Position numbers and translations under genes: made by a program. DNA of 64,000 bases, taken from positions 2,919 to 66,918 of the IMG/VR virus record IMGVR_UViG_3300030107_002828; one strand, written 5' to 3'. The DNA comes from a virus. The notes beneath the pieces are model-generated. The model had not been told where the DNA came from and made no database searches. It worked only from the letters and a program-made list of their open reading frames with translations. Below, one piece after another: positions 1 through 64,000 of this stretch. The stretch's first letter is position 1. The number at the start of each line of letters is the position of its first letter.

Positions 1-383
1 GCGGGTCTAATTTGATTTACTCCGATACCAACTCCACCGCCGTGTTTAGCGAGTAGCATCATCTCTAAGTTTTTCTGTCCTATATCAATAATAGAATCAG
101 CGACATCAATGCCAAAACAACTAATAGGTAAGCCCCTATCAGTGCCAGTGTTCGATAGTACCGGTGATGCAAGGCATAACCAACCTTTCCAAATGTATTC
201 GAAAAAACTTTCTTCCATTTCGGTCTTCTGTAATCTTTTCGCAACTGTTTTAGCAACTCTTCGGTACGCTTCTTTCGGTGTTTCTCCATTATTTAAATAA
301 CCTCCTATTATAGTTTTTTTATAGACTTCTGTGTCTCCCCACTCAGGATAATCTATCCCTTTTTTCCATTCGTTATTCCACAT
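1..383 (-). CDS. nrdA: Ribonucleotide reductase large (alpha) subunit, N-terminal part, cut by window edge
   Basis: Class I ribonucleotide reductase alpha chain, which reduces ribonucleotides to deoxyribonucleotides together with the beta chain encoded at 839..1807. The visible 127 residues start at ATG 383 (M-W-N-N-E-W) and contain the family's N-terminal catalytic-domain motifs: LASPVLSNTG, then GLPISCFG with the active-site cysteine, then LAKHGGGVGIG. The C-terminal catalytic and redox parts lie beyond base 1. The start overlaps the end of the upstream gene by 11 bases, as is usual in this operon. The order is nrdB, two small genes, then nrdA. Identification of the family is firm; subclass cannot be settled from this fragment. 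Confidence 0.92.
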   Translation of the reverse strand, partial: MWNNEWKKGIDYPEWGDTEVYKKTIIGGYLNNGETPKEAYRRVAKTVAKRLQKTEMEESFFEYIWKGWLCLASPVLSNTGTDRGLPISCFGIDVADSIIDIGQKNLEMMLLAKHGGGVGIGVNQIRP

Positions 384-603
384 CTAAATCTAATTTTTTA
401 TCGGTTTCTTGATTTCTTTTTTCTTTATCTTTTAACTCTTCTACAATTAATTCCCACTCTTCATCTCCAACATGTATTTTAAATGCTTCTAATGTTCCAC
501 CAGCTATTGTAGCATTAGCTTGTATTTCTCTTATTAACTGCTGAGTAACTCTTTTCAAAGCATCTAACTGCTTTGACATTTGTATTAATTTACTTTCTTT
601 CAT
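373..603 (-). CDS. Small coiled-coil protein between nrdB and nrdA, unknown function
   Basis: A 76-residue protein starting M-K-E-S-K-L at 603; the longer frame to 663 would run far into the upstream membrane-protein gene, whereas the 603 start gives a 4-base ATGA overlap with it, so 603 is preferred. The sequence is charged and mostly helical, with heptad-like leucine and isoleucine spacing in the first half and a very acidic, lysine-rich tail. No catalytic motif is seen. Its place inside the ribonucleotide reductase operon suggests co-expression only; function is unknown. Confidence 0.7.
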   Translation of the reverse strand: MKESKLIQMSKQLDALKRVTQQLIREIQANATIAGGTLEAFKIHVGDEEWELIVEELKDKEKRNQETDKKLDLDVE

Positions 604-845
604 TTTATAAAATGTGTTATCCAAGCTATTAATCCATTTAAATTTAGTGCAACTAAATTCCATTGTTTACGTGATGATACCTGTACTATCACACATATAA
701 AACCTGCAATATAAAATCTAGGATCAATAGTCCATTGTGCTGCTATTAAAAAACCTGCTCCCATATAACCGACTCTAGAAGCAAACTTTTGATAGCTTGT
801 TAATTTATTTGTATATCTAAATATTTCAATTATTCTGCCTACCAT
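600..845 (-). CDS. Small two-TM membrane protein, unknown function
   Basis: An 81-residue protein with two hydrophobic stretches (about residues 26-40 and 44-57, and a further apolar C-terminal segment), so a small integral membrane protein is likely. It overlaps the end of nrdB by 7 bases and the next gene by 4 bases, placing it firmly inside the leftward operon. It has no recognisable signal peptide or catalytic motif. Function is unknown; a holin-like or superinfection role is possible but nothing in the sequence shows it. Confidence 0.65.
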   Translation of the reverse strand: MVGRIIEIFRYTNKLTSYQKFASRVGYMGAGFLIAAQWTIDPRFYIAGFICVIVQVSSRKQWNLVALNLNGLIAWITHFIK

Positions 846-1807
846 ATATCTTCGAAATCTTCTCCCTCATTTGCTTTACTATAGTCAGTCGGCCTAATCG
901 CAAAAAAGTCAGTGTGAGTGTGACCCCCAGTAAGATGATAGAACCAATCAAGATTCGCTGCTGCGTCCTTGTCATAGTGGAAAAATCTTCTTTTATCTGA
1001 GTAACCCAATTCTTGTAATTTTTCATTTGTTCTTTTTCTAACAAATTGTTTAAGATCATAGGCTTTAAGATTTTCTATATCACCCATTTCAAACATTTTG
1101 TCTATATATTTTTCTTCTAATTCCATCATTATCTTTGCTGCTTTATAAATATCATCTTTACAATCTTCTAGTAATGTAGGAATTTCTTCACACATATGTC
1201 TAAACAATTGACAACCCATTCTACTGTGTAATGATTCATCTCTTACACTCCATTTCATTTGTTGACCTACTCCTTTGAGAAGATTACGTAACTGAAAAGA
1301 GTATAAAACAGCAAAAGCTGAATACAAACTAACACCCTCTGCAAAGGCAGAAAAGATGGCCAAGCTGCGACCAATCCCCACAGGATCGTTCCCGTCATAA
1401 CTAACCAAATTATCAAATCTTTCCGCGGTAGCTGGTTCATGAAGAAATGCTTCAAAGTCTTCCAATCCCAATGTTTCATTTAAATAACTATATGCAACAG
1501 CGTGTATTGTTTCTTGTGATCCGAACATCATAGCCATCTGTTGCACTTCGTGTTTTGGAAACCATGATACGACCTTTTGTGTCCAGTAATCTGATACCGC
1601 ACATTCAGTCTGAGCAAAACCTAGTAGGATATTTCCTACTAAGTTTTTTTCAGCTAGAGTTAATTTTTCGTTCCAATCCTTTACATCACCGGACATTGGT
1701 ATCTCGGTATGCAACCAAAAAGCTTGAGCTTGTTTAAGCCAACCTTCTGTGTAGTATATCGGGTATTCAAATGGTTTGTAAGGGATTCGTTCTTTAAATA
1801 AACTCAT
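839..1807 (-). CDS. nrdB: Ribonucleotide reductase small (beta) subunit
   Basis: Class I ribonucleotide reductase beta chain of 322 residues, a normal length, which houses the di-metal centre and radical for the alpha chain. Visible ligands are E68 in GFAQTEC, E99 and H102 in the ETIHAVAY motif, and the later RDESLHSR Glu/His pair. Y106, three residues after the His as in E. coli Y122, is the candidate radical tyrosine. The first metal ligand appears to be Glu where many family members have Asp. The C-terminal tail is acidic and ends in EDFEDIW, suited for docking to the alpha chain. The gene starts at ATG 1807 and is followed by two overlapping small genes and nrdA. Confidence 0.95.
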   Translation of the reverse strand: MSLFKERIPYKPFEYPIYYTEGWLKQAQAFWLHTEIPMSGDVKDWNEKLTLAEKNLVGNILLGFAQTECAVSDYWTQKVVSWFPKHEVQQMAMMFGSQETIHAVAYSYLNETLGLEDFEAFLHEPATAERFDNLVSYDGNDPVGIGRSLAIFSAFAEGVSLYSAFAVLYSFQLRNLLKGVGQQMKWSVRDESLHSRMGCQLFRHMCEEIPTLLEDCKDDIYKAAKIMMELEEKYIDKMFEMGDIENLKAYDLKQFVRKRTNEKLQELGYSDKRRFFHYDKDAAANLDWFYHLTGGHTHTDFFAIRPTDYSKANEGEDFEDIW

Positions 1808-1809
1808 AA

Positions 1810-1980
1810 TTAATAATATATTTCTAAAGCAATATCTATAAATGGTACATATAATACATATATTAATGCATGATCTTCTTCATATGATCTTATCCCAAAT
1901 AATAATCCAGGATATGTTCCTATTGATAATGACCAATTATCTTTTACTACTTCTGTTTCTTTTTTCTTTTTCTTAGCCAT
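1810..1980 (-). CDS. Small protein, 56 aa, unknown
   Basis: A 56-residue frame starting M-A-K-K-K-K-K-E-T-E and ending in LEIYY. It has a lysine-rich start and an apolar second half (LIYVLYVPFIDIALEI) that could be a beta hairpin or a membrane-associated segment. The start codon lies inside the end of the upstream gene with an 8-base overlap and it stops 2 bases before nrdB, which fits the tight packing of the operon and supports a real gene. No homologue recognised. Confidence 0.6.
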   Translation of the reverse strand: MAKKKKKETEVVKDNWSLSIGTYPGLLFGIRSYEEDHALIYVLYVPFIDIALEIYY

Positions 1981-2146
1981 AAACTTTTAATTTGTATTCG
2001 TCTTGATAACGAACTAATTCTTTATATTTTACTCTACCTCTTTTTTCCCAACTCCATTTCCACCATTTATCAATCTGTCGATCTCTATAATTTCTTCTAG
2101 CAATTATTTTGACGAGTTGAGGATGTGGTTTATTGTTTCGTCGCAT
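1973..2146 (-). CDS. Small basic protein, 57 aa, unknown
   Basis: A 57-residue, very basic and tryptophan-rich protein (starts M-R-R-N-N-K; core KWWKWSWEKRGR). Its first 14 codons overlap the 3' end of the PD-(D/E)XK nuclease gene in another frame, and its stop overlaps the next start by 8 bases. Tight nesting between two likely genes and AT-rich third positions argue for coding. The basic, aromatic composition would suit nucleic acid binding, but this is inference. Confidence 0.55.
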   Translation of the reverse strand: MRRNNKPHPQLVKIIARRNYRDRQIDKWWKWSWEKRGRVKYKELVRYQDEYKLKVYG

Positions 2147-2550
2147 TCTTTTTGATTCTGTGGTTTATATATAATTACATGAGGAAGTTCACTACTTACA
2201 TATTTTTTAAACATTTTCCAACGTAAAGGGAAACTTTCATTAGCTCTACCCTTACATTCAATTATAAAATCATCTCCTATAAAATCTGGAGTATATTTAA
2301 TTGATAGTATTTTCTTTTCTCCTCTGTTTTTAAATTCTCCTTTTCCATTAGCACATCTTTCTATAGATATATTTGGAAATTCAAATTCAGGAAATACGGT
2401 GTATGTCCTACCTTCGTAAACTGCAGATATTCCTGCATCCTTTAAAACTTGATACATGTATCGTTCTAGTCCTGACGCAAAGGTTATCCCGTCAACAGTA
2501 ATTTTCTTACTGTTAACAGGTCCTTTTTTTCTTTTATAACGTTTCTTCAT
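2104..2550 (-). CDS. PD-(D/E)XK family phage nuclease
   Basis: A 148-residue protein with a PD-(D/E)XK nuclease core: E29 in ASGLERYMY, D89 in KYTPDF, and E98-C-K100 in IIECKG, in the right order and spacing. Such small phage enzymes (DUF1064-like or endonuclease I-like) process branched or damaged DNA, and the setting among replication genes fits a resolvase or debranching role. The first 15 residues are strongly basic. The gene start (2550) lies inside the end of the upstream gene, with a 17-base overlap. The nuclease fold is well supported; the exact substrate is not. Confidence 0.75.
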   Translation of the reverse strand: MKKRYKRKKGPVNSKKITVDGITFASGLERYMYQVLKDAGISAVYEGRTYTVFPEFEFPNISIERCANGKGEFKNRGEKKILSIKYTPDFIGDDFIIECKGRANESFPLRWKMFKKYVSSELPHVIIYKPQNQKECDETINHILNSSK

Positions 2551-2809
2551 CTTGTACTTCTATTCTTCGTAGCATTGCTTCTTCAATCTCATCACGTAAA
2601 CAAGCTCTTGCTGCTTGTATATATAACAATGCATCCATTATTTCTTCTTGTACATCAATTAGAAAGTCGTTTAAGTCTTTATCTTTACCTTCAACTTCTT
2701 CCATCATCATTGCACCGTACTTAGCTTGACCAACCAGACTACGTTGATCTATCTTTTCGATTACTTGTTGTACGATTTTGTCTTCAGTCTTTACTGTATA
2801 ACTATTCAT
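2534..2809 (-). CDS. MazG-like small nucleotide pyrophosphohydrolase-type protein
   Basis: A 91-residue all-helical protein with the pattern of phage all-alpha NTP pyrophosphohydrolase-like proteins: GQAKYG followed by a DLNDFLIDVQEEIMDALLYIQAA helix whose acidic residues are spaced as in MazG/dCTPase-type metal sites. It overlaps the MazG fusion gene upstream by 8 bases. In T4, a dCTPase of this broad superfamily (gp56) works with dCMP hydroxymethylase, and that kind of enzyme is encoded just upstream here (3605..4276), so a dCTP-removing role is plausible but not shown. Confidence 0.55.
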   Translation of the reverse strand: MNSYTVKTEDKIVQQVIEKIDQRSLVGQAKYGAMMMEEVEGKDKDLNDFLIDVQEEIMDALLYIQAARACLRDEIEEAMLRRIEVQDEETL

Positions 2810-3608
2810 CTTTTACAAATGTTCCATTAATCATTTTACCGGTACGCTTACTTATAACTTTATAAGCTTCAGCAATACAAGTTTCTATATTTACTCCTTG
2901 TAGATGAGCTAGGTTTGTCAATACTACAACCATATCACCTATTGCATCGATAACTTCAGCTTTATTATTTTCTAATAATGCTTTAGCTAATTCACCAGCT
3001 TCTTCTTGAAGCTTAACGTATTGGGTATGTGAATTACCTTTATCGTATAATCCTCTAGTTTGAGCCCATTCTCTAATATTTTCAAATATTTTAAGAGGTT
3101 TTTTATTGCATTTAATTTGTTTTGATTCATCTACTGGATCGTCACTCCATAATTCAGGAGTTGAAAACCAGTTAGCAAATGCTTTATTATATACATAACA
3201 TCTATTATCGTTATACATAGACGTTTGTACGTGTCCTATGATCCAACGTATTGAATCAAGATTTAAAACAAACACGCCATGTTCTGTTTCCCATTGCATT
3301 CCTAGATTGTCTAGTAAATGTCCTTTTAATTTTCTAACAGGATAAGGAAACGTAGTGGTTTGTTCAGTAACGTTTATTTTCATACTTTTAGTTTCTGGTT
3401 TTAATAATTTATATAATTTTCTATCTATTTTGTATCCGTACTCTTTTTGTAACTCAAGTTCTCGATCTGAAATATAATCTATATCATCAGATGATTCTAA
3501 TACCTCATACTCTCCGGGTCCATATCCTTGTTGCATATGAACTCGGCCATCTAAATTTTGAGTTACACCTATTTTTCTTCCTGGTATGTGGTAAATGTGA
3601 TATGTCAT
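2802..3608 (-). CDS. Fusion of GIY-YIG-like N-domain and MazG-type pyrophosphohydrolase
   Basis: A 268-residue two-part protein. Residues 1-70 resemble a degenerate GIY-YIG nuclease module (YHIYHIPGRKIGVT then NLDGRV, with a downstream ELELQKEYG helix). Residues 170-268 are a MazG-like nucleotide pyrophosphohydrolase: E202, E203 and E206 in QEEAGEL, then E218, D221 and D225 in EVIDAIGD, giving the expected metal-binding set. The middle segment is unassigned. It overlaps the hydroxymethylase gene upstream by 4 bases and the second MazG-like gene downstream by 8, so three nucleotide-handling genes are translationally coupled. The MazG half is convincing; the GIY-YIG half is weaker because the second motif is not canonical. 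Confidence 0.72.
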   Translation of the reverse strand: MTYHIYHIPGRKIGVTQNLDGRVHMQQGYGPGEYEVLESSDDIDYISDRELELQKEYGYKIDRKLYKLLKPETKSMKINVTEQTTTFPYPVRKLKGHLLDNLGMQWETEHGVFVLNLDSIRWIIGHVQTSMYNDNRCYVYNKAFANWFSTPELWSDDPVDESKQIKCNKKPLKIFENIREWAQTRGLYDKGNSHTQYVKLQEEAGELAKALLENNKAEVIDAIGDMVVVLTNLAHLQGVNIETCIAEAYKVISKRTGKMINGTFVKDE

Positions 3609-4276
3609 AATTTGTCATTATATATGTGTAAATTGTGTGCATAATGGTAATAATTACCAATCTCAATATTTAATCTGTCTGCAATCATTTTTTGTAACAT
3701 ACTAAATTGGTACTGATCATTGCAAAAGCCGTACCAGATGTCATTAGAACGCATCAGAACAGCCATATTTAGTCTATTATTTAGTATTGTGAACTGAACA
3801 GCATAAGTACATGGTGTATCTTTGCGATACGATTTCCATTCTTTTGCGTCATAAATACTTATTGCAGCATGTCTAGTATCTTTACATTCTTTTAGTTTAG
3901 CAACCACATAATCTATCTGATCATTACGTTGCCATTGCCAACCATAATTGCTACGAACTAAACCTTTACTGTCTGCCATATGACACCAGATCGGTGGTAC
4001 TTTACCATAGATTTCTTCTAGTTTATAAATACTAGGATCTCCTGATAAATACCATTGCCACTCTGCTTGTGCATAATTTAATTTCCAATTACGTTCTTCA
4101 TTTACAATATAATTTTCCATTGGTTTTTCTAATGTAAACCCTACATTAAATAGAGCTTTAGTATCTCCAAATGGAACACCGTCTTGTATTAGCTTATCTA
4201 AAAAATAATTATAAGCTTCTTCCGCGTTTCTAAACTTTGTTCGCATATTTATTATAATAATATTTATAGAACTCAT
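3605..4276 (-). CDS. dCMP hydroxymethylase / thymidylate synthase family, T4 gp42-like
   Basis: Thymidylate synthase-superfamily enzyme of 223 residues (or 213 if translation starts at M11, base 4246). Visible motifs are QWYLSGD, PPIW, SNYGWQW, TRHAAISIY, TPCTYAVQF with catalytic C156, MRSNDIWYGF and the C-terminal NLHIY. By eye the whole chain tracks T4 gp42 more closely than ThyA, notably SNYGW and MRSND followed by GF-x-ND. The residue matching E. coli N177 is D187, the Asp that in T4 gp42 selects cytosine over uracil. The expected reaction is therefore transfer of a one-carbon unit from methylenetetrahydrofolate to C5 of dCMP. It is coupled to two MazG-like genes downstream. Hydroxymethylation versus methylation cannot be decided from sequence. 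Confidence 0.8.
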   Translation of the reverse strand: MSSINIIIINMRTKFRNAEEAYNYFLDKLIQDGVPFGDTKALFNVGFTLEKPMENYIVNEERNWKLNYAQAEWQWYLSGDPSIYKLEEIYGKVPPIWCHMADSKGLVRSNYGWQWQRNDQIDYVVAKLKECKDTRHAAISIYDAKEWKSYRKDTPCTYAVQFTILNNRLNMAVLMRSNDIWYGFCNDQYQFSMLQKMIADRLNIEIGNYYHYAHNLHIYNDKL

Positions 4277-4481
4277 ACATCTTTATCCATATAGATACTG
4301 GTCCATATGTTAAAGGAGATCTATTTGTTTTGTTATTTATTTTAATATCAATATACCATGCTCCTTCTCCATTCGCAAATGGTGCAATATATATTCCATT
4401 GTTTATACACCACCTATATGCTTGTGTCTCTTCTACGGTAGGCATATATTGTCCCATTACATCTTTCTTTCTTTTTGGCAT
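4230..4481 (-). CDS. Hypothetical protein, 83 aa
   Basis: An 83-residue protein starting MPKRKKD, basic at the N-terminus and rich in Tyr and Trp in the C-terminal half (WIKMYEFYKYYYNKY). Its 3' end overlaps the first 47 bases of the hydroxymethylase frame (17 bases if that gene starts at 4246). It starts one base before the stop of the primase-helicase gene. A central YRWCINNGIYIAPF segment followed by GEGAWYIDIKI reads as a small alpha/beta domain. No family recognised. Confidence 0.65.
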   Translation of the reverse strand: MPKRKKDVMGQYMPTVEETQAYRWCINNGIYIAPFANGEGAWYIDIKINNKTNRSPLTYGPVSIWIKMYEFYKYYYNKYANKV

Positions 4482-6197
4482 TTATTCCCAAGGCATTGGT
4501 TCTTCTTTAATCTTATCTAATATATGCGGTATAAAACTACCGCTATTCGGTTCCCATTTAAAATGAGCTTCAGCCCCATTTTCTCCGAGATTTTGAAACT
4601 TAACTTTAAGCACTTTTGCTTTAACTGTTTTCGCGTCATAATCCCTATGTACGAGAATGCCGTGATAAGACGCGTCATACCATTCGCCTCCCCCTTTGAT
4701 ATTATACATGTTTGGTTCTTCAATTTGTCCATCTTTATCTTTATACATTTTAGTAGGATGTGCTACTATAAATACTAACACATCAAATTTCTTTGCAAAG
4801 TTTTCTATTTTAGTTAAATACTCCATTGTATAAACATTTACATCTAATGAACTTGCGTTTTTATCTCTAACTTTATTAAATGGATCTATGACTAAACATT
4901 TAATTCCTTTACGTTTAACTAATTCTGCTCCTTTACGTAATACTGACTCTAAAGTATATTTTTCCATATCAATAAAAAAGAAGTTATCATTAACATGATC
5001 CCCCACTTCTTTCCATTTATCTGTATCTATATCATTTACTTTAGGCATATTACCCCATACTTTACGCATTAGTTTATGAGCGTGTAAATAATTTGGACTA
5101 TTTTCTGGTGATGCAAATCCTGTTTTCCAACCATAATTTTTATTATAGCCTACTACCATCTGATCTACGAAATCAGATTTACCAGAACTAGGAATACCAG
5201 TAACAGTGATAAACTGAGAGGTATACGTACTAAAAATTGCATCAAAATTTGATAACCCAACTTGATAACCTGGTTTAAAGCCATTTGTAACAAAGTCTTT
5301 AACTTCTCCTTCAATATCTCTAAAGGTAGTAACATTTTCCAAAGGATATGATCTAGCTTTATTGATAGTTTGTTTAAGTTGTTCTGCACCATATTTTATT
5401 AAGTATTCGTTAGCATCTTTACATTCTTTAAAATCTACTAAATAACATGTTTCGGCACCTAACCTTCTAACTAATTCAGCTCTTAATGCTAAACCTGGGT
5501 CATCAGTATCTAATGCTAATATTATTTTAGTTTTATCTTCAAAATAATCTATACAATTATCTAAATAATCTAAGTTGTTATGGCTTAATGTAGCTCCATT
5601 AGGAACTGATATACTATTGGGTACACCAGCTTCGTGTAAAGCTAGTACATCCATTTCTCCTTCAGTTATAACACAGCTATCATAACCCACGATACTGTTG
5701 ATATTATAGAATATCTTTTCAGCACCTTTATATAATTTAAAATTCTTTCTACCATCTCTATATTTTATATTGATAAGTTGATTACCTATCATGTAGTTAA
5801 ATTTTATTGTATTCTCTTCCTTGCCAGTTTGCGGCATATACTCAAGACCTTGACCAACCCTAAGATCGTCCAAGGTCTGTTGAGATATACCTCTACTTTC
5901 AAACCATTTTTGAGTTTTATCTTTTACACAAAGATATTTACCCATCTCTGGTCTTACATATTCCTTTTCGTTTGATCCCTTACGGTTATATGTATGTAAT
6001 TGAAAAGTAGAATTACAATTGTGACAAGTACCGAGACCACGTTCCCAATCATAAGAAGCACATTTAAGCTTTTGATTCTTGGGTTTCCTAGTATGGGAAC
6101 ACAAAGGACACGTCCCTTGTTTTTTACCAACTTCTAAGTTATGTTGATTGAATATATCAATCGAAAATCCATTAATCTCGTATTCTTCTACTTGCAT
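4482..6197 (-). CDS. Bifunctional DNA primase-helicase (T7 gp4-like)
   Basis: A 571-residue replicative primase-helicase that unwinds duplex DNA and makes RNA primers at the fork. The N-terminal zinc-binding domain has C30, C33, C58 and C61. The TOPRIM primase core shows E179 in CVITEGEMDVL and the D230/D232 pair in LALDTDDPG. The DnaB/RecA-type helicase shows Walker A GIPSSGKS (334-341, K340), ENSP, Walker B LVIDPFN and the VAHPTK motif. Length and domain order match T7 gp4. No replicative DNA polymerase is seen in this window. The product is followed by SSB just upstream in the transcript, so these are probably co-expressed. Confidence 0.95.
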   Translation of the reverse strand: MQVEEYEINGFSIDIFNQHNLEVGKKQGTCPLCSHTRKPKNQKLKCASYDWERGLGTCHNCNSTFQLHTYNRKGSNEKEYVRPEMGKYLCVKDKTQKWFESRGISQQTLDDLRVGQGLEYMPQTGKEENTIKFNYMIGNQLINIKYRDGRKNFKLYKGAEKIFYNINSIVGYDSCVITEGEMDVLALHEAGVPNSISVPNGATLSHNNLDYLDNCIDYFEDKTKIILALDTDDPGLALRAELVRRLGAETCYLVDFKECKDANEYLIKYGAEQLKQTINKARSYPLENVTTFRDIEGEVKDFVTNGFKPGYQVGLSNFDAIFSTYTSQFITVTGIPSSGKSDFVDQMVVGYNKNYGWKTGFASPENSPNYLHAHKLMRKVWGNMPKVNDIDTDKWKEVGDHVNDNFFFIDMEKYTLESVLRKGAELVKRKGIKCLVIDPFNKVRDKNASSLDVNVYTMEYLTKIENFAKKFDVLVFIVAHPTKMYKDKDGQIEEPNMYNIKGGGEWYDASYHGILVHRDYDAKTVKAKVLKVKFQNLGENGAEAHFKWEPNSGSFIPHILDKIKEEPMPWE

Positions 6198-6206
6198 TTA
6201 ATTAAA

Positions 6207-6524
6207 TTAAAATGGTAAATCTACATCTTCTTTAGCATCTACAGCTGCTGCTTTTAGTGCTGCTGCTGGCGCACCTTGCTTTGGTGCGTCTGGGAAAGTT
6301 CCGTTGCTCCAAACAACTCTAACATTACCAAGATATTTCTTAGCAACTTTAGCTTCTCTTTCCTCTTTTGACTGATCAACTATAATTGGTCCGAAGTTTC
6401 CAAACTGGTCTACTTCATCATTAATCGTAATTGATATTGGTAAATATTTACCTTTCTTACCTTCAATAATTTTATCTTTAGGTATTTCAGAAAGATTAAT
6501 ACTACCTTTTACTATTCCTGCCAT
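6207..6524 (-). CDS. Single-stranded DNA-binding protein, phage type
   Basis: A 105-residue protein that should coat single-stranded DNA. The body (residues 1-75) reads as beta strands of an OB-like fold with basic and aromatic residues (GKYLPISITI, VRVVWSNG). An Ala/Gln/Pro-rich linker leads to an acidic tip, EDVDLPF, which is the hallmark protein-interaction tail of SSBs. It lies between the recombination genes and the primase-helicase, the usual context. The OB fold itself is weakly conserved, so the assignment rests on the tail, size and neighbours. Confidence 0.75.
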   Translation of the reverse strand: MAGIVKGSINLSEIPKDKIIEGKKGKYLPISITINDEVDQFGNFGPIIVDQSKEEREAKVAKKYLGNVRVVWSNGTFPDAPKQGAPAAALKAAAVDAKEDVDLPF

Positions 6525-6525
6525 A

Positions 6526-6696
6526 TTATGCGTATTGATTAATTTGGTTAAACATTCTAGTTAATTGTGCTTTTGTAGCATTAGTAGTTCTTCTTAAGTT
6601 ATCAACAGCTTTTACATGTGTTTGATTATTATAAAAATTGTTAACTGAAGTTTCTAATCCTGTTACACTACAAATTTGTTTTCTTGTTCTTGCCAT
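6526..6696 (-). CDS. Small protein, 56 aa, unknown
   Basis: A 56-residue protein (starts M-A-R-T-R-K-Q-I-C; contains NNFYNNQTHVKAVDNLRR) encoded in the gap between the RecE-like exonuclease and SSB genes, which it fills almost exactly (3 bases after one, 1 base before the other). It is basic and probably helical in its second half, with a Thr/Asn-rich middle. A short DNA-binding or regulatory protein is conceivable, but no motif shows this. Confidence 0.6.
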   Translation of the reverse strand: MARTRKQICSVTGLETSVNNFYNNQTHVKAVDNLRRTTNATKAQLTRMFNQINQYA

Positions 6697-6699
6697 GGT

Positions 6700-7431
6700 T
6701 TATAAGGTTTTATTAATAAAATATTGCTTCGGGTCAAAGTCTTCACTCTTATAAAATAATCTATAAGATTCCACTGCTCTTTGGACTTTGTCTTTGCCTT
6801 TAGCATAAAATTCTGGTGAGCAGTCAAATATACCAAGTTGTCCTGTGTTTTTATCTATTACAATAAAAATCATTTCATAACCAAACAACTCACTATAAAT
6901 ATAAGCTTGAGAATCATAATTGAATTTTGAAGCAGACCATTTAAATTTTTGAATATCATTAGTAGTTTTTAAATCAATTACTAATTTTTCATTATGATTT
7001 ATAATATCTGCTTTACCTTTCCACATCTCACCCTCAATCTCTTTTATACCAGGTGTTTCATATTCTGTATTACTATCACGAATCATTGCTTTACAAACTT
7101 TATTGTTTAGCATAATATCTGATAACTTTTCTATAGTATCAACTTCGTGTTCTAATAAACATAATTCTCCACCTGACATCTCTTTATAAACTTTAGTATT
7201 CCTAGTTGACGAAGGTATAACCTTGTACTTTTTCAGTTTATCTGGTTCTAGTATAGCGGTATGAAAGTATCCACCAACTAAGAATGCAGGCCTAGGTTCG
7301 CTAGGCTTTCCTAAAGCTAAAGGATTTGTAAGTAAAGCTTTGATGTCTGAATTACTAAGATACTTTTTACCAAAGTTTCCATAGTAATGTTCGTCATCAC
7401 GTAGCTTCTCAATTACATCTTCTTTTTTCAT
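6700..7431 (-). CDS. RecE-like / PDDEXK exonuclease (exodeoxyribonuclease VIII type)
   Basis: A 243-residue 5'-3' exonuclease-type protein with the RecE/YqaJ-like PD-(D/E)XK core: LSNSDIKAL near the N-terminus, H57 in GGYFHTAI, D142 in KGKADII, D153-L-K155 in VIDLKTT, and Q175/Y177 in YDSQAYIYSE. Such enzymes resect double-strand ends to make 3' overhangs for a partner annealing protein. That partner (ERF) is encoded directly upstream with a 1-base overlap. Recombination-dependent replication or repair is the likely role. Confidence 0.88.
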   Translation of the reverse strand: MKKEDVIEKLRDDEHYYGNFGKKYLSNSDIKALLTNPLALGKPSEPRPAFLVGGYFHTAILEPDKLKKYKVIPSSTRNTKVYKEMSGGELCLLEHEVDTIEKLSDIMLNNKVCKAMIRDSNTEYETPGIKEIEGEMWKGKADIINHNEKLVIDLKTTNDIQKFKWSASKFNYDSQAYIYSELFGYEMIFIVIDKNTGQLGIFDCSPEFYAKGKDKVQRAVESYRLFYKSEDFDPKQYFINKTL

Positions 7432-7940
7432 TAGAGAGTTTTAAGTTCAGCTTCTTGAGCTGAGGTTAATTGATACTTAGCTTTGATAGCTTCTATTTTC
7501 CCACCTGATTTAATGTAGTCTTTAGCTTGCGCTAATTGTCTACCAGTTATATCATTTTTACCGTGAGTATTAGTTGCATCACTGTCTTTAGTATCATCAA
7601 TTAGAAATAAATTTCCTAATGCGTATTTCTTCCCATAACTCGATGCAGCACCGAATCGTTGAGGCATTTGCATACCTTTCTGATCTAAATCAACTCCTAC
7701 TACTGCTGTAGCATTAATTGTTTCTTTACCATCAGTTATAGTTGCTGTAGTTCTAATAACAGAAGAATCTACTAATTCTTCATTTATTACTACTGTAACA
7801 TCTAACTCCTTAATAAAGGGTTTAATTGCTTCGAGAATGTCTTCGGCTGACCGGAAGTAATACTTACCGAATGAGTTAAATCTACTTTTTTTCGATTTAA
7901 ACTTTGTCTGAATTTTTGATAATTTTTCGTTAATGGTCAT
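7431..7940 (-). CDS. ERF-family single-strand annealing recombinase
   Basis: A 169-residue protein with the ERF signature: the N-terminal KLSKIQTKFKSKKSRFNSFGKYYFRS segment is followed by the core motif MQMPQRFGAASSYGKKYAL and then FLIDDTKDSDA. ERF proteins form rings and anneal complementary single strands. A C-terminal 40-residue helical tail (TGRQLAQAKDYI onward) resembles extra domains on other ERF proteins. It is coupled to the RecE-like exonuclease, forming a two-component recombination pair. Confidence 0.88.
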   Translation of the reverse strand: MTINEKLSKIQTKFKSKKSRFNSFGKYYFRSAEDILEAIKPFIKELDVTVVINEELVDSSVIRTTATITDGKETINATAVVGVDLDQKGMQMPQRFGAASSYGKKYALGNLFLIDDTKDSDATNTHGKNDITGRQLAQAKDYIKSGGKIEAIKAKYQLTSAQEAELKTL

Positions 7941-7983
7941 ATTAATATAATTACATATTTATTTGTTAATTTACATATCTAAC

Positions 7984-8736
7984 TTACAGATAATCAAGCA
8001 CTTGTGAGTGATCAACATTGTCTATAAGTTTTTGTACAGCTTGTTTTTTCATCTCAGAAATTCGTACATAATCACTAGCTCCTTCAATACCTAATTTAAC
8101 TGCTATTTGTTTTGCTGTGTGTTTGTCACAATCTAATCCGTATGATAATCTTAACACTTCATATTCTTTTTCATTTAAATGTTTCTTTAATAAACTTGTT
8201 AAATAAATATTCATTAAATGAATATTATAAGGTTCAGATTTATCAGGAATTTGATACATCATATTTTCATCTGTATTGGGTTTCGCATCAATAGATAAAA
8301 ATATACTATTAAAAAACATGGAAACCATTTTCTTATCTTTTCCATTATCTTTTCGTATCTTATTTAATTGATGTTCAGGTATTCTCATATCTCCTCTGTG
8401 CATATCAATTCTTCTTCTAATTGCTCCTTTAATTCTTTTACTAAAAAAACTTTTTAATGTCTTTTCAATGTCTTCACTTTTCTTTAGTTCTGTCCAATCT
8501 AATTTATCAACAGCTCGTGTTAATCCTTCATTTCCACATTGCAATAAATCAAGTATAGATAATATACCTGATGCTTGATCACTAGTTGAAAATTTTCTAG
8601 CCATAATTTCTACAAGAGGCATGAATTTAACTATCATTTCATTTCTTGTGTATTCTTTATAAGGTTTATCTAAAGGCATAGATTCCTTTAAATCTTCCTT
8701 ATATCTAATATAATTCTGTATATTATATTTTTTCAT
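7984..8736 (-). CDS. Sigma-70-like RNA polymerase sigma factor
   Basis: A 250-residue sigma-like protein. Residues 30-125 match sigma region 2 (VKFMPLVEIMARKF, LDLLQCGNEGLTRAVDKLDW, then FFSKRIKGAIRRRID). The C-terminal 70 residues match region 4 with a helix-turn-helix (HLNEKEYEVLRLSYGLD, TAKQIAVKLGI, RISEMKKQAVQKL). Regions 1.1 and a full region 3 are missing, as in small phage and alternative sigmas. It would redirect host RNA polymerase to phage promoters, possibly those driving one of the arms of this genome. Its start overlaps the preceding gene by 4 bases. Confidence 0.85.
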   Translation of the reverse strand: MKKYNIQNYIRYKEDLKESMPLDKPYKEYTRNEMIVKFMPLVEIMARKFSTSDQASGILSILDLLQCGNEGLTRAVDKLDWTELKKSEDIEKTLKSFFSKRIKGAIRRRIDMHRGDMRIPEHQLNKIRKDNGKDKKMVSMFFNSIFLSIDAKPNTDENMMYQIPDKSEPYNIHLMNIYLTSLLKKHLNEKEYEVLRLSYGLDCDKHTAKQIAVKLGIEGASDYVRISEMKKQAVQKLIDNVDHSQVLDYL

Positions 8737-8861
8737 TTTTTCTTTTTCTTACTTTTTTGAATTGCTTTATTTTGTCTCGGATACCAAAAACGTTGGTACC
8801 AATTAAGTGTTCGTATAGTTTTTTCCTTGTCATTTGTATCGTTTATGTGCGAGGCGTTCAT
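8733..8861 (-). CDS. Small protein, 42 aa, unknown
   Basis: A 42-residue frame (starts M-N-A-S-H-I; core NWYQRFWYPRQNKA; lysine-run tail). Its stop and the sigma gene start share ATGA, a coupling seen throughout this operon. A competing frame on the same strand exists, but this one has the AT-rich third codon positions typical of the neighbours, so it is preferred. The aromatic and basic composition is notable; no function is recognised. Confidence 0.55.
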   Translation of the reverse strand: MNASHINDTNDKEKTIRTLNWYQRFWYPRQNKAIQKSKKKKK

Positions 8862-8940
8862 AATGTTTGTCTAATAAGATCCCTGCTACCTCTTCTGAGA
8901 TCATGTTGTCGTGGTATAATTGCCATATTAATTTATTCAT
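8830..8940 (-). CDS. Small protein, 36 aa, unknown
   Basis: A 36-residue protein (starts M-N-K-L-I-W-Q-L-Y; contains ISEEVAGILLDKHYERLAHK) whose start overlaps the end of the DNA ligase gene by 8 bases and whose end overlaps the next small gene by 32 bases. It is helical and amphipathic. Its nesting in the operon suggests it is translated. No function recognised. Confidence 0.5.
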   Translation of the reverse strand: MNKLIWQLYHDNMISEEVAGILLDKHYERLAHKRYK

Positions 8941-9769
8941 AATTTCTTAATCCTTTAAATAGTGGGTGTCTATAACTCCCAGCTTTAGTTCTTTGGAAAT
9001 ATGTAAACGTTGCTCTTTGTCCAATATAATCATCTATATTGTTCAACATATCTTTCATGTCTTCATATGTATATCCTTTACCTGGAGGACATCCAAATTC
9101 TACTCCTTCATCATCTTGCATTAAAAATTTACCTATTGTTCCTTTACGTTTACCTTTACCTACTTCATATCCTATAATAATTGCTTCAGTGTCATGAAAA
9201 TCTTTAAATTTCATTAATCCATAAGATCTACCATGTTTATATACATTACTACCTAATCTCATTATAGAACCTTCATATCCTTGATCTAAGTATTCTTTAT
9301 GGTACTGTTTAGCTGCGTTAAAATTTGTTACTAATTTAGCGTTTACATATATGATATGTTCATTGTATATATCAGAAGTTACTAGATTATTCATGCGAAT
9401 ACCATAACTTTCATATTTATCATCAATATAATCATATACATGAAACTGTACTAGTTTCTTAGCTTCAGTTCTTTCTTTTTTAGTTATTCTTTTTTGTTTT
9501 CTAACTAAAGATATAATCTTTTCAAAATCATTTTTAAGTTCATGATTATATAACTCACCATCTAATATAACATTAGGATTATCTTTAAAAAATTTCTTTA
9601 AAGATTGTTCTATGTGTTTTACATTCATAAATTTATTTCCAGCTCTTGAATAAGCTCCGTCTTTAGTAAAAAGACAACGTACACCATCTAATTTAGGTTG
9701 CACGTATACATTTTTGCTCCAATTGACTCTTTTTTCGTCAAACTTGTGAGCTAACATTGGTTTTATCAT
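8933..9769 (-). CDS. ATP-dependent DNA ligase (small phage type)
   Basis: A 278-residue nick-sealing ligase. Motif I is K26 in QPKLDGVR, the lysine that takes AMP. Further nucleotidyltransferase motifs are DGELYNH (III), EGSIMR (IV) and GLMKFKDF (V). A C-terminal OB-like domain follows (residues about 195-278, with RKGTIGKFLMQD and TFTYFQRTKAGSYRHP). Length and layout fit T7-like minimal ligases without extra N-terminal domains. It should join Okazaki fragments and recombination nicks. Its first bases overlap the upstream 77-residue gene by 4 bases. Confidence 0.93.
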   Translation of the reverse strand: MIKPMLAHKFDEKRVNWSKNVYVQPKLDGVRCLFTKDGAYSRAGNKFMNVKHIEQSLKKFFKDNPNVILDGELYNHELKNDFEKIISLVRKQKRITKKERTEAKKLVQFHVYDYIDDKYESYGIRMNNLVTSDIYNEHIIYVNAKLVTNFNAAKQYHKEYLDQGYEGSIMRLGSNVYKHGRSYGLMKFKDFHDTEAIIIGYEVGKGKRKGTIGKFLMQDDEGVEFGCPPGKGYTYEDMKDMLNNIDDYIGQRATFTYFQRTKAGSYRHPLFKGLRNYE

Positions 9770-9999
9770 AAGTTCTTAAGTTTATTTTCTATTATTCTTA
9801 TTTTGTTTTTAAGTATCTCACATTTTTCATATTGCTCTGCCTTTAAATATTTATCAAGTAGTGTCATACATCTAGCTAATTCAGCCATTAATTCTTCTTC
9901 TTGATTAAATTCAGTTTCTGCAATAAGTCCCGCATGTAAGTGGTTTATTATTAATTTAGCTACTTTTTGAGCTAAATGTTCAATTTCGTGTTCAGTCAT
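9766..9999 (-). CDS. Small helical protein with UVR-like motif
   Basis: A 77-residue helical protein whose last 30 residues (LKAEQYEKCEILKNKIRIIE) match the helix-turn-helix hairpin pattern of UvrB/UvrC interaction motifs, seen also in other small adaptor proteins. The rest is an acidic helix. It is the first gene behind the promoter at 9998..10029, whose predicted transcript would start only 5 bases before this ATG, an almost leaderless arrangement. Function unknown; a protein-protein adaptor is the best guess. Confidence 0.6.
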   Translation of the reverse strand: MTEHEIEHLAQKVAKLIINHLHAGLIAETEFNQEEELMAELARCMTLLDKYLKAEQYEKCEILKNKIRIIENKLKNL

Positions 10000-10029
10000 A
10001 TTATCTAACTTTATTCGTATTAAGTTTCG
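9998..10029 (-). promoter_or_regulatory. Phage promoter P1 (T7-geometry 32-bp motif)
   Basis: Read on the minus strand from 10029: CGAA, 3 bases, TAATACGA, 9 bases, GATAATAT. It matches five other sites in this window without gaps. The TAATAC block sits exactly 17 bases before the conserved G, the spacing of a T7 promoter. Start at G 10005 would leave 5 bases before the ATG of the 77-residue gene. Confidence 0.7.
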
Positions 10030-10094
10030 TTTGTAATTCTTTTTTTAAACATGTGATTATATAATTATATTCATTATAAATATGAAATATTTAT

Positions 10095-10631
10095 CTATAA
10101 TTCGTATTGTTGGGATAGGATACTAACTATTTTCTTAGCGTGAATTAACGCATCTAAAGTATCATCTCTTTGCGTATATCGAGTTTGATTGTTAGAAAAA
10201 TCTGTATATTCATAACCATCAACCATATATTTAGATATAATCTTTTCTGGTTTTAAGACAAATAAGCATTTAGGTGTTTTAGTAAACAGATGCCAACAGC
10301 TAACATGTATTTTATCTCTATCTCCAGTCCATATAATATAGATATATTCTATATCAGAGTTGATTTGCCCCATTCTTTGAAGATAACAGCTATCATAATA
10401 AAAATCATGCACTAACTTACTAGTAAGTCTACTTCCATCTTGACAACTATTGCCCTTAGCAAGTAACCAGTTAGCTATTTGTACTCCTTGCCATTCAGGA
10501 TAACCATCATGATGCATATACATGTTAACATAAGCTTTATCAGCTACCACTTCTGGATGTATAGCAAATCCTTCTGAAAACTCACTACTGTGTTTACGAT
10601 CTATGACCATAATATTATTTCTTGTACTCAT
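10095..10631 (-). CDS. Hypothetical protein, 178 aa
   Basis: A 178-residue protein taken from ATG 10631 (M-S-T-R-N-N-I-M-V-I-D), because a 41-residue gene ends in a TAATG overlap exactly there; the longer frame to 10673 would run through that gene. It contains a YVNMYMHHDGYPEWQGVQIANWL segment resembling a conserved motif in uncharacterised phage proteins, and an IYIIWTGDRDKIHVSCW beta-rich core. No catalytic residues can be assigned. Followed downstream by about 65 bases without a gene and promoter P1. Confidence 0.65.
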   Translation of the reverse strand: MSTRNNIMVIDRKHSSEFSEGFAIHPEVVADKAYVNMYMHHDGYPEWQGVQIANWLLAKGNSCQDGSRLTSKLVHDFYYDSCYLQRMGQINSDIEYIYIIWTGDRDKIHVSCWHLFTKTPKCLFVLKPEKIISKYMVDGYEYTDFSNNQTRYTQRDDTLDALIHAKKIVSILSQQYEL

Positions 10632-10756
10632 TAATATATATTTTTTTCTGCCCACTGTTGATATTCTTTCCAAGATTGTTCTTGGTTAAGGTAACCGTTG
10701 TAGACTCTACGTTTACCTATAAATTTAATTCCGTTAAAGTTTTCTAAAAATTCCAT
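10631..10756 (-). CDS. Small protein, 41 aa, unknown
   Basis: A 41-residue protein (starts M-E-F-L-E-N-F-N-G; contains GYLNQEQSWKEYQQWAEK), aromatic-rich. It begins 1 base after the stop of the acidic 154-residue gene and ends in a TAATG overlap with the next gene, the typical coupling here. No function recognised. Confidence 0.6.
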   Translation of the reverse strand: MEFLENFNGIKFIGKRRVYNGYLNQEQSWKEYQQWAEKNIY

Positions 10757-10757
10757 A

Positions 10758-11222
10758 TTATTCTTCTTCTTTTTCTTCGTAATAATCTCCTGAATCTATT
10801 AACTCTTCTTTTTTCTCATCCCAGTATTCCATGTATATATCTTCCCACCAGTGTTCTAATTCATAGTTGAAATCATACTCCATGTCTGACCATAAATGAG
10901 GTTCTACCCAAACATCACCACCTGATGTTAGTTCGTCCAGAGCTCTTGAAGACCAATCATTGTAATCCTCATAGTAATAACCATCTTGTGACACATAAGG
11001 TCTCTCGTCATGAGTACACCAGTATATATCATAGCTATCGCACGTTGATTCACTGTATATTTTTAAACTGTGTCTATTATCAACCCAATCACTTGTGTTG
11101 TCTAATTTACCACCATATTCTTCTTGGATATATTCTAATAACCAAGGACCATCTGGCTCTTGCATAAAGCCATCTGCTTCTAATTTTTCGATGATTATCT
11201 CATCTGTTAATAATTCTGCCAT
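10758..11222 (-). CDS. Very acidic hypothetical protein, 154 aa
   Basis: A 154-residue, strongly acidic protein rich in Asp, Glu, Tyr and Trp, with an EEKEEE C-terminus. No motif is recognised. Very acidic small phage proteins are often DNA mimics that block host nucleases or DNA-binding proteins, but that is only a compositional hint. The tRNA-like element at 11242..11350 lies just upstream, so this mRNA 5' end could be defined by processing of that RNA. Confidence 0.7.
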   Translation of the reverse strand: MAELLTDEIIIEKLEADGFMQEPDGPWLLEYIQEEYGGKLDNTSDWVDNRHSLKIYSESTCDSYDIYWCTHDERPYVSQDGYYYEDYNDWSSRALDELTSGGDVWVEPHLWSDMEYDFNYELEHWWEDIYMEYWDEKKEELIDSGDYYEEKEEE

Positions 11223-11241
11223 AATTTTAATTTAAAGTTAG

Positions 11242-11350
11242 TGGACGTGGCAGGAATCGAACCTGCGTTACCATGACTCGGTTGTATTCAGTGTAATACA
11301 CTTCCGTAATGCCTAAAAAGGACACACATACACTTACTGTTACCACGTCT
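11242..11350 (-). ncRNA. tRNA-like element TLS1 (acceptor and T-arm only recognisable)
   Basis: On the minus strand the 3' part is a textbook T-arm (GCAGG, loop TTCGATT, CCTGC) followed directly by CACGTCC and a discriminator A, and the 5' end AGACGTG pairs with it over 6 of 7 bases. The 79 bases between contain no normal D-arm or anticodon arm, position 8 is not U, and only small hairpins can be drawn. It fills the gap between two genes. It is therefore called tRNA-like, not a tRNA. A degenerate or intron-bearing tRNA is the alternative. Confidence 0.6.
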
Positions 11351-11378
11351 CGGTCAATACCTTATCACGCCCTTTTGT

Positions 11379-11636
11379 TTAGTCTAATAATACCATATAA
11401 GCTTGAGGATTTACAGTTCTAAACCAAGCTAATCCTTTTTGCTGTAATTTAATCATCTCATCATCCCATCCTCTATGATCACCTACATAACTTAATCCCA
11501 TGATTAAATCATACATAGATAATTCATTCGCGTTTAGTGACCAGTCTTCCCCACTAAATGGGTTTTCTACTGTACCACCTTCTTCATATACTGTACCATC
11601 AAACCAATCTGGTAATCTTTCATTTGTTTCTTTCAT
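11379..11636 (-). CDS. Hypothetical protein, 85 aa
   Basis: An 85-residue acidic protein (starts M-K-E-T-N-E-R-L-P-D-W-F-D-G-T). The first 40 residues are loop-rich with Gly, Pro and Trp, and the rest is helical (LSMYDLIMGLSYVGDHRGWDDEMIKLQQKGLAW). It lies in a run of small early-type genes and begins 6 bases after the gene before it. No family recognised. Confidence 0.65.
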   Translation of the reverse strand: MKETNERLPDWFDGTVYEEGGTVENPFSGEDWSLNANELSMYDLIMGLSYVGDHRGWDDEMIKLQQKGLAWFRTVNPQAYMVLLD

Positions 11637-11642
11637 TTTATT

Positions 11643-12050
11643 TTAATTTAAGTAATTTCTTTTGTAAAATTCTAACATATAGTTTAATCTAGCCATTCCA
11701 CTATATATTTTTTCTCTTGCTATCATCACATATTTGTGAGTCACTAGTTTGTCTCCATCTAGCATAGTCCATCTAACATTTTGCTTATATTGTTTGTTAA
11801 GCTGATAATTAGATGAACAACTATTCTGATTTCTTACATATCCTGTTTTAAACACAGCTAATCTTAGTTTATCTTTAGAGTAAAACCATTGTTTATTTCT
11901 CCAATATTTTCTAGCAGGTGTAGGAAATTCAAATTCCCTTGTCCCATTTTTAGCTTGTCTTTGTGTAGTTACTTCTTGAATACCATATTCTATGAGTAAT
12001 CTTCTTACGTAAGCATCTTCAAATGCTTGTTCTCTTTGTCTCCAATTCAT
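11643..12050 (-). CDS. Hypothetical basic protein, 135 aa
   Basis: A 135-residue basic protein rich in Arg, Lys, Tyr and Gln, with mostly helical N- and C-terminal parts and a central beta-like segment. Composition suggests nucleic-acid contact. It overlaps its upstream neighbour by 1 base, and both sit behind promoter P2. No known domain was recognised. Confidence 0.65.
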   Translation of the reverse strand: MNWRQREQAFEDAYVRRLLIEYGIQEVTTQRQAKNGTREFEFPTPARKYWRNKQWFYSKDKLRLAVFKTGYVRNQNSCSSNYQLNKQYKQNVRWTMLDGDKLVTHKYVMIAREKIYSGMARLNYMLEFYKRNYLN

Positions 12051-12280
12051 TATTCAGATTTTAAAAATTCGTTTCCATACATAATATCTGCACCGCTAAC
12101 ATCATAACTATGCTTGTCAGTAAACATTAGTATGTCTCTAATAGTATCTAATGGTAAATCATACCAACCATCTGAAGCCATAAGTTTATACTTAAGTCTT
12201 TTAGCTGTACGCCATTTGTGAGAAGCCAATCTTATCTTTATTTGATAATGAGGCTTGAGTTGTTGCCATGTGTTTTTCAT
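12050..12280 (-). CDS. Hypothetical protein, 76 aa, first gene behind promoter P2
   Basis: A 76-residue protein with a basic N-terminal half (KIRLASHKWRTAKRLKYKL) and a C-terminal part holding YDLPLDTIRDILMF. The ATG is 19 bases after the predicted start of transcription at G 12300. It is the first gene of a leftward unit controlled by P2 and its adjacent operator palindrome. Function unknown. Confidence 0.65.
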   Translation of the reverse strand: MKNTWQQLKPHYQIKIRLASHKWRTAKRLKYKLMASDGWYDLPLDTIRDILMFTDKHSYDVSGADIMYGNEFLKSE

Positions 12281-12292
12281 AATTGTTTTATT

Positions 12293-12324
12293 TTATTATC
12301 TTACTATATTCGTATTATGTTTCG
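12293..12324 (-). promoter_or_regulatory. Phage promoter P2 (T7-geometry 32-bp motif)
   Basis: Minus-strand motif CGAA, 3 bases, TAATACGA, 9 bases, GATAATAA, aligned without gaps to five others. Predicted start at G 12300. A TGACA-N3-TGTCA palindrome abuts its upstream edge at 12325, and the tRNA gene lies just beyond, so P2 restarts transcription after the RNA block. Confidence 0.75.
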
Positions 12325-12337
12325 TGACATTTTGTCA
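12325..12337. promoter_or_regulatory. Palindromic operator TGACA-TTT-TGTCA
   Basis: A perfect 5-bp inverted repeat with a 3-base spacer, touching the upstream edge of P2. Three related copies lie upstream of P5 at 16097..16149. Position and symmetry suit a dimeric repressor or activator site; the protein is not identified. Confidence 0.5.
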
Positions 12338-12342
12338 TATAG

Positions 12343-12416
12343 ACGCGGGAGTAGGATTCGAACCTACGACCTCGAGCTTATGAGGCTCGCGAGCTGACCA
12401 ACTGCTCTATCCCGCA
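12343..12416 (-). tRNA. tRNA with CAT anticodon (Met, or Ile2)
   Basis: A complete cloverleaf on the minus strand: acceptor TGCGGGA with TCCCGCG, D-arm AGAGC with GGT in the loop and GCTC, anticodon stem CGAGC / GCTCG around loop CTCATAA (anticodon CAT), variable AGGTC, T-arm GTAGG TTCGAAT CCTAC. CCA is not encoded. The first pair is T-G. The anticodon stem lacks the three G-C pairs of bacterial initiators, so elongator Met or lysidine-modified Ile is more likely. It is the only canonical tRNA in the window and sits at the 3' end of the large structured RNA block. Confidence 0.9.
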
Positions 12417-12627
12417 ATATTTTGGGTGATACTGTGCACGTATCCACGCTTTCATAATTGTACTAAGTGAACATCTTGCCTAAGCTCAGAACGCAAAGTC
12501 ACAATTGGGGTCTAGTGTCTAACTCATTAACCTGACTCATATTTACCAGGTTGAGAAATTTGTAGTTTTCCGCGTATCCGTTTAGTAGCTACTACACTAT
12601 TCCGTCCTTCGTGTTTTAACCCATTAG

Positions 12628-12675
12628 AGAGCATAGCGGGATTCGAACCCGCACTTTAGTACCGTAGTATGCTCT
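12628..12675 (-). ncRNA. tRNA-like minihelix TLS2 (acceptor plus T-arm, no D or anticodon arm)
   Basis: Minus strand: GAGCATA, 15 bases, then T-arm GCGGG TTCGAAT CCCGC, then TATGCTC. The 7-bp acceptor is perfect (8 bp with one flanking A-T pair) and the T-loop matches the tRNA consensus, yet only 15 bases replace the whole D, anticodon and variable region. The shape is that of the acceptor minihelices known as minimal substrates for RNase P and tRNA-binding proteins. Confidence 0.6.
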
Positions 12676-12746
12676 GTTGCCTCTAGAGGCCTTGAGGACT
12701 TACATCTGCTTTGAACCATATAGGTGCATCAATGCCTCTTATATTT

Positions 12747-12873
12747 TAGAGGTGGTGTTTCGGAACAGGTAGTTACTAGTATTATCATTTATACCGTTTT
12801 CTGTTTTGACGCACCCCGATCGATTCTAATGCCCCGGTAATCGCCTAACGTGACCTGTATGCCACCACCTCTA
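12747..12873. repeat. Long inverted repeat: 11-bp closing stem with inner 6-bp stem
   Basis: TAGAGGTGGTG at 12747..12757 pairs perfectly with CACCACCTCTA at 12863..12873. Just inside, ACAGGT (12765..12770) pairs with ACCTGT (12853..12858). Between them are further short complementary blocks such as TACCG/CGGTA. The spacing suggests one folded RNA domain of about 127 bases; no terminator-like U-run follows. Confidence 0.6.
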
Positions 12874-12877
12874 TATT

Positions 12878-12937
12878 TTAGACGTGCTCGTACGTTTTTG
12901 GGTCGAGTAACAATGCCACACTCGCATCCACGTCTAA
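12878..12937. repeat. Inverted repeat: 9-bp closing stem with switch-like inner hairpins
   Basis: TTAGACGTG at 12878..12886 pairs with CACGTCTAA at 12929..12937. Inside, CGAG at 12904..12907 can pair either with CTCG at 12887..12890 or, as CGAGT, with ACTCG at 12920..12924, so two alternative inner hairpins are mutually exclusive. This is a 60-base domain adjacent to the previous stem. Confidence 0.55.
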
Positions 12938-13040
12938 GGTGTAATATTGCTTCAATTAATAACCACGCCGTGTTACCGCTACTTTAATAAGCGCACCTCG
13001 ATTTATGTATTAATTACTGTTATTATTACTACCTATTTAG

Positions 13041-13118
13041 TAACTAAAAGAGGAATCGAACCTCTTTATCCGTCGATAGTATCGCGCTCGTTAAAACGTT
13101 TACGCTCCATACTTAGTT
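13041..13118 (-). ncRNA. tRNA-like element TLS3, 78 bases, T-arm and acceptor conserved
   Basis: Minus strand: AACTAAG pairs with TTTAGTT (one G-T pair) and a discriminator A follows; the T-arm is AGAGG TTCGATT CCTCT. Length and U8/A9 are those of a tRNA, but no D-arm with GG in its loop and no 7-base anticodon loop on a 5-bp stem can be drawn; instead CGAT-ACT-ATCG forms. It may be a degenerate tRNA or a tRNA mimic. Confidence 0.5.
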
Positions 13119-13259
13119 ATCCAGTAATCTATTGATACCTAATCGGTTAGCTATTCAGTTATGTGTTCATAGTTTTATTCTATAGGAGATTTCGTAAAAC
13201 GTCTATCCCAAACCTTCAATGAACCTAATTAACCTACTCGTCTAACTATCTATCAATGA

Positions 13260-13448
13260 TTACAAGTGCCATTCTTTTAATAATTTAATGGCGTATGATT
13301 TAATTTCATTGAAAGTTCTATCATCTAACATTCCATCATCAAATGTTACTATTCTTTCTAATTGTCTTTCTATTTGACCACAGAGCTCAGTTGCTTCTTT
13401 GTCAATATAGTCTTCTTTCATCATCTCGTATGCTTTTTTACTATCCAT
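13260..13448 (-). CDS. Hypothetical helical protein, 62 aa
   Basis: A 62-residue acidic, helical protein (starts M-D-S-K-K-A-Y-E-M-M-K). It begins 1 base after the stop of the preceding gene, and its stop codon marks the edge of the structured RNA block. No function recognised. Confidence 0.6.
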   Translation of the reverse strand: MDSKKAYEMMKEDYIDKEATELCGQIERQLERIVTFDDGMLDDRTFNEIKSYAIKLLKEWHL

Positions 13449-13449
13449 A

Positions 13450-13683
13450 TTATCTTTTATTTATTTCAGTGTTAGTTGTTACCATCCATTCACAATCTTT
13501 AGTGCTATGACCACATCCATATAAGAATGCTTCACACGCTTCATGGTCAGGATTCCATCCATTTCCTTCATTACCTAGCGCGCTAATGTCATATCTATAT
13601 ACTTCACCGTCATTAAAATCTAGTAAGTATATATATAATCCATTATCTCTTGCTACATAATTTATATATTTATCTTTTTCCAT
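13450..13683 (-). CDS. Hypothetical protein, 77 aa
   Basis: A 77-residue acidic protein with a beta-rich N-terminal half (YINYVARDNGLYIYLLDFNDGEVYRYD) followed by a Gly/His/Cys-containing segment (HEACEAFLYGCGHSTKDCEW). The clustered Cys and His residues could bind a metal but do not form a standard finger. It overlaps the upstream membrane protein gene by 14 bases. Confidence 0.6.
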   Translation of the reverse strand: MEKDKYINYVARDNGLYIYLLDFNDGEVYRYDISALGNEGNGWNPDHEACEAFLYGCGHSTKDCEWMVTTNTEINKR

Positions 13684-13894
13684 ATATTATTCTTTCTAAA
13701 TCGTCTTTTTTATAAGTTCTTTTTACTGGGTAGTTTATATACCTCGTCTCTATATCTCTAGCTTTTAATATCTCTTCATTCCATGTTCGCTGATCTATTT
13801 TGTAAAATGTATAGAATACGCCACAAAAGAAACAAATACCACATATTATTGTAAGATATAGTAATCTTTCGAATATATTTATATTTTTATTCAT
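13670..13894 (-). CDS. Small single-TM membrane protein behind promoter P3
   Basis: A 74-residue protein with one hydrophobic segment (about residues 11-30, LLYLTIICGICFFCGVFYTF) followed by a charged, soluble tail. Either an uncleaved signal anchor or an inner-membrane protein with the C-terminal part outside. The ATG lies 12 bases after the predicted P3 start. Function unknown. Confidence 0.65.
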   Translation of the reverse strand: MNKNINIFERLLYLTIICGICFFCGVFYTFYKIDQRTWNEEILKARDIETRYINYPVKRTYKKDDLERIIYGKR

Positions 13895-13899
13895 TTATT

Positions 13900-13931
13900 A
13901 TATTATCAATGCTTAATCGTATTATAATTCG
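13900..13931 (-). promoter_or_regulatory. Phage promoter P3 (T7-geometry 32-bp motif)
   Basis: Minus-strand motif CGAA, 3 bases, TAATACGA, 9 bases, GATAATAT in the 41-base gap between two membrane-protein genes. Predicted start at G 13907, 12 bases before ATG 13894. It aligns without gaps to the other five sites. Confidence 0.75.
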
Positions 13932-13935
13932 AATA

Positions 13936-14142
13936 CTATTCTCCTAGTTCTATACTATAATCTTTCTCATATAGTATATCTTCAATAGAACGATAGTCAT
14001 ACCATTCAGAGTCGAACCATCTATCTTCCCATCTATTTAATATTTCTTGCTCACCATTTTGATGTCCGAGTACAAAACTCGTTGTGACAAGCGCTACAGT
14101 GATAAACGCTGTTCTTAAATTTTTATTTAATTTCATTTCCAT
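13936..14142 (-). CDS. Small single-TM membrane protein, 68 aa
   Basis: A 68-residue protein with a basic N-terminus, one hydrophobic helix (about residues 10-26, LRTAFITVALVTTSFVLGH) and an acidic, tyrosine-rich tail. It resembles the neighbouring TM protein in layout though not in sequence. Its first 10 bases overlap the end of the preceding gene. A host-membrane role is likely; nothing more can be said. Confidence 0.65.
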   Translation of the reverse strand: MEMKLNKNLRTAFITVALVTTSFVLGHQNGEQEILNRWEDRWFDSEWYDYRSIEDILYEKDYSIELGE

Positions 14143-14324
14143 ATTTTATTATATGCCGCTTTATGTTGTTTAGGAAAAGTAGATTTCTGCGGCAATTTGT
14201 ACCATCTATTTCCCATTCCTTTACATTCACCATAGATTTTTATTAATTCTCTATGTTGAGATGCGCGAATCTTTCTCTTCTGAGATACATATTCGCATAA
14301 TTCTTTCATATTAGTTACTACCAT
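14133..14324 (-). CDS. Small basic protein, 63 aa
   Basis: A 63-residue basic protein; ATG at 14324 overlaps the end of the upstream gene by 7 bases, with an alternative start at M6 (14309). Contains SQKRKIRASQHRELIKIYGECKGMGNRWYKLP. The basic helix could bind nucleic acid. No family recognised. Confidence 0.6.
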   Translation of the reverse strand: MVVTNMKELCEYVSQKRKIRASQHRELIKIYGECKGMGNRWYKLPQKSTFPKQHKAAYNKIWK

Positions 14325-14533
14325 TTTTGTGGAGCTTCTATAAATGTTAAACCTTTATAGTTAAACCAGTTGTCTTTACCAAACTTATATTGGTCAACTC
14401 CATCTTCATCTTGTCCAAGATGTATTGCTTTGAAGCCAAAAGAATTAGGTAGATTACCTACTGTATAACCTTTGTATTCAACTCCATTTAGATAAATTAT
14501 TGTTTTATCTTTAGTAAATTTAATTGTTTTCAT
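14318..14533 (-). CDS. Hypothetical beta-rich protein, 71 aa, behind promoter P4
   Basis: A 71-residue protein of alternating polar and apolar residues (TIIYLNGVEYKGYTVGNL, IHLGQDEDGVDQYKFG), suggestive of a small beta barrel or sheet. ATG 14533 is 20 bases after the predicted P4 start. Function unknown. Confidence 0.65.
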   Translation of the reverse strand: MKTIKFTKDKTIIYLNGVEYKGYTVGNLPNSFGFKAIHLGQDEDGVDQYKFGKDNWFNYKGLTFIEAPQKW

Positions 14534-14546
14534 ATTTTATTTTATT

Positions 14547-14578
14547 ATATTATCAATTATTATTTGTATTATGTTTCG
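14547..14578 (-). promoter_or_regulatory. Phage promoter P4 (T7-geometry 32-bp motif)
   Basis: Minus-strand motif CGAA, 3 bases, TAATACAA, 9 bases, GATAATAT; the only departure from the core is A for G after TAATAC. Predicted start at G 14554, 20 bases before ATG 14533. It overlaps the last 26 bases of the upstream gene, so the coding end and promoter share sequence. Confidence 0.72.
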
Positions 14579-14834
14579 AAATCAAATCTTTCTTTAAATG
14601 GTGCTTGAGTCTTCTAAATATCTTAGTTCCCCATACATTTTCATCTACACATATCCAAGTGTCTTTTGGTGGATTAGTTGAAAGGAATTGTTCGTAAGAA
14701 TCATATTTCTTCACATAGTCATGATGGATTACTCCCCATGTATCTTTAATTTCACATTTACGAAAACATACTTGTTCATCTGTGGATGTTTCCTGCGCTC
14801 CTAGTAGAGCTAAAGTTATTAGTATTTTATTCAT
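14553..14834 (-). CDS. Small secreted or periplasmic protein, 93 aa
   Basis: A 93-residue protein beginning with a short signal-peptide-like stretch (M-N-K-I-L-I-T-L-A-L-L-G-A, then Gln-Glu). The mature part contains a Cys pair (VCFRKC) and is Trp- and Lys-rich. The start overlaps the preceding gene by 8 bases. Export by Sec is plausible; the hydrophobic core is short, so this is not certain. Confidence 0.6.
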   Translation of the reverse strand: MNKILITLALLGAQETSTDEQVCFRKCEIKDTWGVIHHDYVKKYDSYEQFLSTNPPKDTWICVDENVWGTKIFRRLKHHLKKDLISKHNTNNN

Positions 14835-14952
14835 CTTTTATAGGATTATTAAATTCTTGTTTTAGAGTTGTAAACAATAAGTCATCAAAGTATTCATCTC
14901 TTGTTACAAATCTATTCTGTAATTTACTGTAATATGCTCTAGTTATCTTCAT
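14827..14952 (-). CDS. Small protein, 41 aa, unknown
   Basis: A 41-residue protein (starts M-K-I-T-R-A-Y-Y-S-K-L) that overlaps the gene before it with an ATGA and the one after by 8 bases. Composition is mixed charged and helical (YFDDLLFTTLKQEF). Tight coupling on both sides supports translation. Function unknown. Confidence 0.6.
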   Translation of the reverse strand: MKITRAYYSKLQNRFVTRDEYFDDLLFTTLKQEFNNPIKDE

Positions 14953-15146
14953 ATTAAGTTCTCTTTAGCATGAAACTTAGCTAAGCTCTGTCTCCATTCC
15001 CATTCGCGTTTGCGATAGTTGATGTCATTGCACCACTTTTTCCAACCTCTACTAGTATCATTCTCACCATATTTAGCTTCGAACTCTAGTACTTGTTTTA
15101 ACTTTGCAGCGATTTTATCTGCGTCATAATCTTTATACATAGTCAA
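14949..15146 (-). CDS. Small helical protein, 65 aa
   Basis: A 65-residue helical protein with Trp-rich repeats (RGWKKWCNDINYRKREWEWRQ). ATG at 15146, with a second ATG two codons later that could equally serve. It ends in an ATGA overlap with the next gene. No family recognised. Confidence 0.6.
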   Translation of the reverse strand: MTMYKDYDADKIAAKLKQVLEFEAKYGENDTSRGWKKWCNDINYRKREWEWRQSLAKFHAKENLI

Positions 15147-15148
15147 AT

Positions 15149-15343
15149 TTATTTATTTATATTTTTAGTTAATTTTTCAATTGCTCGATTTGCAATGTAA
15201 ATAGTAAGTTCTATAAACTCATCACCTTCTACATCATCTAAATCAGTCTTAGTTAAACCCCAAGATATCATTTCAAACATCTTAGGTTCTAATTCTCGTG
15301 CTATTTCACTAGCAATTCTATCTAATTCTTTAGTTGCACTCAT
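15149..15343 (-). CDS. Small acidic helical protein, 64 aa
   Basis: A 64-residue acidic helical protein (starts M-S-A-T-K-E-L-D-R-I; contains EIARELEPKMFEMISWGLT). It begins 4 bases after the end of the preceding small gene. No domain recognised; probably an early host-interaction or regulatory protein, judged only from position and size. Confidence 0.6.
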   Translation of the reverse strand: MSATKELDRIASEIARELEPKMFEMISWGLTKTDLDDVEGDEFIELTIYIANRAIEKLTKNINK

Positions 15344-15347
15344 TTTA

Positions 15348-15503
15348 TTATATTTTATTATAGTTTAAGTTATTAAGTTTTTTACTTGTATCTACAAATT
15401 TCATTAATTCTTCGAAAGATAAATCTCCATCGAGATACATCACCCAGTAATCTAACTTGTCATATTTTATTTCTACAAGTTCATTATTTATCCACTTTAT
15501 CAT
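15348..15503 (-). CDS. Small protein, 51 aa, unknown
   Basis: A 51-residue protein (starts M-I-K-W-I-N-N-E-L; contains LDYWVMYLDGDLSFEELMKFVD). It fits exactly between two other small genes (3 and 4 bases from them) and keeps AT-rich third positions. Function unknown. Confidence 0.6.
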   Translation of the reverse strand: MIKWINNELVEIKYDKLDYWVMYLDGDLSFEELMKFVDTSKKLNNLNYNKI

Positions 15504-15506
15504 AAT

Positions 15507-15656
15507 TTATAGTTTAGTTATTATTGTTTCATATAAGTAATCTTGTACGATTTCATTATACTTCTCTCTACAATCAGTTTCTTCATTAAATGGAAACTTC
15601 TCCTTTATTTCTTTTATTAATAAGAAATAGTTTAATTTACTATCATTTGAGTTCAT
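15507..15656 (-). CDS. Small protein, 49 aa, unknown
   Basis: A 49-residue acidic helical protein (starts M-N-S-N-D-S-K-L-N-Y; contains EIKEKFPFNEETDCREKY). It starts 20 bases after the tRNA-like element TLS4, whose processing could define the 5' end of this message. Function unknown. Confidence 0.6.
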   Translation of the reverse strand: MNSNDSKLNYFLLIKEIKEKFPFNEETDCREKYNEIVQDYLYETIITKL

Positions 15657-15676
15657 AGTTATTTATTTAATATTAG

Positions 15677-15719
15677 TTAATATGAAGAGAATCGAACTCT
15701 TCCTCGTTCCAAAATATTA
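15677..15719 (-). ncRNA. tRNA-like minihelix TLS4
   Basis: Minus strand: TAATATT, 11 bases, T-arm AAGAG TTCGATT CTCTT, then CATATTA and a discriminator A. The acceptor pairs 6 of 7 bases, all A-T, so it is weaker than TLS2, but the T-arm is complete and the 43-base layout (acceptor, short linker, T-arm, acceptor) is the same. It occupies the gap between two genes. Confidence 0.45.
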
Positions 15720-15736
15720 ATTTAAGAAAAAGTTGT

Positions 15737-15967
15737 TTACTGTACTTCAACAACTTCTCTTACAACAACTGGTACATTAGTTGAACTTGTGTATGAGTTA
15801 TACTTTATAAAACATGGAAGTGTATTCAATTTATCTTTCATAATTTCATAAACTTCATCATGATTATAAGATACTTTCTTACCATTTTTAAATTCAACAT
15901 TTATAATTGTGTTTTTACCGATTAGAGATTTTCTTACAACGAATCTCTTTAAATTTAAGTTTGACAT
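15737..15967 (-). CDS. Hypothetical beta-rich protein, 76 aa, behind promoter P5
   Basis: A 76-residue protein (starts M-S-N-L-N-L-K-R-F-V-V-R-K) with a GKKVSYNHDEVYEIMKDKL middle that resembles small KTSC-type or WGR-less beta-hairpin/helix domains, and a Val-rich C-terminus. It has a 74-base leader after the predicted P5 start. Function unknown; a nucleic-acid-binding role is possible from the basic N-terminus. Confidence 0.65.
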   Translation of the reverse strand: MSNLNLKRFVVRKSLIGKNTIINVEFKNGKKVSYNHDEVYEIMKDKLNTLPCFIKYNSYTSSTNVPVVVREVVEVQ

Positions 15968-16034
15968 AGTTTTTAATTTTAAGTTATTATTTATTTTAAT
16001 TATTTAAGTTATTAGTTATTAACTGTTTACATTT

Positions 16035-16066
16035 ATATTATCAATATGAATTAGTATTAACATTCG
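16035..16066 (-). promoter_or_regulatory. Phage promoter P5 (T7-geometry 32-bp motif)
   Basis: Minus-strand motif CGAA, 3 bases, TAATACTA, 9 bases, GATAATAT. Predicted start at G 16042. It has three operator-like palindromes 31-83 bases upstream and a 74-base leader before ATG 15967, the longest of the six. Confidence 0.75.
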
Positions 16067-16096
16067 AATTCTCATAAGTGTATATTTGTTTATATG

Positions 16097-16149
16097 TGAC
16101 AAATAGTCAATAGTTATTGGACAAATTGTCATAATGTGACATATTGTCA
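16097..16149. promoter_or_regulatory. Cluster of three TGACA-N3-TGTCA type operators
   Basis: Three inverted repeats: 16097..16109 (TGACA-AAT-AGTCA), 16119..16131 (GGACA-AAT-TGTCA) and 16137..16149 (TGACA-TAT-TGTCA), spaced 22 and 18 bases start to start, so roughly on one face of the helix. The same palindrome abuts P2. Likely binding sites for one phage or host regulator controlling P5. Confidence 0.55.
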
Positions 16150-16151
16150 TA

Positions 16152-16304
16152 TTATAGTTTATCAACTTTAAAAGAAGTTATATTTTTAAAATCAATATCA
16201 ATTTCAATTAGAAATTGTAATAGTTCATTGTCAATAGTATTAGTCTCATGAGTGATATATAGTGGGTCACCATGATGAAAATTGAATGTAAATTCGTAAT
16301 TCAT
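16152..16304 (-). CDS. Small protein, 50 aa, unknown
   Basis: A 50-residue acidic protein (starts M-N-Y-E-F-T-F-N-F-H-H-G-D-P-L-Y), predicted beta then helix. It ends just before the operator cluster and starts 9 bases after the end of the preceding gene. Function unknown. Confidence 0.6.
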   Translation of the reverse strand: MNYEFTFNFHHGDPLYITHETNTIDNELLQFLIEIDIDFKNITSFKVDKL

Positions 16305-16312
16305 AGTTATTA

Positions 16313-16510
16313 TTATTTTATTAATTTAAATGTGTTTTGTGTGTAATATGATTTTGATAATATTTTAATAACATTGTCTAAATCTTTATTATTAATTATT
16401 AGAATATTATTAATTATATTAAATGAATATTTTAATTTGTTAGAATTAAATAATAAATTATATATTATTATTTTATTTGATTTAATTATTTTAATATAGT
16501 TATATTTCAT
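16313..16510 (-). CDS. Small Asn/Ile/Lys-rich protein, 65 aa, first gene of leftward arm
   Basis: A 65-residue protein taken from ATG 16510 (M-K-Y-N-Y-I-K-I-I-K); the frame continues to 16552 but that stretch lies in promoter P6, whose predicted start (G 16531) is 20 bases before 16510. The gene is extremely AT-rich even for this genome, giving long Asn, Ile and Lys runs. It is the outermost leftward gene and probably the first expressed. Its coding status rests on promoter position more than on recognisable features. Confidence 0.5.
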   Translation of the reverse strand: MKYNYIKIIKSNKIIIYNLLFNSNKLKYSFNIINNILIINNKDLDNVIKILSKSYYTQNTFKLIK

Positions 16511-16523
16511 ATTGTTGTTTATT

Positions 16524-16555
16524 ATATTATCTATATAAACTCGTATTAACATTCG
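16524..16555 (-). promoter_or_regulatory. Phage promoter P6 (T7-geometry 32-bp motif), outermost leftward promoter
   Basis: Minus-strand motif CGAA, 3 bases, TAATACGA, 5 bases, TATA, then GATAATAT. This copy even has TATA directly before the predicted start G 16531, as in T7 promoters. It drives the first leftward gene from the divergent switch region. Confidence 0.78.
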
Positions 16556-16612
16556 AAGTAGAGGTTAGCATGATTATCTAGGAAAAATTGAATAATATAG
16601 GGTAGAAATGTT

Positions 16613-16670
16613 AAAAAACTGTCAAAAACGCAAAAAAAAGCTGATTTTCCTGGAGAAAACGGAAAAAAAA
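16613..16670. promoter_or_regulatory. Phased A-tracts, probable intrinsically curved DNA
   Basis: A/T tracts of 4-8 bases are centred near 16615, 16626, 16635, 16646, 16657 and 16666, about 9-11 bases apart, which matches the helical repeat. Six phased tracts are enough to bend DNA strongly. The tract is followed directly by a G-rich run. Confidence 0.55.
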
Positions 16671-16753
16671 GGGAGGGGGGACGCAATTGCTCTCTATACG
16701 TTAAGGTACCGGTACATTTGGGAGGAAGGTACCTTTATATAACCGTCCTTATA

Positions 16754-16774
16754 ATATTATACTACGTATAATAT
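16754..16774. promoter_or_regulatory. 9-bp inverted repeat operator-like site, rightward leader
   Basis: ATATTATAC and GTATAATAT flank a 3-base centre (TAC). A third copy of the half-site GTATAATAT occurs at 16783..16791. The site lies 140 bases before the first rightward gene, so it could be an operator or a promoter -10 region for the structural arm. Confidence 0.45.
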
Positions 16775-16914
16775 CTAGATAGGTATAATATATTATATAA
16801 TATTACACACTATTTTTTTTATTTACCTAAATATAGCAGAAAAAATAAAATGTAAATTTCTTTAATTATATGTAAGTATATATACTGTACACTAATCAAG
16901 AAAAACAACTACAA

Positions 16915-17442
16915 ATGGCAATAATCTACACTTATCCCTCTGCAACTCCTTCAGCTGGAGATTACGTACTGGGAACTCAGTTTGATAATTCGATCAAAGA
17001 AAATGTAACTGTCCAGTTTAGTATTGCTAATATAAATAGTTTAGCTACTCAAGGATATTTAGAAACAACGGTAACTGTTACCAATGCAGAATTAACAGCT
17101 TTACAAACTACAGACAAAACCTTAATTGCAGCACCAGGCGCAAACAAAGCAATAAAAGTATTATCAATATCAGCATTCTTAGATTACACTGCACCAGCAT
17201 TTACTTTTGCTAATGACATACTAGTTTCATTAAACTCAGTTACATTTGGCACAATTCCTTTAGCAATAGGTCAAGCAGTAGCTGATACAGTATACAGCGC
17301 AATTCCAGTAGCAGGAATACTTGCTACAAATACAGCATTATTATTAACTACAGCAGGAGCTGTTGGAGGTGGTGGCGGTAGTGCGATGCAAGTAAAAATA
17401 AGATACCAAATACTAGATATATCTACAACATCTAGTTTTTAA
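16915..17442 (+). CDS. Fibre-like structural protein with MAIIYTYP N-terminal module
   Basis: A 175-residue protein, first gene of the rightward arm. Residues 1-40 (MAIIYTYP then DYVLGT) are shared with the next gene, suggesting a common attachment module; the rest is beta-rich and Ala/Thr/Val-rich with a Gly run (GGGGGS) before a final strand region. Composition fits virion fibre or decoration proteins. The leader is AT-rich with no strong ribosome-binding site. Confidence 0.65.
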   Translation: MAIIYTYPSATPSAGDYVLGTQFDNSIKENVTVQFSIANINSLATQGYLETTVTVTNAELTALQTTDKTLIAAPGANKAIKVLSISAFLDYTAPAFTFANDILVSLNSVTFGTIPLAIGQAVADTVYSAIPVAGILATNTALLLTTAGAVGGGGGSAMQVKIRYQILDISTTSSF

Positions 17443-17455
17443 AAAAATTTAATTA

Positions 17456-18043
17456 ATGGCAATAATATACACTTATCCCACGGTATTTCCTGAGGCCAAT
17501 GATATATTATTGGGAACTGAGAAAGATGCTACGTTAAGAAATCCCACTAAGAACTTTTTAGTAAAAGATTTAGCAGCATATATAATTACATCATTTGGAG
17601 GGACAAGCTTAGATGTCCCTATATTTATTGATGTAACAGATCCAAGTACAGGAATAACGACAACTGAATTAACTGATTCTATAATGTCACAGGATGCAAG
17701 TCCTGGAGGAACAACATTAACAGTAACGGGGAATTTAGAAGTTACTGGTACATTAGAAGTCGATGCAGCATTACAAGATAGTACAGCTTCAACAGGAACT
17801 GCTAACCAACAATTAGTATCAACAGGCACTGCAACTCAATGGAAAACTCAAACAGGTATATTTCCAAATGTTTCAGCTCTTGTATGGACAATAACACATA
17901 ACGGTGAATGGGGACCATATCCATCAGTCACTGTAATAAACAATAACGACGTCGTATTATATGGCGAAATAGAATATTTATCAACAACACAACTAACAAT
18001 AACCTTTTCAGCCACGTTTGCTGGGACTGCTTATTTAAATTAA
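17456..18043 (+). CDS. Tail-fibre-like protein with MAIIYTYP N-terminal module
   Basis: A 195-residue protein whose N-terminus (MAIIYTYPT, then DILLGTEKDATLRNPTKNF) repeats that of the preceding gene, followed by a fibre-type segment (TLTVTGNLEVTGTLEVDAAL, then STGTANQQLVSTG) and a beta-sandwich-like C-terminal domain with VWTITHNGEWGPYPSVTVIN. That C-terminal pattern is common at phage fibre tips. Probably part of the tail or a head fibre; host receptor contact is inference. Confidence 0.7.
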   Translation: MAIIYTYPTVFPEANDILLGTEKDATLRNPTKNFLVKDLAAYIITSFGGTSLDVPIFIDVTDPSTGITTTELTDSIMSQDASPGGTTLTVTGNLEVTGTLEVDAALQDSTASTGTANQQLVSTGTATQWKTQTGIFPNVSALVWTITHNGEWGPYPSVTVINNNDVVLYGEIEYLSTTQLTITFSATFAGTAYLN

Positions 18044-18050
18044 ACACAAA

Positions 18051-20717
18051 ATGGCAATAAATTTTTTAAATGATATTGATTTAAACCAGAATGAAGCATT
18101 TCATTTAGTTTTAGAAAATCAAGCAAACGACACAGCGGCTGGAACACCAGTAGACGGCCAAATGTATTATGACACAGGAACCAATGCGGTAAAAGTTGGT
18201 GAAGGTGGTGTGTGGGTAGCATTAGCAGCTTCTTCAGGCGCAGGTTCAGTAACAAGTGTAGGTATAGACGTAGGAACAGGAATTAGCGTATCAATGAACT
18301 CTGGCTCTAATCCAATAACTGGTGCTGGCGAATTCTTACTAACAAACACAGGTGTAACAAGCATCGTAGCTGGTTCAAACATAAGTATTAGTGGTGCAAC
18401 AGGAGCTGTAACAATTAGTTCAACAGACACTACATATAGTACAATGACCTCAACTACTTTAGGTTTAGGTAAATTATTTAGTGATACAGAACAAACAGAA
18501 ACAGCTGAACCAGTAACCTCTACAACTGATAGAACTTATGGAATTCAAATGAATTCTTCGGATCAATTAGTGGTTAATGTTCCTTGGACAGATACAACTG
18601 GTGCAGTAACATCAGTAGATGAAAAAGCTGCAGGAACTTCAACTGGTACTCCAATAGTAGTAGATCCAACCACTGGAGCTGTTGAAGTACAATCAATGGC
18701 TTACGCAGGTACAACAAATGTAGGTCACGTACCAACTGGTGGTGGCGCAACAACCTTCTTACGTGGAGACGGAACATGGGTTACTCCTACAGATACAGAT
18801 ACAGGTGTAACTGGTGTAACATTAGCTACAGGAACTTCAGTTGGTGCTCCATTAACAGAAAGTATAGCAACAAGAGAATTAACTTTAACCTCTATGGCTT
18901 ATGATGGTGGAACTAATATAGGTTATGTTCCAACAGGTGGTTCAGGTTCTACGTTTTTACGTGGTGATGGTACTTGGGTAACACCTACTAATACAAACCA
19001 TACTTATTCATTAAGTGTAGGTGCTGTATCTTCAAACGAAAGCACATTAACATTAGTTGGTGCTGGAGGTGGTAGTGATAGTACTGCTAAATTCTCAGGT
19101 ACTACTAATGAAATTGAAATTACAACTCCTTCTACAGGGGACGGTGGTGATGTTACAATAGGTTTACCTGCGGCTGTAACAATAGCAACTTCTTTAGCTA
19201 TTTCAGGTTCAGGAGCTGCTGCGTTAGATATTAGTGCAGGTAAAGCACAAACCGCTGCTACAGCTGCATCGGATCCAGATGCTACACTAACAACAAAGGG
19301 TTATGTTGATGGATTAGTTTCAGGTGGTTTAAATTTTAAAGGAACATTTAGAGCTGATACTGGTTTAATTCTTGGTGGTGGTTCAACATATATATACCAA
19401 TTAACAGGTAGTGCATTTGATCCATCTGCAACAAGGGTTGAAGTAGAAGTTGGAGATTACTATGTTGTAGCAACAGCCGGTGGAGATTTCTACGGTGATG
19501 GTGGAACAGGTACTTGTTCTCCTACACGACCATTAACAGTTGGTGATTCAATAATCGGTCTTACCGCTGCTAGTGCAACAGCATCTACATGTGCTAACTG
19601 GTCAATAGTAGAATCTAACGAAGGTGTTACTACATTTACAAATACTAATGGAACATATGTTTCTGCTAGTACTGTAAACAGTGGTGCAACTGGAGCAGTT
19701 ACAGTAGGTACAATAGATTTATCTGCGGTAGATGGTACAGCAACTAACACAGTAAGATTTTTAGATAAAAATAATAAATGGTCTGTTCCAGCATATACAA
19801 CTAACACTGATGAAACATATGATCTTAATGTATCAGATGATGGAGATAATGTAGATTTAAATCTTACTTCTACTTCTGGAACTGATAATTCAACTGTACA
19901 ACTTACAGCTGGTACTGGTATTACATTAACACCAACAGGTTCAACTGAAGTAACAATAGCAACAACTGGTTTAGATAACTATCAATATTGGACATTAGCT
20001 GGTGATTCAGGAAGTGGTCAAGAAATTGCTAGTACTAACACAGCTACATTTGCGGGTGGTACAAAAATTACAACCGCAGATTCAGCGACAGATACTTTAA
20101 CAATTTCGCATGCTACGCAATCACAAACTAATACAACACCAAGTTCTACATTAACAAGTGGAGGTACGTTTACGGCGCTTTCAGCTAATGTAACTGTAGA
20201 TAGTACAGGTCACGTTACAGGACAAGCTCTTGAAACTTACACCTTACCAACTTCTGATAATTATAGTTCATGGACATTGGCTGGTGATTCGGGTACTCCT
20301 CAAAGTATAGGAAGTACCGATACTGCTACTATAGCAGGTGGAACAGGTATTAGTACGGTAGCAGGTTCTACAGATACTGTAACAGTAAGTCTTGACAGTG
20401 GTTCAACAGGTGCTTGGTCTGGTAATTTAAGTGGATCAACATCAGGTATTAGTAATGGAACTCCAGGATCTGGTGGTTATACAACATTTACTCTTACAAC
20501 TGCTACATTGTTTGGAACAACAACAGATTCTAGACAAGTATTAGTAGAAGTAATGCAGATTGCTGATAATGATCCAAGCGCAAGTACACCAGCATATAGT
20601 ACAGTTTATCCATCAGTAGCAAGAGCTGCTGCAACAACAATAGAAATTAAATTTAAAGGTACTATTGCAGATGATAAATATTACGCAATATTATCACATG
20701 CTGGAAATAATTCATAA
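18051..20717 (+). CDS. Large tail-fibre / appendage protein, repeat-rich
   Basis: An 888-residue beta-rich fibre protein, Thr/Gly/Ser-rich throughout. It begins MAINFLNDIDLN, then a GTPVDGQMYYDTGTNAVKV segment typical of fibre N-terminal regions. Internal repeats include FLRGDGTWVTP twice (near residues 236 and 302), WTLAGDSG twice (near 647 and 741), and GVTSIVAGSNISISG, which recurs in the next gene. A DPDATLTTKGYVD block sits near residue 410. Repeats and shared segments would allow recombination between fibre genes. No enzymatic depolymerase motif seen. Confidence 0.8.
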   Translation: MAINFLNDIDLNQNEAFHLVLENQANDTAAGTPVDGQMYYDTGTNAVKVGEGGVWVALAASSGAGSVTSVGIDVGTGISVSMNSGSNPITGAGEFLLTNTGVTSIVAGSNISISGATGAVTISSTDTTYSTMTSTTLGLGKLFSDTEQTETAEPVTSTTDRTYGIQMNSSDQLVVNVPWTDTTGAVTSVDEKAAGTSTGTPIVVDPTTGAVEVQSMAYAGTTNVGHVPTGGGATTFLRGDGTWVTPTDTDTGVTGVTLATGTSVGAPLTESIATRELTLTSMAYDGGTNIGYVPTGGSGSTFLRGDGTWVTPTNTNHTYSLSVGAVSSNESTLTLVGAGGGSDSTAKFSGTTNEIEITTPSTGDGGDVTIGLPAAVTIATSLAISGSGAAALDISAGKAQTAATAASDPDATLTTKGYVDGLVSGGLNFKGTFRADTGLILGGGSTYIYQLTGSAFDPSATRVEVEVGDYYVVATAGGDFYGDGGTGTCSPTRPLTVGDSIIGLTAASATASTCANWSIVESNEGVTTFTNTNGTYVSASTVNSGATGAVTVGTIDLSAVDGTATNTVRFLDKNNKWSVPAYTTNTDETYDLNVSDDGDNVDLNLTSTSGTDNSTVQLTAGTGITLTPTGSTEVTIATTGLDNYQYWTLAGDSGSGQEIASTNTATFAGGTKITTADSATDTLTISHATQSQTNTTPSSTLTSGGTFTALSANVTVDSTGHVTGQALETYTLPTSDNYSSWTLAGDSGTPQSIGSTDTATIAGGTGISTVAGSTDTVTVSLDSGSTGAWSGNLSGSTSGISNGTPGSGGYTTFTLTTATLFGTTTDSRQVLVEVMQIADNDPSASTPAYSTVYPSVARAAATTIEIKFKGTIADDKYYAILSHAGNNS

Positions 20718-20738
20718 TTAATCCAATAAAATTTAGCT

Positions 20739-22472
20739 ATGGCTATTAATCTTTTAGTTGACGGGCAAGTCCTAGGTGATTTATATATTGAAGGTGACAG
20801 TACGCCTAAGCTTGTAATAACAGATACTACAAATACTTTAGTAGGTAGAATTAGAGTTGGAAATACCGCGATGTATATAGACGCTGATTCAGGAGCAGGA
20901 GTATCAAATACATCAATGCAATTCCAAATAGATGATGTAACAAAACTACAACTTACAGAAAGTATTAGTAGATTTTCAGCTCAAAATGTATCTATAAGAA
21001 GAGATGATACAGTACCAGTTCTTAATTTTGAAAGAAATGATGCTACTATAGTTGCTGGTAATGATTTAGGACAACTGATATTTAAAGGTGCAGATCCAAG
21101 TAGTTATAATGAAGGAGGAAGAATATCAGCAGAAGCTGATGGTGCATGGGATACAGATGTTTATCCAACTAGATTTAAATTTGACGTAAAAGCAACTGAT
21201 ACACTACAAACTGCACTAAGAATAAACTCTGATGCAGAAATAAATTTTAGTCAATATGGTAGTGGAACTTTTACAGGAACTGCCGCTTATAATTTACAAA
21301 TAGATTCTAGTGGTAATATTATAGAAAGCACGGCTGATGCGGGTGGTTCAGTAACAAGTGTAACAGGTACTACGCCGATAGTAAGTTCTGGAGGTACTAC
21401 TCCTGCAATAAGTATAAATAACGCAACTGGTACTACAGTAGGAGCAGCTGCAATAGATGCAGGTACTGGTATAAGCGTATCTGATAGTTCAGGAGTTTAT
21501 ACAATTACTAATACAGGTGTTACAAGTATAGTAGCTGGTACAGGAATTTCTGTAAGTGGTGCTACAGGCGCTGTTACAGTAACAAATTCATCACCTGCTA
21601 CAATAGATGGTAGTGGTGCTGCAAATCAAGTAGCATATTGGTCAGATAGTGATACATTAACAGGTAGTAATGATTTAACTTATAATGGTACTACTTTAGC
21701 ACTAGCAGGAGATAATGAAGTTTTACAAATAGGAACGGGTGGAACAGGAACAACTAGTTTATATGCATGGACAGGAGATACTTTTTATATTCAAAACGAT
21801 AGCGCTGGTGGTACTGTTCAAGTAGACACTGACTCTTTTGTTGTTAAAAACCATGGTGCTAGTGAAAATATAATAATAGGTAATGCAGATGGAGCTGTTA
21901 AACTGTATTATAATGCTTCTAATAAACTTGAGACAACTAATACAGGGATTGATATAAGTGGAGGATTTACTACTAGTGCTTCTTCAGATTGTGCTGGTTT
22001 AAATATGACCGCAGATCTTGCAATGAATGGCAATATATTGACATTAGATAGTGATGGAAATATTGAACTTGATTGTGCTTTAAGTGCATCTCAAAGTTCA
22101 GGAACTATTATTAAATTTGGTGGTCAAATGAGTGGTTTAACATATGGTAGACCAGCTTATTTATATAATTCAGGTGCTAGTGAGTTATGGGCTCATGTTA
22201 GTAACGTAAATTGGTCTAATGTTACAAAAATGCTAGCAATACCATTAGGAACTACAGCTTCATCTGATGGAATGTTATTAAATGGGATTTATTATAGCGC
22301 CACACACGGATTAACTCCAGGTGCACCAGCATATATAGGGGATAATACTTTAGGTTCATTATCAAATACAGCTCCAAGTGGAAGCGGTGATGTTGTAAGA
22401 GTAGTAGGATATGCTATAGATGAAAATCATATATACTTTTGTCCAGATAATACTTGGGTTGAAATTGATTAA
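20739..22472 (+). CDS. Tail-fibre / appendage protein, 577 aa
   Basis: A 577-residue fibre-like protein starting MAINLLVDGQVLGDLYIEG. Residues 40-200 resemble the LQLTESI / FKFDVKATDTLQTALRINSD type of fibre shaft found in many marine phages. A central GVTSIVAGTGISVSG repeat is shared with the upstream gene. The C-terminal part (GLTPGAPAYIGDNTLGSLS, then VRVVGYAIDENHIYFCPDNTWVEID) is a common tip domain. Likely binds with or alongside its upstream neighbour. Confidence 0.78.
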   Translation: MAINLLVDGQVLGDLYIEGDSTPKLVITDTTNTLVGRIRVGNTAMYIDADSGAGVSNTSMQFQIDDVTKLQLTESISRFSAQNVSIRRDDTVPVLNFERNDATIVAGNDLGQLIFKGADPSSYNEGGRISAEADGAWDTDVYPTRFKFDVKATDTLQTALRINSDAEINFSQYGSGTFTGTAAYNLQIDSSGNIIESTADAGGSVTSVTGTTPIVSSGGTTPAISINNATGTTVGAAAIDAGTGISVSDSSGVYTITNTGVTSIVAGTGISVSGATGAVTVTNSSPATIDGSGAANQVAYWSDSDTLTGSNDLTYNGTTLALAGDNEVLQIGTGGTGTTSLYAWTGDTFYIQNDSAGGTVQVDTDSFVVKNHGASENIIIGNADGAVKLYYNASNKLETTNTGIDISGGFTTSASSDCAGLNMTADLAMNGNILTLDSDGNIELDCALSASQSSGTIIKFGGQMSGLTYGRPAYLYNSGASELWAHVSNVNWSNVTKMLAIPLGTTASSDGMLLNGIYYSATHGLTPGAPAYIGDNTLGSLSNTAPSGSGDVVRVVGYAIDENHIYFCPDNTWVEID

Positions 22473-22482
22473 AATATAAGTT

Positions 22483-23193
22483 ATGCCAAAAATAGATGCG
22501 GGAAAATACGGGTATATTGGTTCAGCTAATTACACTAACTTTACTACCTCAAGAGAAACTGGGGCATCTGCTACAAATCAACCAGTAAGTGCTAATACAA
22601 AAGTGGCAGAGTTTCATACAAATGCAGGAAAAGGTTCTAGAACATGGAGATTTTTTAGATTTTTCTGTGCATTTGATACATCGAGTTATTCTAGTGGATA
22701 TACTATATCAAATTTAACATTTAATTGGAGAAGAACAGCAAGCACTGATTGTAGCCCTACTATATGTTTTCCTACTTTTATAGTTGTTAAATCTACTGCA
22801 CAAGGAGATGCAGACACTGATTTAGCAGTTAGTGATTATTATTCAAGTGTAGTGTATAGTACAGCTTATAGTAGTAGTGTTAATTTATCTCTATCAGCTG
22901 GTGATCAATCAATTAGTTTAAATTCAACAGCAGTAACTGATTTTGGTACAGGTTTATTAAAAGTAGTTATGGTACAATACGGTAATGATTATAGTGATAC
23001 TACTAGTACATCAAACATGCAACAAGAAGCATATGCTAATTTTGCTGCAGGAAGTTCTGGCTATGTACCTTTTATAGAATTTGACGCTGTAGCTAGTGGA
23101 TACCCTAATAATGTAAACGGTGTAGATAATTCAAATATTGAAAAAGTAATAACTGTAGCTTCAGCAGATATAGAAGAAATTATAGGAGTATAG
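22483..23193 (+). CDS. Structural protein, probable receptor-binding or decoration domain, 236 aa
   Basis: A 236-residue Ser/Thr/Tyr-rich protein (starts MPKIDAGKYGYIGSANYTNF) with the beta-sandwich-like pattern of carbohydrate-binding or phage tip proteins. It is the last of the fibre cluster and is followed by a hairpin at 23231..23266 that separates it from the next unit. No catalytic residues recognised. Confidence 0.6.
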   Translation: MPKIDAGKYGYIGSANYTNFTTSRETGASATNQPVSANTKVAEFHTNAGKGSRTWRFFRFFCAFDTSSYSSGYTISNLTFNWRRTASTDCSPTICFPTFIVVKSTAQGDADTDLAVSDYYSSVVYSTAYSSSVNLSLSAGDQSISLNSTAVTDFGTGLLKVVMVQYGNDYSDTTSTSNMQQEAYANFAAGSSGYVPFIEFDAVASGYPNNVNGVDNSNIEKVITVASADIEEIIGV

Positions 23194-23230
23194 TAAAAAA
23201 ACTCCTAAATAAGTAATAATTAATATACGG

Positions 23231-23266
23231 TATAAAAGATATTTTTTGGTTTACCTATCTTTTATA
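23231..23266 (+). terminator. Hairpin between fibre cluster and chaperonin unit
   Basis: Perfect 11-bp arms TATAAAAGATA (23231..23241) and TATCTTTTATA (23256..23266) flank a 14-base loop. There is no U-run after the right arm, so it is not a classic Rho-independent terminator; it may act as an operator, mRNA processing or stabilising site instead. Confidence 0.4.
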
Positions 23267-23310
23267 TCTGAAACGAACGCGTAAACCGCAAATTTTAAAA
23301 TAACAAAAAA

Positions 23311-23745
23311 ATGAAATTAGTAAACATTTTAATCGGTGGTGTAAACAGACCGGTACCCGTTGATGATGTAGTTTTAGTTGCCGCAACTGGACAAACTGGT
23401 GGTGGTGGAGCTGCAACTGTAGCAATCACTTATGCTAGTGGTAAAGTAGCTACTTTAACTACTTCTGCGGACAATGATGAAAACTTTGCAGTAGCTGACG
23501 AAGCTTCATATGAAAAAGGATTTTGGCAAATGATTGCAGACGCAGCGTCTCAACCTTGGAACCAAATATGGTACAAAGGAGAAGATTATGTATGGACTGC
23601 TCAAGTTTATCCAGATCCTCAAAGTTCTGAATACACAAAAACACCAGTGAACAATTCTGTATTACAAGGTAAAACAGCTTCTTCACTTAAAGATCAACAA
23701 GTTCCTGGAGTAAATATTACATGGGCTAGTATAGCTTATAGCTAG
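23311..23745 (+). CDS. Hypothetical, probable virion protein, 144 aa
   Basis: A 144-residue protein starting MKLVNILIGGVNRPVPVDDVV, with a Gly/Ala-rich N-terminal third and a Trp/Tyr-rich C-terminal part (PWNQIWYKGEDYVWTAQVYPDP). Codons are less AT-rich than in neighbours and the 117-base leader contains a hairpin and several CG-rich steps, features consistent with high expression. No family assigned. Confidence 0.6.
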   Translation: MKLVNILIGGVNRPVPVDDVVLVAATGQTGGGGAATVAITYASGKVATLTTSADNDENFAVADEASYEKGFWQMIADAASQPWNQIWYKGEDYVWTAQVYPDPQSSEYTKTPVNNSVLQGKTASSLKDQQVPGVNITWASIAYS

Positions 23746-23777
23746 AGAATTTTTATTAACCTTTAAAACCAAAACCA

Positions 23778-24068
23778 ATGACGTTTTATTATCAGACTAA
23801 GACGTGGAATAGTCAACCACAATTAACCGAAGAAACTATTAACTTATGGAAACATCTTGCAGATAAATCAAACTGGAGGATAGTTCAATTAGCTAACGGT
23901 TTCTATCAAACCGAGTACCATAGTCCTGAAAAGGAAGATACTTGGATCGACGTAACCCGAAGAGAAACTATTGAAGGTGCAGAAGCAGCTATTGATGGAT
24001 CAGTAGAGCATTATGCAAAGAAAGTAGATTTCTTAAAAGGGCCAAAAGTCGTGAAAACCTTTAAATAA
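23778..24068 (+). CDS. Hypothetical protein, 96 aa, upstream of groEL
   Basis: A 96-residue protein (starts M-T-F-Y-Y-Q-T-K-T-W) with an N-terminal helix (EETINLWKHLADKSNW) and a hairpin (RIVQLANGFYQTEYHSP), resembling small conserved proteins found beside structural genes of marine phages. It lies 18 bases before groEL, so it is co-transcribed. Function unknown. Confidence 0.6.
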   Translation: MTFYYQTKTWNSQPQLTEETINLWKHLADKSNWRIVQLANGFYQTEYHSPEKEDTWIDVTRRETIEGAEAAIDGSVEHYAKKVDFLKGPKVVKTFK

Positions 24069-24086
24069 ATTAAATACAATTAAATT

Positions 24087-25640
24087 ATGTCCGATAAACT
24101 TGTGAAACATCTTAACTTCGGTCAAGATGCAAAAGATCAAATATTTAAAGGGATAAATAAACTCACTAAAGCTGTTAGCTCCACATTAGGAGCTAGCGGC
24201 AAGTGTGTTATCCTGGAAGATGATCAAGGAAAACCCATTATAACCAAAGATGGTGTAACGGTTGCAAACTCAGTAGTATTGTTCGATGCTGTTGAAAACA
24301 TGGGTGCAACATTACTAAAAGAAGCTGCCAGAAAAACTGTTGAAGAAGCAGGAGATGGCACAACTACAGCTACAGTATTAGCTCAAGCAATATTAACAGA
24401 AGCTGTAAAAGAAAATATTAATACTAGAGATTTAAAAGAAGGTATTAATTCAGGTGTTAAAAAAGTTGTAAATTATTTAGACAATATTAAAATAGATGTT
24501 ACAGGTGACATGATTAATCAAGTCGCTACTATATCTTCAAATAATGACAAAGAATTAGGGGAACTAATTGGAGGAGCATTTAAAAGTGTAGATAAAACAG
24601 GTATTGTAATAATGGAAGAATCTAAAGATTTAAATTCTTCTGTTGAAATAATTGATGGTATGCAGTATGATAAACCTTTAAAAAGTTTACATTTTGCTAC
24701 AGATAAAAACAAAGAAATTGCTGAATTAAAAAATCCTTCGGTTCTAATAGTTGAATCTAAAATTGAAAACATACGTAAAATACAAGGTATTTTAGAGCAT
24801 GTTATAAAAACAAATGAATCTTTATTTATTATAGCAGATGTAGAACCTCAAGTTCTCGCTGCATTAGCAATGAATAAGATGAAGGGTAATATAAAAGTGT
24901 GTATTGTAGATGCTCCAACTTATGGATTCACAAAAAAAGAAAAATTAAATGATTTAGCTTTAATGACTGGAGCTACAGTTATTAATGAAGATTTAGGTGA
25001 TGATATGGATTTAATACATCCTCAACATTTAGGAAAAGCTAAAAAAATAACTAGTAATAAAGAAAATACTATAATACAAGTTAAAGAAACTCCAGAAGCT
25101 GTAAAGGATTTGATTGAAGAAATTCAACAAAAACAAGCAAAAGAAAAAATTCCTGGATATAAACTAGCATATGAAAAAAGACTATCGTTATTAGCTGCTA
25201 AAGTAGCCGTCGTCAAAGTAGGTGCTAACTCTGAAATTGAATTAAAAGAGAAGAGTGATAGAGTCGAAGATGCAATTTGTGCTACAAAAGCCGCAATAAA
25301 AGAAGGTATAGTTCCCGGTGGTGGTGTTGCTTTACTTAACGCTGCGTTTAATAATGATGAAGATAATATGGGGGAAAAAATATTAATGAGAGCAATATTA
25401 GCCCCTTATAAAAAAATATTAGATAACGCTGGTATTGAGAAAATTACAATGCCTGAAAAAAACGGGTTTGGTATTAATGTGGTTACAGGAAATATGGTAA
25501 ATATGATTGACAGTGGAATTATAGACCCACTATTAGTCACAAAAAGTGCGTTACTAAATGCGGCTTCTGTAGCGACAACTATCTTATCAACTGATTGTAT
25601 AATAAATAATATTAGAATTCATGAGGGCGATAGGAAATAA
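24087..25640 (+). CDS. groEL: Phage-encoded chaperonin GroEL (Cpn60)
   Basis: A 517-residue group I chaperonin subunit that should form the folding ring and hydrolyse ATP. ATP-site motifs are present: STLGASGK, D55 in TKDGVTVA, D90-G-T-T-T in [10 protein letters not shown]395 in RVEDAICAT, and PGGGVAL. The equatorial, intermediate and apical order is normal. The C-terminal Gly-Gly-Met tail of bacterial GroEL is missing and the protein ends IHEGDRK, a shortening also seen in other phage copies. It is followed by groES with a 20-base overlap, the reverse of the bacterial order. It probably folds capsid or tail proteins. Confidence 0.95.
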
Positions 25641-25881
25641 CTTAATTATAAAAAAAATAGAAGAATCTAATCAAAAAACTAAAGGTGGATTAATACTAAC
25701 AGAAAAACAAAGAGAAGATGTTAGATTTCAATTAGCTAAAGTTATAAAAGTAGGTGATTCAGTAGTAGCTGTTAAAGAAAATGATATAATTTATTTTGAT
25801 AAAGCTGCTGCTCATAGAATAGAAATAGAAAAAGAACCATATAACGTCATCAGACAAGAAAATGTGGTCGTTGTTTTATGA
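25621..25881 (+). CDS. groES: Phage-encoded co-chaperonin GroES (Cpn10)
   Basis: An 86-residue Cpn10 with the [15 protein letters not shown] start, the mobile-loop segment KTKGGLIL that docks to GroEL, and the VGDSVVAVKENDIIYFDKAAA beta-barrel core, ending in VVVVL. It is slightly shorter than bacterial GroES (about 95 residues). The gene begins inside groEL (20-base overlap), giving coupled translation at matched levels. Confidence 0.92.
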   Translation: MRAIGNNLIIKKIEESNQKTKGGLILTEKQREDVRFQLAKVIKVGDSVVAVKENDIIYFDKAAAHRIEIEKEPYNVIRQENVVVVL

Positions 25882-26321
25882 AAAAGCTAGAAGCATCAGA
25901 TTTAAAAGATCTGAAATTGCTGCAACATTACCGTATAATACGCAAATGGGCTTGTAAAAACAACGGCTTAACTGATGCCGAATTAGAGTTAATTATTTAT
26001 TTAGATTGTATAGATTTATTTACTATTAAAGATTTTAAATTAGGAGTTTATACTTTTAGTTGGAATAATAGAAGATGGAATAAATTAATACAAGAAAATT
26101 GGATTGAAGTTTGGAGACATAGAAATAGAACCACACAAAAATTCAATATATATAAAATATCATTTAAAGGTAAACAACTTATTAGTAGAATATATAGAAT
26201 TATGCTAGGATTGGATAATATACCTACAAGTGAAAGAAGAAATAAACTAATAGCAGGAAATACTTATACAGATAAAGTTATGTCTCATGCTATTTATCAT
26301 GCAAATAAAAACACTAGATGA
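25878..26321 (+). CDS. Possible winged-helix DNA-binding protein, 147 aa
   Basis: A 147-residue basic protein whose middle reads as a winged helix: GLTDAELELIIYLD, then WNKLIQENWIEVWRHRN, then FNIYKISFKGKQLISRIYRIM. This resembles PadR/MarR-type folds, with the recognition helix followed by a beta wing. It overlaps groES by 4 bases. It could regulate late genes or be a packaging-associated protein; the fold call is by eye. Confidence 0.5.
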   Translation: MKKLEASDLKDLKLLQHYRIIRKWACKNNGLTDAELELIIYLDCIDLFTIKDFKLGVYTFSWNNRRWNKLIQENWIEVWRHRNRTTQKFNIYKISFKGKQLISRIYRIMLGLDNIPTSERRNKLIAGNTYTDKVMSHAIYHANKNTR

Positions 26322-27067
26322 TTAATCCCGTAACTGATCCACTTGATACCTCCTCATTAACGCTTATGTCTGAGCCATTAGAGGAAGCTGCTACAAATGT
26401 AAGTGATGATATTAATCAAGCTTTTCATCATGAATCATCTATTGCTGGTTCTGAGTCAGATGATGATGATGATGATGGAGTTGAAGGATCTAGTACTGAG
26501 AAAGAGTTTAAATTTAAACCTTGGATGGAGCAGTATAAACATTATAGCGCTAATAAATTACAATTAGAATATAATAAAAAATACAAAAATGCTGGAACCC
26601 ACTGGCTTTGGGGTAATAGAGATAAAGACAGAGCTCAAGATGTATTAGATTTAATAGCACATAAAAGAGCAGAGTCAAACGAATCTTATCGTAGAAGACA
26701 TGCTCAATCTGTAATTGCGGGAAACAATCCATTTGCTAATCCATCATATAGAGATTTAAGCGGATTATCTAAAGGACCTGCTGAGTTAAAACCTGGCGAA
26801 CAATATAAACATTTTGGTCAAGGTGCTCCAGGAATAGGAGGAGGCGCAGCGAGTAGTGGAAGTGGAGAATATCATGCTGACACTGGTTTTAGAGATAGTG
26901 AGTACTATACAGGTAGAGAAAGTGTAGGAGGAGGATTTGATTTTGGTGCTCAAAAAGCAGCTTCTAATATGTATGGAGATTACATGGGAAATTCTAACTT
27001 TGGAAGACAGGTAGGAAGCGGACAATCTGTTCTAGACAACTTATATGCGAATATGTCTCGTATTTAA
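26318..27067 (+). CDS. Probable virion or cargo protein, 249 aa
   Basis: A 249-residue protein with an acidic stretch (SESDDDDDD) near residue 50, a charged helical middle (YSANKLQLEYNKKYKNAGTHW, then RAQDVLDLIAHKR) and a low-complexity Gly/Ser C-terminus. It starts inside the preceding gene (4-base overlap) and leads into the SPL-tagged small protein cluster. No family recognised; virion association is inferred from position. Confidence 0.55.
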   Translation: MINPVTDPLDTSSLTLMSEPLEEAATNVSDDINQAFHHESSIAGSESDDDDDDGVEGSSTEKEFKFKPWMEQYKHYSANKLQLEYNKKYKNAGTHWLWGNRDKDRAQDVLDLIAHKRAESNESYRRRHAQSVIAGNNPFANPSYRDLSGLSKGPAELKPGEQYKHFGQGAPGIGGGAASSGSGEYHADTGFRDSEYYTGRESVGGGFDFGAQKAASNMYGDYMGNSNFGRQVGSGQSVLDNLYANMSRI

Positions 27068-27096
27068 AATATTTATAAACAACTTAATAAACAATT

Positions 27097-27324
27097 ATGA
27101 AAAAATCACCACTTAAAATGCTTGAAGACAAGTCACATACTAGAGCTTCTAAAAATAATTCAGTTGGTATAGTAGGTGAATCTCAAATATGGGATGGTCC
27201 TTTAAATCAAGCAGGAAGACCACATGGTCCAGGAAGTAGTTCTGGAATACATGGGATGAGATTAAAATTAGATGGAGTTCCTTATAAAGGTGGTCCAATT
27301 ACACAAATAGCAAAAGGAAGATAA
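27097..27324 (+). CDS. Small protein with N-terminal SPLK tag, 75 aa
   Basis: A 75-residue basic, Gly-rich protein starting M-K-K-S-P-L-K-M-L. The N-terminal Ser-Pro-Leu-Lys resembles tags on at least four other proteins of this cluster. The C-terminal half is loop-rich (GAL-type Gly/His/Pro). It is 2 bases before the next tagged gene. Likely packaged in the virion; inference from shared tag and position. Confidence 0.6.
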   Translation: MKKSPLKMLEDKSHTRASKNNSVGIVGESQIWDGPLNQAGRPHGPGSSSGIHGMRLKLDGVPYKGGPITQIAKGR

Positions 27325-27326
27325 TC

Positions 27327-27833
27327 ATGGGATACACGCAAGGAAACAATCCATTATCAAGAAAAACTTCTCCTTTAAACGCGAATAATCCGTTTAAAAG
27401 AGTTTCACCATTAAATATGGCTCAAGGTGAAGGAGAAGAAAAAATGTCTCATAAAGAAATGAGAAAAGCTGGTAAATTAAAAGAGCACAAAGCTAAAATG
27501 CACGGTAAAGATCCAGAAAGAGAAGAAGAGATTATGGATGAAAACCTTAGTCAAGAAGCTAATATACCTATGGGTCCAGAAAGAAGATCTTCATCTCCAC
27601 TTGATTTAAATGGAGAAGAGTTAACAGCTTATAAAGATGTTGCTGAAGAAGATATTCCTGGTTATGATGATGGTGCGGAGGGATTCGATTATGAAGCAAT
27701 GGATAGAGCTAATACTAACACACCTGGATATACAGATGAAGAAGCAGAAAAAGAATTTAATAGAATGAAGTATATAACTGATGCTTCAATTAAAAAAGGA
27801 GCAGGAGTTGTAATAAATGCTAAAAAATCTTAG
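27327..27833 (+). CDS. SPL-tagged protein with NPLSRKTSPLN N-terminus, 168 aa
   Basis: A 168-residue protein starting MGYTQGNNPLSRKTSPLNAN, with a further RVSPLN and a third SPLDLN later, so three tag copies in one chain. The rest is highly charged and helical (EKMSHKEMRKAGKLKEHKAK, then an acidic Asp/Glu block). The NPLSRKTSPL stretch is almost identical in the next gene. Function unknown; a scaffold-like or internal capsid protein is likely. Confidence 0.65.
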   Translation: MGYTQGNNPLSRKTSPLNANNPFKRVSPLNMAQGEGEEKMSHKEMRKAGKLKEHKAKMHGKDPEREEEIMDENLSQEANIPMGPERRSSSPLDLNGEELTAYKDVAEEDIPGYDDGAEGFDYEAMDRANTNTPGYTDEEAEKEFNRMKYITDASIKKGAGVVINAKKS

Positions 27834-27835
27834 TT

Positions 27836-28324
27836 ATGTCTTATAAACAAACAAACAATCCGTTAAGTAGAAAAACTAGTCCTTTATTAAGAACAAGTCC
27901 TTTAAAAGAAGTTAAGCCTATTGAATTAGAAACTGTAGATTTAGGTACTATAAAGTCTACTAATCCTAGACCTCCTGTACGATCTGTTGTTGATGATGTA
28001 ACTAGTACTATATTAGAATTACAAGGTAATCAACCATCCGCAAGTGAAGTTATTAAACCAATAGCTCCAAAAGCTGATACTAGTGTACTAGAAACAGATT
28101 TAGGTCAAAAAGCTATGGCGAGTAGCGCTGCTGCAGGAGATGAAAGTTTAAGTGATGTAGATAGAAATATTGCTGAAAGACGTTCACGTAGACAGTTGGC
28201 TAGAGCACAAAGAAAAGAATTAAGAAAAAATATGCCAAGAGGCAAAGAAAGAAGACAGAAAATAAAAGAGACCAGAAAAATTCAAGGTAAAAGACCTGAA
28301 AATATGGTTTCAACTAAAAAATAA
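27836..28324 (+). CDS. SPL-tagged protein, 162 aa, basic C-terminus
   Basis: A 162-residue protein starting MSYKQTNNPLSRKTSPLLRT, with a second SPLK at residue 22. The C-terminal 50 residues are strongly basic and Arg-rich (RRSRRQLARAQRKELRKN), suggesting DNA contact. It begins 2 bases after the preceding gene. A DNA-binding internal capsid protein is a reasonable guess. Confidence 0.65.
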   Translation: MSYKQTNNPLSRKTSPLLRTSPLKEVKPIELETVDLGTIKSTNPRPPVRSVVDDVTSTILELQGNQPSASEVIKPIAPKADTSVLETDLGQKAMASSAAAGDESLSDVDRNIAERRSRRQLARAQRKELRKNMPRGKERRQKIKETRKIQGKRPENMVSTKK

Positions 28325-28330
28325 ATTATC

Positions 28331-29263
28331 ATGATAATAAATCCAAGCACGTTAACTTCTGGTATAAAAGTTATTCCAAGTGACTCAATAAATATACCAG
28401 GACCTGTATTAAAGTTTGAGGGTGTTACGACAGCTGATTTAACTGATAAATTACAAGACACAAGCGCTCCATTAAGAGGTGGTTTTATACAAACCTTAAA
28501 ACCATCCCCAAATGAAAATCAAGTTTTAAATCAAGGAGTTCAAATTGGTGATGTAGTATACAATACATCTACTGATAGACCCGGTATTGCTTATGTAACA
28601 GCGATAGACAGTAATGATACATTAAGTTTATCTGCGGATATATTTGTAAACGCAACAACAACAAGAGATGGTTATGCTATTTACCAAGGTAATGGGATAA
28701 ATGTAAGTCAAGATTGGGGTTGGAAATTAGTAACAGGAGATATATTTGCTCAAGTAACAGCTAATACAGCAGCTGGATTTAGTGCAGCTACTGATCAAGC
28801 TATTGTTCCATCTGGTGGAACTTATACAGGAGACGCTACATTTACAATGACAGTTAGTGGTGGTGGAAGTGTAACAGATCTAGATATTGCAACAACTGGA
28901 AGTTTTGATTGGGTAGATCCTGTAGGGAAAACAATAATATTTGATACAGCTACTATAAATGGAGTATTTGGTGGTGGTGGATCAGGTTCTGTAACTGCTA
29001 CTTTTGTTGCAGCTAATACAACTTATGTTCCTCAACCTTCAGAATTAGGACAATCTAAGGCTTTTCAATTATATGTAGGTAGTGATGGAGGAAACGCCTA
29101 TGTAACTACTAACATGGGAGAAGAAGTATTTATAGAAAATATACCAGCAGGAACAGTTTTACCTTTAGCAGTAGCTAGAGTAAACGTAGGTGAAGCTGCA
29201 GCTCCAGGTAACGGAAACAAGAATACATTAACAAGCGCTACTCAAATGGTAGCATTAACTTAA
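28331..29263 (+). CDS. Probable head or tail structural protein, 310 aa
   Basis: A 310-residue Thr/Gly/Val-rich beta protein starting MIINPSTLTSGIKVIPSDSIN. Its C-terminal part (AFQLYVGSDGGNAYVTTNM, then EVFIENIPAGTVLPLAVARVN) resembles head decoration or fibre proteins of marine phages and reads as an all-beta domain. A Gly-rich loop (GVFGGGGSG) precedes it. Untagged, unlike its neighbours. Confidence 0.6.
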   Translation: MIINPSTLTSGIKVIPSDSINIPGPVLKFEGVTTADLTDKLQDTSAPLRGGFIQTLKPSPNENQVLNQGVQIGDVVYNTSTDRPGIAYVTAIDSNDTLSLSADIFVNATTTRDGYAIYQGNGINVSQDWGWKLVTGDIFAQVTANTAAGFSAATDQAIVPSGGTYTGDATFTMTVSGGGSVTDLDIATTGSFDWVDPVGKTIIFDTATINGVFGGGGSGSVTATFVAANTTYVPQPSELGQSKAFQLYVGSDGGNAYVTTNMGEEVFIENIPAGTVLPLAVARVNVGEAAAPGNGNKNTLTSATQMVALT

Positions 29264-29276
29264 ATAAATAAACAAA

Positions 29277-29615
29277 ATGGGACATCCAATACATAAACAC
29301 ATGCACACTCACATTACAAAACAAAATGTGAAAGCAGCAATCCGTGACGATAAAGCTCATATGGATTATCTTAAAAGAGATATTAAAGATGATGCAAGAG
29401 GTAAAGGAGACGGTAATAAAGAGTGGGAAACTGCTGATGAAAAACATATTACTAATTTAGCTAGAGACGTTAAAGATGATGAGAGAAAAGAGCACATATC
29501 AAGACATTCTTCTGACAAACAATTAACAATGGAAAGAAGAGCTGCTCTTAATGAAGACGATCCAATTAAAGATAGAGAGTGGGATTCAATACATAACACT
29601 AAAAAACTAGGATAA
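29277..29615 (+). CDS. Hypothetical highly charged protein, 112 aa
   Basis: A 112-residue, very hydrophilic protein rich in Asp, Lys, His and Arg (starts M-G-H-P-I-H-K-H-M-H-T-H). It is helical with repeated DDxR/K-type steps (IRDDKAHMDYLKRDIKDDARGK). The N-terminal His cluster might bind metal. It lies in the tagged cluster without a clear SPL motif. Function unknown. Confidence 0.6.
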   Translation: MGHPIHKHMHTHITKQNVKAAIRDDKAHMDYLKRDIKDDARGKGDGNKEWETADEKHITNLARDVKDDERKEHISRHSSDKQLTMERRAALNEDDPIKDREWDSIHNTKKLG

Positions 29616-29617
29616 TT

Positions 29618-29836
29618 ATGGCTTATATACAAAACAATCCTCTAAGTCGTCATTCTTCTCCACTATTAGCTAACGGTAAAGGTTGTGCTAAATCAGAAGG
29701 TGGGAATGGATGCGTAGTAGAAAGAGGTGGCGAATGGATTATTTTAAATAATAAAAAAGGTGGTGTGTGGAGAGATGGTTTCTCTTCTAAAGCTGAAGCG
29801 GATAAAGTATTAGCAGCATACCACGCGAATAGCTAA
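29618..29836 (+). CDS. SPL-tagged small protein, 72 aa
   Basis: A 72-residue protein starting MAYIQNNPLSRHSSPLL, the tag seen in the genes at 27327 and 27836. After it a compact domain follows: CVVERGGEWIILNNKKGGVWRDGFSSKAEADKVLAAYHAN, a beta-beta-helix pattern seen in small single-domain proteins. It starts 2 bases after the preceding gene. The tag-plus-minidomain layout suggests a packaged effector. Confidence 0.65.
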   Translation: MAYIQNNPLSRHSSPLLANGKGCAKSEGGNGCVVERGGEWIILNNKKGGVWRDGFSSKAEADKVLAAYHANS

Positions 29837-29841
29837 AAACT

Positions 29842-30936
29842 ATGCCTTATATTCAGAAATGGGGAGTTTCGCGTTTAAACGCAGTATCACCATTAAACAA
29901 TAATGGTTTTGGTCCTATAGCAGGAACAGGTAAAGACAGTGAGGTATTTAAAGCAAATTTCCCTACTGTAGATACTGATCCTGATAGCGATGTTGATATT
30001 ATTCAACAAAATAATGATATTTCTACAAATCAAAAAGATCCTAATTTTGCAAAAAATTTCTTTGCAAGTGAACAAGCAAGTAGAGAAGAAGATGAAGAAA
30101 TGGAAGCTAAAGGTTTTAAAAGAGATCCTGTAAATAATGAGTGGGTTGATGCTGAAGGATTTGATAAACTTATGACTGAAAATAAAGATGATTATAGAAA
30201 TAGATACTTTAATATAGTTGATCACAGCCAAGGAGATACTCTTGCTGGTAAAGTTAAAACTTTATTAACTGAACCTTCAGCAGTACTTGACAAGGTAAGA
30301 TCATTTTTACCGGGAGCTACTGATGAACTAAAAGAAAGAATGAAAGATATTAAGGGTAGTAATAAAGATTTTTTTACTGGTCTTAGAAAAACTGCTGAAG
30401 CCTCAGATGCAGGAAGCGATAGTGCGCGTGAAACTTTGTATGGTAGTGGATTTTCTGGTGGTACAAACATGATTAGAAACGAAGCGGCGAATTGGATTCC
30501 TCAGAATGTTGCAATGCAAACTGGATCAGATATAGGAGGTAATTTAAGAGCAGCATATGAAGGCGGTGCTTATCATCCATCTGGTAGAGTAATACCTAAA
30601 GAATGGAGTGATAAACCTCAACACAATTTAACAGCAGCTGCACAAGATGCTTCTTTATATTTACCAGCAATTACAGGGGCATTGAAGAACACATCATATG
30701 GTAAAAAATTTAACCTAGCTAATAAAATTTATGGTAAACTTTGGAAAGGAGATAAAGGCATAAACACTTTAAAATATTTTACAGGAAAAGAAAAAAGTAA
30801 AGATTTTTTTGGAAGTACTAAAGACTTAGCTACATCTACAGTAACTAGCCCAAGTATGAAACCAGGAGCGATTAGCGGTATATTTGGAGCAACTACTAAA
30901 GCTGCAAGTTGGTTAGCTAATAAATTTAAAGATTAA
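29842..30936 (+). CDS. SPL-tagged protein, 364 aa
   Basis: A 364-residue protein starting MPYIQKWGVSRLNAVSPLNN, a diverged form of the tag. The middle is acidic and helical; the C-terminal part has an Ala/Leu-rich amphipathic segment (AAAQDASLYLPAITGALKNT) and a Lys/Gly-rich end with SWLANKF. It may associate with membranes or the capsid interior. No enzyme motif identified. Confidence 0.6.
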   Translation: MPYIQKWGVSRLNAVSPLNNNGFGPIAGTGKDSEVFKANFPTVDTDPDSDVDIIQQNNDISTNQKDPNFAKNFFASEQASREEDEEMEAKGFKRDPVNNEWVDAEGFDKLMTENKDDYRNRYFNIVDHSQGDTLAGKVKTLLTEPSAVLDKVRSFLPGATDELKERMKDIKGSNKDFFTGLRKTAEASDAGSDSARETLYGSGFSGGTNMIRNEAANWIPQNVAMQTGSDIGGNLRAAYEGGAYHPSGRVIPKEWSDKPQHNLTAAAQDASLYLPAITGALKNTSYGKKFNLANKIYGKLWKGDKGINTLKYFTGKEKSKDFFGSTKDLATSTVTSPSMKPGAISGIFGATTKAASWLANKFKD

Positions 30937-30937
30937 T

Positions 30938-31258
30938 ATGGCGTTTAAAATGAAACCTCCGTTTGAAAAACAACCTCCAATTTATGAGAGAGAATTAGAA
31001 GAAGGATGTTTAGGTAAAGGTAATAAAAATGGAACTATATTAATATCAGAAGATTTACCGCTTAAAGATCATGAAAGCATAATTGATCATGAAAAAGTTC
31101 ATTTAGATCAAATAAAAAGAGGTGATCTTTGGTATGATGATGAAGCTGTTTATTGGAAAGGTAAAAAATATAGTAGATCTAAAATGAAGGAAGGTAATCC
31201 TGATTTACCTTGGGAAAAAGAAGCTTACAACAAAACAGACGATTACGAAAAACTATAA
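30938..31258 (+). CDS. Small HExxH zinc-metallopeptidase-like protein, 106 aa
   Basis: A 106-residue protein starting MAFKMKPPFEKQPP. It carries H51-E52-K53-V54-H55 in IIDHEKVHLDQIKRG and, about 40 residues on, E93/E95 in PWEKEAY, the spacing of a gluzincin third ligand. The fold fits DUF4157-like minimal zincins. It is encoded between the SPL-tagged genes and the holin, with a stop-start spacing of 1 base. It could cleave virion or host proteins; activity is inferred only from the motif. Confidence 0.65.
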   Translation: MAFKMKPPFEKQPPIYERELEEGCLGKGNKNGTILISEDLPLKDHESIIDHEKVHLDQIKRGDLWYDDEAVYWKGKKYSRSKMKEGNPDLPWEKEAYNKTDDYEKL

Positions 31259-31262
31259 TAAA

Positions 31263-31406
31263 ATGAAATCAAAAGGTTTAGGTGATACAGTAGAAAAATT
31301 TACAAAAGCAACAGGAATAAAAAAATTAGCAGAAAGTATACCTGGAGGATGTGGATGTCAGTCAAGAAAAGAAAAATTAAATAACTTATTTCCTTACAAT
31401 AAATAA
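31263..31406 (+). CDS. Small conserved protein before the holin, 47 aa
   Basis: A 47-residue protein (starts M-K-S-K-G-L-G-D-T-V-E-K-F-T-K-A-T-G) with a GGCGCQSRKEKLNNLFPY C-terminus. Genes of this shape (GDTxEKxTKATGIK then CGC-RK-LN-FPY) commonly sit just before 3-TM holins in Bacteroidota phages, and this one lies 1 base before such a holin gene. Two Cys may bind metal. A lysis-module accessory role is inference. Confidence 0.75.
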   Translation: MKSKGLGDTVEKFTKATGIKKLAESIPGGCGCQSRKEKLNNLFPYNK

Positions 31407-31407
31407 C

Positions 31408-31863
31408 ATGTCAAAAAAGAAATTTAAAGATACAACTGTTGGACAACTATTATTTGGTGCTGCTTCTGTAATAAATCCTACTTTAGGAAATGTATTACAA
31501 GGAGTAACTTCACCAAAAGAAGCTATTGAAGCTATAACTAAATCAGATGCTCCTGCAGATGATAAAATAAAATTACAACAGATAATATACGAACAACAAA
31601 ATAAAGAAATAGAAGCTATAACTTCAAGATGGGAGGCTGATTCAATGTCAGATTCTTGGTGGAGTAAAAACGTGCGTCCATTAGTTTTAGTATGGTGTAT
31701 AGTTATATTTTCATTAGCTGGTATTTTAGATAGTATAGAAACATTACCATTTCATATAAACGAATTATGGAATGATACTTTTGAGAAAATAATGATGTCA
31801 GTTGTTTTAGCCTATTTTGGTGGACGAAGTAGTGAAAAAGTAACCAGCATATTTAAAAAGTAA
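31408..31863 (+). CDS. Holin of the 3-TM (GTA holin) type
   Basis: A 151-residue protein with the hallmark RWEADSMSDSWWSKNVRPL segment, followed by TM helices LVLVWCIVIFSLAGIL and IMMSVVLAYFGGRSS, and a basic end (SSEKVTSIFKK). This matches the 3-TM holin family found in Bacteroidota phages. It should make inner-membrane lesions to time lysis. No endolysin is visible beside it; the lysin must be elsewhere or hidden in another protein. Confidence 0.85.
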   Translation: MSKKKFKDTTVGQLLFGAASVINPTLGNVLQGVTSPKEAIEAITKSDAPADDKIKLQQIIYEQQNKEIEAITSRWEADSMSDSWWSKNVRPLVLVWCIVIFSLAGILDSIETLPFHINELWNDTFEKIMMSVVLAYFGGRSSEKVTSIFKK

Positions 31864-31923
31864 AATCACAAATTAATAGGTGATAAATATATAGAGTAAT
31901 AATAATAATTAAAATCAAATCAA

Positions 31924-32190
31924 ATGGCAAAAAAAGCAAAAGCAAAAGAAATTAAAAAAATAACTTCAGAAGAATTAGAACAAATTAAAGAACAACAATC
32001 AAATATTCAAAGAGTATTAGTTGATTTAGGTTCGTTAGAAGCTAAAAAAATTGAAGTATTAGATAGTTACAAAGATTTTTTAGGTAAATTAGAAGTAACT
32101 AAAAAAGAACTAGAAGAAAAATATGGTCAAGTTAATATTAATTTAACTGACGGTAGTTATACTATGATAGAGGAAAAAGAAACTAAGTAA
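31924..32190 (+). CDS. Small coiled-coil protein, 88 aa
   Basis: An 88-residue lysine- and glutamate-rich coiled coil (starts MAKKAKAKEIKK; heptads from about residue 16 to 70), ending in a VNINLTDGSYTMIEE strand segment. Similar coiled-coil proteins follow holins in related phages. It may be a spanin-like or scaffold accessory; not demonstrable. Confidence 0.65.
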   Translation: MAKKAKAKEIKKITSEELEQIKEQQSNIQRVLVDLGSLEAKKIEVLDSYKDFLGKLEVTKKELEEKYGQVNINLTDGSYTMIEEKETK

Positions 32191-32191
32191 A

Positions 32192-32419
32192 ATGAACTCT
32201 ATTATAAGAAAAATAAGTATAGGCGCGGACTATAAAAACGAAGCTATGCATTATTCTATAGGTCAATCCGTTTATGGTGGCCATGTAATACATAGTATTA
32301 GTTTAAATGAAGAAGATAATTCTTATAATATTTATATTAAAAAAGAGGACGAAGTAATGCCATGGAAAAAATTTAATTCCAATATGGCTATTTCTGTTGA
32401 ATATGATTTAGAATATTAA
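32192..32419 (+). CDS. Hypothetical beta-rich protein, 75 aa
   Basis: A 75-residue protein with a beta-type pattern (YSIGQSVYGGHVIHSISL, then YNIYIKKEDEVMPWKKF). It starts 1 base after the preceding gene and its stop overlaps the next start by 1 base (TAATG). Function unknown. Confidence 0.65.
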   Translation: MNSIIRKISIGADYKNEAMHYSIGQSVYGGHVIHSISLNEEDNSYNIYIKKEDEVMPWKKFNSNMAISVEYDLEY

Positions 32420-33024
32420 TGAATAGTATATATGATTTTATTATAAAACCTAAGAATAATAGGTATAATAATGAAGTTGAAATAGGTGATAAAAAACTTA
32501 TAGTTAACGCAAGTATTGAAGATCATAAAATGGTAAGTAGGCACGCTATAGTCGTGTCTACTCCATTAGTTTATTGTACTGATATTAAAGTAGGAGATGA
32601 AATTATTATTCATCATAATATATTTAGAAGATGGTATGATATAAAAGGAAAAGAAAGAAATAGTTCTCAGTATTTTAAAGAAAATAAATATTTTTGCAAA
32701 CCTAATCAAATATATTTATACAAAAAAAATAATACTTGGCATCCATTTATGAATAGATGTTTTGTAATGCCTATAAAAGATAATAATTCTCTAACATTAG
32801 ATTTAGAAAAAAAATGTATTGGGATATTAAAAATAGGTAATAATGAATTAGAGGCATCTAATATTAATCCAGGGGATCTAGTTGGTTATAAACCAGGGAA
32901 AGAATGGGAGTTTATTATAGATGGTCAAAGAATTTATTGTATGAAATCAAATGATATTGTTATAAAGTATGAGCACAAAGGAAACGAAAAAGAATATAAT
33001 CCAAGCTGGGCAAGTAGCAGTTAA
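32419..33024 (+). CDS. Beta-barrel protein, possible second Cpn10-like chaperonin cofactor, 201 aa
   Basis: A 201-residue protein with two apparent copies of a Cpn10-type beta core: HKMVSRHAIVVSTPLVY then DIKVGDEIIIHHNIFRRW in the first half, and GILKIGN then INPGDLVGYKPGKEWEFIIDG with MKSNDIVIKYEHKG near the end. The VGDEIIIHHNIF and NDIVIKYEHK strands mimic the GDxVxx and NVVVV elements of GroES. No clear mobile loop with GG is seen, so GroEL docking is unproven. It overlaps the next gene by 56 bases. Confidence 0.45.
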   Translation: MNSIYDFIIKPKNNRYNNEVEIGDKKLIVNASIEDHKMVSRHAIVVSTPLVYCTDIKVGDEIIIHHNIFRRWYDIKGKERNSSQYFKENKYFCKPNQIYLYKKNNTWHPFMNRCFVMPIKDNNSLTLDLEKKCIGILKIGNNELEASNINPGDLVGYKPGKEWEFIIDGQRIYCMKSNDIVIKYEHKGNEKEYNPSWASSS

Positions 33025-33244
33025 AGAATTAATTAAAGTTGCTAAAGAACCTATTATAGATTATGGTCCAGATATTTCCGCAGATAGATTAAAAAATGCT
33101 GCAGCTACTAAAAAACTAGCTATATTTGATGCTTTTGAAATATTAAATAGATTAGAAGAAGAAAAAAATATGTTAGAAGACAAACCTAAAGAAGAAAAAA
33201 AAGAAAAAACTTTTAAAGGTTTTGCTGAAGGGAGGTCTAAATAA
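32969..33244 (+). CDS. Small helical protein before terminase, possible terminase small subunit
   Basis: A 91-residue helical protein (starts MSTKETKKNIIQAGQVAVKE) placed directly before and 1 base overlapping the terminase large subunit, the typical position of a terminase small subunit or its accessory. Residues 40-70 (RLKNAAATKKLAIFDAFEILNRLEEE) form a helix-rich core and the tail is lysine-rich. No helix-turn-helix can be asserted. It begins inside the previous gene, overlapping 56 bases. Confidence 0.5.
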   Translation: MSTKETKKNIIQAGQVAVKELIKVAKEPIIDYGPDISADRLKNAAATKKLAIFDAFEILNRLEEEKNMLEDKPKEEKKEKTFKGFAEGRSK

Positions 33245-35454
33245 TGTATAAGCAAGTATTATATAAGGTATTAGATAATCATATTAAACCTAAAATTATT
33301 AATCGATTAAATCGGTATAGTAAATGGGAATATGGTTATAACAAAGAACATGATGTTATAGTTATATCTAAAACAGGAAAAATAGGTGAAATATATGAGA
33401 TACAAAATCTTAAAATAGCTTTACCTAAAGAAGAAAAAGTTCATAAATTTGAAAATAATAAATGGACTAAAACTGAATATCCCAAAGCATTAAGTAGAAT
33501 CAAAACTGTTTTTGATTGGAAAGAATATCCAGAAGATTTTAAAGAAAAATGGTTTGAATATATTGATGAAGAGTTTAAAAGACGTGAAGAAGGATTTTGG
33601 TTTTATAATAAAGATAAAGCAACTTATTTAACTGGTACTCATTACATGTATTTACAATGGAGTAAAATAGATGTTGGAGCACCTGATTTTAGAGAAGCAA
33701 ATAGATTATTCTTTTTATTTTGGGAAGCATGTAAAGCTGATACAAGATGTTATGGAATGTGTTATCTTAAAAACCGTAGATCTGGTTTTTCATTCATGGC
33801 TTCAGGAGAAATTGTTAATTTGGCAAGTATATCAAGTGATTCAAGATATGGAATATTATCTAAAACTGGACCTGATGCAAAAAAGATGTTTACCGATAAG
33901 GTTGTACCAATATCTGTAAATTATCCTTTCTTTTTTAAACCTATTCAAGATGGTATGGATAGACCTAAAACAGAATTAGCATATAGAGTTCCAGCTTCTA
34001 AATTTACTAGAAGAAAGATAGAACAAGGAAGCGAAGCAATAGATTTACAAGGATTAGATACAACTATTGACTGGAAAAACACAGGTGATAACTCTTATGA
34101 TGGTGAAAAACTAAAGTTATTAGTACATGATGAATCAGGTAAATGGGAAAAACCAAACAATATTTTAAACAACTGGAGAGTTACCAAAACTACCTTAAGA
34201 TTAGGTTCTAGAATTATTGGTAAATGTATGATGGGATCAACTTCTAACGCATTAGATAAAGGTGGTAGAAACTTTAAAAAATTATATGATAGCTCAGATG
34301 TTACAAAAAGAAACCGCAATGGACAGACTAGCTCGGGATTATATTCTTTGTTCATACCTATGGAATGGAACTACGAAGGATACATTGATTCTTATGGCTT
34401 ACCTGTCTTCAATACCCCAACTAATGAAGTCCAAGGACCGCAAGGAGAATTTATCGATCTTGGAGTCATCGAATATTGGGAAAATGAAGTTGATGGATTA
34501 AAAAACGATCAAGATGCTTTAAATGAATTTTATCGACAATTTCCTCGAACTACTAAGCATGCTTTTAGAGATGAATCTAAATCATCATTATTTAATTTAA
34601 CTAAAATTTATCAACAAATAGATTTTAACGAAGACGCGAATAATAAAGCTTTAGTTACTCAAGGTAATTTTATGTGGGAAAACGGAATTAAAGATAGTAA
34701 AGTAGCGTTTTATCCTAATAATACAGGTAGATTTTTTATAACTTGGATTCCAGGTAAAAATTTACAAAATAGATTTATAGAAAAAAATGGTATTAAATAT
34801 CCTGGTAATGAACATATGGGCGCATTCGGTTGTGATCCTTATGATATATCGGGTACTGTAGATAAAAGAGGGTCTAATGGATCTCTTCATGGTTTAACTA
34901 AGTTTAGTATGGAAAATGCTCCACCAGATCATTTCTTTTTAGAGTATATAGCTAGACCACAAACAGCTGAAATATTTTTTGAAGATGTATTAATGGCGTG
35001 TATATTTTATGGGATGCCAATACTAGCAGAAAATAATAAACCAAGATTATTATATCATTTTAAAAGACGAGGATATAGAGGTTTTTCAATGAACAGACCA
35101 GATAAATTTAGAAATAAATTATCTGTAACAGAAAGAGAAATAGGTGGAATACCTAATTCAAGTGAAGATATAAAACAAGCTCATGCTGCAGCTATAGAAT
35201 CTTATATAGAAACAAAAATAGGTTTTAATGGAGATGCTTATGGAGATATGTACTTCCAAAGAACCTTAGAAGATTGGTCTGCTTTTGATATAAATAATAG
35301 AACTAAACATGATGCGTCTATTAGCTCTGGTTTAGCTTTAATTGCTTGTAATAAAAATAGATACGCTCCAATGAGTAGAAGAAAACGTGATTCAATTGAC
35401 TTAGGTATTAAAAAATATAACAACAAAGGATTGGTCTCAAAAATAATTAACTAA
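33244..35454 (+). CDS. terL: Terminase large subunit (packaging ATPase-nuclease)
   Basis: A 736-residue DNA-packaging motor. The ATPase domain has TGTHYMYLQWSKID, a non-canonical Walker A KNRRSGFSF near residues 176-184, Walker B LLVHDES near 292 and a MMGSTSNALDKGG coupling motif. The RNase H-like nuclease has AFGCDPYD near residue 528 and later acidic residues. The divergent Walker A and overall layout resemble terminases of crAss-like and related Bacteroidota phages. It is followed immediately by the portal gene. Confidence 0.9.
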   Translation: MYKQVLYKVLDNHIKPKIINRLNRYSKWEYGYNKEHDVIVISKTGKIGEIYEIQNLKIALPKEEKVHKFENNKWTKTEYPKALSRIKTVFDWKEYPEDFKEKWFEYIDEEFKRREEGFWFYNKDKATYLTGTHYMYLQWSKIDVGAPDFREANRLFFLFWEACKADTRCYGMCYLKNRRSGFSFMASGEIVNLASISSDSRYGILSKTGPDAKKMFTDKVVPISVNYPFFFKPIQDGMDRPKTELAYRVPASKFTRRKIEQGSEAIDLQGLDTTIDWKNTGDNSYDGEKLKLLVHDESGKWEKPNNILNNWRVTKTTLRLGSRIIGKCMMGSTSNALDKGGRNFKKLYDSSDVTKRNRNGQTSSGLYSLFIPMEWNYEGYIDSYGLPVFNTPTNEVQGPQGEFIDLGVIEYWENEVDGLKNDQDALNEFYRQFPRTTKHAFRDESKSSLFNLTKIYQQIDFNEDANNKALVTQGNFMWENGIKDSKVAFYPNNTGRFFITWIPGKNLQNRFIEKNGIKYPGNEHMGAFGCDPYDISGTVDKRGSNGSLHGLTKFSMENAPPDHFFLEYIARPQTAEIFFEDVLMACIFYGMPILAENNKPRLLYHFKRRGYRGFSMNRPDKFRNKLSVTEREIGGIPNSSEDIKQAHAAAIESYIETKIGFNGDAYGDMYFQRTLEDWSAFDINNRTKHDASISSGLALIACNKNRYAPMSRRKRDSIDLGIKKYNNKGLVSKIIN

Positions 35455-37839
35455 ATGAATATATACGCAAATCCAAATAGCGCATTTCCGAGCCAAGTAG
35501 TTCCAGATGCTGAAAAATCTTCCATTGACTATGGTAGAAGAGTTGCACAAGCTATTGAAAGTGAGTGGTGGAGGCAAGGTGGCAATGGCACTAGATTTGC
35601 TTCGTCTTATAATCAATTTCATACATTAAGATTATATGCTCGTGGTGAGCAACCAGTTCAAAAATATAAAGACGAATTAGCTATTAATGGTGATATGTCT
35701 TATCTTAATTTAGATTGGAAACCTGTTCCAGTAATTTCTAAATTTGTAGATATTGTAGTAAATGGTTTATCTGAGAAACAATTTGAAATTAATGCTTACG
35801 CTCAAGATCCTATTTCTTTAAAGAAAAGAACAGATTACGCTAGTGCTATCTTACAAGATATGATGGCTAAACCCTATTTAGATAATCTTCAAGCAACATT
35901 AGGTGTTAGTGAATATCAAAGTCCAGATCCAGCTAATCTTCCAGAAAATGAAGAAGAATTAGATCTTCACATGCAGTTAAGTTATAAACAATCTATAGAA
36001 ATTGCTCAAGAAGAAGTAATAGATAATACTTTAGCAAAAAATAAATATCCTAATATTAAGAAAAGATTTTTCTATGATTTAGTTACTTTAGGTATTGGTG
36101 CAGTAAAAACTGATTGGAACAAAGCTAATGGAGTTACAATTGATTATGTTGATCCATCTCGATTAATATATTCTTACACTGAAGATCCTAATTTTGAAGA
36201 TATATATTATGTAGGAGAAGTTAAACAATTAACTATTCCTGAAATAGCTAAACAATTTCCTCATTTAACAGAAGAACAATTAGATAGAATTTCTAAAACT
36301 AAAGGTTATCAAAACGAAAGATTATATGGTTGGCAAACTTATGATCCCGATACAGTTCAAATTTTATTTTTTGAATACAAGACTTATAATACTCAAGTAT
36401 TTAAAATAAAACAAACTGAAAGTGGTTTAGAAAAAGCATTAGAAAAACCTGATACATTTAATCCTCCTAAAAATGATAAATTTGAAAGAGTAGAAAGAAA
36501 AATAGAAGTTCTATATAAAGGAGTGAAATGTATAGGTAATAATGAATTAATAGAGTGGAAATTGTCTGAAAACATGACAAGACCTTTTGCAGATACTACT
36601 AAAGTAGAAATGAGTTATGCTATTGCTGCTCCTCGTATGTATAAAGGAAGAATTAATTCTATAGTTAGTAAAATAACTGGGTTTGCTGATATGATTCAAT
36701 TAACTCATTTAAAACTACAACAAGTAATTGCAAGAATGGTACCAGACGGTGTATTCTTAGATATGGATGGTTTAGCAGAAGTTGATTTAGGTAATGGTAC
36801 TAATTATAATCCAGCTGAAGCATTGAATATGTATTTCCAAACTGGTAGTATTGTTGGTAGATCATTAACTCAAGAAGGTGAAATGAATCCAGGTAAAGTA
36901 CCTATTCAAGAACTACAAACATCTTCTGGTGGTCAAAAAATATCTAGTTTAATACAAACTTATCAGTATTATTTACAACTAATAAGAGATGTGACCGGAC
37001 TTAATGAAGCTAGAGATGGATCTGTACCTGATAAAAATACTTTAGTTGGTTTACAAAAAATGGCAGCTAATCAATCCAATATTGCTACTAAGCATATATT
37101 AAATGCTGGATTATGGTTAACAACTAGAACATGTGAAAATGTAACTTTAAAAGTTGCTGATTCATTAAAATTCCCTCTTACTCTAAATTCTTTAAAGAGT
37201 TCTATATCTACTTATAATGTAGGCACCTTGTCAGAGATACAAAATTTAAATCAGCATGATTTTGGTATTTATCTTAAATTAGAACCAGAAGAAGAAGAAA
37301 AAGGAATGTTAGAACAAAATATTCAAATGTCTCTTCAACAAGGAGGTATTGATTTAGAAGATGCTATTGATATTCGTCAAGTTAAAAATATAAAATTAGC
37401 TAACGATATGTTAAAGCAAAAACGCAAAAAAGCAGCTAAAGCTAAACAGCAGCAAGAGCAAGCTATGGTACAAGCCCAAGAACAAGCTAAAGCTGCAGCT
37501 GATCAAGCTAGAGCTCAAGCAGAAATGCAAAAACAACAAGCTCTTACATCTTCGCAGGTTCAATTTGAACAAGCTAAAAACCAAATGGAAATTCAAAGGT
37601 TACAAACTGCTTCTCAAATTAAACAACAAGAAATGCAGATACAACATCAATTTGATTTAGAATTAAAACAAATGGAAGTTGAAGCTATGAAAGCTAAAGA
37701 AGCAGCGATAGAAGATCGTAAAGATAAGAGAACCAAAATAGAAGGTACTCAACAAAGTCGAATGATTGATCAAAGAAATAATGATTTAATGCCAATTGAC
37801 TTTGAAAAACAAACTCCGGGTGTACAACCGGGTATTTAA
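35455..37839 (+). CDS. Portal protein
   Basis: A 794-residue protein directly after terminase, the usual portal position. It starts MNIYANPNSAFPSQ; conserved-looking portal segments are WKPVPVISKFVDIVVNGL, NRF-like KRFFYDLVTLGIGAVKTDW, DYVDPSRLIYSY and GLNEARDGS with an LQKMAANQSN helix (barrel region). The last 150 residues are a Gln/Ala/Lys-rich coiled coil. It should form the dodecameric ring for DNA entry and tail attachment. Size and features match large Bacteroidota phage portals. Confidence 0.87.
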   Translation: MNIYANPNSAFPSQVVPDAEKSSIDYGRRVAQAIESEWWRQGGNGTRFASSYNQFHTLRLYARGEQPVQKYKDELAINGDMSYLNLDWKPVPVISKFVDIVVNGLSEKQFEINAYAQDPISLKKRTDYASAILQDMMAKPYLDNLQATLGVSEYQSPDPANLPENEEELDLHMQLSYKQSIEIAQEEVIDNTLAKNKYPNIKKRFFYDLVTLGIGAVKTDWNKANGVTIDYVDPSRLIYSYTEDPNFEDIYYVGEVKQLTIPEIAKQFPHLTEEQLDRISKTKGYQNERLYGWQTYDPDTVQILFFEYKTYNTQVFKIKQTESGLEKALEKPDTFNPPKNDKFERVERKIEVLYKGVKCIGNNELIEWKLSENMTRPFADTTKVEMSYAIAAPRMYKGRINSIVSKITGFADMIQLTHLKLQQVIARMVPDGVFLDMDGLAEVDLGNGTNYNPAEALNMYFQTGSIVGRSLTQEGEMNPGKVPIQELQTSSGGQKISSLIQTYQYYLQLIRDVTGLNEARDGSVPDKNTLVGLQKMAANQSNIATKHILNAGLWLTTRTCENVTLKVADSLKFPLTLNSLKSSISTYNVGTLSEIQNLNQHDFGIYLKLEPEEEEKGMLEQNIQMSLQQGGIDLEDAIDIRQVKNIKLANDMLKQKRKKAAKAKQQQEQAMVQAQEQAKAAADQARAQAEMQKQQALTSSQVQFEQAKNQMEIQRLQTASQIKQQEMQIQHQFDLELKQMEVEAMKAKEAAIEDRKDKRTKIEGTQQSRMIDQRNNDLMPIDFEKQTPGVQPGI

Positions 37840-37860
37840 TTAATTTTATAATATTATATT

Positions 37861-39120
37861 ATGTCAAAAACAGAAACAAAACCTGAGGTAGCTTCAGAAG
37901 CTACTAAAGAAGGTGGAGATATGAAAATCTCTAAACCTAAATTTGATAAGTTTAAAGCAAAAAAAGATGAACCTTATAAAATAGATTTATCTAAAGTAGA
38001 TACTTCATTAGAAGCTAATACTAAAATAGAAGAACCTATCAAAGTAGATTTAAGTAAAAAAGAAGAAATAGAAACAAAAAAAGAAGACGATGCCATTCCA
38101 ATCGGAGAAACAAAAGAACTATCTGATGATCAACGAACCGGAGATATACCAGAAGTGGAAAAAGAAATACGGGACGGGGATACAGAGGATAAGCAAGTAC
38201 AAGAGTCCGAATCGCCTATTGTCGAAATTTCAGAAGAAACAGAAAAACTTGTAGAATCACAAGTTGCAGAAACACCTATACAAGAAAAAACTAATTTACC
38301 AGAAAATATAAATAAATTAGTTAATTTTATGAATGAAACAGGTGGAACTGTAGAAGATTATGTAAGACTTAACGCTGATTATTCAGGCGTAAATGATGAT
38401 GCTTTATTAAGAGAGTATTATACAAAAACAAAACCTCATTTAGACAAAGAAGAAATTAACTTTATTTTAGAAGAAAATTTTATCTTTGATGATGAGATTG
38501 ACGAAGAGCGAGACGTCAAACGAAAAAAACTTGCTAAAAAAGAAGCGGTAGCAGAAGCTAAATACTTTTTAGAGGAAATGAAACAAAAATATTACGACGA
38601 GATCAAGTTGAGGCCCGGAGTAAATCAAGACCAACAAAAAGCTATGGAATTCTTCGACCGTTATAACAAAGAACAGGAAGTAGCTACGCAAAGGCATAAA
38701 AAATTCCTTGACACTACTAAACAGATGTTCTCTGATGAATTCAAAGGTTTTGATTTCGAAGTTGGAGAAAAGAAGTATAGATACGGTGTAAAGGATCCCA
38801 GTGCTGTTGCAGAGAATCAATCTAATTTAAACAACTTCGTCGAGAGGTTCTTGGATAAAGAAGGTAATGTTAAAGATACGAGAGGTTATCATAAAGCTAT
38901 ATATGCTGCACAGAATATAGATAAAATAGTAAATCATTTTTACGAACAAGGAAAATCTGATGGTATAAAAAATGTTGTAGAAGGTTCAAAAAACCCTACA
39001 ATTGATAAAGCGCGCTCAAGTGGCACGCAAGATATACACATTGGAGGATTTAAAGTTCGTGCTATTGATGGTGTAGATAGTTCAAAATTGAAAATTAAAC
39101 GAAGTAAATTTAACAATTAA
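37861..39120 (+). CDS. Probable scaffolding / head-assembly protein, 419 aa
   Basis: A 419-residue, very acidic protein between the portal and major capsid genes, where scaffolding proteins are encoded. Residues 1-150 are disordered and charged (many KVD, KEE, EET runs), then a helical core follows (about 160-330), and a basic tail ends the chain (KIKRSKFNN). No enzymatic motif. The role is inferred from position and composition; codons between 38500 and 38900 are a little less AT-biased. Confidence 0.65.
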   Translation: MSKTETKPEVASEATKEGGDMKISKPKFDKFKAKKDEPYKIDLSKVDTSLEANTKIEEPIKVDLSKKEEIETKKEDDAIPIGETKELSDDQRTGDIPEVEKEIRDGDTEDKQVQESESPIVEISEETEKLVESQVAETPIQEKTNLPENINKLVNFMNETGGTVEDYVRLNADYSGVNDDALLREYYTKTKPHLDKEEINFILEENFIFDDEIDEERDVKRKKLAKKEAVAEAKYFLEEMKQKYYDEIKLRPGVNQDQQKAMEFFDRYNKEQEVATQRHKKFLDTTKQMFSDEFKGFDFEVGEKKYRYGVKDPSAVAENQSNLNNFVERFLDKEGNVKDTRGYHKAIYAAQNIDKIVNHFYEQGKSDGIKNVVEGSKNPTIDKARSSGTQDIHIGGFKVRAIDGVDSSKLKIKRSKFNN

Positions 39121-39131
39121 AAACAATTATT

Positions 39132-40637
39132 ATGGGTGTATTAAGTCCTCAGTTTGGGGGATTATCTCCTTCATCAGATCAGCAATTATTAGTTTCAAAC
39201 TATATGAGCTTTACTGATGGAACAAGAGATTTCTCTCAACAATATCTACCGGAAATTTATGAAGCAGAGGTAGAGCGTTATGGAAACAGAACGTTAAGTG
39301 GCTTCTTAAGAATGGTTGGCGCTGAAATGCCAATGATGTCTGATCAAGTTGTTTGGTCTGAGCAAAACAGATTGCATATCGCATATGACAATGTAAGTCT
39401 AGCTGTTGATGGTTTTACAATGACTATCAATGATAACGCTGGTGTTGCTATTGTTGCAGGTGGTGCTATCCAAAATGCTATTATGCCAAACGCAACAATT
39501 GTAGTCATGGATCCTAACGATCCTTCGTTTACAGTTAAAGCTATTGTAGGTAATTCAGGTGGTGCTCCAGTTGGTGCACTTGCTGCTTATGCAACTTTTA
39601 CTGCATACGCATATAACCAAGACTTTATTTCAGGTGCTGCTGGTGCAGTAAAAACTGGATTAAAAGTATTTGTTTATGGTTCTGAATATGCTAAAGGATC
39701 TTCATTAGATCAAGCTACAACAGGTGAATCTATTCAACCTCAATTAACAACTTTCCAAAACAAACCAATCATAATCAGAAACAGATACGCTGTTAGTGGA
39801 TCTGATACTGCACAAATCGGTTGGGTTGAAGTTGCTGGAGAAGATGGTACTAGCGGTTATCTTTGGTATTTAAAAGCTGAAGGTGAAACTAGAATGAGAT
39901 TTGAAGATTATCTTGAAATGGCGATGGTTGAAGGTGAACTAGCGGTTGCTGCTGCAAATCAAAACTTTGCTGCACAAGCTGCTGCAAATGTTAATTCATT
40001 TACTGCTGCTACTACTACTTTAGGTACTGAAGGTTTATTTGCTGCTATCAACAATGGTGGTAATGTACTTTCTGGTTATGCTGGAAGTTTACAAGACTTC
40101 GACGCAGTTCTAGAAAATCTAGATACTCAAGGAGCTATTGAAGAGAATATGCTTTTCTTAGACAGAAAAACTGAGTTATTATTTGATAACATGTTAGCAC
40201 AACAAAACTCTTACGGAGCTGGTGGTACATCTTATGGTGTATTTGAAAACTCTGAAGATATGGCGCTTAACTTAGGTTTCTCTGGTTTTAGAAGAGGTTC
40301 ATATGACTTCTACAAAACTTCTTGGAAATACTTAAACGACGCTTCTACAAGAGGTGGTTCTACTAATTTTGTTAACGGTGACAATATTGATGGTGTATTA
40401 GTACCAGCTGGTACTTCTACAGTATACGATCAGTTACTTGGAACAAACATTCGTAGACCTTTCTTACATGTAAGATATAGAGCTTCTCAACACGATGATA
40501 GAAGAATGAAGTCATGGTTAACTGGTTCAGTTGGCGGTGCTGCAACTTCTTCTCTTGACGCTATGGAGGTTAATTTCTTATCAGAAAGATGTCTATGTAC
40601 TCAAGCAAGAAATAATTTCGTATTATTTGTAGCTTAA
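39132..40637 (+). CDS. Major capsid protein
   Basis: A 501-residue protein with capsid-like features: an N-terminal segment (LSGFLRMVGAEMPMMSDQV, VWSEQNRLHIAYDN), a beta-rich central part with the KTGLKVFVYGSEYAKGS and QNKPIIIRNRYAVSGSDTA strands, a long helix region (YLEMAMVEGELAVAA), and a C-terminal RPFLHVRYRASQHDDRRMKSW then CLCTQARNNFVLFVA. This pattern resembles crAss-like major capsid proteins of HK97 type. Codon use is more biased, consistent with high expression. A stable hairpin follows. Confidence 0.85.
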   Translation: MGVLSPQFGGLSPSSDQQLLVSNYMSFTDGTRDFSQQYLPEIYEAEVERYGNRTLSGFLRMVGAEMPMMSDQVVWSEQNRLHIAYDNVSLAVDGFTMTINDNAGVAIVAGGAIQNAIMPNATIVVMDPNDPSFTVKAIVGNSGGAPVGALAAYATFTAYAYNQDFISGAAGAVKTGLKVFVYGSEYAKGSSLDQATTGESIQPQLTTFQNKPIIIRNRYAVSGSDTAQIGWVEVAGEDGTSGYLWYLKAEGETRMRFEDYLEMAMVEGELAVAAANQNFAAQAAANVNSFTAATTTLGTEGLFAAINNGGNVLSGYAGSLQDFDAVLENLDTQGAIEENMLFLDRKTELLFDNMLAQQNSYGAGGTSYGVFENSEDMALNLGFSGFRRGSYDFYKTSWKYLNDASTRGGSTNFVNGDNIDGVLVPAGTSTVYDQLLGTNIRRPFLHVRYRASQHDDRRMKSWLTGSVGGAATSSLDAMEVNFLSERCLCTQARNNFVLFVA

Positions 40638-40645
40638 TTTTTTAT

Positions 40646-40676
40646 AAGGTTAGGGCGCTTCGGCGCCCAATACCTT
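40646..40676 (+). terminator. Stable UUCG-capped hairpin after the capsid gene
   Basis: GGGCGC (40653..40658), loop TTCG, GCGCCC (40663..40668), extended by an outer AAGGT/ACCTT pairing. The stem is the most GC-rich feature of the region. It lacks a following U-tract, so partial termination or protection of the abundant capsid mRNA 3' end is more likely than full termination. Confidence 0.6.
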
Positions 40677-40699
40677 TAACTATTTAATTATATTATATT

Positions 40700-41464
40700 A
40701 TGGCAAAAACAAAAGAAGAACCAGTTATAGACTGGGAAATAAAAGACAGAACGTATACGTTAAAAGGTAATAAAGAACCTTTAACTTTTACGTTAAAATC
40801 AAGACATACAGAAAAATATCCTCTGTTATGGTTTGATGAAAAAACAGGTGCACAAAGAGCGTTGAGATACGCTACAAATCAATCATCTCCATTTGTTGAT
40901 GAACAAAAAGGAGAAGTTACTTTAAGACATATAATGTTTAAAGATGGTTTTTTAAGTGTGCCAAGACAACATCAAGCTCTTCAAAAATTATTATCTTTAT
41001 ATCACCCTGATTTAAACAAGAGATATACAGAAATGAAACCTCAAGAAGAAGCTAAAGATGAAGTTCAAGAAATTGAAATAGAAATATTAGCTTTAAACGC
41101 TGCTAGAGATATGGAAGTTGATCAAGCAGAAGCTATATTAAGAGTAGAAATAGGTTCAAGAGTAAGTTCAATGTCTTCTAAGGAAGTAAAAAGAGATTTA
41201 TTATTACTTGCTAAAAAGAACCCTAGACTTTTTATTAGTTTAGCTAAAGATGATAATGTTCAACTAAGAAACTTTGGTGTTAAAGCTGTTGAAGCAGGTG
41301 TGATCAAAATTACACAAGACCAAAGAGCTTTCTTATGGGGAACTAATGATCGTAAATTAATGACAGTTCCTTTTGATGAAAATCCATATTCAGCATTAGC
41401 TGCATGGTTTAAAACTGATGAAGGCGTAGAGGTTTATAAAACAATCTCTAAAAAAGTTAAGTAA
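40700..41464 (+). CDS. Conserved structural-module protein, 254 aa
   Basis: A 254-residue protein after the capsid gene. The N-terminal 60 residues form a beta-rich domain (YTLKGNKEPLTFTLKSRHT, PLLWFDEKTGAQRALRYA), then a charged linker, and a helical C-terminal half with a final RDLLLLAKKNPRLFISLAKDDNVQLRNFGVKA and AFLWGTNDRKLMTVPF. Proteins of this layout follow the capsid gene in related Bacteroidota phages. Function unknown; vertex or neck protein is possible. A strong terminator follows. Confidence 0.65.
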   Translation: MAKTKEEPVIDWEIKDRTYTLKGNKEPLTFTLKSRHTEKYPLLWFDEKTGAQRALRYATNQSSPFVDEQKGEVTLRHIMFKDGFLSVPRQHQALQKLLSLYHPDLNKRYTEMKPQEEAKDEVQEIEIEILALNAARDMEVDQAEAILRVEIGSRVSSMSSKEVKRDLLLLAKKNPRLFISLAKDDNVQLRNFGVKAVEAGVIKITQDQRAFLWGTNDRKLMTVPFDENPYSALAAWFKTDEGVEVYKTISKKVK

Positions 41465-41474
41465 AAATAAATAA

Positions 41475-41497
41475 GGCGGGTTAACGCCCGCCTTTTA
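41475..41497 (+). terminator. Rho-independent terminator
   Basis: GGCGGG (41475..41480), 6-base loop, CCCGCC (41487..41492), followed by TTTTATT. The stem extends by A-T pairs on both sides. It is a strong, canonical terminator 11 bases after the 254-residue gene and 21 bases before the next start, so downstream genes need read-through or their own promoter. Confidence 0.85.
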
Positions 41498-41513
41498 TTA
41501 TAAAAAAAATATA

Positions 41514-42239
41514 ATGGCAATAAACGTAAATACTGTATATAAAACAGTCTTGTTAGTTCTTAATCAACAACAAAGAGGATACATGACGCCGGATGAGTTT
41601 AATAAAACTGCAACTCAAGTGCAATTAAATATCTTTGAAAATTATATAGAAGAACTTAATCAACAATATCGTGTGCCACAAAATGATACAGAATACTCTA
41701 ATAGAGTAGAAAATTTAGAAAAAGATTTACAATTTTTTCAAAAATATATCAACAACGCTAGTGCTGCTGGAGCAATAACTGGGACAAATCCTTTTACCAT
41801 AGATGTTACTGTGGTTACTGATTTATATAGATTAGGATCTGTTATATATAAAGGTGAAGAACTAACTCAGTATGCTCAACGAAATGAGATAACACAAATA
41901 TTACTTTCCCCGTTAACTCAACCAACAACTAATTTTCCTATATATTTATATGAGCAAGATAAATTATATATTTATCCTACTACTATTACTACTGCTGATG
42001 ATATAAATATATCTTATTTGAAAAAACCAGCTGATCCAATTTGGGCTTATGTTCCTGGGTCTTTTGGTCAATTCCAATATGATAGCAATAACAGTATTAA
42101 TTTTGAATTAAACGTGTCAGAGCAAACAAACGTTATAACAAGGATATTAGCTTATGCAGGTATAATTATTAATGATCCTACAATTATACAAGTTGCAATG
42201 CAAGAAACACAATTAGAAGAACAAAACTCAAAAACATAA
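41514..42239 (+). CDS. Probable head-tail connector / adaptor protein, 241 aa
   Basis: A 241-residue protein (starts MAINVNTVYKTVLLVLNQQQRGYMTPDEFNKTA) with a helical N-terminus and a beta-rich middle (LYRLGSVIYKGEELTQY, FPIYLYEQDKLYIYPTTIT), ending in an acidic helix that repeats near the stop. This layout matches head-completion or ring proteins placed after the capsid gene in podoviruses. Specific ring assignment is not possible from sequence. Confidence 0.6.
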   Translation: MAINVNTVYKTVLLVLNQQQRGYMTPDEFNKTATQVQLNIFENYIEELNQQYRVPQNDTEYSNRVENLEKDLQFFQKYINNASAAGAITGTNPFTIDVTVVTDLYRLGSVIYKGEELTQYAQRNEITQILLSPLTQPTTNFPIYLYEQDKLYIYPTTITTADDINISYLKKPADPIWAYVPGSFGQFQYDSNNSINFELNVSEQTNVITRILAYAGIIINDPTIIQVAMQETQLEEQNSKT

Positions 42240-42242
42240 GAT

Positions 42243-43475
42243 ATGCCTAAACCAGATGGAGGATTAATCCAAGAAAATAATTTACAGTATTACGCGGGAG
42301 CGCAGATCATCTATACTGACGCGGCGTTAAACGTATCAAAAGCATATACATTTACGTTTAATACTCAGTTGTCAATGGGTAGTAGTTCTAGTTTTTCTAA
42401 TACAGATCCTGATTACACATTAAATAATTTTAGAATATACACAAGTCCAACTGGATTAGGAAATTGGACAGAATATTTAACTACTTATGTTTTAACTTTC
42501 ACTAAAAACGGGGCTAATACTAATAGTATTATAACTTTAGGATTAGCTCAAGCAGTAGGAACTTATGTAAAAGTTCAATTAAAAGAAAATGCAGTAGAAG
42601 ATAACTATGGTAGTTATGAATATATAAAACTAAATGATATAGTTAATAACTTTATAGTAGGTTATGTTGGTCAAGATAAATTAATACCTAGAGTAAATAG
42701 AACTGATGTTATTTTTCATGCTAAAAGAGGTTTACAGGAATTCAGTTATGATACTTTAAAAAGTATAAAATCTCAGGAATTAACAATTCCACCTAGTCTA
42801 GCAGTGACAATTCCTCAAGATTATGTTAATTATGTTAAATTATCTTGGGTAGATGGATCAGGTGTAAAACATACTATATATCCTACACAATTAACTAGTA
42901 GTCCATGGGAAGCACCTGTTCAAGCTGCTGATGGTGAAATTGTACAAGATAATTTTGGAGATAATATAGAAGGAACGTCTCAAATAAATGAAAGATGGGA
43001 AACATCTAACCCTAACAATATAACAGGTTTGTATCCATCAGACTCTAATAATTCAAATATATGGATGTATGATTGGTGGGGTGAAAGTTTATGGGGATAT
43101 GGTGGTTTTTATGGTCAAAGATATGGAGGTGATCCTGTTAATATGCAGATGAATGGTTGGTTTAATATAGATGATAGACGAGGAACTTTTAATTTCTCTA
43201 GTGATTTAGAAGGAAAATTAATTTTATTAGAATATATTTCTGATGGATTAGCTTATGATTTAAATACTAAAGTTCCTAAATTAGCAGAAGAAGCAATGTA
43301 TCAACATTTACTTTATAGTATAATGTCTACAAGAACCGCAACAGCTGCTATAGCACCCCAATATAAAAGACAAAGATATGCTGCGTTACGTAATGCGAAA
43401 ATTAGATTATCTAATATTAAATTAGATGAAATAGTTCAAGTTATGCGTAATAAATCTAAATGGATAAAACATTAA
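42243..43475 (+). CDS. Probable connector / tail-tube-type protein, 410 aa
   Basis: A 410-residue protein, beta-rich in the first third and Trp/Tyr-rich in the second (WMYDWWGESLWGYGGFYGQRYGG). It contains YVGQDKLIPRVNRTDVIFHAKRGLQEFSYDTLKS, a helix typical of gp4/gp11-like tail-tube or connector proteins. It ends basic (IVQVMRNKSKWIKH). It lies between the adaptor and the large tail protein. Role inferred from order and pattern. Confidence 0.65.
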   Translation: MPKPDGGLIQENNLQYYAGAQIIYTDAALNVSKAYTFTFNTQLSMGSSSSFSNTDPDYTLNNFRIYTSPTGLGNWTEYLTTYVLTFTKNGANTNSIITLGLAQAVGTYVKVQLKENAVEDNYGSYEYIKLNDIVNNFIVGYVGQDKLIPRVNRTDVIFHAKRGLQEFSYDTLKSIKSQELTIPPSLAVTIPQDYVNYVKLSWVDGSGVKHTIYPTQLTSSPWEAPVQAADGEIVQDNFGDNIEGTSQINERWETSNPNNITGLYPSDSNNSNIWMYDWWGESLWGYGGFYGQRYGGDPVNMQMNGWFNIDDRRGTFNFSSDLEGKLILLEYISDGLAYDLNTKVPKLAEEAMYQHLLYSIMSTRTATAAIAPQYKRQRYAALRNAKIRLSNIKLDEIVQVMRNKSKWIKH

Positions 43476-43478
43476 TAC

Positions 43479-46400
43479 ATGGCAGAAATTAAAAATTCTT
43501 TCTTAAAAGGAAGAATGAATCAAGATCTTGACTCTCGTATTTTACCAGAAGGTGAATATAGAGAAGCAATTAATCTATTGATTAGTAGATCAGAGGGTAA
43601 TACTGTTGGTGAATTTGAAAATATTTTAGGAAATTTACAAATACCTACTAACAATAATTTATCTTCTACAACTGCTAGTGTAATTGGTCATGTAGTAGAT
43701 GAAACTAATAATAGAGGATTCTTTTTGTTAACTACTTTTTCTAATAATAATATTTCTACAAGAGCAAGTTCAACTGATACATGTTTGATTTTAGAAGTTT
43801 CATTTGAAAGCCCATATAATATAAAGACTTTAGTTACAGGAAATTTTTTAAACTTTAATAAATGTTTTCCAGTAACCGGAATAAATTTAGTAGAAAATTT
43901 ATTGTTTTGGACAGATAATTTTAACCAACCTAGAAAAATTAATATTGACCTTGCTAATCCTAGTGGTTTAGCGACTCCTACCTATTATACAGAAGAATCT
44001 CAAATATCTGTGGCTAAATATTATCCTTATCAACCTTTAATACCTATGGTAAGAACATCAGCTGTTATAAACTCTGGTTCTTCAGATGTTGATACTTTAG
44101 TGTTTGATACTGAACAAATAAATATAAAAGTAGGTGATTTAGTAACTGATAATAATAAAGGTCCAGGTGTTACTGAAAAATTTACAGTACCAACTAGAAT
44201 TACTAAAATAAATAGTTTAAATTCTTTTGAATTTTCTCCAGCTCTAGGAAGTCCTTTACCCGCTGATTTTAAAGTAGATCTTACTAGATCTAGTATGGAA
44301 AACAAGTTTGAACAATTTGAATCTAATTATTCTCTTAATAATCAAACAGGAGCTGGTAGTGCTCCAACTACTTCATTTACTTGTAGAGATGCAGGTGGTA
44401 ACGCTGCCCCTAATTACGGAGGATTACCTCGAATAGGAGATATTGTAACTAAAGGAGATGCCACGGTTGATGGTGTAACAAATACTGCTAAAATAGGTGG
44501 AAACCTAGTTGGACCTTTAACTAATTATATTACACAAAATTCAACAGATGCTACAACTAGTGGTACAAACGTAACTTATACTACTTCAGGAGATGGTACG
44601 GGAGCAGAAATAGATGTAACTGTAGCTGGTGGCGCGGTAACTGCTGTAACAGTTACTAAAGCAGGTTATGAATTTGAAGCAGGTGATACAATAACTGTTG
44701 GTACTGGAGAAATAGGTGGAACTGTTAATCTTATAATAACCTTAAAAGCAGAGAATATAACTGAAACTAGAATAACTGGTTTTATATTAGGTGCAGATGC
44801 AAGTACTACAACACAACTTCCTTATGCTTGGCAAATAACCATAGATCATGAAGCAGAATTAGGAACCACTAAACCAACTACATGCTGGGTTAATATTGGT
44901 GAAAATCCAGATTATGATATAAATTTTAAAGGAGACTCAAAATTTTTAGAAGAAAGATTTGTTAGATTTAGTTATAGATTTAATTTTATTGATGGAGAAG
45001 AATCTTTAATGGCTCCATTTAGTCAACTTATGTTTATACCTAAACAATATGGTGAATTTGGTGCTGGTCAATTAACCTCTACTGTTGACCAAAATAGTAT
45101 AACTTATCCAGTTTATAATGATGATTGTGATGATGCGTATAAAAGTACTATTATAAGATGGTTTGAAAACAATGTTGACTCTATTGGATTAAAAATACCA
45201 GTACCTGAATCACAACCAGCGGATTTATCTAGTAATTTATTAGTTAAAAGTATAGATATATTATATAAAGAATCTGATGCTATAGCTATTAAAGTATTAG
45301 ATACAGTAGATATAAGTGATATAAGTTCGTTTTCTACTATTGCGTATAACGACGTAATACAAGGTAATGTTGATCAAAAATTCTATGATTATCAATATAA
45401 ATCTACTAAACCTTATAAAACATTAACTCAAGGAGATACCACAAGAGTATATGATAAAGTTCCAATTAAAGCTTTAGCTCAAGAAATTATAACTAATAGA
45501 GTTGTATATGGAAATTATACAGAAAAAATGACGCCTCCTGAAAATATAGAATATAGTGTTTCTACTACTGATAGAGGGGTTATATGGGATAACTATATTC
45601 AATATCCTTATCATAACTTAAAACAAAATAGAACTTATCAAGTAGGTTTTGTATTAGCAGATTATTATGGTAGACAATCAAGTGTTGTCTTATCTTCTTA
45701 TGATTCAGATGATTCTAAAGCTGGATCTAGTATTTATTTACCTTACAGAGATTTAACTGATGCAACTAGTTCACCTGTTATTGATTGGTTAGGAAAAGCT
45801 TTACAATTAACTATTAATTCTTCTATAGGACAAACTTTAAATTATGATACAGGAGAACCTGGGATATATAAAGCAGATGGAAATGTAGGCGCAATAAGTA
45901 GTTTAGAGGGAGGAGGAACTGGATATGATACAGATACAGTTTATAAAACTACTGACGCACTTCCTGGTCAGTCAGGAACAGGGTTAACTGTAAGAATTAA
46001 AACAGGTGGAGTAATAGGTGGTGTAATTCAATCAGTTGATGATGTTATAATAGTTACAAGTGGAAAAAATTATACAACTGGAGATCAACTTTTTATAATT
46101 GGCGATGGTGTTAGTGATGGAGAAATCAGAATAACTACTGGAGAACCAAATCCTTTAGGTTGGTATACATATAAAATAGTTGTACAACAACAAGAACAAG
46201 AATATTATAATGTATTTACGCCTGGGCTTATAAATGGTTTACCTGTTTGGGGAAGCGCAGCTCAAGGTTTACAAAGAAATAAATTTGCTTTAACAACTGC
46301 GGCAGGAGAAAATGTAAATAAAATTCCTAGAAGTTTAAGATCTGTTGGACCTACCGATAACGAGTTTAATAGTGAAGAAACACTTTTTATAAGAGTTACC

Positions 46401-48401
46401 AACAAAGATGCTACAACAACAAATGACGTTGCAACTAATATTAGAAGTGGAAGTGGAATACCTTGGAATGCTCAATATTATCCAGGACAATTAAGTCAAA
46501 ATGTATTGACTATAGCCACTATGAGAGACACAGAATATGGCGCTATTCCTTTTGTAGCTTATAGCGCAGCTTTACCTGGGGTATTTGGTCACCAAGGAGA
46601 ATATGGGTCAATTGTAACAACACTTCCGGGAGCATCAGGAGATCAAACTACTCAACCAACAGGTTCTATTCCTTGGGGTGATGTAGGTACAGTTGCCTCT
46701 TTTTATGCTCAAAGTCAAAATCCTTTTGTAGTAAAAATTAATACTACATCTAATTCAACTAATCAAGTTGGTGCTAATGTAAATGATCAATCAACATGGA
46801 ATGGTACTGATATGAGTACTACCGCATCTATAAGCTATGCAATGCAACCTTTTTTATCTGTAATGGAGACTAAGCCGGTAGAATCATTATTAGGATTATT
46901 TTATGAAACTTCTATGTCTGGAAAATTAGAAGTATTAAATTCAGGTATTGATTTTGGTAATCCAAGTGTTGTAGGAGCTACACTTAGTAGTTTAGAATTT
47001 CCAGAATCTACTGCTGGTAACACTGATATAGGAGCAGCATTTAAATTAATATCAGGTGAAGGATCTATAATCACCAGTCCAACAGGATTAACTGTAAATA
47101 TTTCAAGAGTTACTAGACAATCAGCTCCGGATGTTCCTATTGTAGATGGTGATGGAAATCCAGATTACTTTGATATTAGTACACCTACTGGATCTGGTGA
47201 ATTACAATTATCTACTAAAACTAGTAAAACTTTTTGGTATGGTACGGGATCTGCAACAGTTAATAGTTCTACAGATATATATACTATAACTTTAGATTGC
47301 GCTAGAGTTGTAGGTGATGAAACATATGAGAGTCAAGTTACTATAGTTGCTACTTTAACAAATGTAGCTCCAAGTATAACTCTTTCTGATCTATCAACAC
47401 TAGACCCAGCGTGTAATTGTCCAGGTGGTAGTCCTTGTCCTATAAGTATTACAACGGCGACAACTGCTATAAAAACTTTTTATGGAATAAATGGAAGCGC
47501 TGATACTATTAATCATACTCAACAACTACAATGGAGTTTAGGAACTATATCAGTTGATGATGGTTCAACCACTGAAGGAATATTTGAAATTGACGCAAGT
47601 AGTGGAGCTCTAACTGCTGAATCAGGAAGATTATCTGATGATGCTTTGTATGATATAGATGTTATACTTACAGACGTTGATGGAAATGGATTAACTGCTA
47701 CATGTACAACTCAATTACAAGTTGGTTATCAAAGATCTCCGGTGGCTATATGTACAGGGGTAGATTTATCAGCTAACACAGCTTATCAAATGATTGGTTG
47801 TAATAATGGTACTATTGAATATTTATTTGCTAATACTACAAACCAAGCGTTAGTTGCAGGTGGATGTTGTTATCCTACTGCAAGCACAGTAAATTGGTTA
47901 GGATATTCACCATCTCCAGCGAAATTAGTTAACATGGGAGTTATATATGGATCTGGTTCATGTAGAGCAGATTTATTTCAAGGAACATTAAGAATTAGAG
48001 GAGTGTTAAAAGGAACAGACGCTTCTTGTGGAGGTGATGCTTCAATGAAATGGTTTGTTCAGTATAGAACTGTAAGTGGTGGGGGAGCTGTAGGAACTTG
48101 GGGACCACCACCTACTGATGCAGGTAGTTATCAAGGAACAACTTATCCTACTAGTGGAGTTCCATTATCTATAACTGGTAATGGTGAAGATAAAGGTACT
48201 GCAGTTACAGGATCGGGTACATTCTTTGGAGATGCAGGTGGATGGTTTTTCTTTGATGCTATAGGTGAGTATAGAGTAATAAGCCAACCTATAACTGGAG
48301 ATTTTTGTACAGGAGCTTGTGCTGTAGATAAAGTAAAATTTTATATAGAATATGGAGATGGATATTATAATACTTGTACCACTGCACCATGCACCCCGTA
48401 A
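43479..48401 (+). CDS. Large tail stabilisation / hub-like protein, 1640 aa
   Basis: A 1640-residue virion protein. The start (NSFLKGRMNQDLDSRILPEGEYREAINLLISRSEGNTVGEFENILGN) is characteristic of tail hub or stabilisation proteins in Bacteroidota podoviruses. Two copies of a GY-x-GDTI-type beta module (near residues 357-424 and 800-885), each with a GG-T-x-x-V step, are related to modules in the next gene. Near residues 1290-1415 is a cadherin-like repeat (IFEIDASSGALTAESGRL, DVILTDVDGNGL), then a Cys-containing C-terminal domain. Probably forms the tail body and contacts fibres. Confidence 0.72.
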   Translation: MAEIKNSFLKGRMNQDLDSRILPEGEYREAINLLISRSEGNTVGEFENILGNLQIPTNNNLSSTTASVIGHVVDETNNRGFFLLTTFSNNNISTRASSTDTCLILEVSFESPYNIKTLVTGNFLNFNKCFPVTGINLVENLLFWTDNFNQPRKINIDLANPSGLATPTYYTEESQISVAKYYPYQPLIPMVRTSAVINSGSSDVDTLVFDTEQINIKVGDLVTDNNKGPGVTEKFTVPTRITKINSLNSFEFSPALGSPLPADFKVDLTRSSMENKFEQFESNYSLNNQTGAGSAPTTSFTCRDAGGNAAPNYGGLPRIGDIVTKGDATVDGVTNTAKIGGNLVGPLTNYITQNSTDATTSGTNVTYTTSGDGTGAEIDVTVAGGAVTAVTVTKAGYEFEAGDTITVGTGEIGGTVNLIITLKAENITETRITGFILGADASTTTQLPYAWQITIDHEAELGTTKPTTCWVNIGENPDYDINFKGDSKFLEERFVRFSYRFNFIDGEESLMAPFSQLMFIPKQYGEFGAGQLTSTVDQNSITYPVYNDDCDDAYKSTIIRWFENNVDSIGLKIPVPESQPADLSSNLLVKSIDILYKESDAIAIKVLDTVDISDISSFSTIAYNDVIQGNVDQKFYDYQYKSTKPYKTLTQGDTTRVYDKVPIKALAQEIITNRVVYGNYTEKMTPPENIEYSVSTTDRGVIWDNYIQYPYHNLKQNRTYQVGFVLADYYGRQSSVVLSSYDSDDSKAGSSIYLPYRDLTDATSSPVIDWLGKALQLTINSSIGQTLNYDTGEPGIYKADGNVGAISSLEGGGTGYDTDTVYKTTDALPGQSGTGLTVRIKTGGVIGGVIQSVDDVIIVTSGKNYTTGDQLFIIGDGVSDGEIRITTGEPNPLGWYTYKIVVQQQEQEYYNVFTPGLINGLPVWGSAAQGLQRNKFALTTAAGENVNKIPRSLRSVGPTDNEFNSEETLFIRVTNKDATTTNDVATNIRSGSGIPWNAQYYPGQLSQNVLTIATMRDTEYGAIPFVAYSAALPGVFGHQGEYGSIVTTLPGASGDQTTQPTGSIPWGDVGTVASFYAQSQNPFVVKINTTSNSTNQVGANVNDQSTWNGTDMSTTASISYAMQPFLSVMETKPVESLLGLFYETSMSGKLEVLNSGIDFGNPSVVGATLSSLEFPESTAGNTDIGAAFKLISGEGSIITSPTGLTVNISRVTRQSAPDVPIVDGDGNPDYFDISTPTGSGELQLSTKTSKTFWYGTGSATVNSSTDIYTITLDCARVVGDETYESQVTIVATLTNVAPSITLSDLSTLDPACNCPGGSPCPISITTATTAIKTFYGINGSADTINHTQQLQWSLGTISVDDGSTTEGIFEIDASSGALTAESGRLSDDALYDIDVILTDVDGNGLTATCTTQLQVGYQRSPVAICTGVDLSANTAYQMIGCNNGTIEYLFANTTNQALVAGGCCYPTASTVNWLGYSPSPAKLVNMGVIYGSGSCRADLFQGTLRIRGVLKGTDASCGGDASMKWFVQYRTVSGGGAVGTWGPPPTDAGSYQGTTYPTSGVPLSITGNGEDKGTAVTGSGTFFGDAGGWFFFDAIGEYRVISQPITGDFCTGACAVDKVKFYIEYGDGYYNTCTTAPCTP

Positions 48402-48432
48402 TTAATGAAAAAAACACGTAATATATATTAAG

Positions 48433-50508
48433 ATGGCTTTAACTTTAGAAGTAAATTATTTTAATTCCTTTTATTTAAAAAGATTAGCGGGAGGAGATAG
48501 TAACTCAGGTGCGGCTAGTGCGGGTTTAGACAAAAAATTAACACTTCCTTTACCTCCTTCATTAAACTATTCTTCACTAACGCCCACCCTAAACACAGGT
48601 TATCCTTGGGTTGCACCTATGACTACAAGTCCAGATGCAGATTGGTATATAGAAGAATCGAGAATTAGAGGAGGTTATAATAATACTAGTGTAGATTTAG
48701 GTGTAAAAGCTTATATAGTTTCAGAAGAACCTAATCAAAATATAAGAGGAAATTCTTTGATTTATTCTGGAGTATTTAATTCTAGAACTGGTATAAACAA
48801 TACTAATCAATTTAGTGTAGCAGAAGAAATTACTAGAAGTGTAGATCCTAAAGGAGGAACTATACAAAAATTATTTGCTGAAGACACTAATTTAACAGTA
48901 TTTCAAGAGCGAAAAGTTAATGTAGCTTTAATAGATAAAGATGCAATATATAGTGCAGAAGGTTCTTCAATATCTACTACAGCAAATGTAGTAATTGGAC
49001 AAATAACCCCTATACCTGGTAACTGGGGAATAAGTACTAATCCAGAATCTTTTGCAACTTATGGGTATACAAAATATTTTGTAGATAAAGATAGAAATGC
49101 AGTATTAAAAATAGAAGGTACTCAGTTACAAGAAATACATGTAGCAGGTATGACTGATTTTTATAGAGATCAATTATCTACTGTAGGAGAGAATGATGCA
49201 ATTTTAGGTACATGGGATGTTTATAATATGAATTATGTATTATCTATACAAACTGGAGGTACATCTAGCAATCCAGCTCGTTTTAATACAGCAGCTACAT
49301 ACAAAACATTAACATGGGACGAAAGAAATAAAGGTTGGACTAGCTTTTTTACTTATAAACCAGAAACATTTTTTAGCTGTAGAGGACAATTTTATTCTAC
49401 TACTATAGGAAGTGCAGACACAGGTTATGAATTAGTTGGATCAATATCAGTTAACACTCTTAATGGAGTAGATGGTACTTATACGGGAACAGTAGGTGTA
49501 GATGCGGGTTATACAAGTAATGTAAGTGGCACAGGGTTAAATATAACCGTAACTATTTCTGGTAATACATGTACCTCTATAATAGTAAACACATTAGGAT
49601 CAGGTTTTATAGCAGACGAAAGAATATCAATTAGTACAACTGTAATTGGAGGTACTCTGAGTGTAGACGTTCAACTTACAGAAGCTGATTTAAATTATGT
49701 ACAACCTAATTCTAATTTATATTTACATTATTCTAACACTAATAGAAACATGTTTTATAACACTTCTAGCGCATCTTCTGTGCAGTTTGTGTTTAATCCT
49801 ATGCCTAACTTTATTAAAACCTTTAAAACAGTTAATTACGAAGGTAGTAATGGTTGGGAAATAACTCAGTTTGATTCAGAAAATACAGGTCAAGATCCTA
49901 CTATAACACCGGTAGGTGGATGGTTAAGTCATTTTGATAGTATAGCAGGAGGAGGATCACCAATAACTAGCTTAGGAGCAACTGCAACATTAGTAAGTAG
50001 TATTACTACTCAAACAGTAGATGCTACAGATGGAACTTATAACAATGCAGAGTGGACAACTAGTGGTAATGGGTATGGATTAGTTTGGAATATTGGGGTT
50101 GGAGGTAATGAAGTAAGTTCTATTACTGTAACCAATGCAGGTAATGGATTTAAAGAAGGCGATACTATTACAATACCAACCGGAGTAATAGGTGGAACCA
50201 CCAACGTTGTAGTAACCCTACAAGCAGTTGATGTAAGTCCTTATTTAAAAATATACAGTTATGAAGAAGGATCTTATATAGAAGATAACATTCAATATAG
50301 AGCTGGATTCGATAGAAAACAAAATAAATATTATGCGGTTGTACCTAACAACACTTTAACTCCTATGGCAGGTGAAGTTATATTTGGTAATCAAACAATG
50401 GGTGTAAAAGCATATTATAGTACAGTAACAATTAAAACCGATACTACAACAGATCCAAACGGACCTAAGTCATTGTTTGCGGTTAGTAGTGAATATATAA
50501 ATAAATAA
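48433..50508 (+). CDS. Tail stabilisation / tail protein, 691 aa
   Basis: A 691-residue tail protein starting MALTLEVNYFNSFYLKRLAG. Residues 60-330 contain DWYIEESRIRGGYNN, LFAEDTNLTVFQERKVNVALID and WGISTNPESFATYGYTKYFVDKDRN, a pattern seen in podovirus tail-tube and knob proteins. Two GD-T-I type beta modules occur near residues 336-419 and 519-599, matching those of the upstream protein. The shared modules suggest joint assembly. Confidence 0.72.
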   Translation: MALTLEVNYFNSFYLKRLAGGDSNSGAASAGLDKKLTLPLPPSLNYSSLTPTLNTGYPWVAPMTTSPDADWYIEESRIRGGYNNTSVDLGVKAYIVSEEPNQNIRGNSLIYSGVFNSRTGINNTNQFSVAEEITRSVDPKGGTIQKLFAEDTNLTVFQERKVNVALIDKDAIYSAEGSSISTTANVVIGQITPIPGNWGISTNPESFATYGYTKYFVDKDRNAVLKIEGTQLQEIHVAGMTDFYRDQLSTVGENDAILGTWDVYNMNYVLSIQTGGTSSNPARFNTAATYKTLTWDERNKGWTSFFTYKPETFFSCRGQFYSTTIGSADTGYELVGSISVNTLNGVDGTYTGTVGVDAGYTSNVSGTGLNITVTISGNTCTSIIVNTLGSGFIADERISISTTVIGGTLSVDVQLTEADLNYVQPNSNLYLHYSNTNRNMFYNTSSASSVQFVFNPMPNFIKTFKTVNYEGSNGWEITQFDSENTGQDPTITPVGGWLSHFDSIAGGGSPITSLGATATLVSSITTQTVDATDGTYNNAEWTTSGNGYGLVWNIGVGGNEVSSITVTNAGNGFKEGDTITIPTGVIGGTTNVVVTLQAVDVSPYLKIYSYEEGSYIEDNIQYRAGFDRKQNKYYAVVPNNTLTPMAGEVIFGNQTMGVKAYYSTVTIKTDTTTDPNGPKSLFAVSSEYINK

Positions 50509-50510
50509 TT

Positions 50511-51464
50511 ATGAGTGGAGCATCAACAACACCCGGCAAGCTTATAGCAGCCGCAGGCGGACCCGGCGCAGTCATAGGGATTGGCGCTAGTATTTTAGGC
50601 GGTATTTTTGGTGCGGGCGCTGCTCGTAGACAACAACGAGCCGCAGCTAAAGAAGTAAAAAGACTTACTAATAAGCTAGAATCTTTAGAAAATAATCGTC
50701 AAGAAATAATAGATCCATATGCTGGTATAACTAATTTATCAGGTATGATAACAGATAGGTCAGATATGATGTCTAACTCGTACGCTAATTTATCTGTAGC
50801 AACTAAAGCTGCGGAAATGAAAATAGAAGAAGCTGATATAGCTCTAGCTAATACATTAGATACTTTAAGAGCCACGGGTTCTGGAGCTGGTGGAGCTACT
50901 GCATTAGCTCAAGCTGCTTTACAATCTAAGAAAGAAGTTGCTGCTAGTATTGAAGATCAAGAAGTTAATAATGAAAAACTAAGAGCTCAAGGAGAAGATA
51001 ATTTAGAACAAAGAAGAATAGCTGAAAAACAGAGAGTAGAAGGAGTTCAATTAAGTCAAGCGGAAAAAGTACAAACAGCAGAAGCACAAGGTAAAGCATT
51101 TGTGTTTAGTCAAAAAGAAAATAGAGAAACTCAACAATTAGATAGAACAGCTGCTCAATTAGACAACGCAATACAAGCTCAAGCACAAGCTGCACAAGCA
51201 GGTAGTAGTGCTTTAACAGGCGCGTTAGGTGGTATAGCTAGTGCTTTTAGTGATCGTAGATTAAAAAAGAATATAAAACTTATAGGTAAATCTCCTAGCG
51301 GCTTAAATATATACATGTTTGAATATATAAATAAAGTATTGGGTGATGGAATATTTCAAGGAGTTATGTCAGATGAAATACCTAAAGAAGCAGTAGTAAA
51401 ATCTAAGAACGGATACGATAGAGTAGATTACTCTAAATTAGACGTTGAATTTAAACAAATATAA
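50511..51464 (+). CDS. Virion protein with C-terminal S74-like SDRRLKKNI motif, 317 aa
   Basis: A 317-residue protein. It begins with a Gly/Ala-rich hydrophobic segment (about residues 10-40, IGIGASILGGIFGAGAA), then a long Ala/Gln-rich helical region, and ends in a peptidase S74 / intramolecular chaperone-like tail: S247-D-R-R-L-K-K-N-I, then LNIYMFEYIN, GVMSDEI and an aromatic end. That tail normally sits at the end of fibre or ejection proteins and can be cleaved at the Ser. Its position before two large internal-type proteins suggests an ejection or neck protein. Confidence 0.7.
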   Translation: MSGASTTPGKLIAAAGGPGAVIGIGASILGGIFGAGAARRQQRAAAKEVKRLTNKLESLENNRQEIIDPYAGITNLSGMITDRSDMMSNSYANLSVATKAAEMKIEEADIALANTLDTLRATGSGAGGATALAQAALQSKKEVAASIEDQEVNNEKLRAQGEDNLEQRRIAEKQRVEGVQLSQAEKVQTAEAQGKAFVFSQKENRETQQLDRTAAQLDNAIQAQAQAAQAGSSALTGALGGIASAFSDRRLKKNIKLIGKSPSGLNIYMFEYINKVLGDGIFQGVMSDEIPKEAVVKSKNGYDRVDYSKLDVEFKQI

Positions 51465-51465
51465 C

Positions 51466-52794
51466 ATGTCGTATACAAATCCTAAATATACCTATGTAGA
51501 TCAGTCTAAACCGTGGAGACAGTTTTCAAAAGATATGGCTTCTTTAGCAGGTAATATTAAAGACAAAAGAGATCTAGAAATAAAAGAAGAAGAAGAAAAA
51601 AGAGAGCTTGAACTAAAACAAAACGAAAAAGAAAATAAAGAGTTATTAGAGTATGGTAGAACTCAAAATATGGCTTTTAATAAAAATTGGTGGAGTAAAA
51701 ATCAATATGAAAACCCTAATTCTGAAAGTATAACTCAACAATTCTTTAAAGGAACTGGAAAAGAATACGCGGATTTAATGATGAAAATTAAATCTGGTGA
51801 TTGTGATTCAGATAATTGTACAGATGAAATGGGACAAGTTGCAGCTTTAGAAGCATATCCTCAAGCTACTGCAGATTTTATTGGAAATATAAATGCAGAG
51901 TTTGGGAAAATAACAGGAAAAAATTATGATCCTAATCAAGAAAGTGATTATACTTTAGCATCTAAAATATTTAATGGTCAACCTGGTTTTACAGTTAAAG
52001 ATGGTTATAAAGTAAATATGAACAGAAATGATGATGGTACTATTGAAATGGTTTTTGAAGGACCTGGTTTTAAAGATGGTAAATTATCTATAAATAATAA
52101 TACTTTAGGAAGTACACTTGCAGCCGGAGGAGAATTAGTTCATGAACTACCTAGTTTAGCAAAATTACAAAATGAAAACCTTCAAGACATGGGAATATTT
52201 GCCGCTGAAGACTTTACTGATGATGGAGAATTAAAACCTGGAGTAGCACTTGATGAAGAATTTATGATGAAAGATGCTAATGGAAACTTAGAATATGAAA
52301 CTATTGTTAGTGCAGATGGTATGACTCAACAAAATGTAATAAAATGGGATGAAAATAGATTTAATAATAAAATGAAAATTTATGTTGATACTCAATTAGA
52401 AGGTTTACAAGAAGATCCTGCAGACATGATAGGTTTGTGGAATGTTAGACTTGGTAAAGGAGCTCTTTCTTATGATGAGGATTTAGCTAGAGCGGCTTTA
52501 GGTATGCCTGATGCTACAGCAGCAGAAGTTTCGGCAGCTTGGAAAGATAGTCCTTATAGCGATTTAGTTAAAGGAGCTTGGAGTTATGATAATATTCCTT
52601 TAAGTGAAGAACAAAAGACCTTATTCGCTGCGCATTACACAAAGAACATGAAAGATACTTTTAAGAAAAGATTTATGCCTCAGATGGCAGCACCTGGACT
52701 TGATGGACAAGTAAGGTATACGCCTCAAGCTTTAGCACAACTTATGAAGAAAGAAGAAAAAACTCCCTCTACAACTACATGGGATTTACCTTAA
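51466..52794 (+). CDS. Probable internal virion / ejection protein, 442 aa
   Basis: A 442-residue acidic, helical protein; the start is set at 51466 (M-S-Y-T-N-P-K), just after the previous stop, rather than at an earlier in-frame ATG inside that gene. It has an acidic coiled coil (RDLEIKEEEEKRELELKQNEKEN) near the start and a conserved-looking GLWNVRLGKGALSYDEDLARAALGM block. It lies directly before the giant protein, matching the order of internal proteins in podoviruses. No enzyme motif seen. Confidence 0.6.
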   Translation: MSYTNPKYTYVDQSKPWRQFSKDMASLAGNIKDKRDLEIKEEEEKRELELKQNEKENKELLEYGRTQNMAFNKNWWSKNQYENPNSESITQQFFKGTGKEYADLMMKIKSGDCDSDNCTDEMGQVAALEAYPQATADFIGNINAEFGKITGKNYDPNQESDYTLASKIFNGQPGFTVKDGYKVNMNRNDDGTIEMVFEGPGFKDGKLSINNNTLGSTLAAGGELVHELPSLAKLQNENLQDMGIFAAEDFTDDGELKPGVALDEEFMMKDANGNLEYETIVSADGMTQQNVIKWDENRFNNKMKIYVDTQLEGLQEDPADMIGLWNVRLGKGALSYDEDLARAALGMPDATAAEVSAAWKDSPYSDLVKGAWSYDNIPLSEEQKTLFAAHYTKNMKDTFKKRFMPQMAAPGLDGQVRYTPQALAQLMKKEEKTPSTTTWDLP

Positions 52795-52814
52795 AAAAAC
52801 TTAATTAAATTATA

Positions 52815-55800
52815 ATGCAAGACAAACTAAACCAGATCCTTTTTAAAAGTGATTATTGGAAAAACTTATCTAATCCTGAAAAGAGTGCTCTTAATTATCC
52901 TTATGCAGCAGGAGAAGAGCAAAGAAGAAAGTGGTTAGAAGAACATGGTGTTCTTGAACAAACTAATGTTGCGGTTGAAGAAGAAGTTTCTGGTGATGAT
53001 AATATTGAAGAAGTTGAGGTTGAGGAAGTAGAACCTAAAGAAGAGTCGGTATCTACGGAGGTTTTAGCTGGTAGAAATGGTGCTGAAAAAATGTGGAAAT
53101 ATTTTAAGGATAATGGACAAGTAACTCAAGATTTTGAAACTTGGTACAAAAAATTAAAAGAAAACCCTTCAGCTCAAGAGAAATTATATCAATTTGGTAG
53201 AGGTAAAGGTTTTATTACACAGGATTATAATACATGGAAAAATAAATTAACTGGTTATACGGGAACAGAAAATATAACTATTTTTGGGGAAACTGTTAAT
53301 GATGAAGAACAAAATACTGAAAATCAAGCTAATAGTTGGAGCTCTCAAAACGATGCTATAGTAACTAAAATAAGTAGATTAAGAAATAACCCTATATTAT
53401 TTACTCAAGCTGATGTTGATGCTGGTATTGCTAAACCAAATCAAATAGGTAATATTAATGCAGCTGCTACAAATGAAAAAATAAAAGAATTACAAGATTC
53501 TGCACCTACTATATATACGTTTGATGAAGAAGAGGCAAGAGCTACTTATAAAGCTGAAAGAGAACAAGAATTAACTGATTATGAAAAAGAAAGAGCAGGT
53601 AGTTTAGGTATTACAGAAGAAGGTGAAGAAATTTACGACAGTGGTTCTATGTTTAAAGATGATAAATTAATGCATGGCTACTTGTTAAAGCATTGGAACA
53701 AAACAGGTTTATTATCAGGTAAAGTAAATATTGACAAGTTAAGAACTGTAGCTGAAAGAATAGGTTTTGATATGAATAAATTTGAAAGATTATCAAAAGC
53801 TAGATATGATACTGGAGAGGGAAGTTTAGCTAGAGAGCTGTTGTTAAAGCTAGAAGAATACATGGTAACTAAAAGTACAGGAGGTAGACAATTTATATTA
53901 AAAGGTAATATGAGTGGTTATAGTACTGGAAACGTTCCTGATATATCTAAAAGAGTAAGTGTGCTTGACGATAGAGATGTTCTTACAGATGAAGAAATAG
54001 AATCAAGAATACAATTAGATAAAGATAGAGTTGCTCTGTGGCAAAAAGGTGAACTTGAATTAGATACTAAAGAGTTAGCTGGAATAATAGGTATTAGACC
54101 TGAAGCGCAACAGTTTGTTAATTCATTTTTTCCAGAATCAATAGATAAAGAAGACGATGTAAATAAAATAGCATCTGCAGCTATTAGTAAAGCAGCGCAA
54201 GCAGATCCTAGGTTTGCATTAATACAAAATGAGATTAATGAACACTTAGTAGATCAGTCAAAAGAAAAATGGTCTGAACTATCTAAAAAATATGGAGAGA
54301 ACGGGGAAATTACTACTCAAACAGATTTAGAAGCTGCTCAAAAAGAATTTGCTGAATGGTATAATAAAAGCTTTAATGAATCTTTGCAAAATAATAAAGA
54401 AGCAACTGATTTATTTCAAATGTATGGAATAGCGGGAGAAAGAGCTTTAGATAAAAGACTTAAAGAAGATAGAAACTATAAGCCAGGAATGAAAGATGAT
54501 TATGTCTTAAACTGGGTTAATGATCAACTAGATAAATACGAGGATGATGATAGTTTTCATGGTAAAGTAAGAGAGGAATTAGCTTATATGGCACAGGCTT
54601 TTCATAAAGTACCTGTGACAACAGAAGAATGGACAAATAGTTTTGAAGTATCACTTGCTGGAGGACAACAACGTAGAAGACAGAAAATAGTAAATGAACT
54701 TAATTGGGGTTTAGAAAATGGTAAGATAACCAACGACATGACTCTAGGTGAAGCTAGAAAATATGTTAAAGGATTAGATGATAGATTAACTTGGCATGAT
54801 TGGGGTTGGACAGATAATGACACTGTAGGTGATTATTTATCTAGAAAAGAAATTAGAAAAGAAAATACAGAAGATAGAATACAGTTTGATTTAGACGAAA
54901 GAGATGCAGCTCTTAAACATTTAAATAATTTTGTTACTAGAGAAGTAGAAGATGGAATGTTTGACAGTATTGAAGGTTTTGGTAGTACAATAGTTGGAGG
55001 TATTGATCAAATAACCCACATGGCTCCTCGTATAGCGGGTTATGGTTTAATGACAGCTGGTACTTTAGCTACAGTTTTTAGTGGTGGTACTGCTACGCCT
55101 GTTGGAGCTGGATTATTCTATACTGGTATGGGGTTAAGTGCTATTGGTAACACTGTTCAAGGAGCTATGGAATATGCTGATATTTACATGAGTTCATTAG
55201 AAAATAAAATGACTGAACAATATGGAGAAGGAGGTTTTACCACAGATGAATATATTCAAGCATTAAATGAAGGATTAGGTATGCATCAAGGAGCAGCTGT
55301 AGCAGGTGGTGTAGGTGTTGCGGCTTCTGAATTTGCGTTTGATGTACTTGGTTCTAAACTTGGAGGATCTGGAGCTGGTTTATTATTTAAAAATCCAGCA
55401 ATGCAAACTATTGTAAAGAACACTTTAGGTAGATATTTAGCAAGAGCAGGAACAATGTATGGAGAATATAAATTAGGTCAGTACAAAGAAGGTGTAACAG
55501 AAGGATTCCAGTCTTATTTATCACAAGCTACAACTAATATGGCATCAGGATATGCGTCTCCATTTAGTAGAAATATTGATTTTGATCAGATATATACCGA
55601 ATATAAAGCTGGTAAGAAAATGGGTAGTTTATTTGGAATGGGTGGTATCGCTGGTCAGTTTAAAGGAGGTTTATATTCAGCTGATGGATATGTAGCTAAT
55701 GCTACTAAAATTGCAGAAAATATTGATATGTCTCCAGATTCATCTACGTTCTTAACAGCTAATGCTCATTTTGATCAATTGATAGAAAATGTTAATTCAG

Positions 55801-58800
55801 ATACAAAGTTAGATCCTAAGCAAAAAAGAGAAGCTATAAAAAATATTTCTGACATTAGAAGTTCTACAATAAAAATTCCTAAAACTATTACTGGTGAAAC
55901 AAAAGGTAAATTAATAGATTTATTAATTGAAAAGAAAACATTAGAAACTAAAATTAAAGCCGTAGGAGATACGGATATTAGCGCTAGTGATATATCTAGA
56001 AAAAATGCTATTGGTGAAGAAATACAAAAAATAGTAGATGATGCTAATGTGGAGTTAGCACTAGATAAAAATGTTGGTAATGTTAGACAAATTGTACATA
56101 AAAGCTCTAAAGGTAAAATTACAATAGATGAAGTAGCTGATGCTAAAGAAGCTAACGCGTTTGCAAAAAGTGAAAGATTACAAGGCTGGAAAACAAAGTA
56201 TTCAAGTAATCAAGGTACAATATTACAAAACCCTAAGACAGGCGAACAAAAAATAATAATAAATAGAGATCAAGCTCTTAAAGATCAGGCGGTTAATGTA
56301 GCTGGTCATGAGTTTTTACATGGTTTATTATTTGAAACAGTAAAAAATAGTCCTGAGACTGCTATAAATATGGGTAATGCTTTAGATTCTGAACTAAAGA
56401 AATTAAAAGTAAGTGAAGATAGTAAATATTATAAGCGTTTAGAACGATATAAAAATGATCCAGAAGCTATGACAGCTGAAGAAAAACTAACTTTATTTTC
56501 TGATGCTTTAGCTTCAGGTGATTTAAAATTTAATGAAAATATCTTTACTCAAATAGGAGATAATATTAGAAGGGTTTTACAAGCTGTTGGATTAAAAGGA
56601 ATAAAATTTAATAATGGTAGAGATGTTTATAATTTTATAAAAGACTACAACAGTTCTATAGAAAAAGGCGAACTTAACATAGCACAAGAAAAATTGTTAG
56701 CTGGTAAAGCTGAAGGTGATTTAATAGTAGATGAAGTAATAGATACTGATAAAAAAGCAAAAGCTTCAAAACCTGGAACTAAAACTACAATTCCTAAATC
56801 AGCACCAACAAAAGATATATATAAAGATTTTGCAGAAAGAACGTGGGCAGAAGACTTACAAAAATCTAAAGATAATATAAATACACAGTTTGGAGCAGGT
56901 ACTGTTGAAACAATTAAACAGACTGTTCCCTGGGAGACATTTAAAAAACGACAAATTGAAAGAGGAATAGACTGGGACGGCCAAATAAAAGCTAATGATG
57001 AAAGTAGAATGCAACGAGATTATGAGGCTGTTCAAAGAGATATTAAGAAACAGAAAGATGCAATTAAAGCTGAAAAATTTAGAACAACAGCACCAAGAGA
57101 TAAATTTGGAAGCATAGATACAGATAAAATTTTAGCTGAAAAAAAGAAGAAAGAAATACAAGGTAAATCTTCTAAATCTGATAAGAAAGTTAGTAAAGCT
57201 AGACAAGCAGACTTAGATAGAATGACGCCTAATCAAAGACGAGCTGAAGAAGGATATTCACCTTGGGAACTGGTTAGACAACCTGATGGATCTTTAAAAC
57301 TGGATAGTAAATTTATAGGTAGAACCGCAGCGATAGCAGCTTTAAAACGTCAAGGTGATTCCAATCAGGGTATGGATTCGTTGTTAAAAAAGGACAAAGC
57401 TTTTGAACCTCAATACAGTGCTAAGTCATCAAAAGGCGATACTCAATCATTATCTAATCTTACTAAAGAATATCAAGATGGTAATTATGATAATGTAGAA
57501 GATTTAGCAGCGCAATATCAAGCTGCGGGTAGAGATGCGTTAAAAAGATGGGCTGGACAGCGGAAAGTTCCTTTAAATCTTAGTAATCCACAGTTTAATA
57601 ATGAAGTAACAAGTTTGTTAAACAAAGAGTTTCCTAGTTTTATTAAGAATTTTGATCCATCAAAATCAGAAGCATCTACATACATGAATCAAATTGCTAA
57701 AAGAGTTGGTCCTAAAATTGTAGAAGAAGCAACTAGAAAAGGAAAGCAAGTTAGTCAAGATGTTTTAAGTGAAAAAGGAGTAGCTGTAGAAACTACAACT
57801 CAAAAAGATTTTGATTCAACTAAACAAAAAGATACAGGTAGAAAGAAGAAATATCCTTCTTCAATACCTGCTGTTAAAAATCAAATAACAGAAAATGTTG
57901 CTGCAGATTTAGTAGGTGGAATTGTTGATGGGAAACCTGTGGGATTAGCAAAAGATATAATATCTAGTATTAATAGAAATACTGATCCTGAAAAAGTAGC
58001 TCAAAATATAATAGCTGACACTAAAGATAAAAGTGTTATGCGTACTATGAGAGAGTTAGTAGGTAAATGGGGATCACCAGAGTACAACGCTTTTGTAAAC
58101 ACAATAATTGATCAAGGATTGATTGGTACAATACCAGCTTCTACAATAAAGCGAAGACTAGGTAGACAAAGTAATGTTGATTCTGGCTTAATTAATTATA
58201 AAAAAATAGGTAAGACAGATCAAATAAAAGTTAAAGATGGTAAGAAAACTTATTCACGTCCTGATGTCTATGCTATAACTAAATTAGATAAAAATAAGTT
58301 AAAAGATTATTATAAAGATAACGAAAAAAGACAACAGTCTTTATTTAGCATGTTAACTGAAGGTATCATGGCTGAGGGTGTACAAACTCTTAGAAATGAT
58401 AAAAACTTCATGGATAAGTTACAAGATGTATTAGAACTTAAAAAATCTCCATTAACTGCTGAGGAATTTATGGATGGTTTAGAGCAGAAGTTAGATCAAC
58501 GTACTAAAGAAGATAGATCATTAGATGAAGTAACAGTTAAGTCAGCTAAAAAAGATGTTCCTCTTACAGCTAAAGAAAAAAAGCAATTAAAAGATGATGC
58601 TAGAGTTCAAATCAAAGAGTTAAACGATTATAATACTTTACCTACTAAAGCAGGTGTTAAGTTAACAAAAGACGAAAAACAAATCAAGCAAGTAGGAACT
58701 ATAACAGCTCATTATAAAATGGGTGATAGTTTCCATGTTCCTAGTACTATTGCAGGAGGAACTTCAACATCTATATATCAAGTACAAAGTGAAGCTAATA

Positions 58801-61800
58801 GAGATTTAAATAGATCTTTAGACGCAGAGACAGTTGCTATATTAGAATCAGAAGGTATACCTACAATAAAAAGAAATGGTAAAGTATATTACGATAAATC
58901 AAAGGCGAATAATATTGATATAATTCTTACTGATAAAAAAGGAAATATAGTTACTCATGAAAAAAGCGATAAAAGAAGAGGTATTAAAAAAGGTGACCCT
59001 GTAAGCACTATTCAAGAAGCTCAAAGTGAACAACTAAAATATTCAACCTGGAGTTGGAAAACATTTTTATCTAAGATAGCTGATCCTAATTGGAGAAAGC
59101 AACAAGCAAATAAAATAAAGGTACTTAAAAATATAGCCAAAACAATAGCAGATGATTTAAACTCAGTGGCTAAAGATAGTGAAGCTTATAAAAGAAAATT
59201 AACCTACTGGACAGCGTGGTTAGAAGCTCAAGTAAATAACAGCATGCATCCTATCAGGGCTTTAGCTCCTATAAAATTTTGGAGTAAATTAATGAAAGGC
59301 AAAATGAGAGCAGAACATGCTTTCCCTGCTAATCAAGTTGCTAGTATGATTTTAGGTATGGCAAAAAGAAATACCGTAGATAGAGACTTTAAGTTTATTG
59401 AAAAAAATTATATTCAAGGTAAAATAACAGAAGTTCAAGATAATTTAATAAAAAGAAACTATGATGGCGTAGATCTTACTAGAGATATACAAGATGAGTT
59501 TTTTGATAATGAAACCGGAGTTTGGATAAGATATACAGATCCTTCTATTAATGATAAAAAAGGTGGTATTAATAATAATACTTTATTGGTTTGGGATAAA
59601 AATGGAAAAAGACAAACTCTTACTGAATCATTAGGTGTAGGTTTAACGCCTTCTCAATACAATATGCCAAAAGGTGGTCCTAGAGCGGGAAGAATGAATC
59701 AAAACCTTATACAAGAGCAAAACAACTTTATATATGATATGCTTACAAAAGGTGAGCCAACTGCTAAGGTTGCTAAAGAAAGATTAACTGCTAAATATAA
59801 TTTAAAAGTTCAAAGAACTAAAACAAATGTAGTTGCTAAGAATAGTAAATCATTTGGTGATCAAATATTTGATGAAGAAGCTACTAGTACTGCTCAAAAA
59901 GAAACAATGTTAAATTCTTTAGAAACTAGAGTTTTAGCGGCTAAACCTAATAGACCTGCAAAAGGTATAAGTATATTTGATTTTGATGATACACTTGCTA
60001 AAACAAAAGAAAAAGTAATTGTTATTGATAAAGATGGTAAAAGAAGTGAAATATCAGCATCAGAATTTGCTAAAACAGCTGATATATTAGTAGAAGGAGG
60101 AGCTTCATTTGATTTTAGTAATTTTGAAAAAGTAGCTAAAGGAACTAAAAAAGGACCATTAGCTGATATTGCTTTAAAACGTCAAGGTAAGTTTGGTAGT
60201 GGTGATATATTTGTTTTAACCGCTAGACCACAAAGCGCGGCTCCAGCTATAAAACAATTTTTAGATAGTATAGGATTAGATATACCTTTAGAAAATATAA
60301 CAGGATTAGCAGATGGAACAGCTCAAGCTAAGGTTGATTTTGTTTTAAATAAAACCGCGGAAGGATATAATGATTTTTATTTTGCTGACGATTCTATTCC
60401 TAATGTTAAAGCGGTAAAAGAAATATTAAATGAAATAGATATAAAATCTGATACTGTTATAGCTAAAGCTTCTAAACAAGATTCATTAAATAAAGATTTT
60501 GAAAAACAAATAGAAGAAGTTACTGGTGTTGAAAGTTTTAAAAAATATTCAACAGTTAGAGCTAAGTTAGAAGGAAAGAAAAAGGATGCTGGTTTTCTTA
60601 AAAGAGTAAAAAGACAATTTACTATAACCTCTTCTGCGGATGACTTCTTAGGTTTGTTATATCCAATCATGGGTAAAGGCGAACAAGGAAATAAACATAG
60701 AAAGTTTATTGATGATAATTTAATGAATCCATATAATAAAGCTGAACAAGAATTAATGTCAGCTCAAATGAGTATTGCTAGAGATTTTGAAAATCTTAAA
60801 AAACAGTTTCCTAGTTTAAAAAGTACTGGTTTAAGCAATCCTTTAATGGATGAAATTGGAGTTGGACCTTATACTAAATCTCAAGCAATTAGAGTTTATA
60901 TGTGGCACAAGCAGGGTATGGAAATTCCTGGTATGTCTAAGCGAGATATTAATGATTTAGTAAAAGCGGTTGAATCAGATAATGAGTTAAATGTTTTTGC
61001 TGACGAGGTAATGCTTATAACAAAAGGTCATGGTTACCCAGCTCCTACTAATAATTGGTTAGCTGGTAATATATCACAAGATATTATATCAGAATTACAA
61101 ACTGGACTTAGACCGATGCTTATGGCGGAGTTTAATGAAAATGTAGAAAAAATATTTACTCCTGATACAATGAATAAGTTAGAAGCTATTTATGGAAGTA
61201 AATGGAGAGAGGCTTTTGAAGATAATTTACGTAGAATGAAATCCGGTAGTAATAGACCGGTTTATGTAGGTGGTGGAGCTAGAATAGTAAATGAAATGTT
61301 AGATTGGTTGAATAAAGCAGTTGGTAATATGATGTTCTTAAATATTAGATCTGGTACATTACAGCTTTTATCTAATGTAAATTTTATAAATTGGGGTGAT
61401 AATAATATATATAACGCAGCAAAAGCTTTTGTAAGTAAAGATTATTGGCCAACAGTAATGAAGTTATTAAATTCTGATTATTTAGTTAATAGACGTGATG
61501 GATTAAAAATTAATGTTAATGAAGCTGAATTAGCAGATGCTGGTAAAAAAGGTGGGTTTAAAGGTGCTTTATCTTATTTACTTGACAAAGGTTTTGTTAT
61601 AACAAGAATAATGGATAGTGTAGCAATTGCAACAGGTGGAGCCACATTCTTTATCAACAGAAAAAAAGCTTTATTAAACAGAACAAATCCTGAAACTAAT
61701 AAAAAATATACTGAAGCAGAAGCAGAAGCAAAAGCATTTGATGACTTCTATGCTATATCTGAAGAAACTCAGCAGTCTAGTAATCCAAGTAAAATATCTC

Positions 61801-62717
61801 AACAGCAAGCAAGTTTGTTTGGTCGTACAATATTAGCTTTCCAAAATGTTACAATGCAGTACAATAGAAAGGCTAAGAAAATGTTACTTGATTTAATTAA
61901 TAGAAGAAAAAGACCAGGTATGACACAGCGTGAAAGTGATCTTAGTAATATATCTGGTGTATTGTATTACACTACTGTACAAAACCTAGTATTTAATTCT
62001 ATGCAACAGGCTTTATTCGCGTTAATGTTTGATGATGCTACAGATGAAGAAGAAAAAGATAAAGCCGCGAATATACTTAACGGTATGTTAGATTCTATAT
62101 TATTTGGATTTGGATTTGGTGGAGCTATAACATCTACAGTGAAAAATGTAGGATTAAAAATATTAAGTGAATCTGAAAGAAAATCTCCAGATTATGAAGA
62201 AGCGGTGTGGGAAGTATTTAATGTATCACCTGTTATAGATTCTAAGGTTCGTAAATTAAGATCTGCAGCTAAAACTTTTAATTGGAATATGGATAAGGTA
62301 AAATCAAGAGGTTGGAGTATAGAAAATCCTGCGTACTTAGCTGTAGCACAAGTATTATCTTCTGGTTTTAATATTCCTATAGATAGAGTTTTACAAAAAT
62401 ATAATAATATGGCTCAAGCTATGGACGAAGAAACTCGTACTTGGCAAAGAATAGCTTTAATTATGGGTTATAGTGGTTGGAACTTTGATCTACCTTATTG
62501 GGGAACACAAAGCCATTTATTAGCAGAACAAGCTGAGATCGAAGAAATGAAGCAAGATTATAAATATAATGCTAAAAAATTAAAAGCTCAAGGATATAAA
62601 AGAATACCATTAACTGGACCTAAAGCAGGTAAACCCGATGGTAAATTAAATGAAGATTATATAGAAGTAGAGAGATGGGATGGTGTTATAGAATATTGGA
62701 TAAATTTAAATAAATAA
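52815..62717 (+). CDS. Giant multidomain virion protein with zincin and HAD motifs, 3300 aa
   Basis: A 3300-residue polyvalent protein, probably packaged and injected with the DNA. In order: acidic N-terminus; helical region; hydrophobic Gly/Ala segments near residues 720-800 and 825-860 that may cross membranes; H1165-E-F-L-H in NVAGHEFLHGLLF, a zincin HExxH; long Lys-rich linkers; a HAD-type phosphatase with D2389-F-D2391-D-T in FDFDDTLAKT, FVLTARPQS and FYFADDS; a C-terminal third with SLFGRTILAFQNVTMQYNRK and hydrophobic helices (about 3060-3120). Related giant proteins in phages carry several effector domains. No RNA polymerase motifs were found. Not all of it can be assigned. Confidence 0.7.
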   Translation: MQDKLNQILFKSDYWKNLSNPEKSALNYPYAAGEEQRRKWLEEHGVLEQTNVAVEEEVSGDDNIEEVEVEEVEPKEESVSTEVLAGRNGAEKMWKYFKDNGQVTQDFETWYKKLKENPSAQEKLYQFGRGKGFITQDYNTWKNKLTGYTGTENITIFGETVNDEEQNTENQANSWSSQNDAIVTKISRLRNNPILFTQADVDAGIAKPNQIGNINAAATNEKIKELQDSAPTIYTFDEEEARATYKAEREQELTDYEKERAGSLGITEEGEEIYDSGSMFKDDKLMHGYLLKHWNKTGLLSGKVNIDKLRTVAERIGFDMNKFERLSKARYDTGEGSLARELLLKLEEYMVTKSTGGRQFILKGNMSGYSTGNVPDISKRVSVLDDRDVLTDEEIESRIQLDKDRVALWQKGELELDTKELAGIIGIRPEAQQFVNSFFPESIDKEDDVNKIASAAISKAAQADPRFALIQNEINEHLVDQSKEKWSELSKKYGENGEITTQTDLEAAQKEFAEWYNKSFNESLQNNKEATDLFQMYGIAGERALDKRLKEDRNYKPGMKDDYVLNWVNDQLDKYEDDDSFHGKVREELAYMAQAFHKVPVTTEEWTNSFEVSLAGGQQRRRQKIVNELNWGLENGKITNDMTLGEARKYVKGLDDRLTWHDWGWTDNDTVGDYLSRKEIRKENTEDRIQFDLDERDAALKHLNNFVTREVEDGMFDSIEGFGSTIVGGIDQITHMAPRIAGYGLMTAGTLATVFSGGTATPVGAGLFYTGMGLSAIGNTVQGAMEYADIYMSSLENKMTEQYGEGGFTTDEYIQALNEGLGMHQGAAVAGGVGVAASEFAFDVLGSKLGGSGAGLLFKNPAMQTIVKNTLGRYLARAGTMYGEYKLGQYKEGVTEGFQSYLSQATTNMASGYASPFSRNIDFDQIYTEYKAGKKMGSLFGMGGIAGQFKGGLYSADGYVANATKIAENIDMSPDSSTFLTANAHFDQLIENVNSDTKLDPKQKREAIKNISDIRSSTIKIPKTITGETKGKLIDLLIEKKTLETKIKAVGDTDISASDISRKNAIGEEIQKIVDDANVELALDKNVGNVRQIVHKSSKGKITIDEVADAKEANAFAKSERLQGWKTKYSSNQGTILQNPKTGEQKIIINRDQALKDQAVNVAGHEFLHGLLFETVKNSPETAINMGNALDSELKKLKVSEDSKYYKRLERYKNDPEAMTAEEKLTLFSDALASGDLKFNENIFTQIGDNIRRVLQAVGLKGIKFNNGRDVYNFIKDYNSSIEKGELNIAQEKLLAGKAEGDLIVDEVIDTDKKAKASKPGTKTTIPKSAPTKDIYKDFAERTWAEDLQKSKDNINTQFGAGTVETIKQTVPWETFKKRQIERGIDWDGQIKANDESRMQRDYEAVQRDIKKQKDAIKAEKFRTTAPRDKFGSIDTDKILAEKKKKEIQGKSSKSDKKVSKARQADLDRMTPNQRRAEEGYSPWELVRQPDGSLKLDSKFIGRTAAIAALKRQGDSNQGMDSLLKKDKAFEPQYSAKSSKGDTQSLSNLTKEYQDGNYDNVEDLAAQYQAAGRDALKRWAGQRKVPLNLSNPQFNNEVTSLLNKEFPSFIKNFDPSKSEASTYMNQIAKRVGPKIVEEATRKGKQVSQDVLSEKGVAVETTTQKDFDSTKQKDTGRKKKYPSSIPAVKNQITENVAADLVGGIVDGKPVGLAKDIISSINRNTDPEKVAQNIIADTKDKSVMRTMRELVGKWGSPEYNAFVNTIIDQGLIGTIPASTIKRRLGRQSNVDSGLINYKKIGKTDQIKVKDGKKTYSRPDVYAITKLDKNKLKDYYKDNEKRQQSLFSMLTEGIMAEGVQTLRNDKNFMDKLQDVLELKKSPLTAEEFMDGLEQKLDQRTKEDRSLDEVTVKSAKKDVPLTAKEKKQLKDDARVQIKELNDYNTLPTKAGVKLTKDEKQIKQVGTITAHYKMGDSFHVPSTIAGGTSTSIYQVQSEANRDLNRSLDAETVAILESEGIPTIKRNGKVYYDKSKANNIDIILTDKKGNIVTHEKSDKRRGIKKGDPVSTIQEAQSEQLKYSTWSWKTFLSKIADPNWRKQQANKIKVLKNIAKTIADDLNSVAKDSEAYKRKLTYWTAWLEAQVNNSMHPIRALAPIKFWSKLMKGKMRAEHAFPANQVASMILGMAKRNTVDRDFKFIEKNYIQGKITEVQDNLIKRNYDGVDLTRDIQDEFFDNETGVWIRYTDPSINDKKGGINNNTLLVWDKNGKRQTLTESLGVGLTPSQYNMPKGGPRAGRMNQNLIQEQNNFIYDMLTKGEPTAKVAKERLTAKYNLKVQRTKTNVVAKNSKSFGDQIFDEEATSTAQKETMLNSLETRVLAAKPNRPAKGISIFDFDDTLAKTKEKVIVIDKDGKRSEISASEFAKTADILVEGGASFDFSNFEKVAKGTKKGPLADIALKRQGKFGSGDIFVLTARPQSAAPAIKQFLDSIGLDIPLENITGLADGTAQAKVDFVLNKTAEGYNDFYFADDSIPNVKAVKEILNEIDIKSDTVIAKASKQDSLNKDFEKQIEEVTGVESFKKYSTVRAKLEGKKKDAGFLKRVKRQFTITSSADDFLGLLYPIMGKGEQGNKHRKFIDDNLMNPYNKAEQELMSAQMSIARDFENLKKQFPSLKSTGLSNPLMDEIGVGPYTKSQAIRVYMWHKQGMEIPGMSKRDINDLVKAVESDNELNVFADEVMLITKGHGYPAPTNNWLAGNISQDIISELQTGLRPMLMAEFNENVEKIFTPDTMNKLEAIYGSKWREAFEDNLRRMKSGSNRPVYVGGGARIVNEMLDWLNKAVGNMMFLNIRSGTLQLLSNVNFINWGDNNIYNAAKAFVSKDYWPTVMKLLNSDYLVNRRDGLKINVNEAELADAGKKGGFKGALSYLLDKGFVITRIMDSVAIATGGATFFINRKKALLNRTNPETNKKYTEAEAEAKAFDDFYAISEETQQSSNPSKISQQQASLFGRTILAFQNVTMQYNRKAKKMLLDLINRRKRPGMTQRESDLSNISGVLYYTTVQNLVFNSMQQALFALMFDDATDEEEKDKAANILNGMLDSILFGFGFGGAITSTVKNVGLKILSESERKSPDYEEAVWEVFNVSPVIDSKVRKLRSAAKTFNWNMDKVKSRGWSIENPAYLAVAQVLSSGFNIPIDRVLQKYNNMAQAMDEETRTWQRIALIMGYSGWNFDLPYWGTQSHLLAEQAEIEEMKQDYKYNAKKLKAQGYKRIPLTGPKAGKPDGKLNEDYIEVERWDGVIEYWINLNK

Positions 62718-62722
62718 AAATT

Positions 62723-62956
62723 ATGTGGAAATTAACTAAACAATATTGGAAAGATATGTGGAATTATTTGTGGAGTAAAACCTCTGTAGATGAAAAAGCT
62801 ATTTCAACAATTAAAGAAATCAAAAAAAGATATAAACTAACTACTCAAGAATTATCTGATGTAGCTCAAGCAATTAAAGAAGTTGGTAATCAACTTGGTG
62901 ATATTGATGATGCTGTAAAAGGTAAGGCACGTAAAGGTAGAAAATTAAAAAAATAA
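62723..62956 (+). CDS. Small basic helical protein, 77 aa
   Basis: A 77-residue protein (starts MWKLTKQYWKDMWNYLWSK) with an amphipathic Trp-rich N-terminal helix and a lysine-rich C-terminus (KGKARKGRKLKK). It may interact with membranes or DNA. It lies 5 bases after the giant gene. Function unknown. Confidence 0.6.
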   Translation: MWKLTKQYWKDMWNYLWSKTSVDEKAISTIKEIKKRYKLTTQELSDVAQAIKEVGNQLGDIDDAVKGKARKGRKLKK

Positions 62957-62959
62957 ATT

Positions 62960-63268
62960 ATGAGTAAATTTTCAAGTCCTTTTATGGCGAAAAGCCCTTT
63001 AAAATCAGAAGGTGGTAAATGGGGTCAAAGAGATCCAGGAACAAATTATTCTCAAAGAGAAAAATTAGAAGATCCAAAAGGTCATAGTAAATCAGTAAAA
63101 AAAGGCCTTAAAAATCTACCCACTATATTATTAGCAGGAGCTGCTAGTACAGTAGGAGCAATGCCTACTATTTTAGCATCAACAGCGGCTGCAGCAGGAG
63201 CAGCAGGAGTAGGATATGTAGCAGAAAAAATATTCGGAAAGAATCCTTTTTTAGATAAAAAAAAATAA
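62960..63268 (+). CDS. SPLK-tagged small protein with hydrophobic segment, 102 aa
   Basis: A 102-residue protein starting MSKFSSPFMAKSPLKSEGG, carrying the SPL tag seen more than 30 kb away. Residues 50-85 are hydrophobic and Ala/Gly-rich (LPTILLAGAASTVGAMP, then ILASTAAAAGAAGVGYVAEK), long enough for one or two membrane helices. The end is basic. Tag plus membrane segment suggests a packaged, membrane-acting peptide. Confidence 0.62.
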   Translation: MSKFSSPFMAKSPLKSEGGKWGQRDPGTNYSQREKLEDPKGHSKSVKKGLKNLPTILLAGAASTVGAMPTILASTAAAAGAAGVGYVAEKIFGKNPFLDKKK

Positions 63269-63278
63269 AAAATAAACA

Positions 63279-63512
63279 ATGAAAAAAATAACTTTAATCT
63301 TATTATTATTAATAACATTTAATATTAATGCACAAAAAAGAACAAATTGTGTTACAACTATTGTAGAAAAAGTAAATGACTACAAAGTAAAAGTAATTAA
63401 AAAAAATACATGTGGTAATACTACAGTTATAAAGATCCAAACCTATTTAAAAAGGGATTGGGAAGCATTACAAAAGAAAAGAAAATCACGTAAAAAAAGA
63501 AAAACTAAATAA
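63279..63512 (+). CDS. Small secreted protein with flavobacterial signal peptide, 77 aa
   Basis: A 77-residue protein starting with a Sec signal peptide (M-K-K-I-T-L-I-L-L-L-L-I-T-F-N-I-N-A-Q), with likely cleavage near Ala18. The mature part has two Cys (NCVTT and NTCGN), a beta-rich core and a Lys/Arg-rich end. The exported protein would reach the periplasm or outside. It precedes another exported protein with the same kind of leader. Confidence 0.75.
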   Translation: MKKITLILLLLITFNINAQKRTNCVTTIVEKVNDYKVKVIKKNTCGNTTVIKIQTYLKRDWEALQKKRKSRKKRKTK

Positions 63513-64000
63513 TGAAACAAATTTTATTTACCCTATGTATGCTTATTACATTTAATATAAGCGCACAAGAAAAAGATAAAGGTAGATTTTTTAAATCTAT
63601 TTATAATGAACTCTTTAAATATAGTACAGTTTATGTAGCAGGTGATATGCAAAATCCAAAAGAAAATGCACCAGATTACTTTGTAAGACCTGGTGAAGAT
63701 GGAGGATTATATAGTATACCACAGGTTGTAGATGGAACTGTTTACCATGAATTTGATTATAGATATGGTATAGGTGTCAGAAAACTAGCTAGATATGATT
63801 ATGAAGTTAAAGGTGCACAATACTATGATGGTACTGAAAACAATGTAGGTTTATCTGCCACTAATTCTCCAGTTAAAGGATTAGAATATGTATTTCATTG
63901 GGAAAAAGAAAGAGAAAGAGATGAGCTATATGATAATCATAGATACTTTTTAAAACATAGTGGTAAATATCACATGGTTAAATTAGAGAGTAGAAAACAA
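63512..64000 (+). CDS. Exported protein, 5' part (cut by window edge)
   Basis: The first 163 codons of an open frame that runs past the window. It begins with a signal peptide (M-K-Q-I-L-F-T-L-C-M-L-I-T-F-N-I-S-A-Q), cleavage near Ala18. The mature part alternates polar and aromatic residues (VYVAGDMQNPKENAPDYF, YHEFDYRYGIGVRKLARYDYEV, KGLEYVFHWEKERERD), as in beta strands of an outer-membrane barrel. It starts 1 base overlapping the previous gene. An outer-membrane or surface protein altering host susceptibility is a possibility. Confidence 0.7.
   Translation, partial: MKQILFTLCMLITFNISAQEKDKGRFFKSIYNELFKYSTVYVAGDMQNPKENAPDYFVRPGEDGGLYSIPQVVDGTVYHEFDYRYGIGVRKLARYDYEVKGAQYYDGTENNVGLSATNSPVKGLEYVFHWEKERERDELYDNHRYFLKHSGKYHMVKLESRKQ

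What the first reader, a model, noticed from the sequence alone, without database searches (positions are those of the whole stretch)
12417..13259. Large structured non-coding region next to a tRNA, candidate ornate phage RNA
About 840 bases with no credible protein gene, locally higher GC, many stable inverted repeats (11-bp, 9-bp, 6-bp stems) and embedded tRNA-like elements. Known: GOLLD and ROOL RNAs are large, highly structured, phage-borne and often adjacent to tRNAs. Inference: this may be such an RNA or a new class from a marine Bacteroidota phage.
Basis: partly seen in the sequence, partly recalled or inferred. Interest (0 to 1): 0.8.

Follow-up and report, generated by a model that had tools for sequence, protein, structure and literature searches.

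The report
Phage array of swappable structured RNAs
A stretch of a marine flavobacterial phage that codes for no protein is a string of small folded RNA domains, some tRNA-like, whose protruding arms are swapped between different RNA scaffolds in related phages; a companion RNA nearby is a stripped-down, tag-less version of the bacterial ribosome-rescue RNA (tmRNA).

Summary
Window 12417-13259 has no credible gene, raised GC and many real stems, all explained by RNAs on the minus strand, the strand of the flanking genes. It is not GOLLD or ROOL: no Rfam match except tRNA. It is a mosaic of separable RNA domains upstream of tRNA-Met: RNA-E, tRNA-like TLS2, J, F, B, K, minimal tRNA-like TLS3, H and G. 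Relatives of the principal domains occur in dozens of IMG/VR phages. E, TLS1, B and TLS3 show compensatory base changes. Each scaffold has a conserved core and a variable arm, and the same arm modules recur on different scaffolds (96 cross-scaffold arm matches against 1 in a shuffled control). The same minus-strand gene block carries a 130-nt tag-less tmRNA (TLS1, TLD only, 11242-11372) with the alanine determinants G3.U70 and A73. 93 distinct mini forms were collected, and unannotated ones lie in cultured Streptomyces phages. The only published phage example I found is mycobacteriophage DS6A; a DS6A-like TLD was reported to inhibit host tmRNA. Most likely function (inferred): host-processed stable RNAs, at least one a trans-translation decoy. 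Transcription and function are untested.

The parts
13146..13249 (-). RNA-E: basal stem GTTAG/CTAAC, core ACGAGTAGGTTAATTAGG...CACATAACTGAATAG, arm = module GGTTTGGGATAGACGTTTTACGAAATCTCC
   Evidence: 42 distinct instances in a first locus set; exact core in 67 viral contigs; compensatory changes in P1 and P2; its arm is the arm of TLS1 in L109
13041..13119 (-). TLS2: tRNA-like, acceptor AACTAA/TTAGTT, T-arm AGAGG-TTCGATT-CCTCT, variable arm, no anticodon arm recognised
   Evidence: T-stem and acceptor variants that keep pairing in relatives (read from the listing)
12950..13018 (-). J: hairpin domain closed by AATTAATA/TATTAATT
   Evidence: one clear relative, L006 9144-9192; weak
12878..12937 (-). 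F: three-way-junction-like module closed by TTAGACGTG/CACGTCTAA
   Evidence: z -2.70; the same module is the arm of TLS1 in L059 and L176; core pattern in 14 viral contigs
12748..12872 (-). RNA-B: basal stem AGAGGTGGTG/CACCACCTCT, core GGCATACAGGTCACGTTAGG...AACAGAAA...ACTACCTGT
   Evidence: relatives with compensating basal and inner stems; z -2.46
12685..12740 (-). K: hairpin AGAGGC/GCCTCT with module TGCACC...GGTTCAAAGCAGATGT
   Evidence: 97% copy in L003; related arm in the TLS1 of L198
12628..12675 (-). TLS3: minimal tRNA-like element, 8-bp acceptor + 5-bp T-arm, 15-nt linker CTACGGTACTAAAGT, no D stem or anticodon arm
   Evidence: Rfam tRNA 23 bits, below gathering; 5 sequences with compensatory acceptor and T-stem changes (and window); z -3.05
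12507..12622 (-). H: domain starting GGGTTAAAACACGAAGGACGG, closed by GGG(G)/CCC(C)
   Evidence: same 5' core in L003, L109, L120, L153, L166, L183, often directly after TLS1
12456..12506 (-). G: module ACTTTGCGTTCTGAGCTTAGGCAAGATGTTCACTTAGTACA
   Evidence: 95% identical over 44 nt to the TLS1 arm in L171; not stable by folding alone (z +1.26)
12342..12416 (-). tRNA-Met (CAU), no encoded CCA
11242..11372 (-). TLS1: tag-less tmRNA-like RNA (TLD + variable arm), acceptor GGGCGTG/CACGTCC with G3.U70 and A73; its 3' end lies 20 nt before the start codon of the next gene (10758-11222)
   Evidence: Rfam tmRNA 36.6 bits, E 1.4e-12, whole model in 134 nt; a whole-model hit in 15 of 16 related phages and a T-arm-only hit in the 16th, 3 above the gathering score; covariation

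Best explanation
12417-13259 is an array of small structured RNA domains on the minus strand, inside the minus-strand gene block of a flavobacterial podovirus. Each domain is a conserved scaffold (RNA-E, RNA-B, the tRNA-like TLS2 and TLS3, H) that carries an exchangeable structured arm. Shown by comparison: conserved cores with compensatory changes, recurrence of the same arm modules on different scaffolds, and a tag-less tmRNA (TLS1) that belongs to the same set and moves in and out of the array. Inferred: the array is transcribed with the flanking genes; RNase P and RNase Z cut at the tRNA-like elements and CCA is added; TLS1 is charged with alanine (G3.U70, A73), binds SmpB and EF-Tu, and competes with host tmRNA, so trans-translation is blocked or tuned during infection. 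The other scaffolds most likely act as stable displays for arms that bind host or phage factors, and the arms turn over by recombination between co-infecting phages.
For: Mosaic order, and cassettes moving between sites (TLS3 before the 135-aa gene and TLS1 inside the cluster in L003). Covariation: TLS1 12 of 12 pairs kept in 27 unique cores, with 4 Watson-Crick types at four pairs; A73 in 93/93; G3.U70 in 25/27. 13 of 21 pairs with two-sided changes in 14 mini-tmRNAs from diverse phages. RNA-E stems; TLS3 and B. Arm exchange: 96 cross-scaffold arm pairs at E<=0.01 against 1 with shuffled arms; module m1 found in RNA-E, TLS1, m4 and m11 contexts. Of 97 RNA-E loci (some overlapping contigs), 62 have TLS1 within 700 nt downstream. 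Precedent: the DS6A TLD-only tmRNA; a similar molecule strongly inhibits tmRNA, perhaps by titrating SmpB (PMC4131195; PMC11915505, both citing Mao et al. 2009).
Against: No expression data. No promoter or terminator signal above chance. The bulk fold is not exceptional, and G, J, H, E and TLS2 are not stable by folding alone. TLS1 itself lies outside the given interval, so its function need not apply to E, B, F or H. Function of the arms is unknown. Charging, SmpB binding and processing are inferred from sequence only.
Confidence: 0.8

Rival explanations
1. One large multi-domain ornate RNA (GOLLD/ROOL-like in working) made of E, TLS2, J, F, B, K, TLS3, H and G, which may form an RNA assembly near the tRNA.
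For: The domains are contiguous with short linkers; position next to tRNA-Met; GOLLD and ROOL are phage-borne and often near tRNA islands, and GOLLD has a less conserved 5' region (PMC12286853).
Against: No Rfam match; domains occur in different order, number and place in relatives, including apart from each other between genes; tRNA-like elements would invite cleavage.
Confidence: 0.2
2. The tRNA-like elements serve mainly as punctuation: RNase P/Z cut sites that process the polycistronic transcript and define mRNA 5' ends (TLS1 ends 20 nt before a start codon).
For: TLS1 and TLS3 sit between genes in several phages; position of TLS1 relative to the 154-aa ORF.
Against: Does not explain preserved G3.U70 and A73, the Rfam tmRNA score over the whole model, RNA-E and RNA-B, or the swapping of elaborate arms.
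Confidence: 0.15
3. Remnants of a decayed tRNA/tmRNA island and selfish hairpin inserts without function.
For: Phages gain and lose tRNA genes (general knowledge); modules nest in hairpin loops as mobile hairpins do.
Against: Compensatory changes and long-term conservation of cores over dozens of phages are not expected of decaying sequence.
Confidence: 0.05

Closest known systems
TLD-only tmRNA of mycobacteriophage DS6A (PMC4131195; PMC11915505; Mao et al. 2009 as cited there)
   Same: TLS1: little more than the tmRNA tRNA-like domain, no tag, phage-borne; a similar molecule was reported to inhibit host tmRNA
   Different: TLS1 has a variable, exchangeable arm of about 16 to over 100 nt, is found in many phages across several lineages, and is part of a wider RNA array; the DS6A sequence itself could not be fetched for comparison
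GOLLD and ROOL RNAs (PMC12286853)
   Same: Phage-borne, structured, next to phage tRNA; function unknown
   Different: No model match; many short shuffled domains instead of one conserved architecture
tmRNA (ssrA), RF00023, one-piece or permuted; e.g. the tmRNA of Maribacter phage Panino
   Same: Acceptor with G3.U70, A73, D-loop GG(U)UU(C/U)GAC, T-arm
   Different: No tag reading frame, no mRNA-like domain; Panino carries a real permuted tmRNA instead
tRNA
   Same: T-arm and acceptor of TLS2/TLS3
   Different: No D stem and no anticodon arm in TLS3; ARAGORN calls neither

Membership tests
GOLLD (Rfam) | match to the Rfam covariance model | tested here: not met
   no match at gathering nor at E up to 10; none in 8 related loci
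ROOL (Rfam) | match to the Rfam covariance model | tested here: not met
tmRNA (TLS1, 11242-11372) | tRNA-like domain with G3.U70, A73, degenerate D-loop, T-arm | tested here: met
tmRNA (TLS1) | tag reading frame / mRNA-like domain | tested here: not met
   82-nt and even 62-nt members leave no room; the arms are unrelated between members (folds)
tmRNA (TLS1) | Rfam gathering score of 47 bits | tested here: inconclusive
   36.6 bits in the window, but 53.1-64.7 bits in three relatives
TLD-only tmRNA (DS6A kind) | TLD without tag in a phage genome | tested here: met
   compared with the descriptions in PMC4131195 and PMC11915505
TLD-only tmRNA (DS6A kind) | inhibits host tmRNA, perhaps by titrating SmpB | not testable with these tools
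   reported for a DS6A-like molecule only
permuted (two-piece) tmRNA | 3' acceptor piece encoded before the 5' piece | tested here: not met
   TLS1 runs 5' acceptor - arm - T-arm - 3' acceptor; Panino shows the permuted order for contrast
tRNA (TLS2, TLS3) | cloverleaf with anticodon arm | tested here: not met
   ARAGORN finds only tRNA-Met; TLS3 23 bits, below gathering 29, with the middle deleted

The most novel reading that the evidence does not exclude
A modular phage RNA system: several unrelated RNA scaffolds (a tmRNA-derived one among them) display interchangeable structured arms that are exchanged between scaffolds and phages and nest in one another's loops, as an RNA counterpart of variable protein domains. 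The arms would bind and titrate host translation, RNA-processing or defence factors.
Probability: 0.4. Interest if true: 0.9.

Novelty: categorically new. Interest (0 to 1): 0.78.

Why it matters
Structured RNAs are normally seen as fixed architectures. Here conserved cores swap elaborate arms between different RNA families, which is a mode of RNA evolution I know no example of, and it supplies many natural scaffold-arm combinations for structure work. The tag-less tmRNAs turn a single reported curiosity (DS6A) into a recurrent phage gene class, and make it testable whether phages commonly sabotage ribosome rescue. Cultured Streptomyces phages that carry one are already available.

Tried and rejected
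GOLLD/ROOL membership: no match. Bulk folding energy as evidence: not significant. Nucleotide search of annotated phages with the whole region: the matches listed fall on tRNA-Met. RNA-E was not found in Panino, elemoF, phi10:1 or MW202828, and no mini-tmRNA there either: Panino's tmRNA is a permuted one. The GTDB genome scan gave 7 hits: one flavophage-type and one other mini-tmRNA on MAG contigs, the rest other tRNA-like genes, so these RNAs look phage-borne. DS6A could not be fetched by the accession I tried. Promoter/terminator scan uninformative. My regexes for some modules (m5, F, the CAGGG module and one other) in the context count, and for TLS2 stems, were too strict and returned nothing useful; F and the TLS2 stems are supported instead. 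One search ran into its time limit, but the per-element z-scores were complete.

Full report
WHAT WAS CHECKED. The window is most of a 68,850-base IMG/VR virus record. Its terminase and major capsid protein are related to Flavobacterium elemo, Cellulophaga and Maribacter phages. 12417-13259 lies between minus-strand genes (13260-13448 upstream, 12050-12280 downstream) and abuts tRNA-Met(CAU) at 12342-12416. The minimum free energy of the whole stretch is not unusual, so the case had to be made by comparison.

RELATED SEQUENCES. Neighbour proteins brought in 82 viral loci. Pieces of the region, not the whole, match these loci, in different order and at different places. In L003, for instance, TLS3 lies upstream of the 135-aa gene, and the tmRNA-like RNA, which in the window lies between two genes at 11.3 kb, is inside the cluster. 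Reading the arrays side by side resolves them into scaffolds separated by a few bases. A typical order is RNA-E, then RNA-B or TLS2 or other domains, then TLS1 or TLS3, in some phages H, then tRNA-Met. RNA-E has its exact core in 67 viral contigs. Of 97 RNA-E loci (some from overlapping contigs), 62 have TLS1 within 700 nt downstream.

STRUCTURE. RNA-E: stem P1 varies as GCTAG/CTAGC, GTTAG/CTAAC, GCCAG/CTGGC, GTCAG/CTGAC, GCAGG/CCTGC, and P2 as GCTTA/TAAGT or GGTTA/TAACT, that is, compensatory changes. TLS3: AGAGCATA/TATGCTCT, AGAACATG/CATGTTCT, AGAGCGTG/CACGCTCT. RNA-B: GAGGTGGTG/CACCACCTC, GAGACAGTG/CACTGTCTC, and inner stem ACAGGT/ACCTGT or ACTGGT/ACCAGT. TLS2: T-stems AGAGG/CCTCT, TGAGG/CCTCA, GAGGG/CCCTC, GGAGG/CCTCC (listing). 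TLS1: all 12 acceptor and T-stem pairs are kept in 27 distinct cores, with four Watson-Crick types at four of them.

TLS1 IS A TAG-LESS tmRNA. Rfam's tmRNA model spans the whole 134-nt element with E 1.4e-12. Of 16 related phages tested, 15 have such a whole-model hit (in the 16th, L069, only the T-arm was reported by Rfam, but the pattern finds the RNA); three exceed the gathering score, the best 64.7 bits in an RNA of 82 nt. All 93 keep A73, and 25 of 27 cores keep G3.U70, the alanine identity pair (established knowledge of AlaRS and tmRNA; the scan pattern itself required this A and U, so what is independent is the G at position 3 and the forms found without the pattern). Fourteen canonical minis from diverse phages share a stem, in most an A-rich internal loop and a hairpin, and 13 of 21 pairs have two-sided compensatory changes. 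Unannotated members lie in cultured Streptomyces phages LuckySocke, GiJojo and Shaeky. The kind is not unknown: mycobacteriophage DS6A has a TLD-only tmRNA, and a similar molecule, chargeable or not, strongly inhibits tmRNA, perhaps by titrating SmpB (PMC4131195; PMC11915505).

ARMS ARE EXCHANGED. The arm of RNA-E in the window (GGTTTGGGATAGACG...ATAAAAC) is the arm of TLS1 in L109 at 95% identity. Window module F is the arm of TLS1 in L059 and L176, and module G that of L171. Over all families, 96 pairs of arms from different scaffolds match at E<=0.01, against 1 when the database arms are shuffled; most of these pairs (95) are between RNA-E and TLS1 or involve the window's free modules, and B with TLS2 or TLS1 gives three. 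Module m1 (GTATGTG...CGGAAGTGTATTA) occurs in RNA-E, in TLS1 and inside two other modules. Closing stems differ while the module interior is kept, so the modules behave as units.

HOW IT PROBABLY WORKS. Shown: minus-strand structured elements, conserved cores, swapped arms, a tmRNA-like member. Inferred: co-transcription with the flanking genes, trimming by RNase P and RNase Z at the tRNA-like elements, stable small RNAs. For TLS1 a decoy role against host trans-translation is the best-supported function, by analogy with the DS6A-like TLD. For the other scaffolds I propose that the arms bind host or phage factors. I put about 0.8 on the array-of-modular-RNAs description and about 0.35-0.4 on the trans-translation decoy role of TLS1.

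NOVELTY. TLS1 alone would be a new variant of a known kind (TLD-only tmRNA). The array as a whole, with unrelated scaffolds that share exchangeable arms, has no counterpart that I know, and none of the other scaffolds is in Rfam; the rating 'categorically new' refers to that.

LIMITS. Sequence evidence only. Whether the domains are separate RNAs or one multi-domain RNA is open. Counts are of contigs in IMG/VR, with some overlapping records. J and G rest on few relatives. Isolate phages of this flavobacterial group with the array were not found among the four tested. The literature search covered open PubMed Central papers only, so 'no known example' of arm exchange between RNA scaffolds rests on a limited search and my own knowledge.

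Noticed in passing
OR725497.1 about 17974-18055; MT701595.1 about 42929-43011; PP725410.1 about 17022-17103 (L234, L235, L236): Unannotated 79-nt TLD-only tmRNAs among tRNA genes of cultured Streptomyces phages; in GiJojo the stretch is annotated as part of a hypothetical protein gene.
   Followed up: partly
PP540027.1 27557-27889 (L231): Maribacter phage Panino's annotated tmRNA is a permuted tmRNA (3' piece before 5' piece); the annotated ends overlap tRNA-Asp and tRNA-Thr and look wrong.
   Followed up: partly
window 15685-15701, minus strand: A fifth T-arm-like hairpin (AAGAG TTCGATT CTCTT) in an intergenic gap, without a clear acceptor partner.
   Followed up: no
window 24087-25640, plus strand: Phage-encoded GroEL-like chaperonin gene (517 aa), judged from the translation only.
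   Followed up: no
window 16000-16900: GC falls to 0.17 and the GC skew changes sign where minus-strand genes give way to plus-strand genes; possibly a divergent promoter or origin region.
   Followed up: no
window 52815-62717, plus strand: A 3300-aa open reading frame, possibly an internal or injected virion protein; not analysed.
   Followed up: no
L212, L213, L215, L217 (GTDB contigs): Bacterial tRNA-like genes with G3.U70 acceptor and no obvious D stem that are not mini-tmRNAs of the phage type; unusual tRNAs worth a look.
   Followed up: no

What the first reader, a model, noticed from the sequence alone, without database searches (positions are those of the whole stretch)
12628..12675. 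tRNA minihelix (acceptor plus T-arm) with no D or anticodon arm
Minus strand shows a perfect 7-bp acceptor and perfect T-arm with consensus loop TTCGAAT, joined by only 15 bases. Known: acceptor/T-arm minihelices are minimal substrates of RNase P, EF-Tu and CCA-adding enzyme. Inference: it may act as an RNA-processing or protein-recruiting signal, or mimic tRNA to titrate host factors. A second, weaker example of the same architecture is at 15677..15719.
Basis: partly seen in the sequence, partly recalled or inferred. Interest (0 to 1): 0.78.

Follow-up and report, generated by a model that had tools for sequence, protein, structure and literature searches.

The report
Conserved tRNA-like minihelix RNAs in phages
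Marine phages related to phages of flavobacteria carry a conserved family of tiny RNAs shaped like only the top half of a tRNA, kept in shape by paired mutations although their letters change, and they probably mark where the phage's long RNA is cut into pieces.

Summary
Minus strand 12674-12628 is a perfect acceptor stem plus perfect T-arm joined by a 15-nt linker. It belongs to a large, previously unannotated family in marine phages whose terminase resembles that of Cellulophaga and Flavobacterium phages. Homologues chosen by linker and T-loop alone, not by pairing, form 218/220 (9-nt linker) and 217/220 (12-nt linker) of the expected pairs, with massive compensatory change (permutation 0/2000). 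The 15-nt linker recurs in five other phage contigs; stems there match or are changed compensatorily. An exact scan of 257 Gb of bacterial genomes found none. The second example (15677-15719) is conserved too: 15 of 19 protein-seeded relatives carry such a minihelix after the same 76-aa gene. At 11372-11243 the window holds a larger sister, a TLD-only tmRNA without messenger part; 22 of 24 related records match Rfam's tmRNA model end to end with short RNAs. TLD-only tmRNA has a precedent in mycobacteriophage DS6A. Small minihelices without amino-acid identity, moving as precise cassettes in arrays of RNA modules, look new. Best reading: units excised by host tRNA-processing enzymes as punctuation and scaffold. 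The main rival is a tmRNA/SmpB decoy. Nothing was tested at the bench.

The parts
12628..12674 (-). Minihelix of the finding: 7-bp acceptor stem, 15-nt linker CTACGGTACTAAAGT (holds the D-loop-like GG), 5-bp T-stem with loop TTCGAAT, discriminator T
   Evidence: linker and structure conserved in L046, L050-L054
12624..12692 (-). 69-nt cassette: palindromic hairpin GGCCTCTAGAGGC + AACA + minihelix + CTAA; precisely absent at this place in L046, present elsewhere in L046, L053 and L054
   Evidence: the hairpin stem covaries (GCCTCTAGAGGC / GCCTCGCGAGGC / GTCTATATAGAC)
15677..15719 (-). Second minihelix (11-nt linker TTGGAACGAGG), directly 3' of gene F
   Evidence: 15 of 19 F-seeded loci have a minihelix here
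11239..11372 (-). Class A element: TLD-only tmRNA, GGGCGTG/CACGTCC acceptor with G3.U70, 99-nt insert with a P2-like stem instead of the mRNA-like domain, tail ACTA
   Evidence: RF00023 positions 1-374, 36.6 bits, E 1.1e-14 as G000:14157-14290
13041..13118 (-). Class D tRNA-like element (AACTAAG/TTTAGTT acceptor, T-arm AGAGG/CCTCT, no recognisable cloverleaf middle, discriminator A)
   Evidence: homologues in L020, L046, L047, L049, L053, L054, L072 with variable middles
12342..12416 (-). Canonical tRNA-Met (CAT) in the same array; flank CTATA, akin to the N-CTA tail of the minihelices
15740..15967 (-). Gene F (76 aa, no Pfam family and no significant PHROG match), whose 3' side is the conserved slot of the second minihelix
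12748..12874 (-). Neighbouring structured RNA module (RNA X), outer stem covaries with L020; conserved in L046-L050
12430..12623 (-). Structured RNA module starting right at the minihelix 3' end (GGGTTAAAACACGAAGGACGG...); starts at the 3' end of class A elements in L056, L082, L089 and of a minihelix in L051, L052

Best explanation
It is a genetically encoded tRNA minihelix, a minimal tRNA-like domain made of acceptor stem, T-arm and a D-loop-like GG. It folds in the long early transcript and is cut out by the host's tRNA-maturation enzymes: RNase P at the 5' end, and the 3' tRNA-processing pathway after N73. Excision punctuates the polycistronic RNA, giving defined ends to the neighbouring mRNAs or small structured RNAs, and leaves a stable scaffold. 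Larger sisters (class A) carry an RNA module on the same scaffold. Shown: the structure, its conservation by compensatory change, the fixed GG and T-loop, the conserved positions between genes and RNA modules, the tail shared with true tRNAs, and the cassette behaviour. Inferred: transcription, cleavage by RNase P and 3' processing, and the benefit of cutting.
For: Only structure, not acceptor sequence, is conserved: 218/220 and 217/220 pairs in linker-chosen homologues, permutation 0/2000. The pair-counting tool gives 99.1% paired against 61.2% shuffled and 32-53% for slid controls. Acceptors differ freely (AAAGCA, AGTACG, GAGATA, GCTGAG, TGCCAT...), which fits an enzyme that reads shape. The D-loop-like GG was not required by the scan and is present in 33/33. 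An acceptor/T-stem/T-loop hairpin is the classic efficient model substrate of RNase P, a 12-bp stack acts as its ruler, and R73-C74-C75 pairs with GGU of RNase P RNA (PMC11143913); here N73-C74-U75 is nearly fixed and could pair with one wobble. True tRNAs of these phages most often carry the same N-CTA tail. Start codons lie at exactly +3 (NCTATG) or mostly 14-26 nt after the discriminator, where an uncut folded stem would crowd the ribosome. The 12623-12430 RNA begins at the 3' end of two different tRNA-like element types. After gene F a minihelix and an intrinsic terminator were never found together (67 / 7 / 0).
Against: No expression or cleavage data exist. The tail is CUA, not CCA; RNase P RNA of the host was not examined. 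Class A keeps G3.U70 in all forms, which punctuation alone does not require. Some relatives have neither minihelix nor terminator in the slot. The terminator exclusivity rests on 7 cases. In L046 the array works without the 12628 cassette at this place, so this copy is dispensable or movable.
Confidence: 0.45

Rival explanations
1. It is a decoy of the trans-translation system: TLD-like RNAs bind SmpB (class A may also be charged with alanine) and block host tmRNA, as the TLD-only tmRNA of mycobacteriophage DS6A is thought to do.
For: Class A is a genuine TLD-only tmRNA (Rfam end-to-end in 22/24 records) with G3.U70, A73 and a P2-like stem conserved in 84 distinct copies. The finding's exact 15-nt linker also occurs in a class A frame (L050). 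A DS6A-like TLD strongly inhibits tmRNA whether or not chargeable, perhaps by titrating SmpB (PMC4131195, PMC11915505). No phage SmpB was found (0/24).
Against: The small minihelices lack P2, G3.U70 and any fixed acceptor identity, and their 7-66 pair is usually broken. A diffusible decoy need not sit in a fixed slot after gene F, nor end 3 nt before start codons. Class A inserts are swapped modules, which plain SmpB titration does not need.
Confidence: 0.25
2. It is a decoy for another tRNA-reading host factor (tRNA-modifying enzyme, EF-Tu, CCA-adding enzyme, or a defence toxin acting on the tRNA elbow or 3' end).
For: Elbow and acceptor end are conserved without an anticodon; several minihelices occur per genome; sequence diversity outside the elbow.
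Against: No specific partner found; the fixed intergenic slots and the tail shared with tRNAs are better explained by processing.
Confidence: 0.15
3. It is a cis-regulatory or mRNA-stability element of the neighbouring gene (for example a 3' cap for gene F mRNA or a start-site control), acting without being excised.
For: Conserved position right after gene F and right before start codons; terminators sometimes take its place.
Against: The same architecture sits in many different contexts, including arrays far from genes (12628 itself), and the downstream gene is not conserved.
Confidence: 0.12
4. It is a degenerate tRNA gene or chance hairpin.
For: Partial tRNA score (23 bits) and a real tRNA 210 nt away.
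Against: Compensatory change across dozens of homologues, invariant linker, shuffles near zero.
Confidence: 0.01

Closest known systems
TLD-only tmRNA of mycobacteriophage DS6A (Mao et al. 2009, via PMC4131195 and PMC11915505) and the ~65-nt CDS-less plastid tmRNAs
   Same: tRNA-like domain without mRNA-like domain, phage-encoded; class A here (window 11372-11239) is this kind
   Different: The finding's minihelix has no P2, no G3.U70 and T73, with only a 15-nt linker; class A inserts are interchangeable RNA modules; many elements per genome, in arrays and fixed slots. The DS6A sequence could not be fetched for a direct comparison.
Synthetic acceptor/T-arm minihelix substrates of RNase P (AT1 and pMini types, reviewed in PMC11143913)
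   Same: Acceptor stem, T-stem and T-loop only, 12-bp stack, elbow loop
   Different: Those are laboratory constructs with 3' RCCA; these are natural, with N-CUA and a conserved linker carrying a GG
Natural non-tRNA RNase P substrates of phages (phi80 M3 RNA, P1/P7 C4 RNA; M3 and C4 listed in PMC11143913)
   Same: Phage RNAs processed by RNase P
   Different: No acceptor/T-arm homology tested or known to me; function and form differ
Full-length tmRNA of Cellulophaga phage phi38:1 and the Calle phages
   Same: Flavobacterial phages with tmRNA; tail ACTAAT on the phi38:1 element (PMC8776804)
   Different: Has a messenger part; the window's group keeps only the TLD

Membership tests
tRNA (RF00005) | Cloverleaf with D-arm and anticodon arm, score above gathering | tested here: not met
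   23 bits against 29, both arms deleted in the alignment; ARAGORN negative
tRNA (RF00005) | Acceptor + T-arm with TTCRANY loop and D-loop GG | tested here: met
tmRNA (RF00023), for the minihelix 12628-12674 | tmRNA TLD with G3.U70, A73 and P2 | tested here: not met
   G3-C70, T73, no P2; the only RF00023 match in the window's record is the class A element
tmRNA (RF00023), for class A 11372-11239 | End-to-end TLD match with G3.U70 | tested here: met
   36.6 bits, model 1-374, E 1.1e-14, below the gathering score 47; the relative in L009 scores 64.7 bits, above it
tmRNA (RF00023), for class A 11372-11239 | mRNA-like domain with tag reading frame and pseudoknots | tested here: not met
   insert only 99 nt here, 15-129 nt in 84 copies; ARAGORN calls no tmRNA
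TLD-only tmRNA (DS6A type) | TLD without MLD, phage-encoded | tested here: met
   class A; minihelix: only through the shared linker in L050
TLD-only tmRNA (DS6A type) | Inhibits host tmRNA / binds SmpB | not testable with these tools
   needs an experiment
RNase P substrate of minihelix type | 12-bp acceptor/T stack with T-loop | tested here: met
   slot-1 relatives have 11 bp plus a conserved 7-66 mismatch
RNase P substrate of minihelix type | 3' RCC(A) able to pair with GGU of RNase P RNA | tested here: inconclusive
   N73-C74-U75 nearly fixed, would need a U.G wobble; host RNase P RNA not examined
RNase P substrate of minihelix type | Cleavage at +1 | not testable with these tools
   needs an in vitro assay

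The most novel reading that the evidence does not exclude
A widespread phage system of natural tRNA minihelices used as excisable scaffold and punctuation units: structure-only elements that move as cassettes, display interchangeable RNA modules, and cut one long early phage RNA into many small structured RNAs and mRNAs through the host's tRNA-processing machinery.
Probability: 0.35. Interest if true: 0.87.

Novelty: new variant of a known kind. Interest (0 to 1): 0.74.

Why it matters
Acceptor/T-arm minihelices are central in RNase P biochemistry and in ideas on how tRNA began, but they are known as laboratory constructs. Here nature appears to encode them, in dozens of covarying forms, which gives ready sets of substrates to test what RNase P, 3' processing, CCA addition, EF-Tu and SmpB need. 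The group also makes testable whether phages routinely block trans-translation with TLD-only tmRNA, for which I found one phage precedent in the papers available, and it exposes an unstudied array of modular phage RNAs.

Tried and rejected
Cloverleaf or intron-containing tRNA: rejected, since the 5' acceptor strand lies 15 nt from the T-arm and relatives keep that spacing. ARAGORN's permissive tmRNA calls with tags such as ATEHTTVLKCGFESRYAL: rejected, they merely translate the minihelix. Pseudogene: rejected by covariation. Presence in bacterial chromosomes or prophages: the exact linker pattern found nothing in 257 Gb. Phage SmpB: none in 24 records. Named isolates: phi13:2, phi38:1, elemoA 13-1A and MW202828 were each scanned in the part fetched; none has the finding's minihelix. 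DS6A: two accession guesses not held, and Mao 2009 is not held, so it is cited through two later papers. A pairing-selected hit set was not used for covariation because it would be circular. A permutation on only three linker-15 cores is weak (51/2000), so the strong statistics rest on the linker-9 and linker-12 sisters. No covariance model was built.

Full report
What is there. On the minus strand the window has GAGCATA-CTACGGTACTAAAGT-GCGGG TTCGAAT CCCGC-TATGCTC-T-CTAA at 12674-12624. The acceptor stem (7 bp) and T-stem (5 bp) are perfect, the linker is 15 nt, and there is no D or anticodon arm. Rfam's tRNA model sees it at 23 bits with both arms deleted. The fold is stable (z -2.6). A scan of the whole window for a perfect T-arm gives five hits, all on the minus strand: 15696, 13060, 12647, 12362 (the true tRNA-Met) and 11261. 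All are followed, after the acceptor 3' strand, by N-CTA.

Relatives. The ligase gene led to 43 related contigs in IMG/VR. The terminase is closest to one metagenome-derived podovirus genome (MW202828) and then to phages of Flavobacterium, Cellulophaga, Tenacibaculum and Maribacter, so the host is probably a flavobacterium (inference). These relatives are full of the same kind of element. A scan for acceptor + 8-30 nt + T-arm found 59 hits in 1.46 Mb against 1-2 in shuffles (part of these loci had been fetched by a T-arm or linker pattern).

Is the pairing conserved? To avoid circularity, homologues were picked by linker and T-loop only. The finding's own linker (CTACGGTACTAAAGT + 5N + TTCGA) has five other exact occurrences in IMG/VR and none in 257 Gb of bacterial genomes. 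All five keep 7/7 and 5/5 pairs. L051 and L052 have GAACATG/CATGTTC and GTGGG/CCCAC, that is, compensatory changes with an unchanged linker. L050 has GGGCGTG/CACGTCC, the tmRNA-type acceptor. The sister families give the statistics: linker ATGGTTAAT, 20 distinct cores, 218/220 pairs, permutation mean 134.5 and maximum 162; linker TTGGAGCAGAGG, 217/220, permutation maximum 192; both 0/2000. The pair-counting tool agrees: 99.1% paired, 79 double-change cells against 23 expected, slid structures 32-53%. Acceptor letters are free, so an amino-acid identity is unlikely; the linker, its GG, the T-loop and the N-C-U/A tail are fixed. The GG was not required in the scan, yet is invariant in 33 of 33; I read it as the D-loop G18-G19 that docks on the T-loop (inference from tRNA structure).

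A bigger sister. At 11372-11239 lies a class A element: GGGCGTG...CACGTCC with G3.U70, the alanine signal of tmRNA, A73 and a 99-nt insert. Rfam's tmRNA model matches it from position 1 to 374 with the messenger domain missing (36.6 bits, E 1.1e-14, below the gathering score of 47). 22 of 24 related records have such an end-to-end match with short RNAs of 50-164 nt; L009 passes the gathering score. In 84 distinct copies G3.U70 is fixed, pair 4-69 covaries, and a P2-like stem is longer than in permuted pairs (5.9 against 4.6 bp). These class A copies were collected by their acceptor sequence, so the fixity of G3.U70 is partly built into that search; the independent support is the Rfam match. 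No record of 24 encodes SmpB. So these phages carry TLD-only tmRNAs. The known precedent is mycobacteriophage DS6A; such a molecule strongly inhibits tmRNA, perhaps by titrating SmpB (PMC4131195, PMC11915505).

Position. A synteny map shows the second minihelix right after gene F in most phages shown, with linkers of 9, 11, 12, 14 or 26 nt in different phages. In a protein-seeded, hence unbiased, set 15 of 19 F genes are followed by one. Class A often follows a 62-71 aa gene. Start codons come at +3 (NCTATG) or mostly 14-26 nt after the discriminator. After F, minihelix and intrinsic terminator were never found together (67 with minihelix only, 7 with terminator only, 42 with neither), a suggestive but small result.

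Cassettes and modules. In L046 the window's array is 99.6% identical over the 285 nt downstream of the cassette (98% over the 57 nt upstream), except that the 69-nt cassette 12692-12624 (a covarying palindromic hairpin, AACA, the minihelix and CTAA) is cleanly missing; it sits elsewhere in L046, and in L053 and L054 in other contexts. 41 of 74 class A inserts recur outside class A, against 0-1 for shuffled inserts. The RNAs are thus built from exchangeable modules, with tRNA-like units among them.

How it most likely works. Because only shape, elbow and tail are conserved, because the units sit between genes and RNA modules, and because acceptor/T-arm hairpins are efficient RNase P substrates (PMC11143913), I favour excision by the tRNA-processing machinery as punctuation and scaffold (0.45). 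For class A, and perhaps the small ones, a tmRNA/SmpB decoy is the main rival (0.25); both can be true at once. Transcription, cutting and benefit are inferences.

Membership and novelty. The minihelix is not a tRNA (arms absent) and not a tmRNA TLD (no G3.U70, no P2). It works like a minimal RNase P substrate, untested. Class A is a TLD-only tmRNA. In the papers I could search I found no report of natural minihelices of this size in phages; the search covered only open-licence papers. I call it a new variant of a known kind.

Noticed in passing
window 12874-12748 (-): A 127-nt structured RNA (GGCATACAGGTCACGTTAGG...ACCTGTTCCGAAAC) with a covarying outer stem (GAGGTGGTG/CACCACCTC against AGACAGTG/CACTGTCT in L020); conserved in L046-L050; no Rfam family reached its threshold.
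   Followed up: partly
window 12499-12463 (-); L084 580-620; L046 4837-4873: Module ACTTTGCGTTCTGAGCTTAGGCAAGATGTTCACTTAG is free-standing in the window and L046 but sits inside the class A tRNA-like domain in L084; modules can also nest inside each other (L128).
   Followed up: partly
window 12880 and 12748 (-), also L046, L053, L054, L072: Spacer TAAAATATA recurs exactly between RNA modules of the array; possible promoter, linker or cleavage site.
   Followed up: no
L130 (MW202828) about 640-700: A tRNA-like element with what looks like a D-arm (CCCC/GGGG) but no anticodon arm, and the start codon ATG right after the acceptor stem.
   Followed up: no
L133 26805-27164 (-), Cellulophaga phage phi38:1: ARAGORN predicts a full tmRNA with tail ACTAAT that is absent from the record's feature table.
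   Followed up: no
window 15740-15967 (-), gene F: Highly conserved 76-aa protein (17 invariant columns) without a Pfam or significant PHROG family, tied in position to the minihelix; might bind it.
   Followed up: partly
slot-1 minihelices, for example window 15713/15684 and the linker-9 and linker-12 families: Position 7-66 is usually a conserved mismatch (A.C or C.C), as if a break in the 12-bp stack is selected.
   Followed up: no
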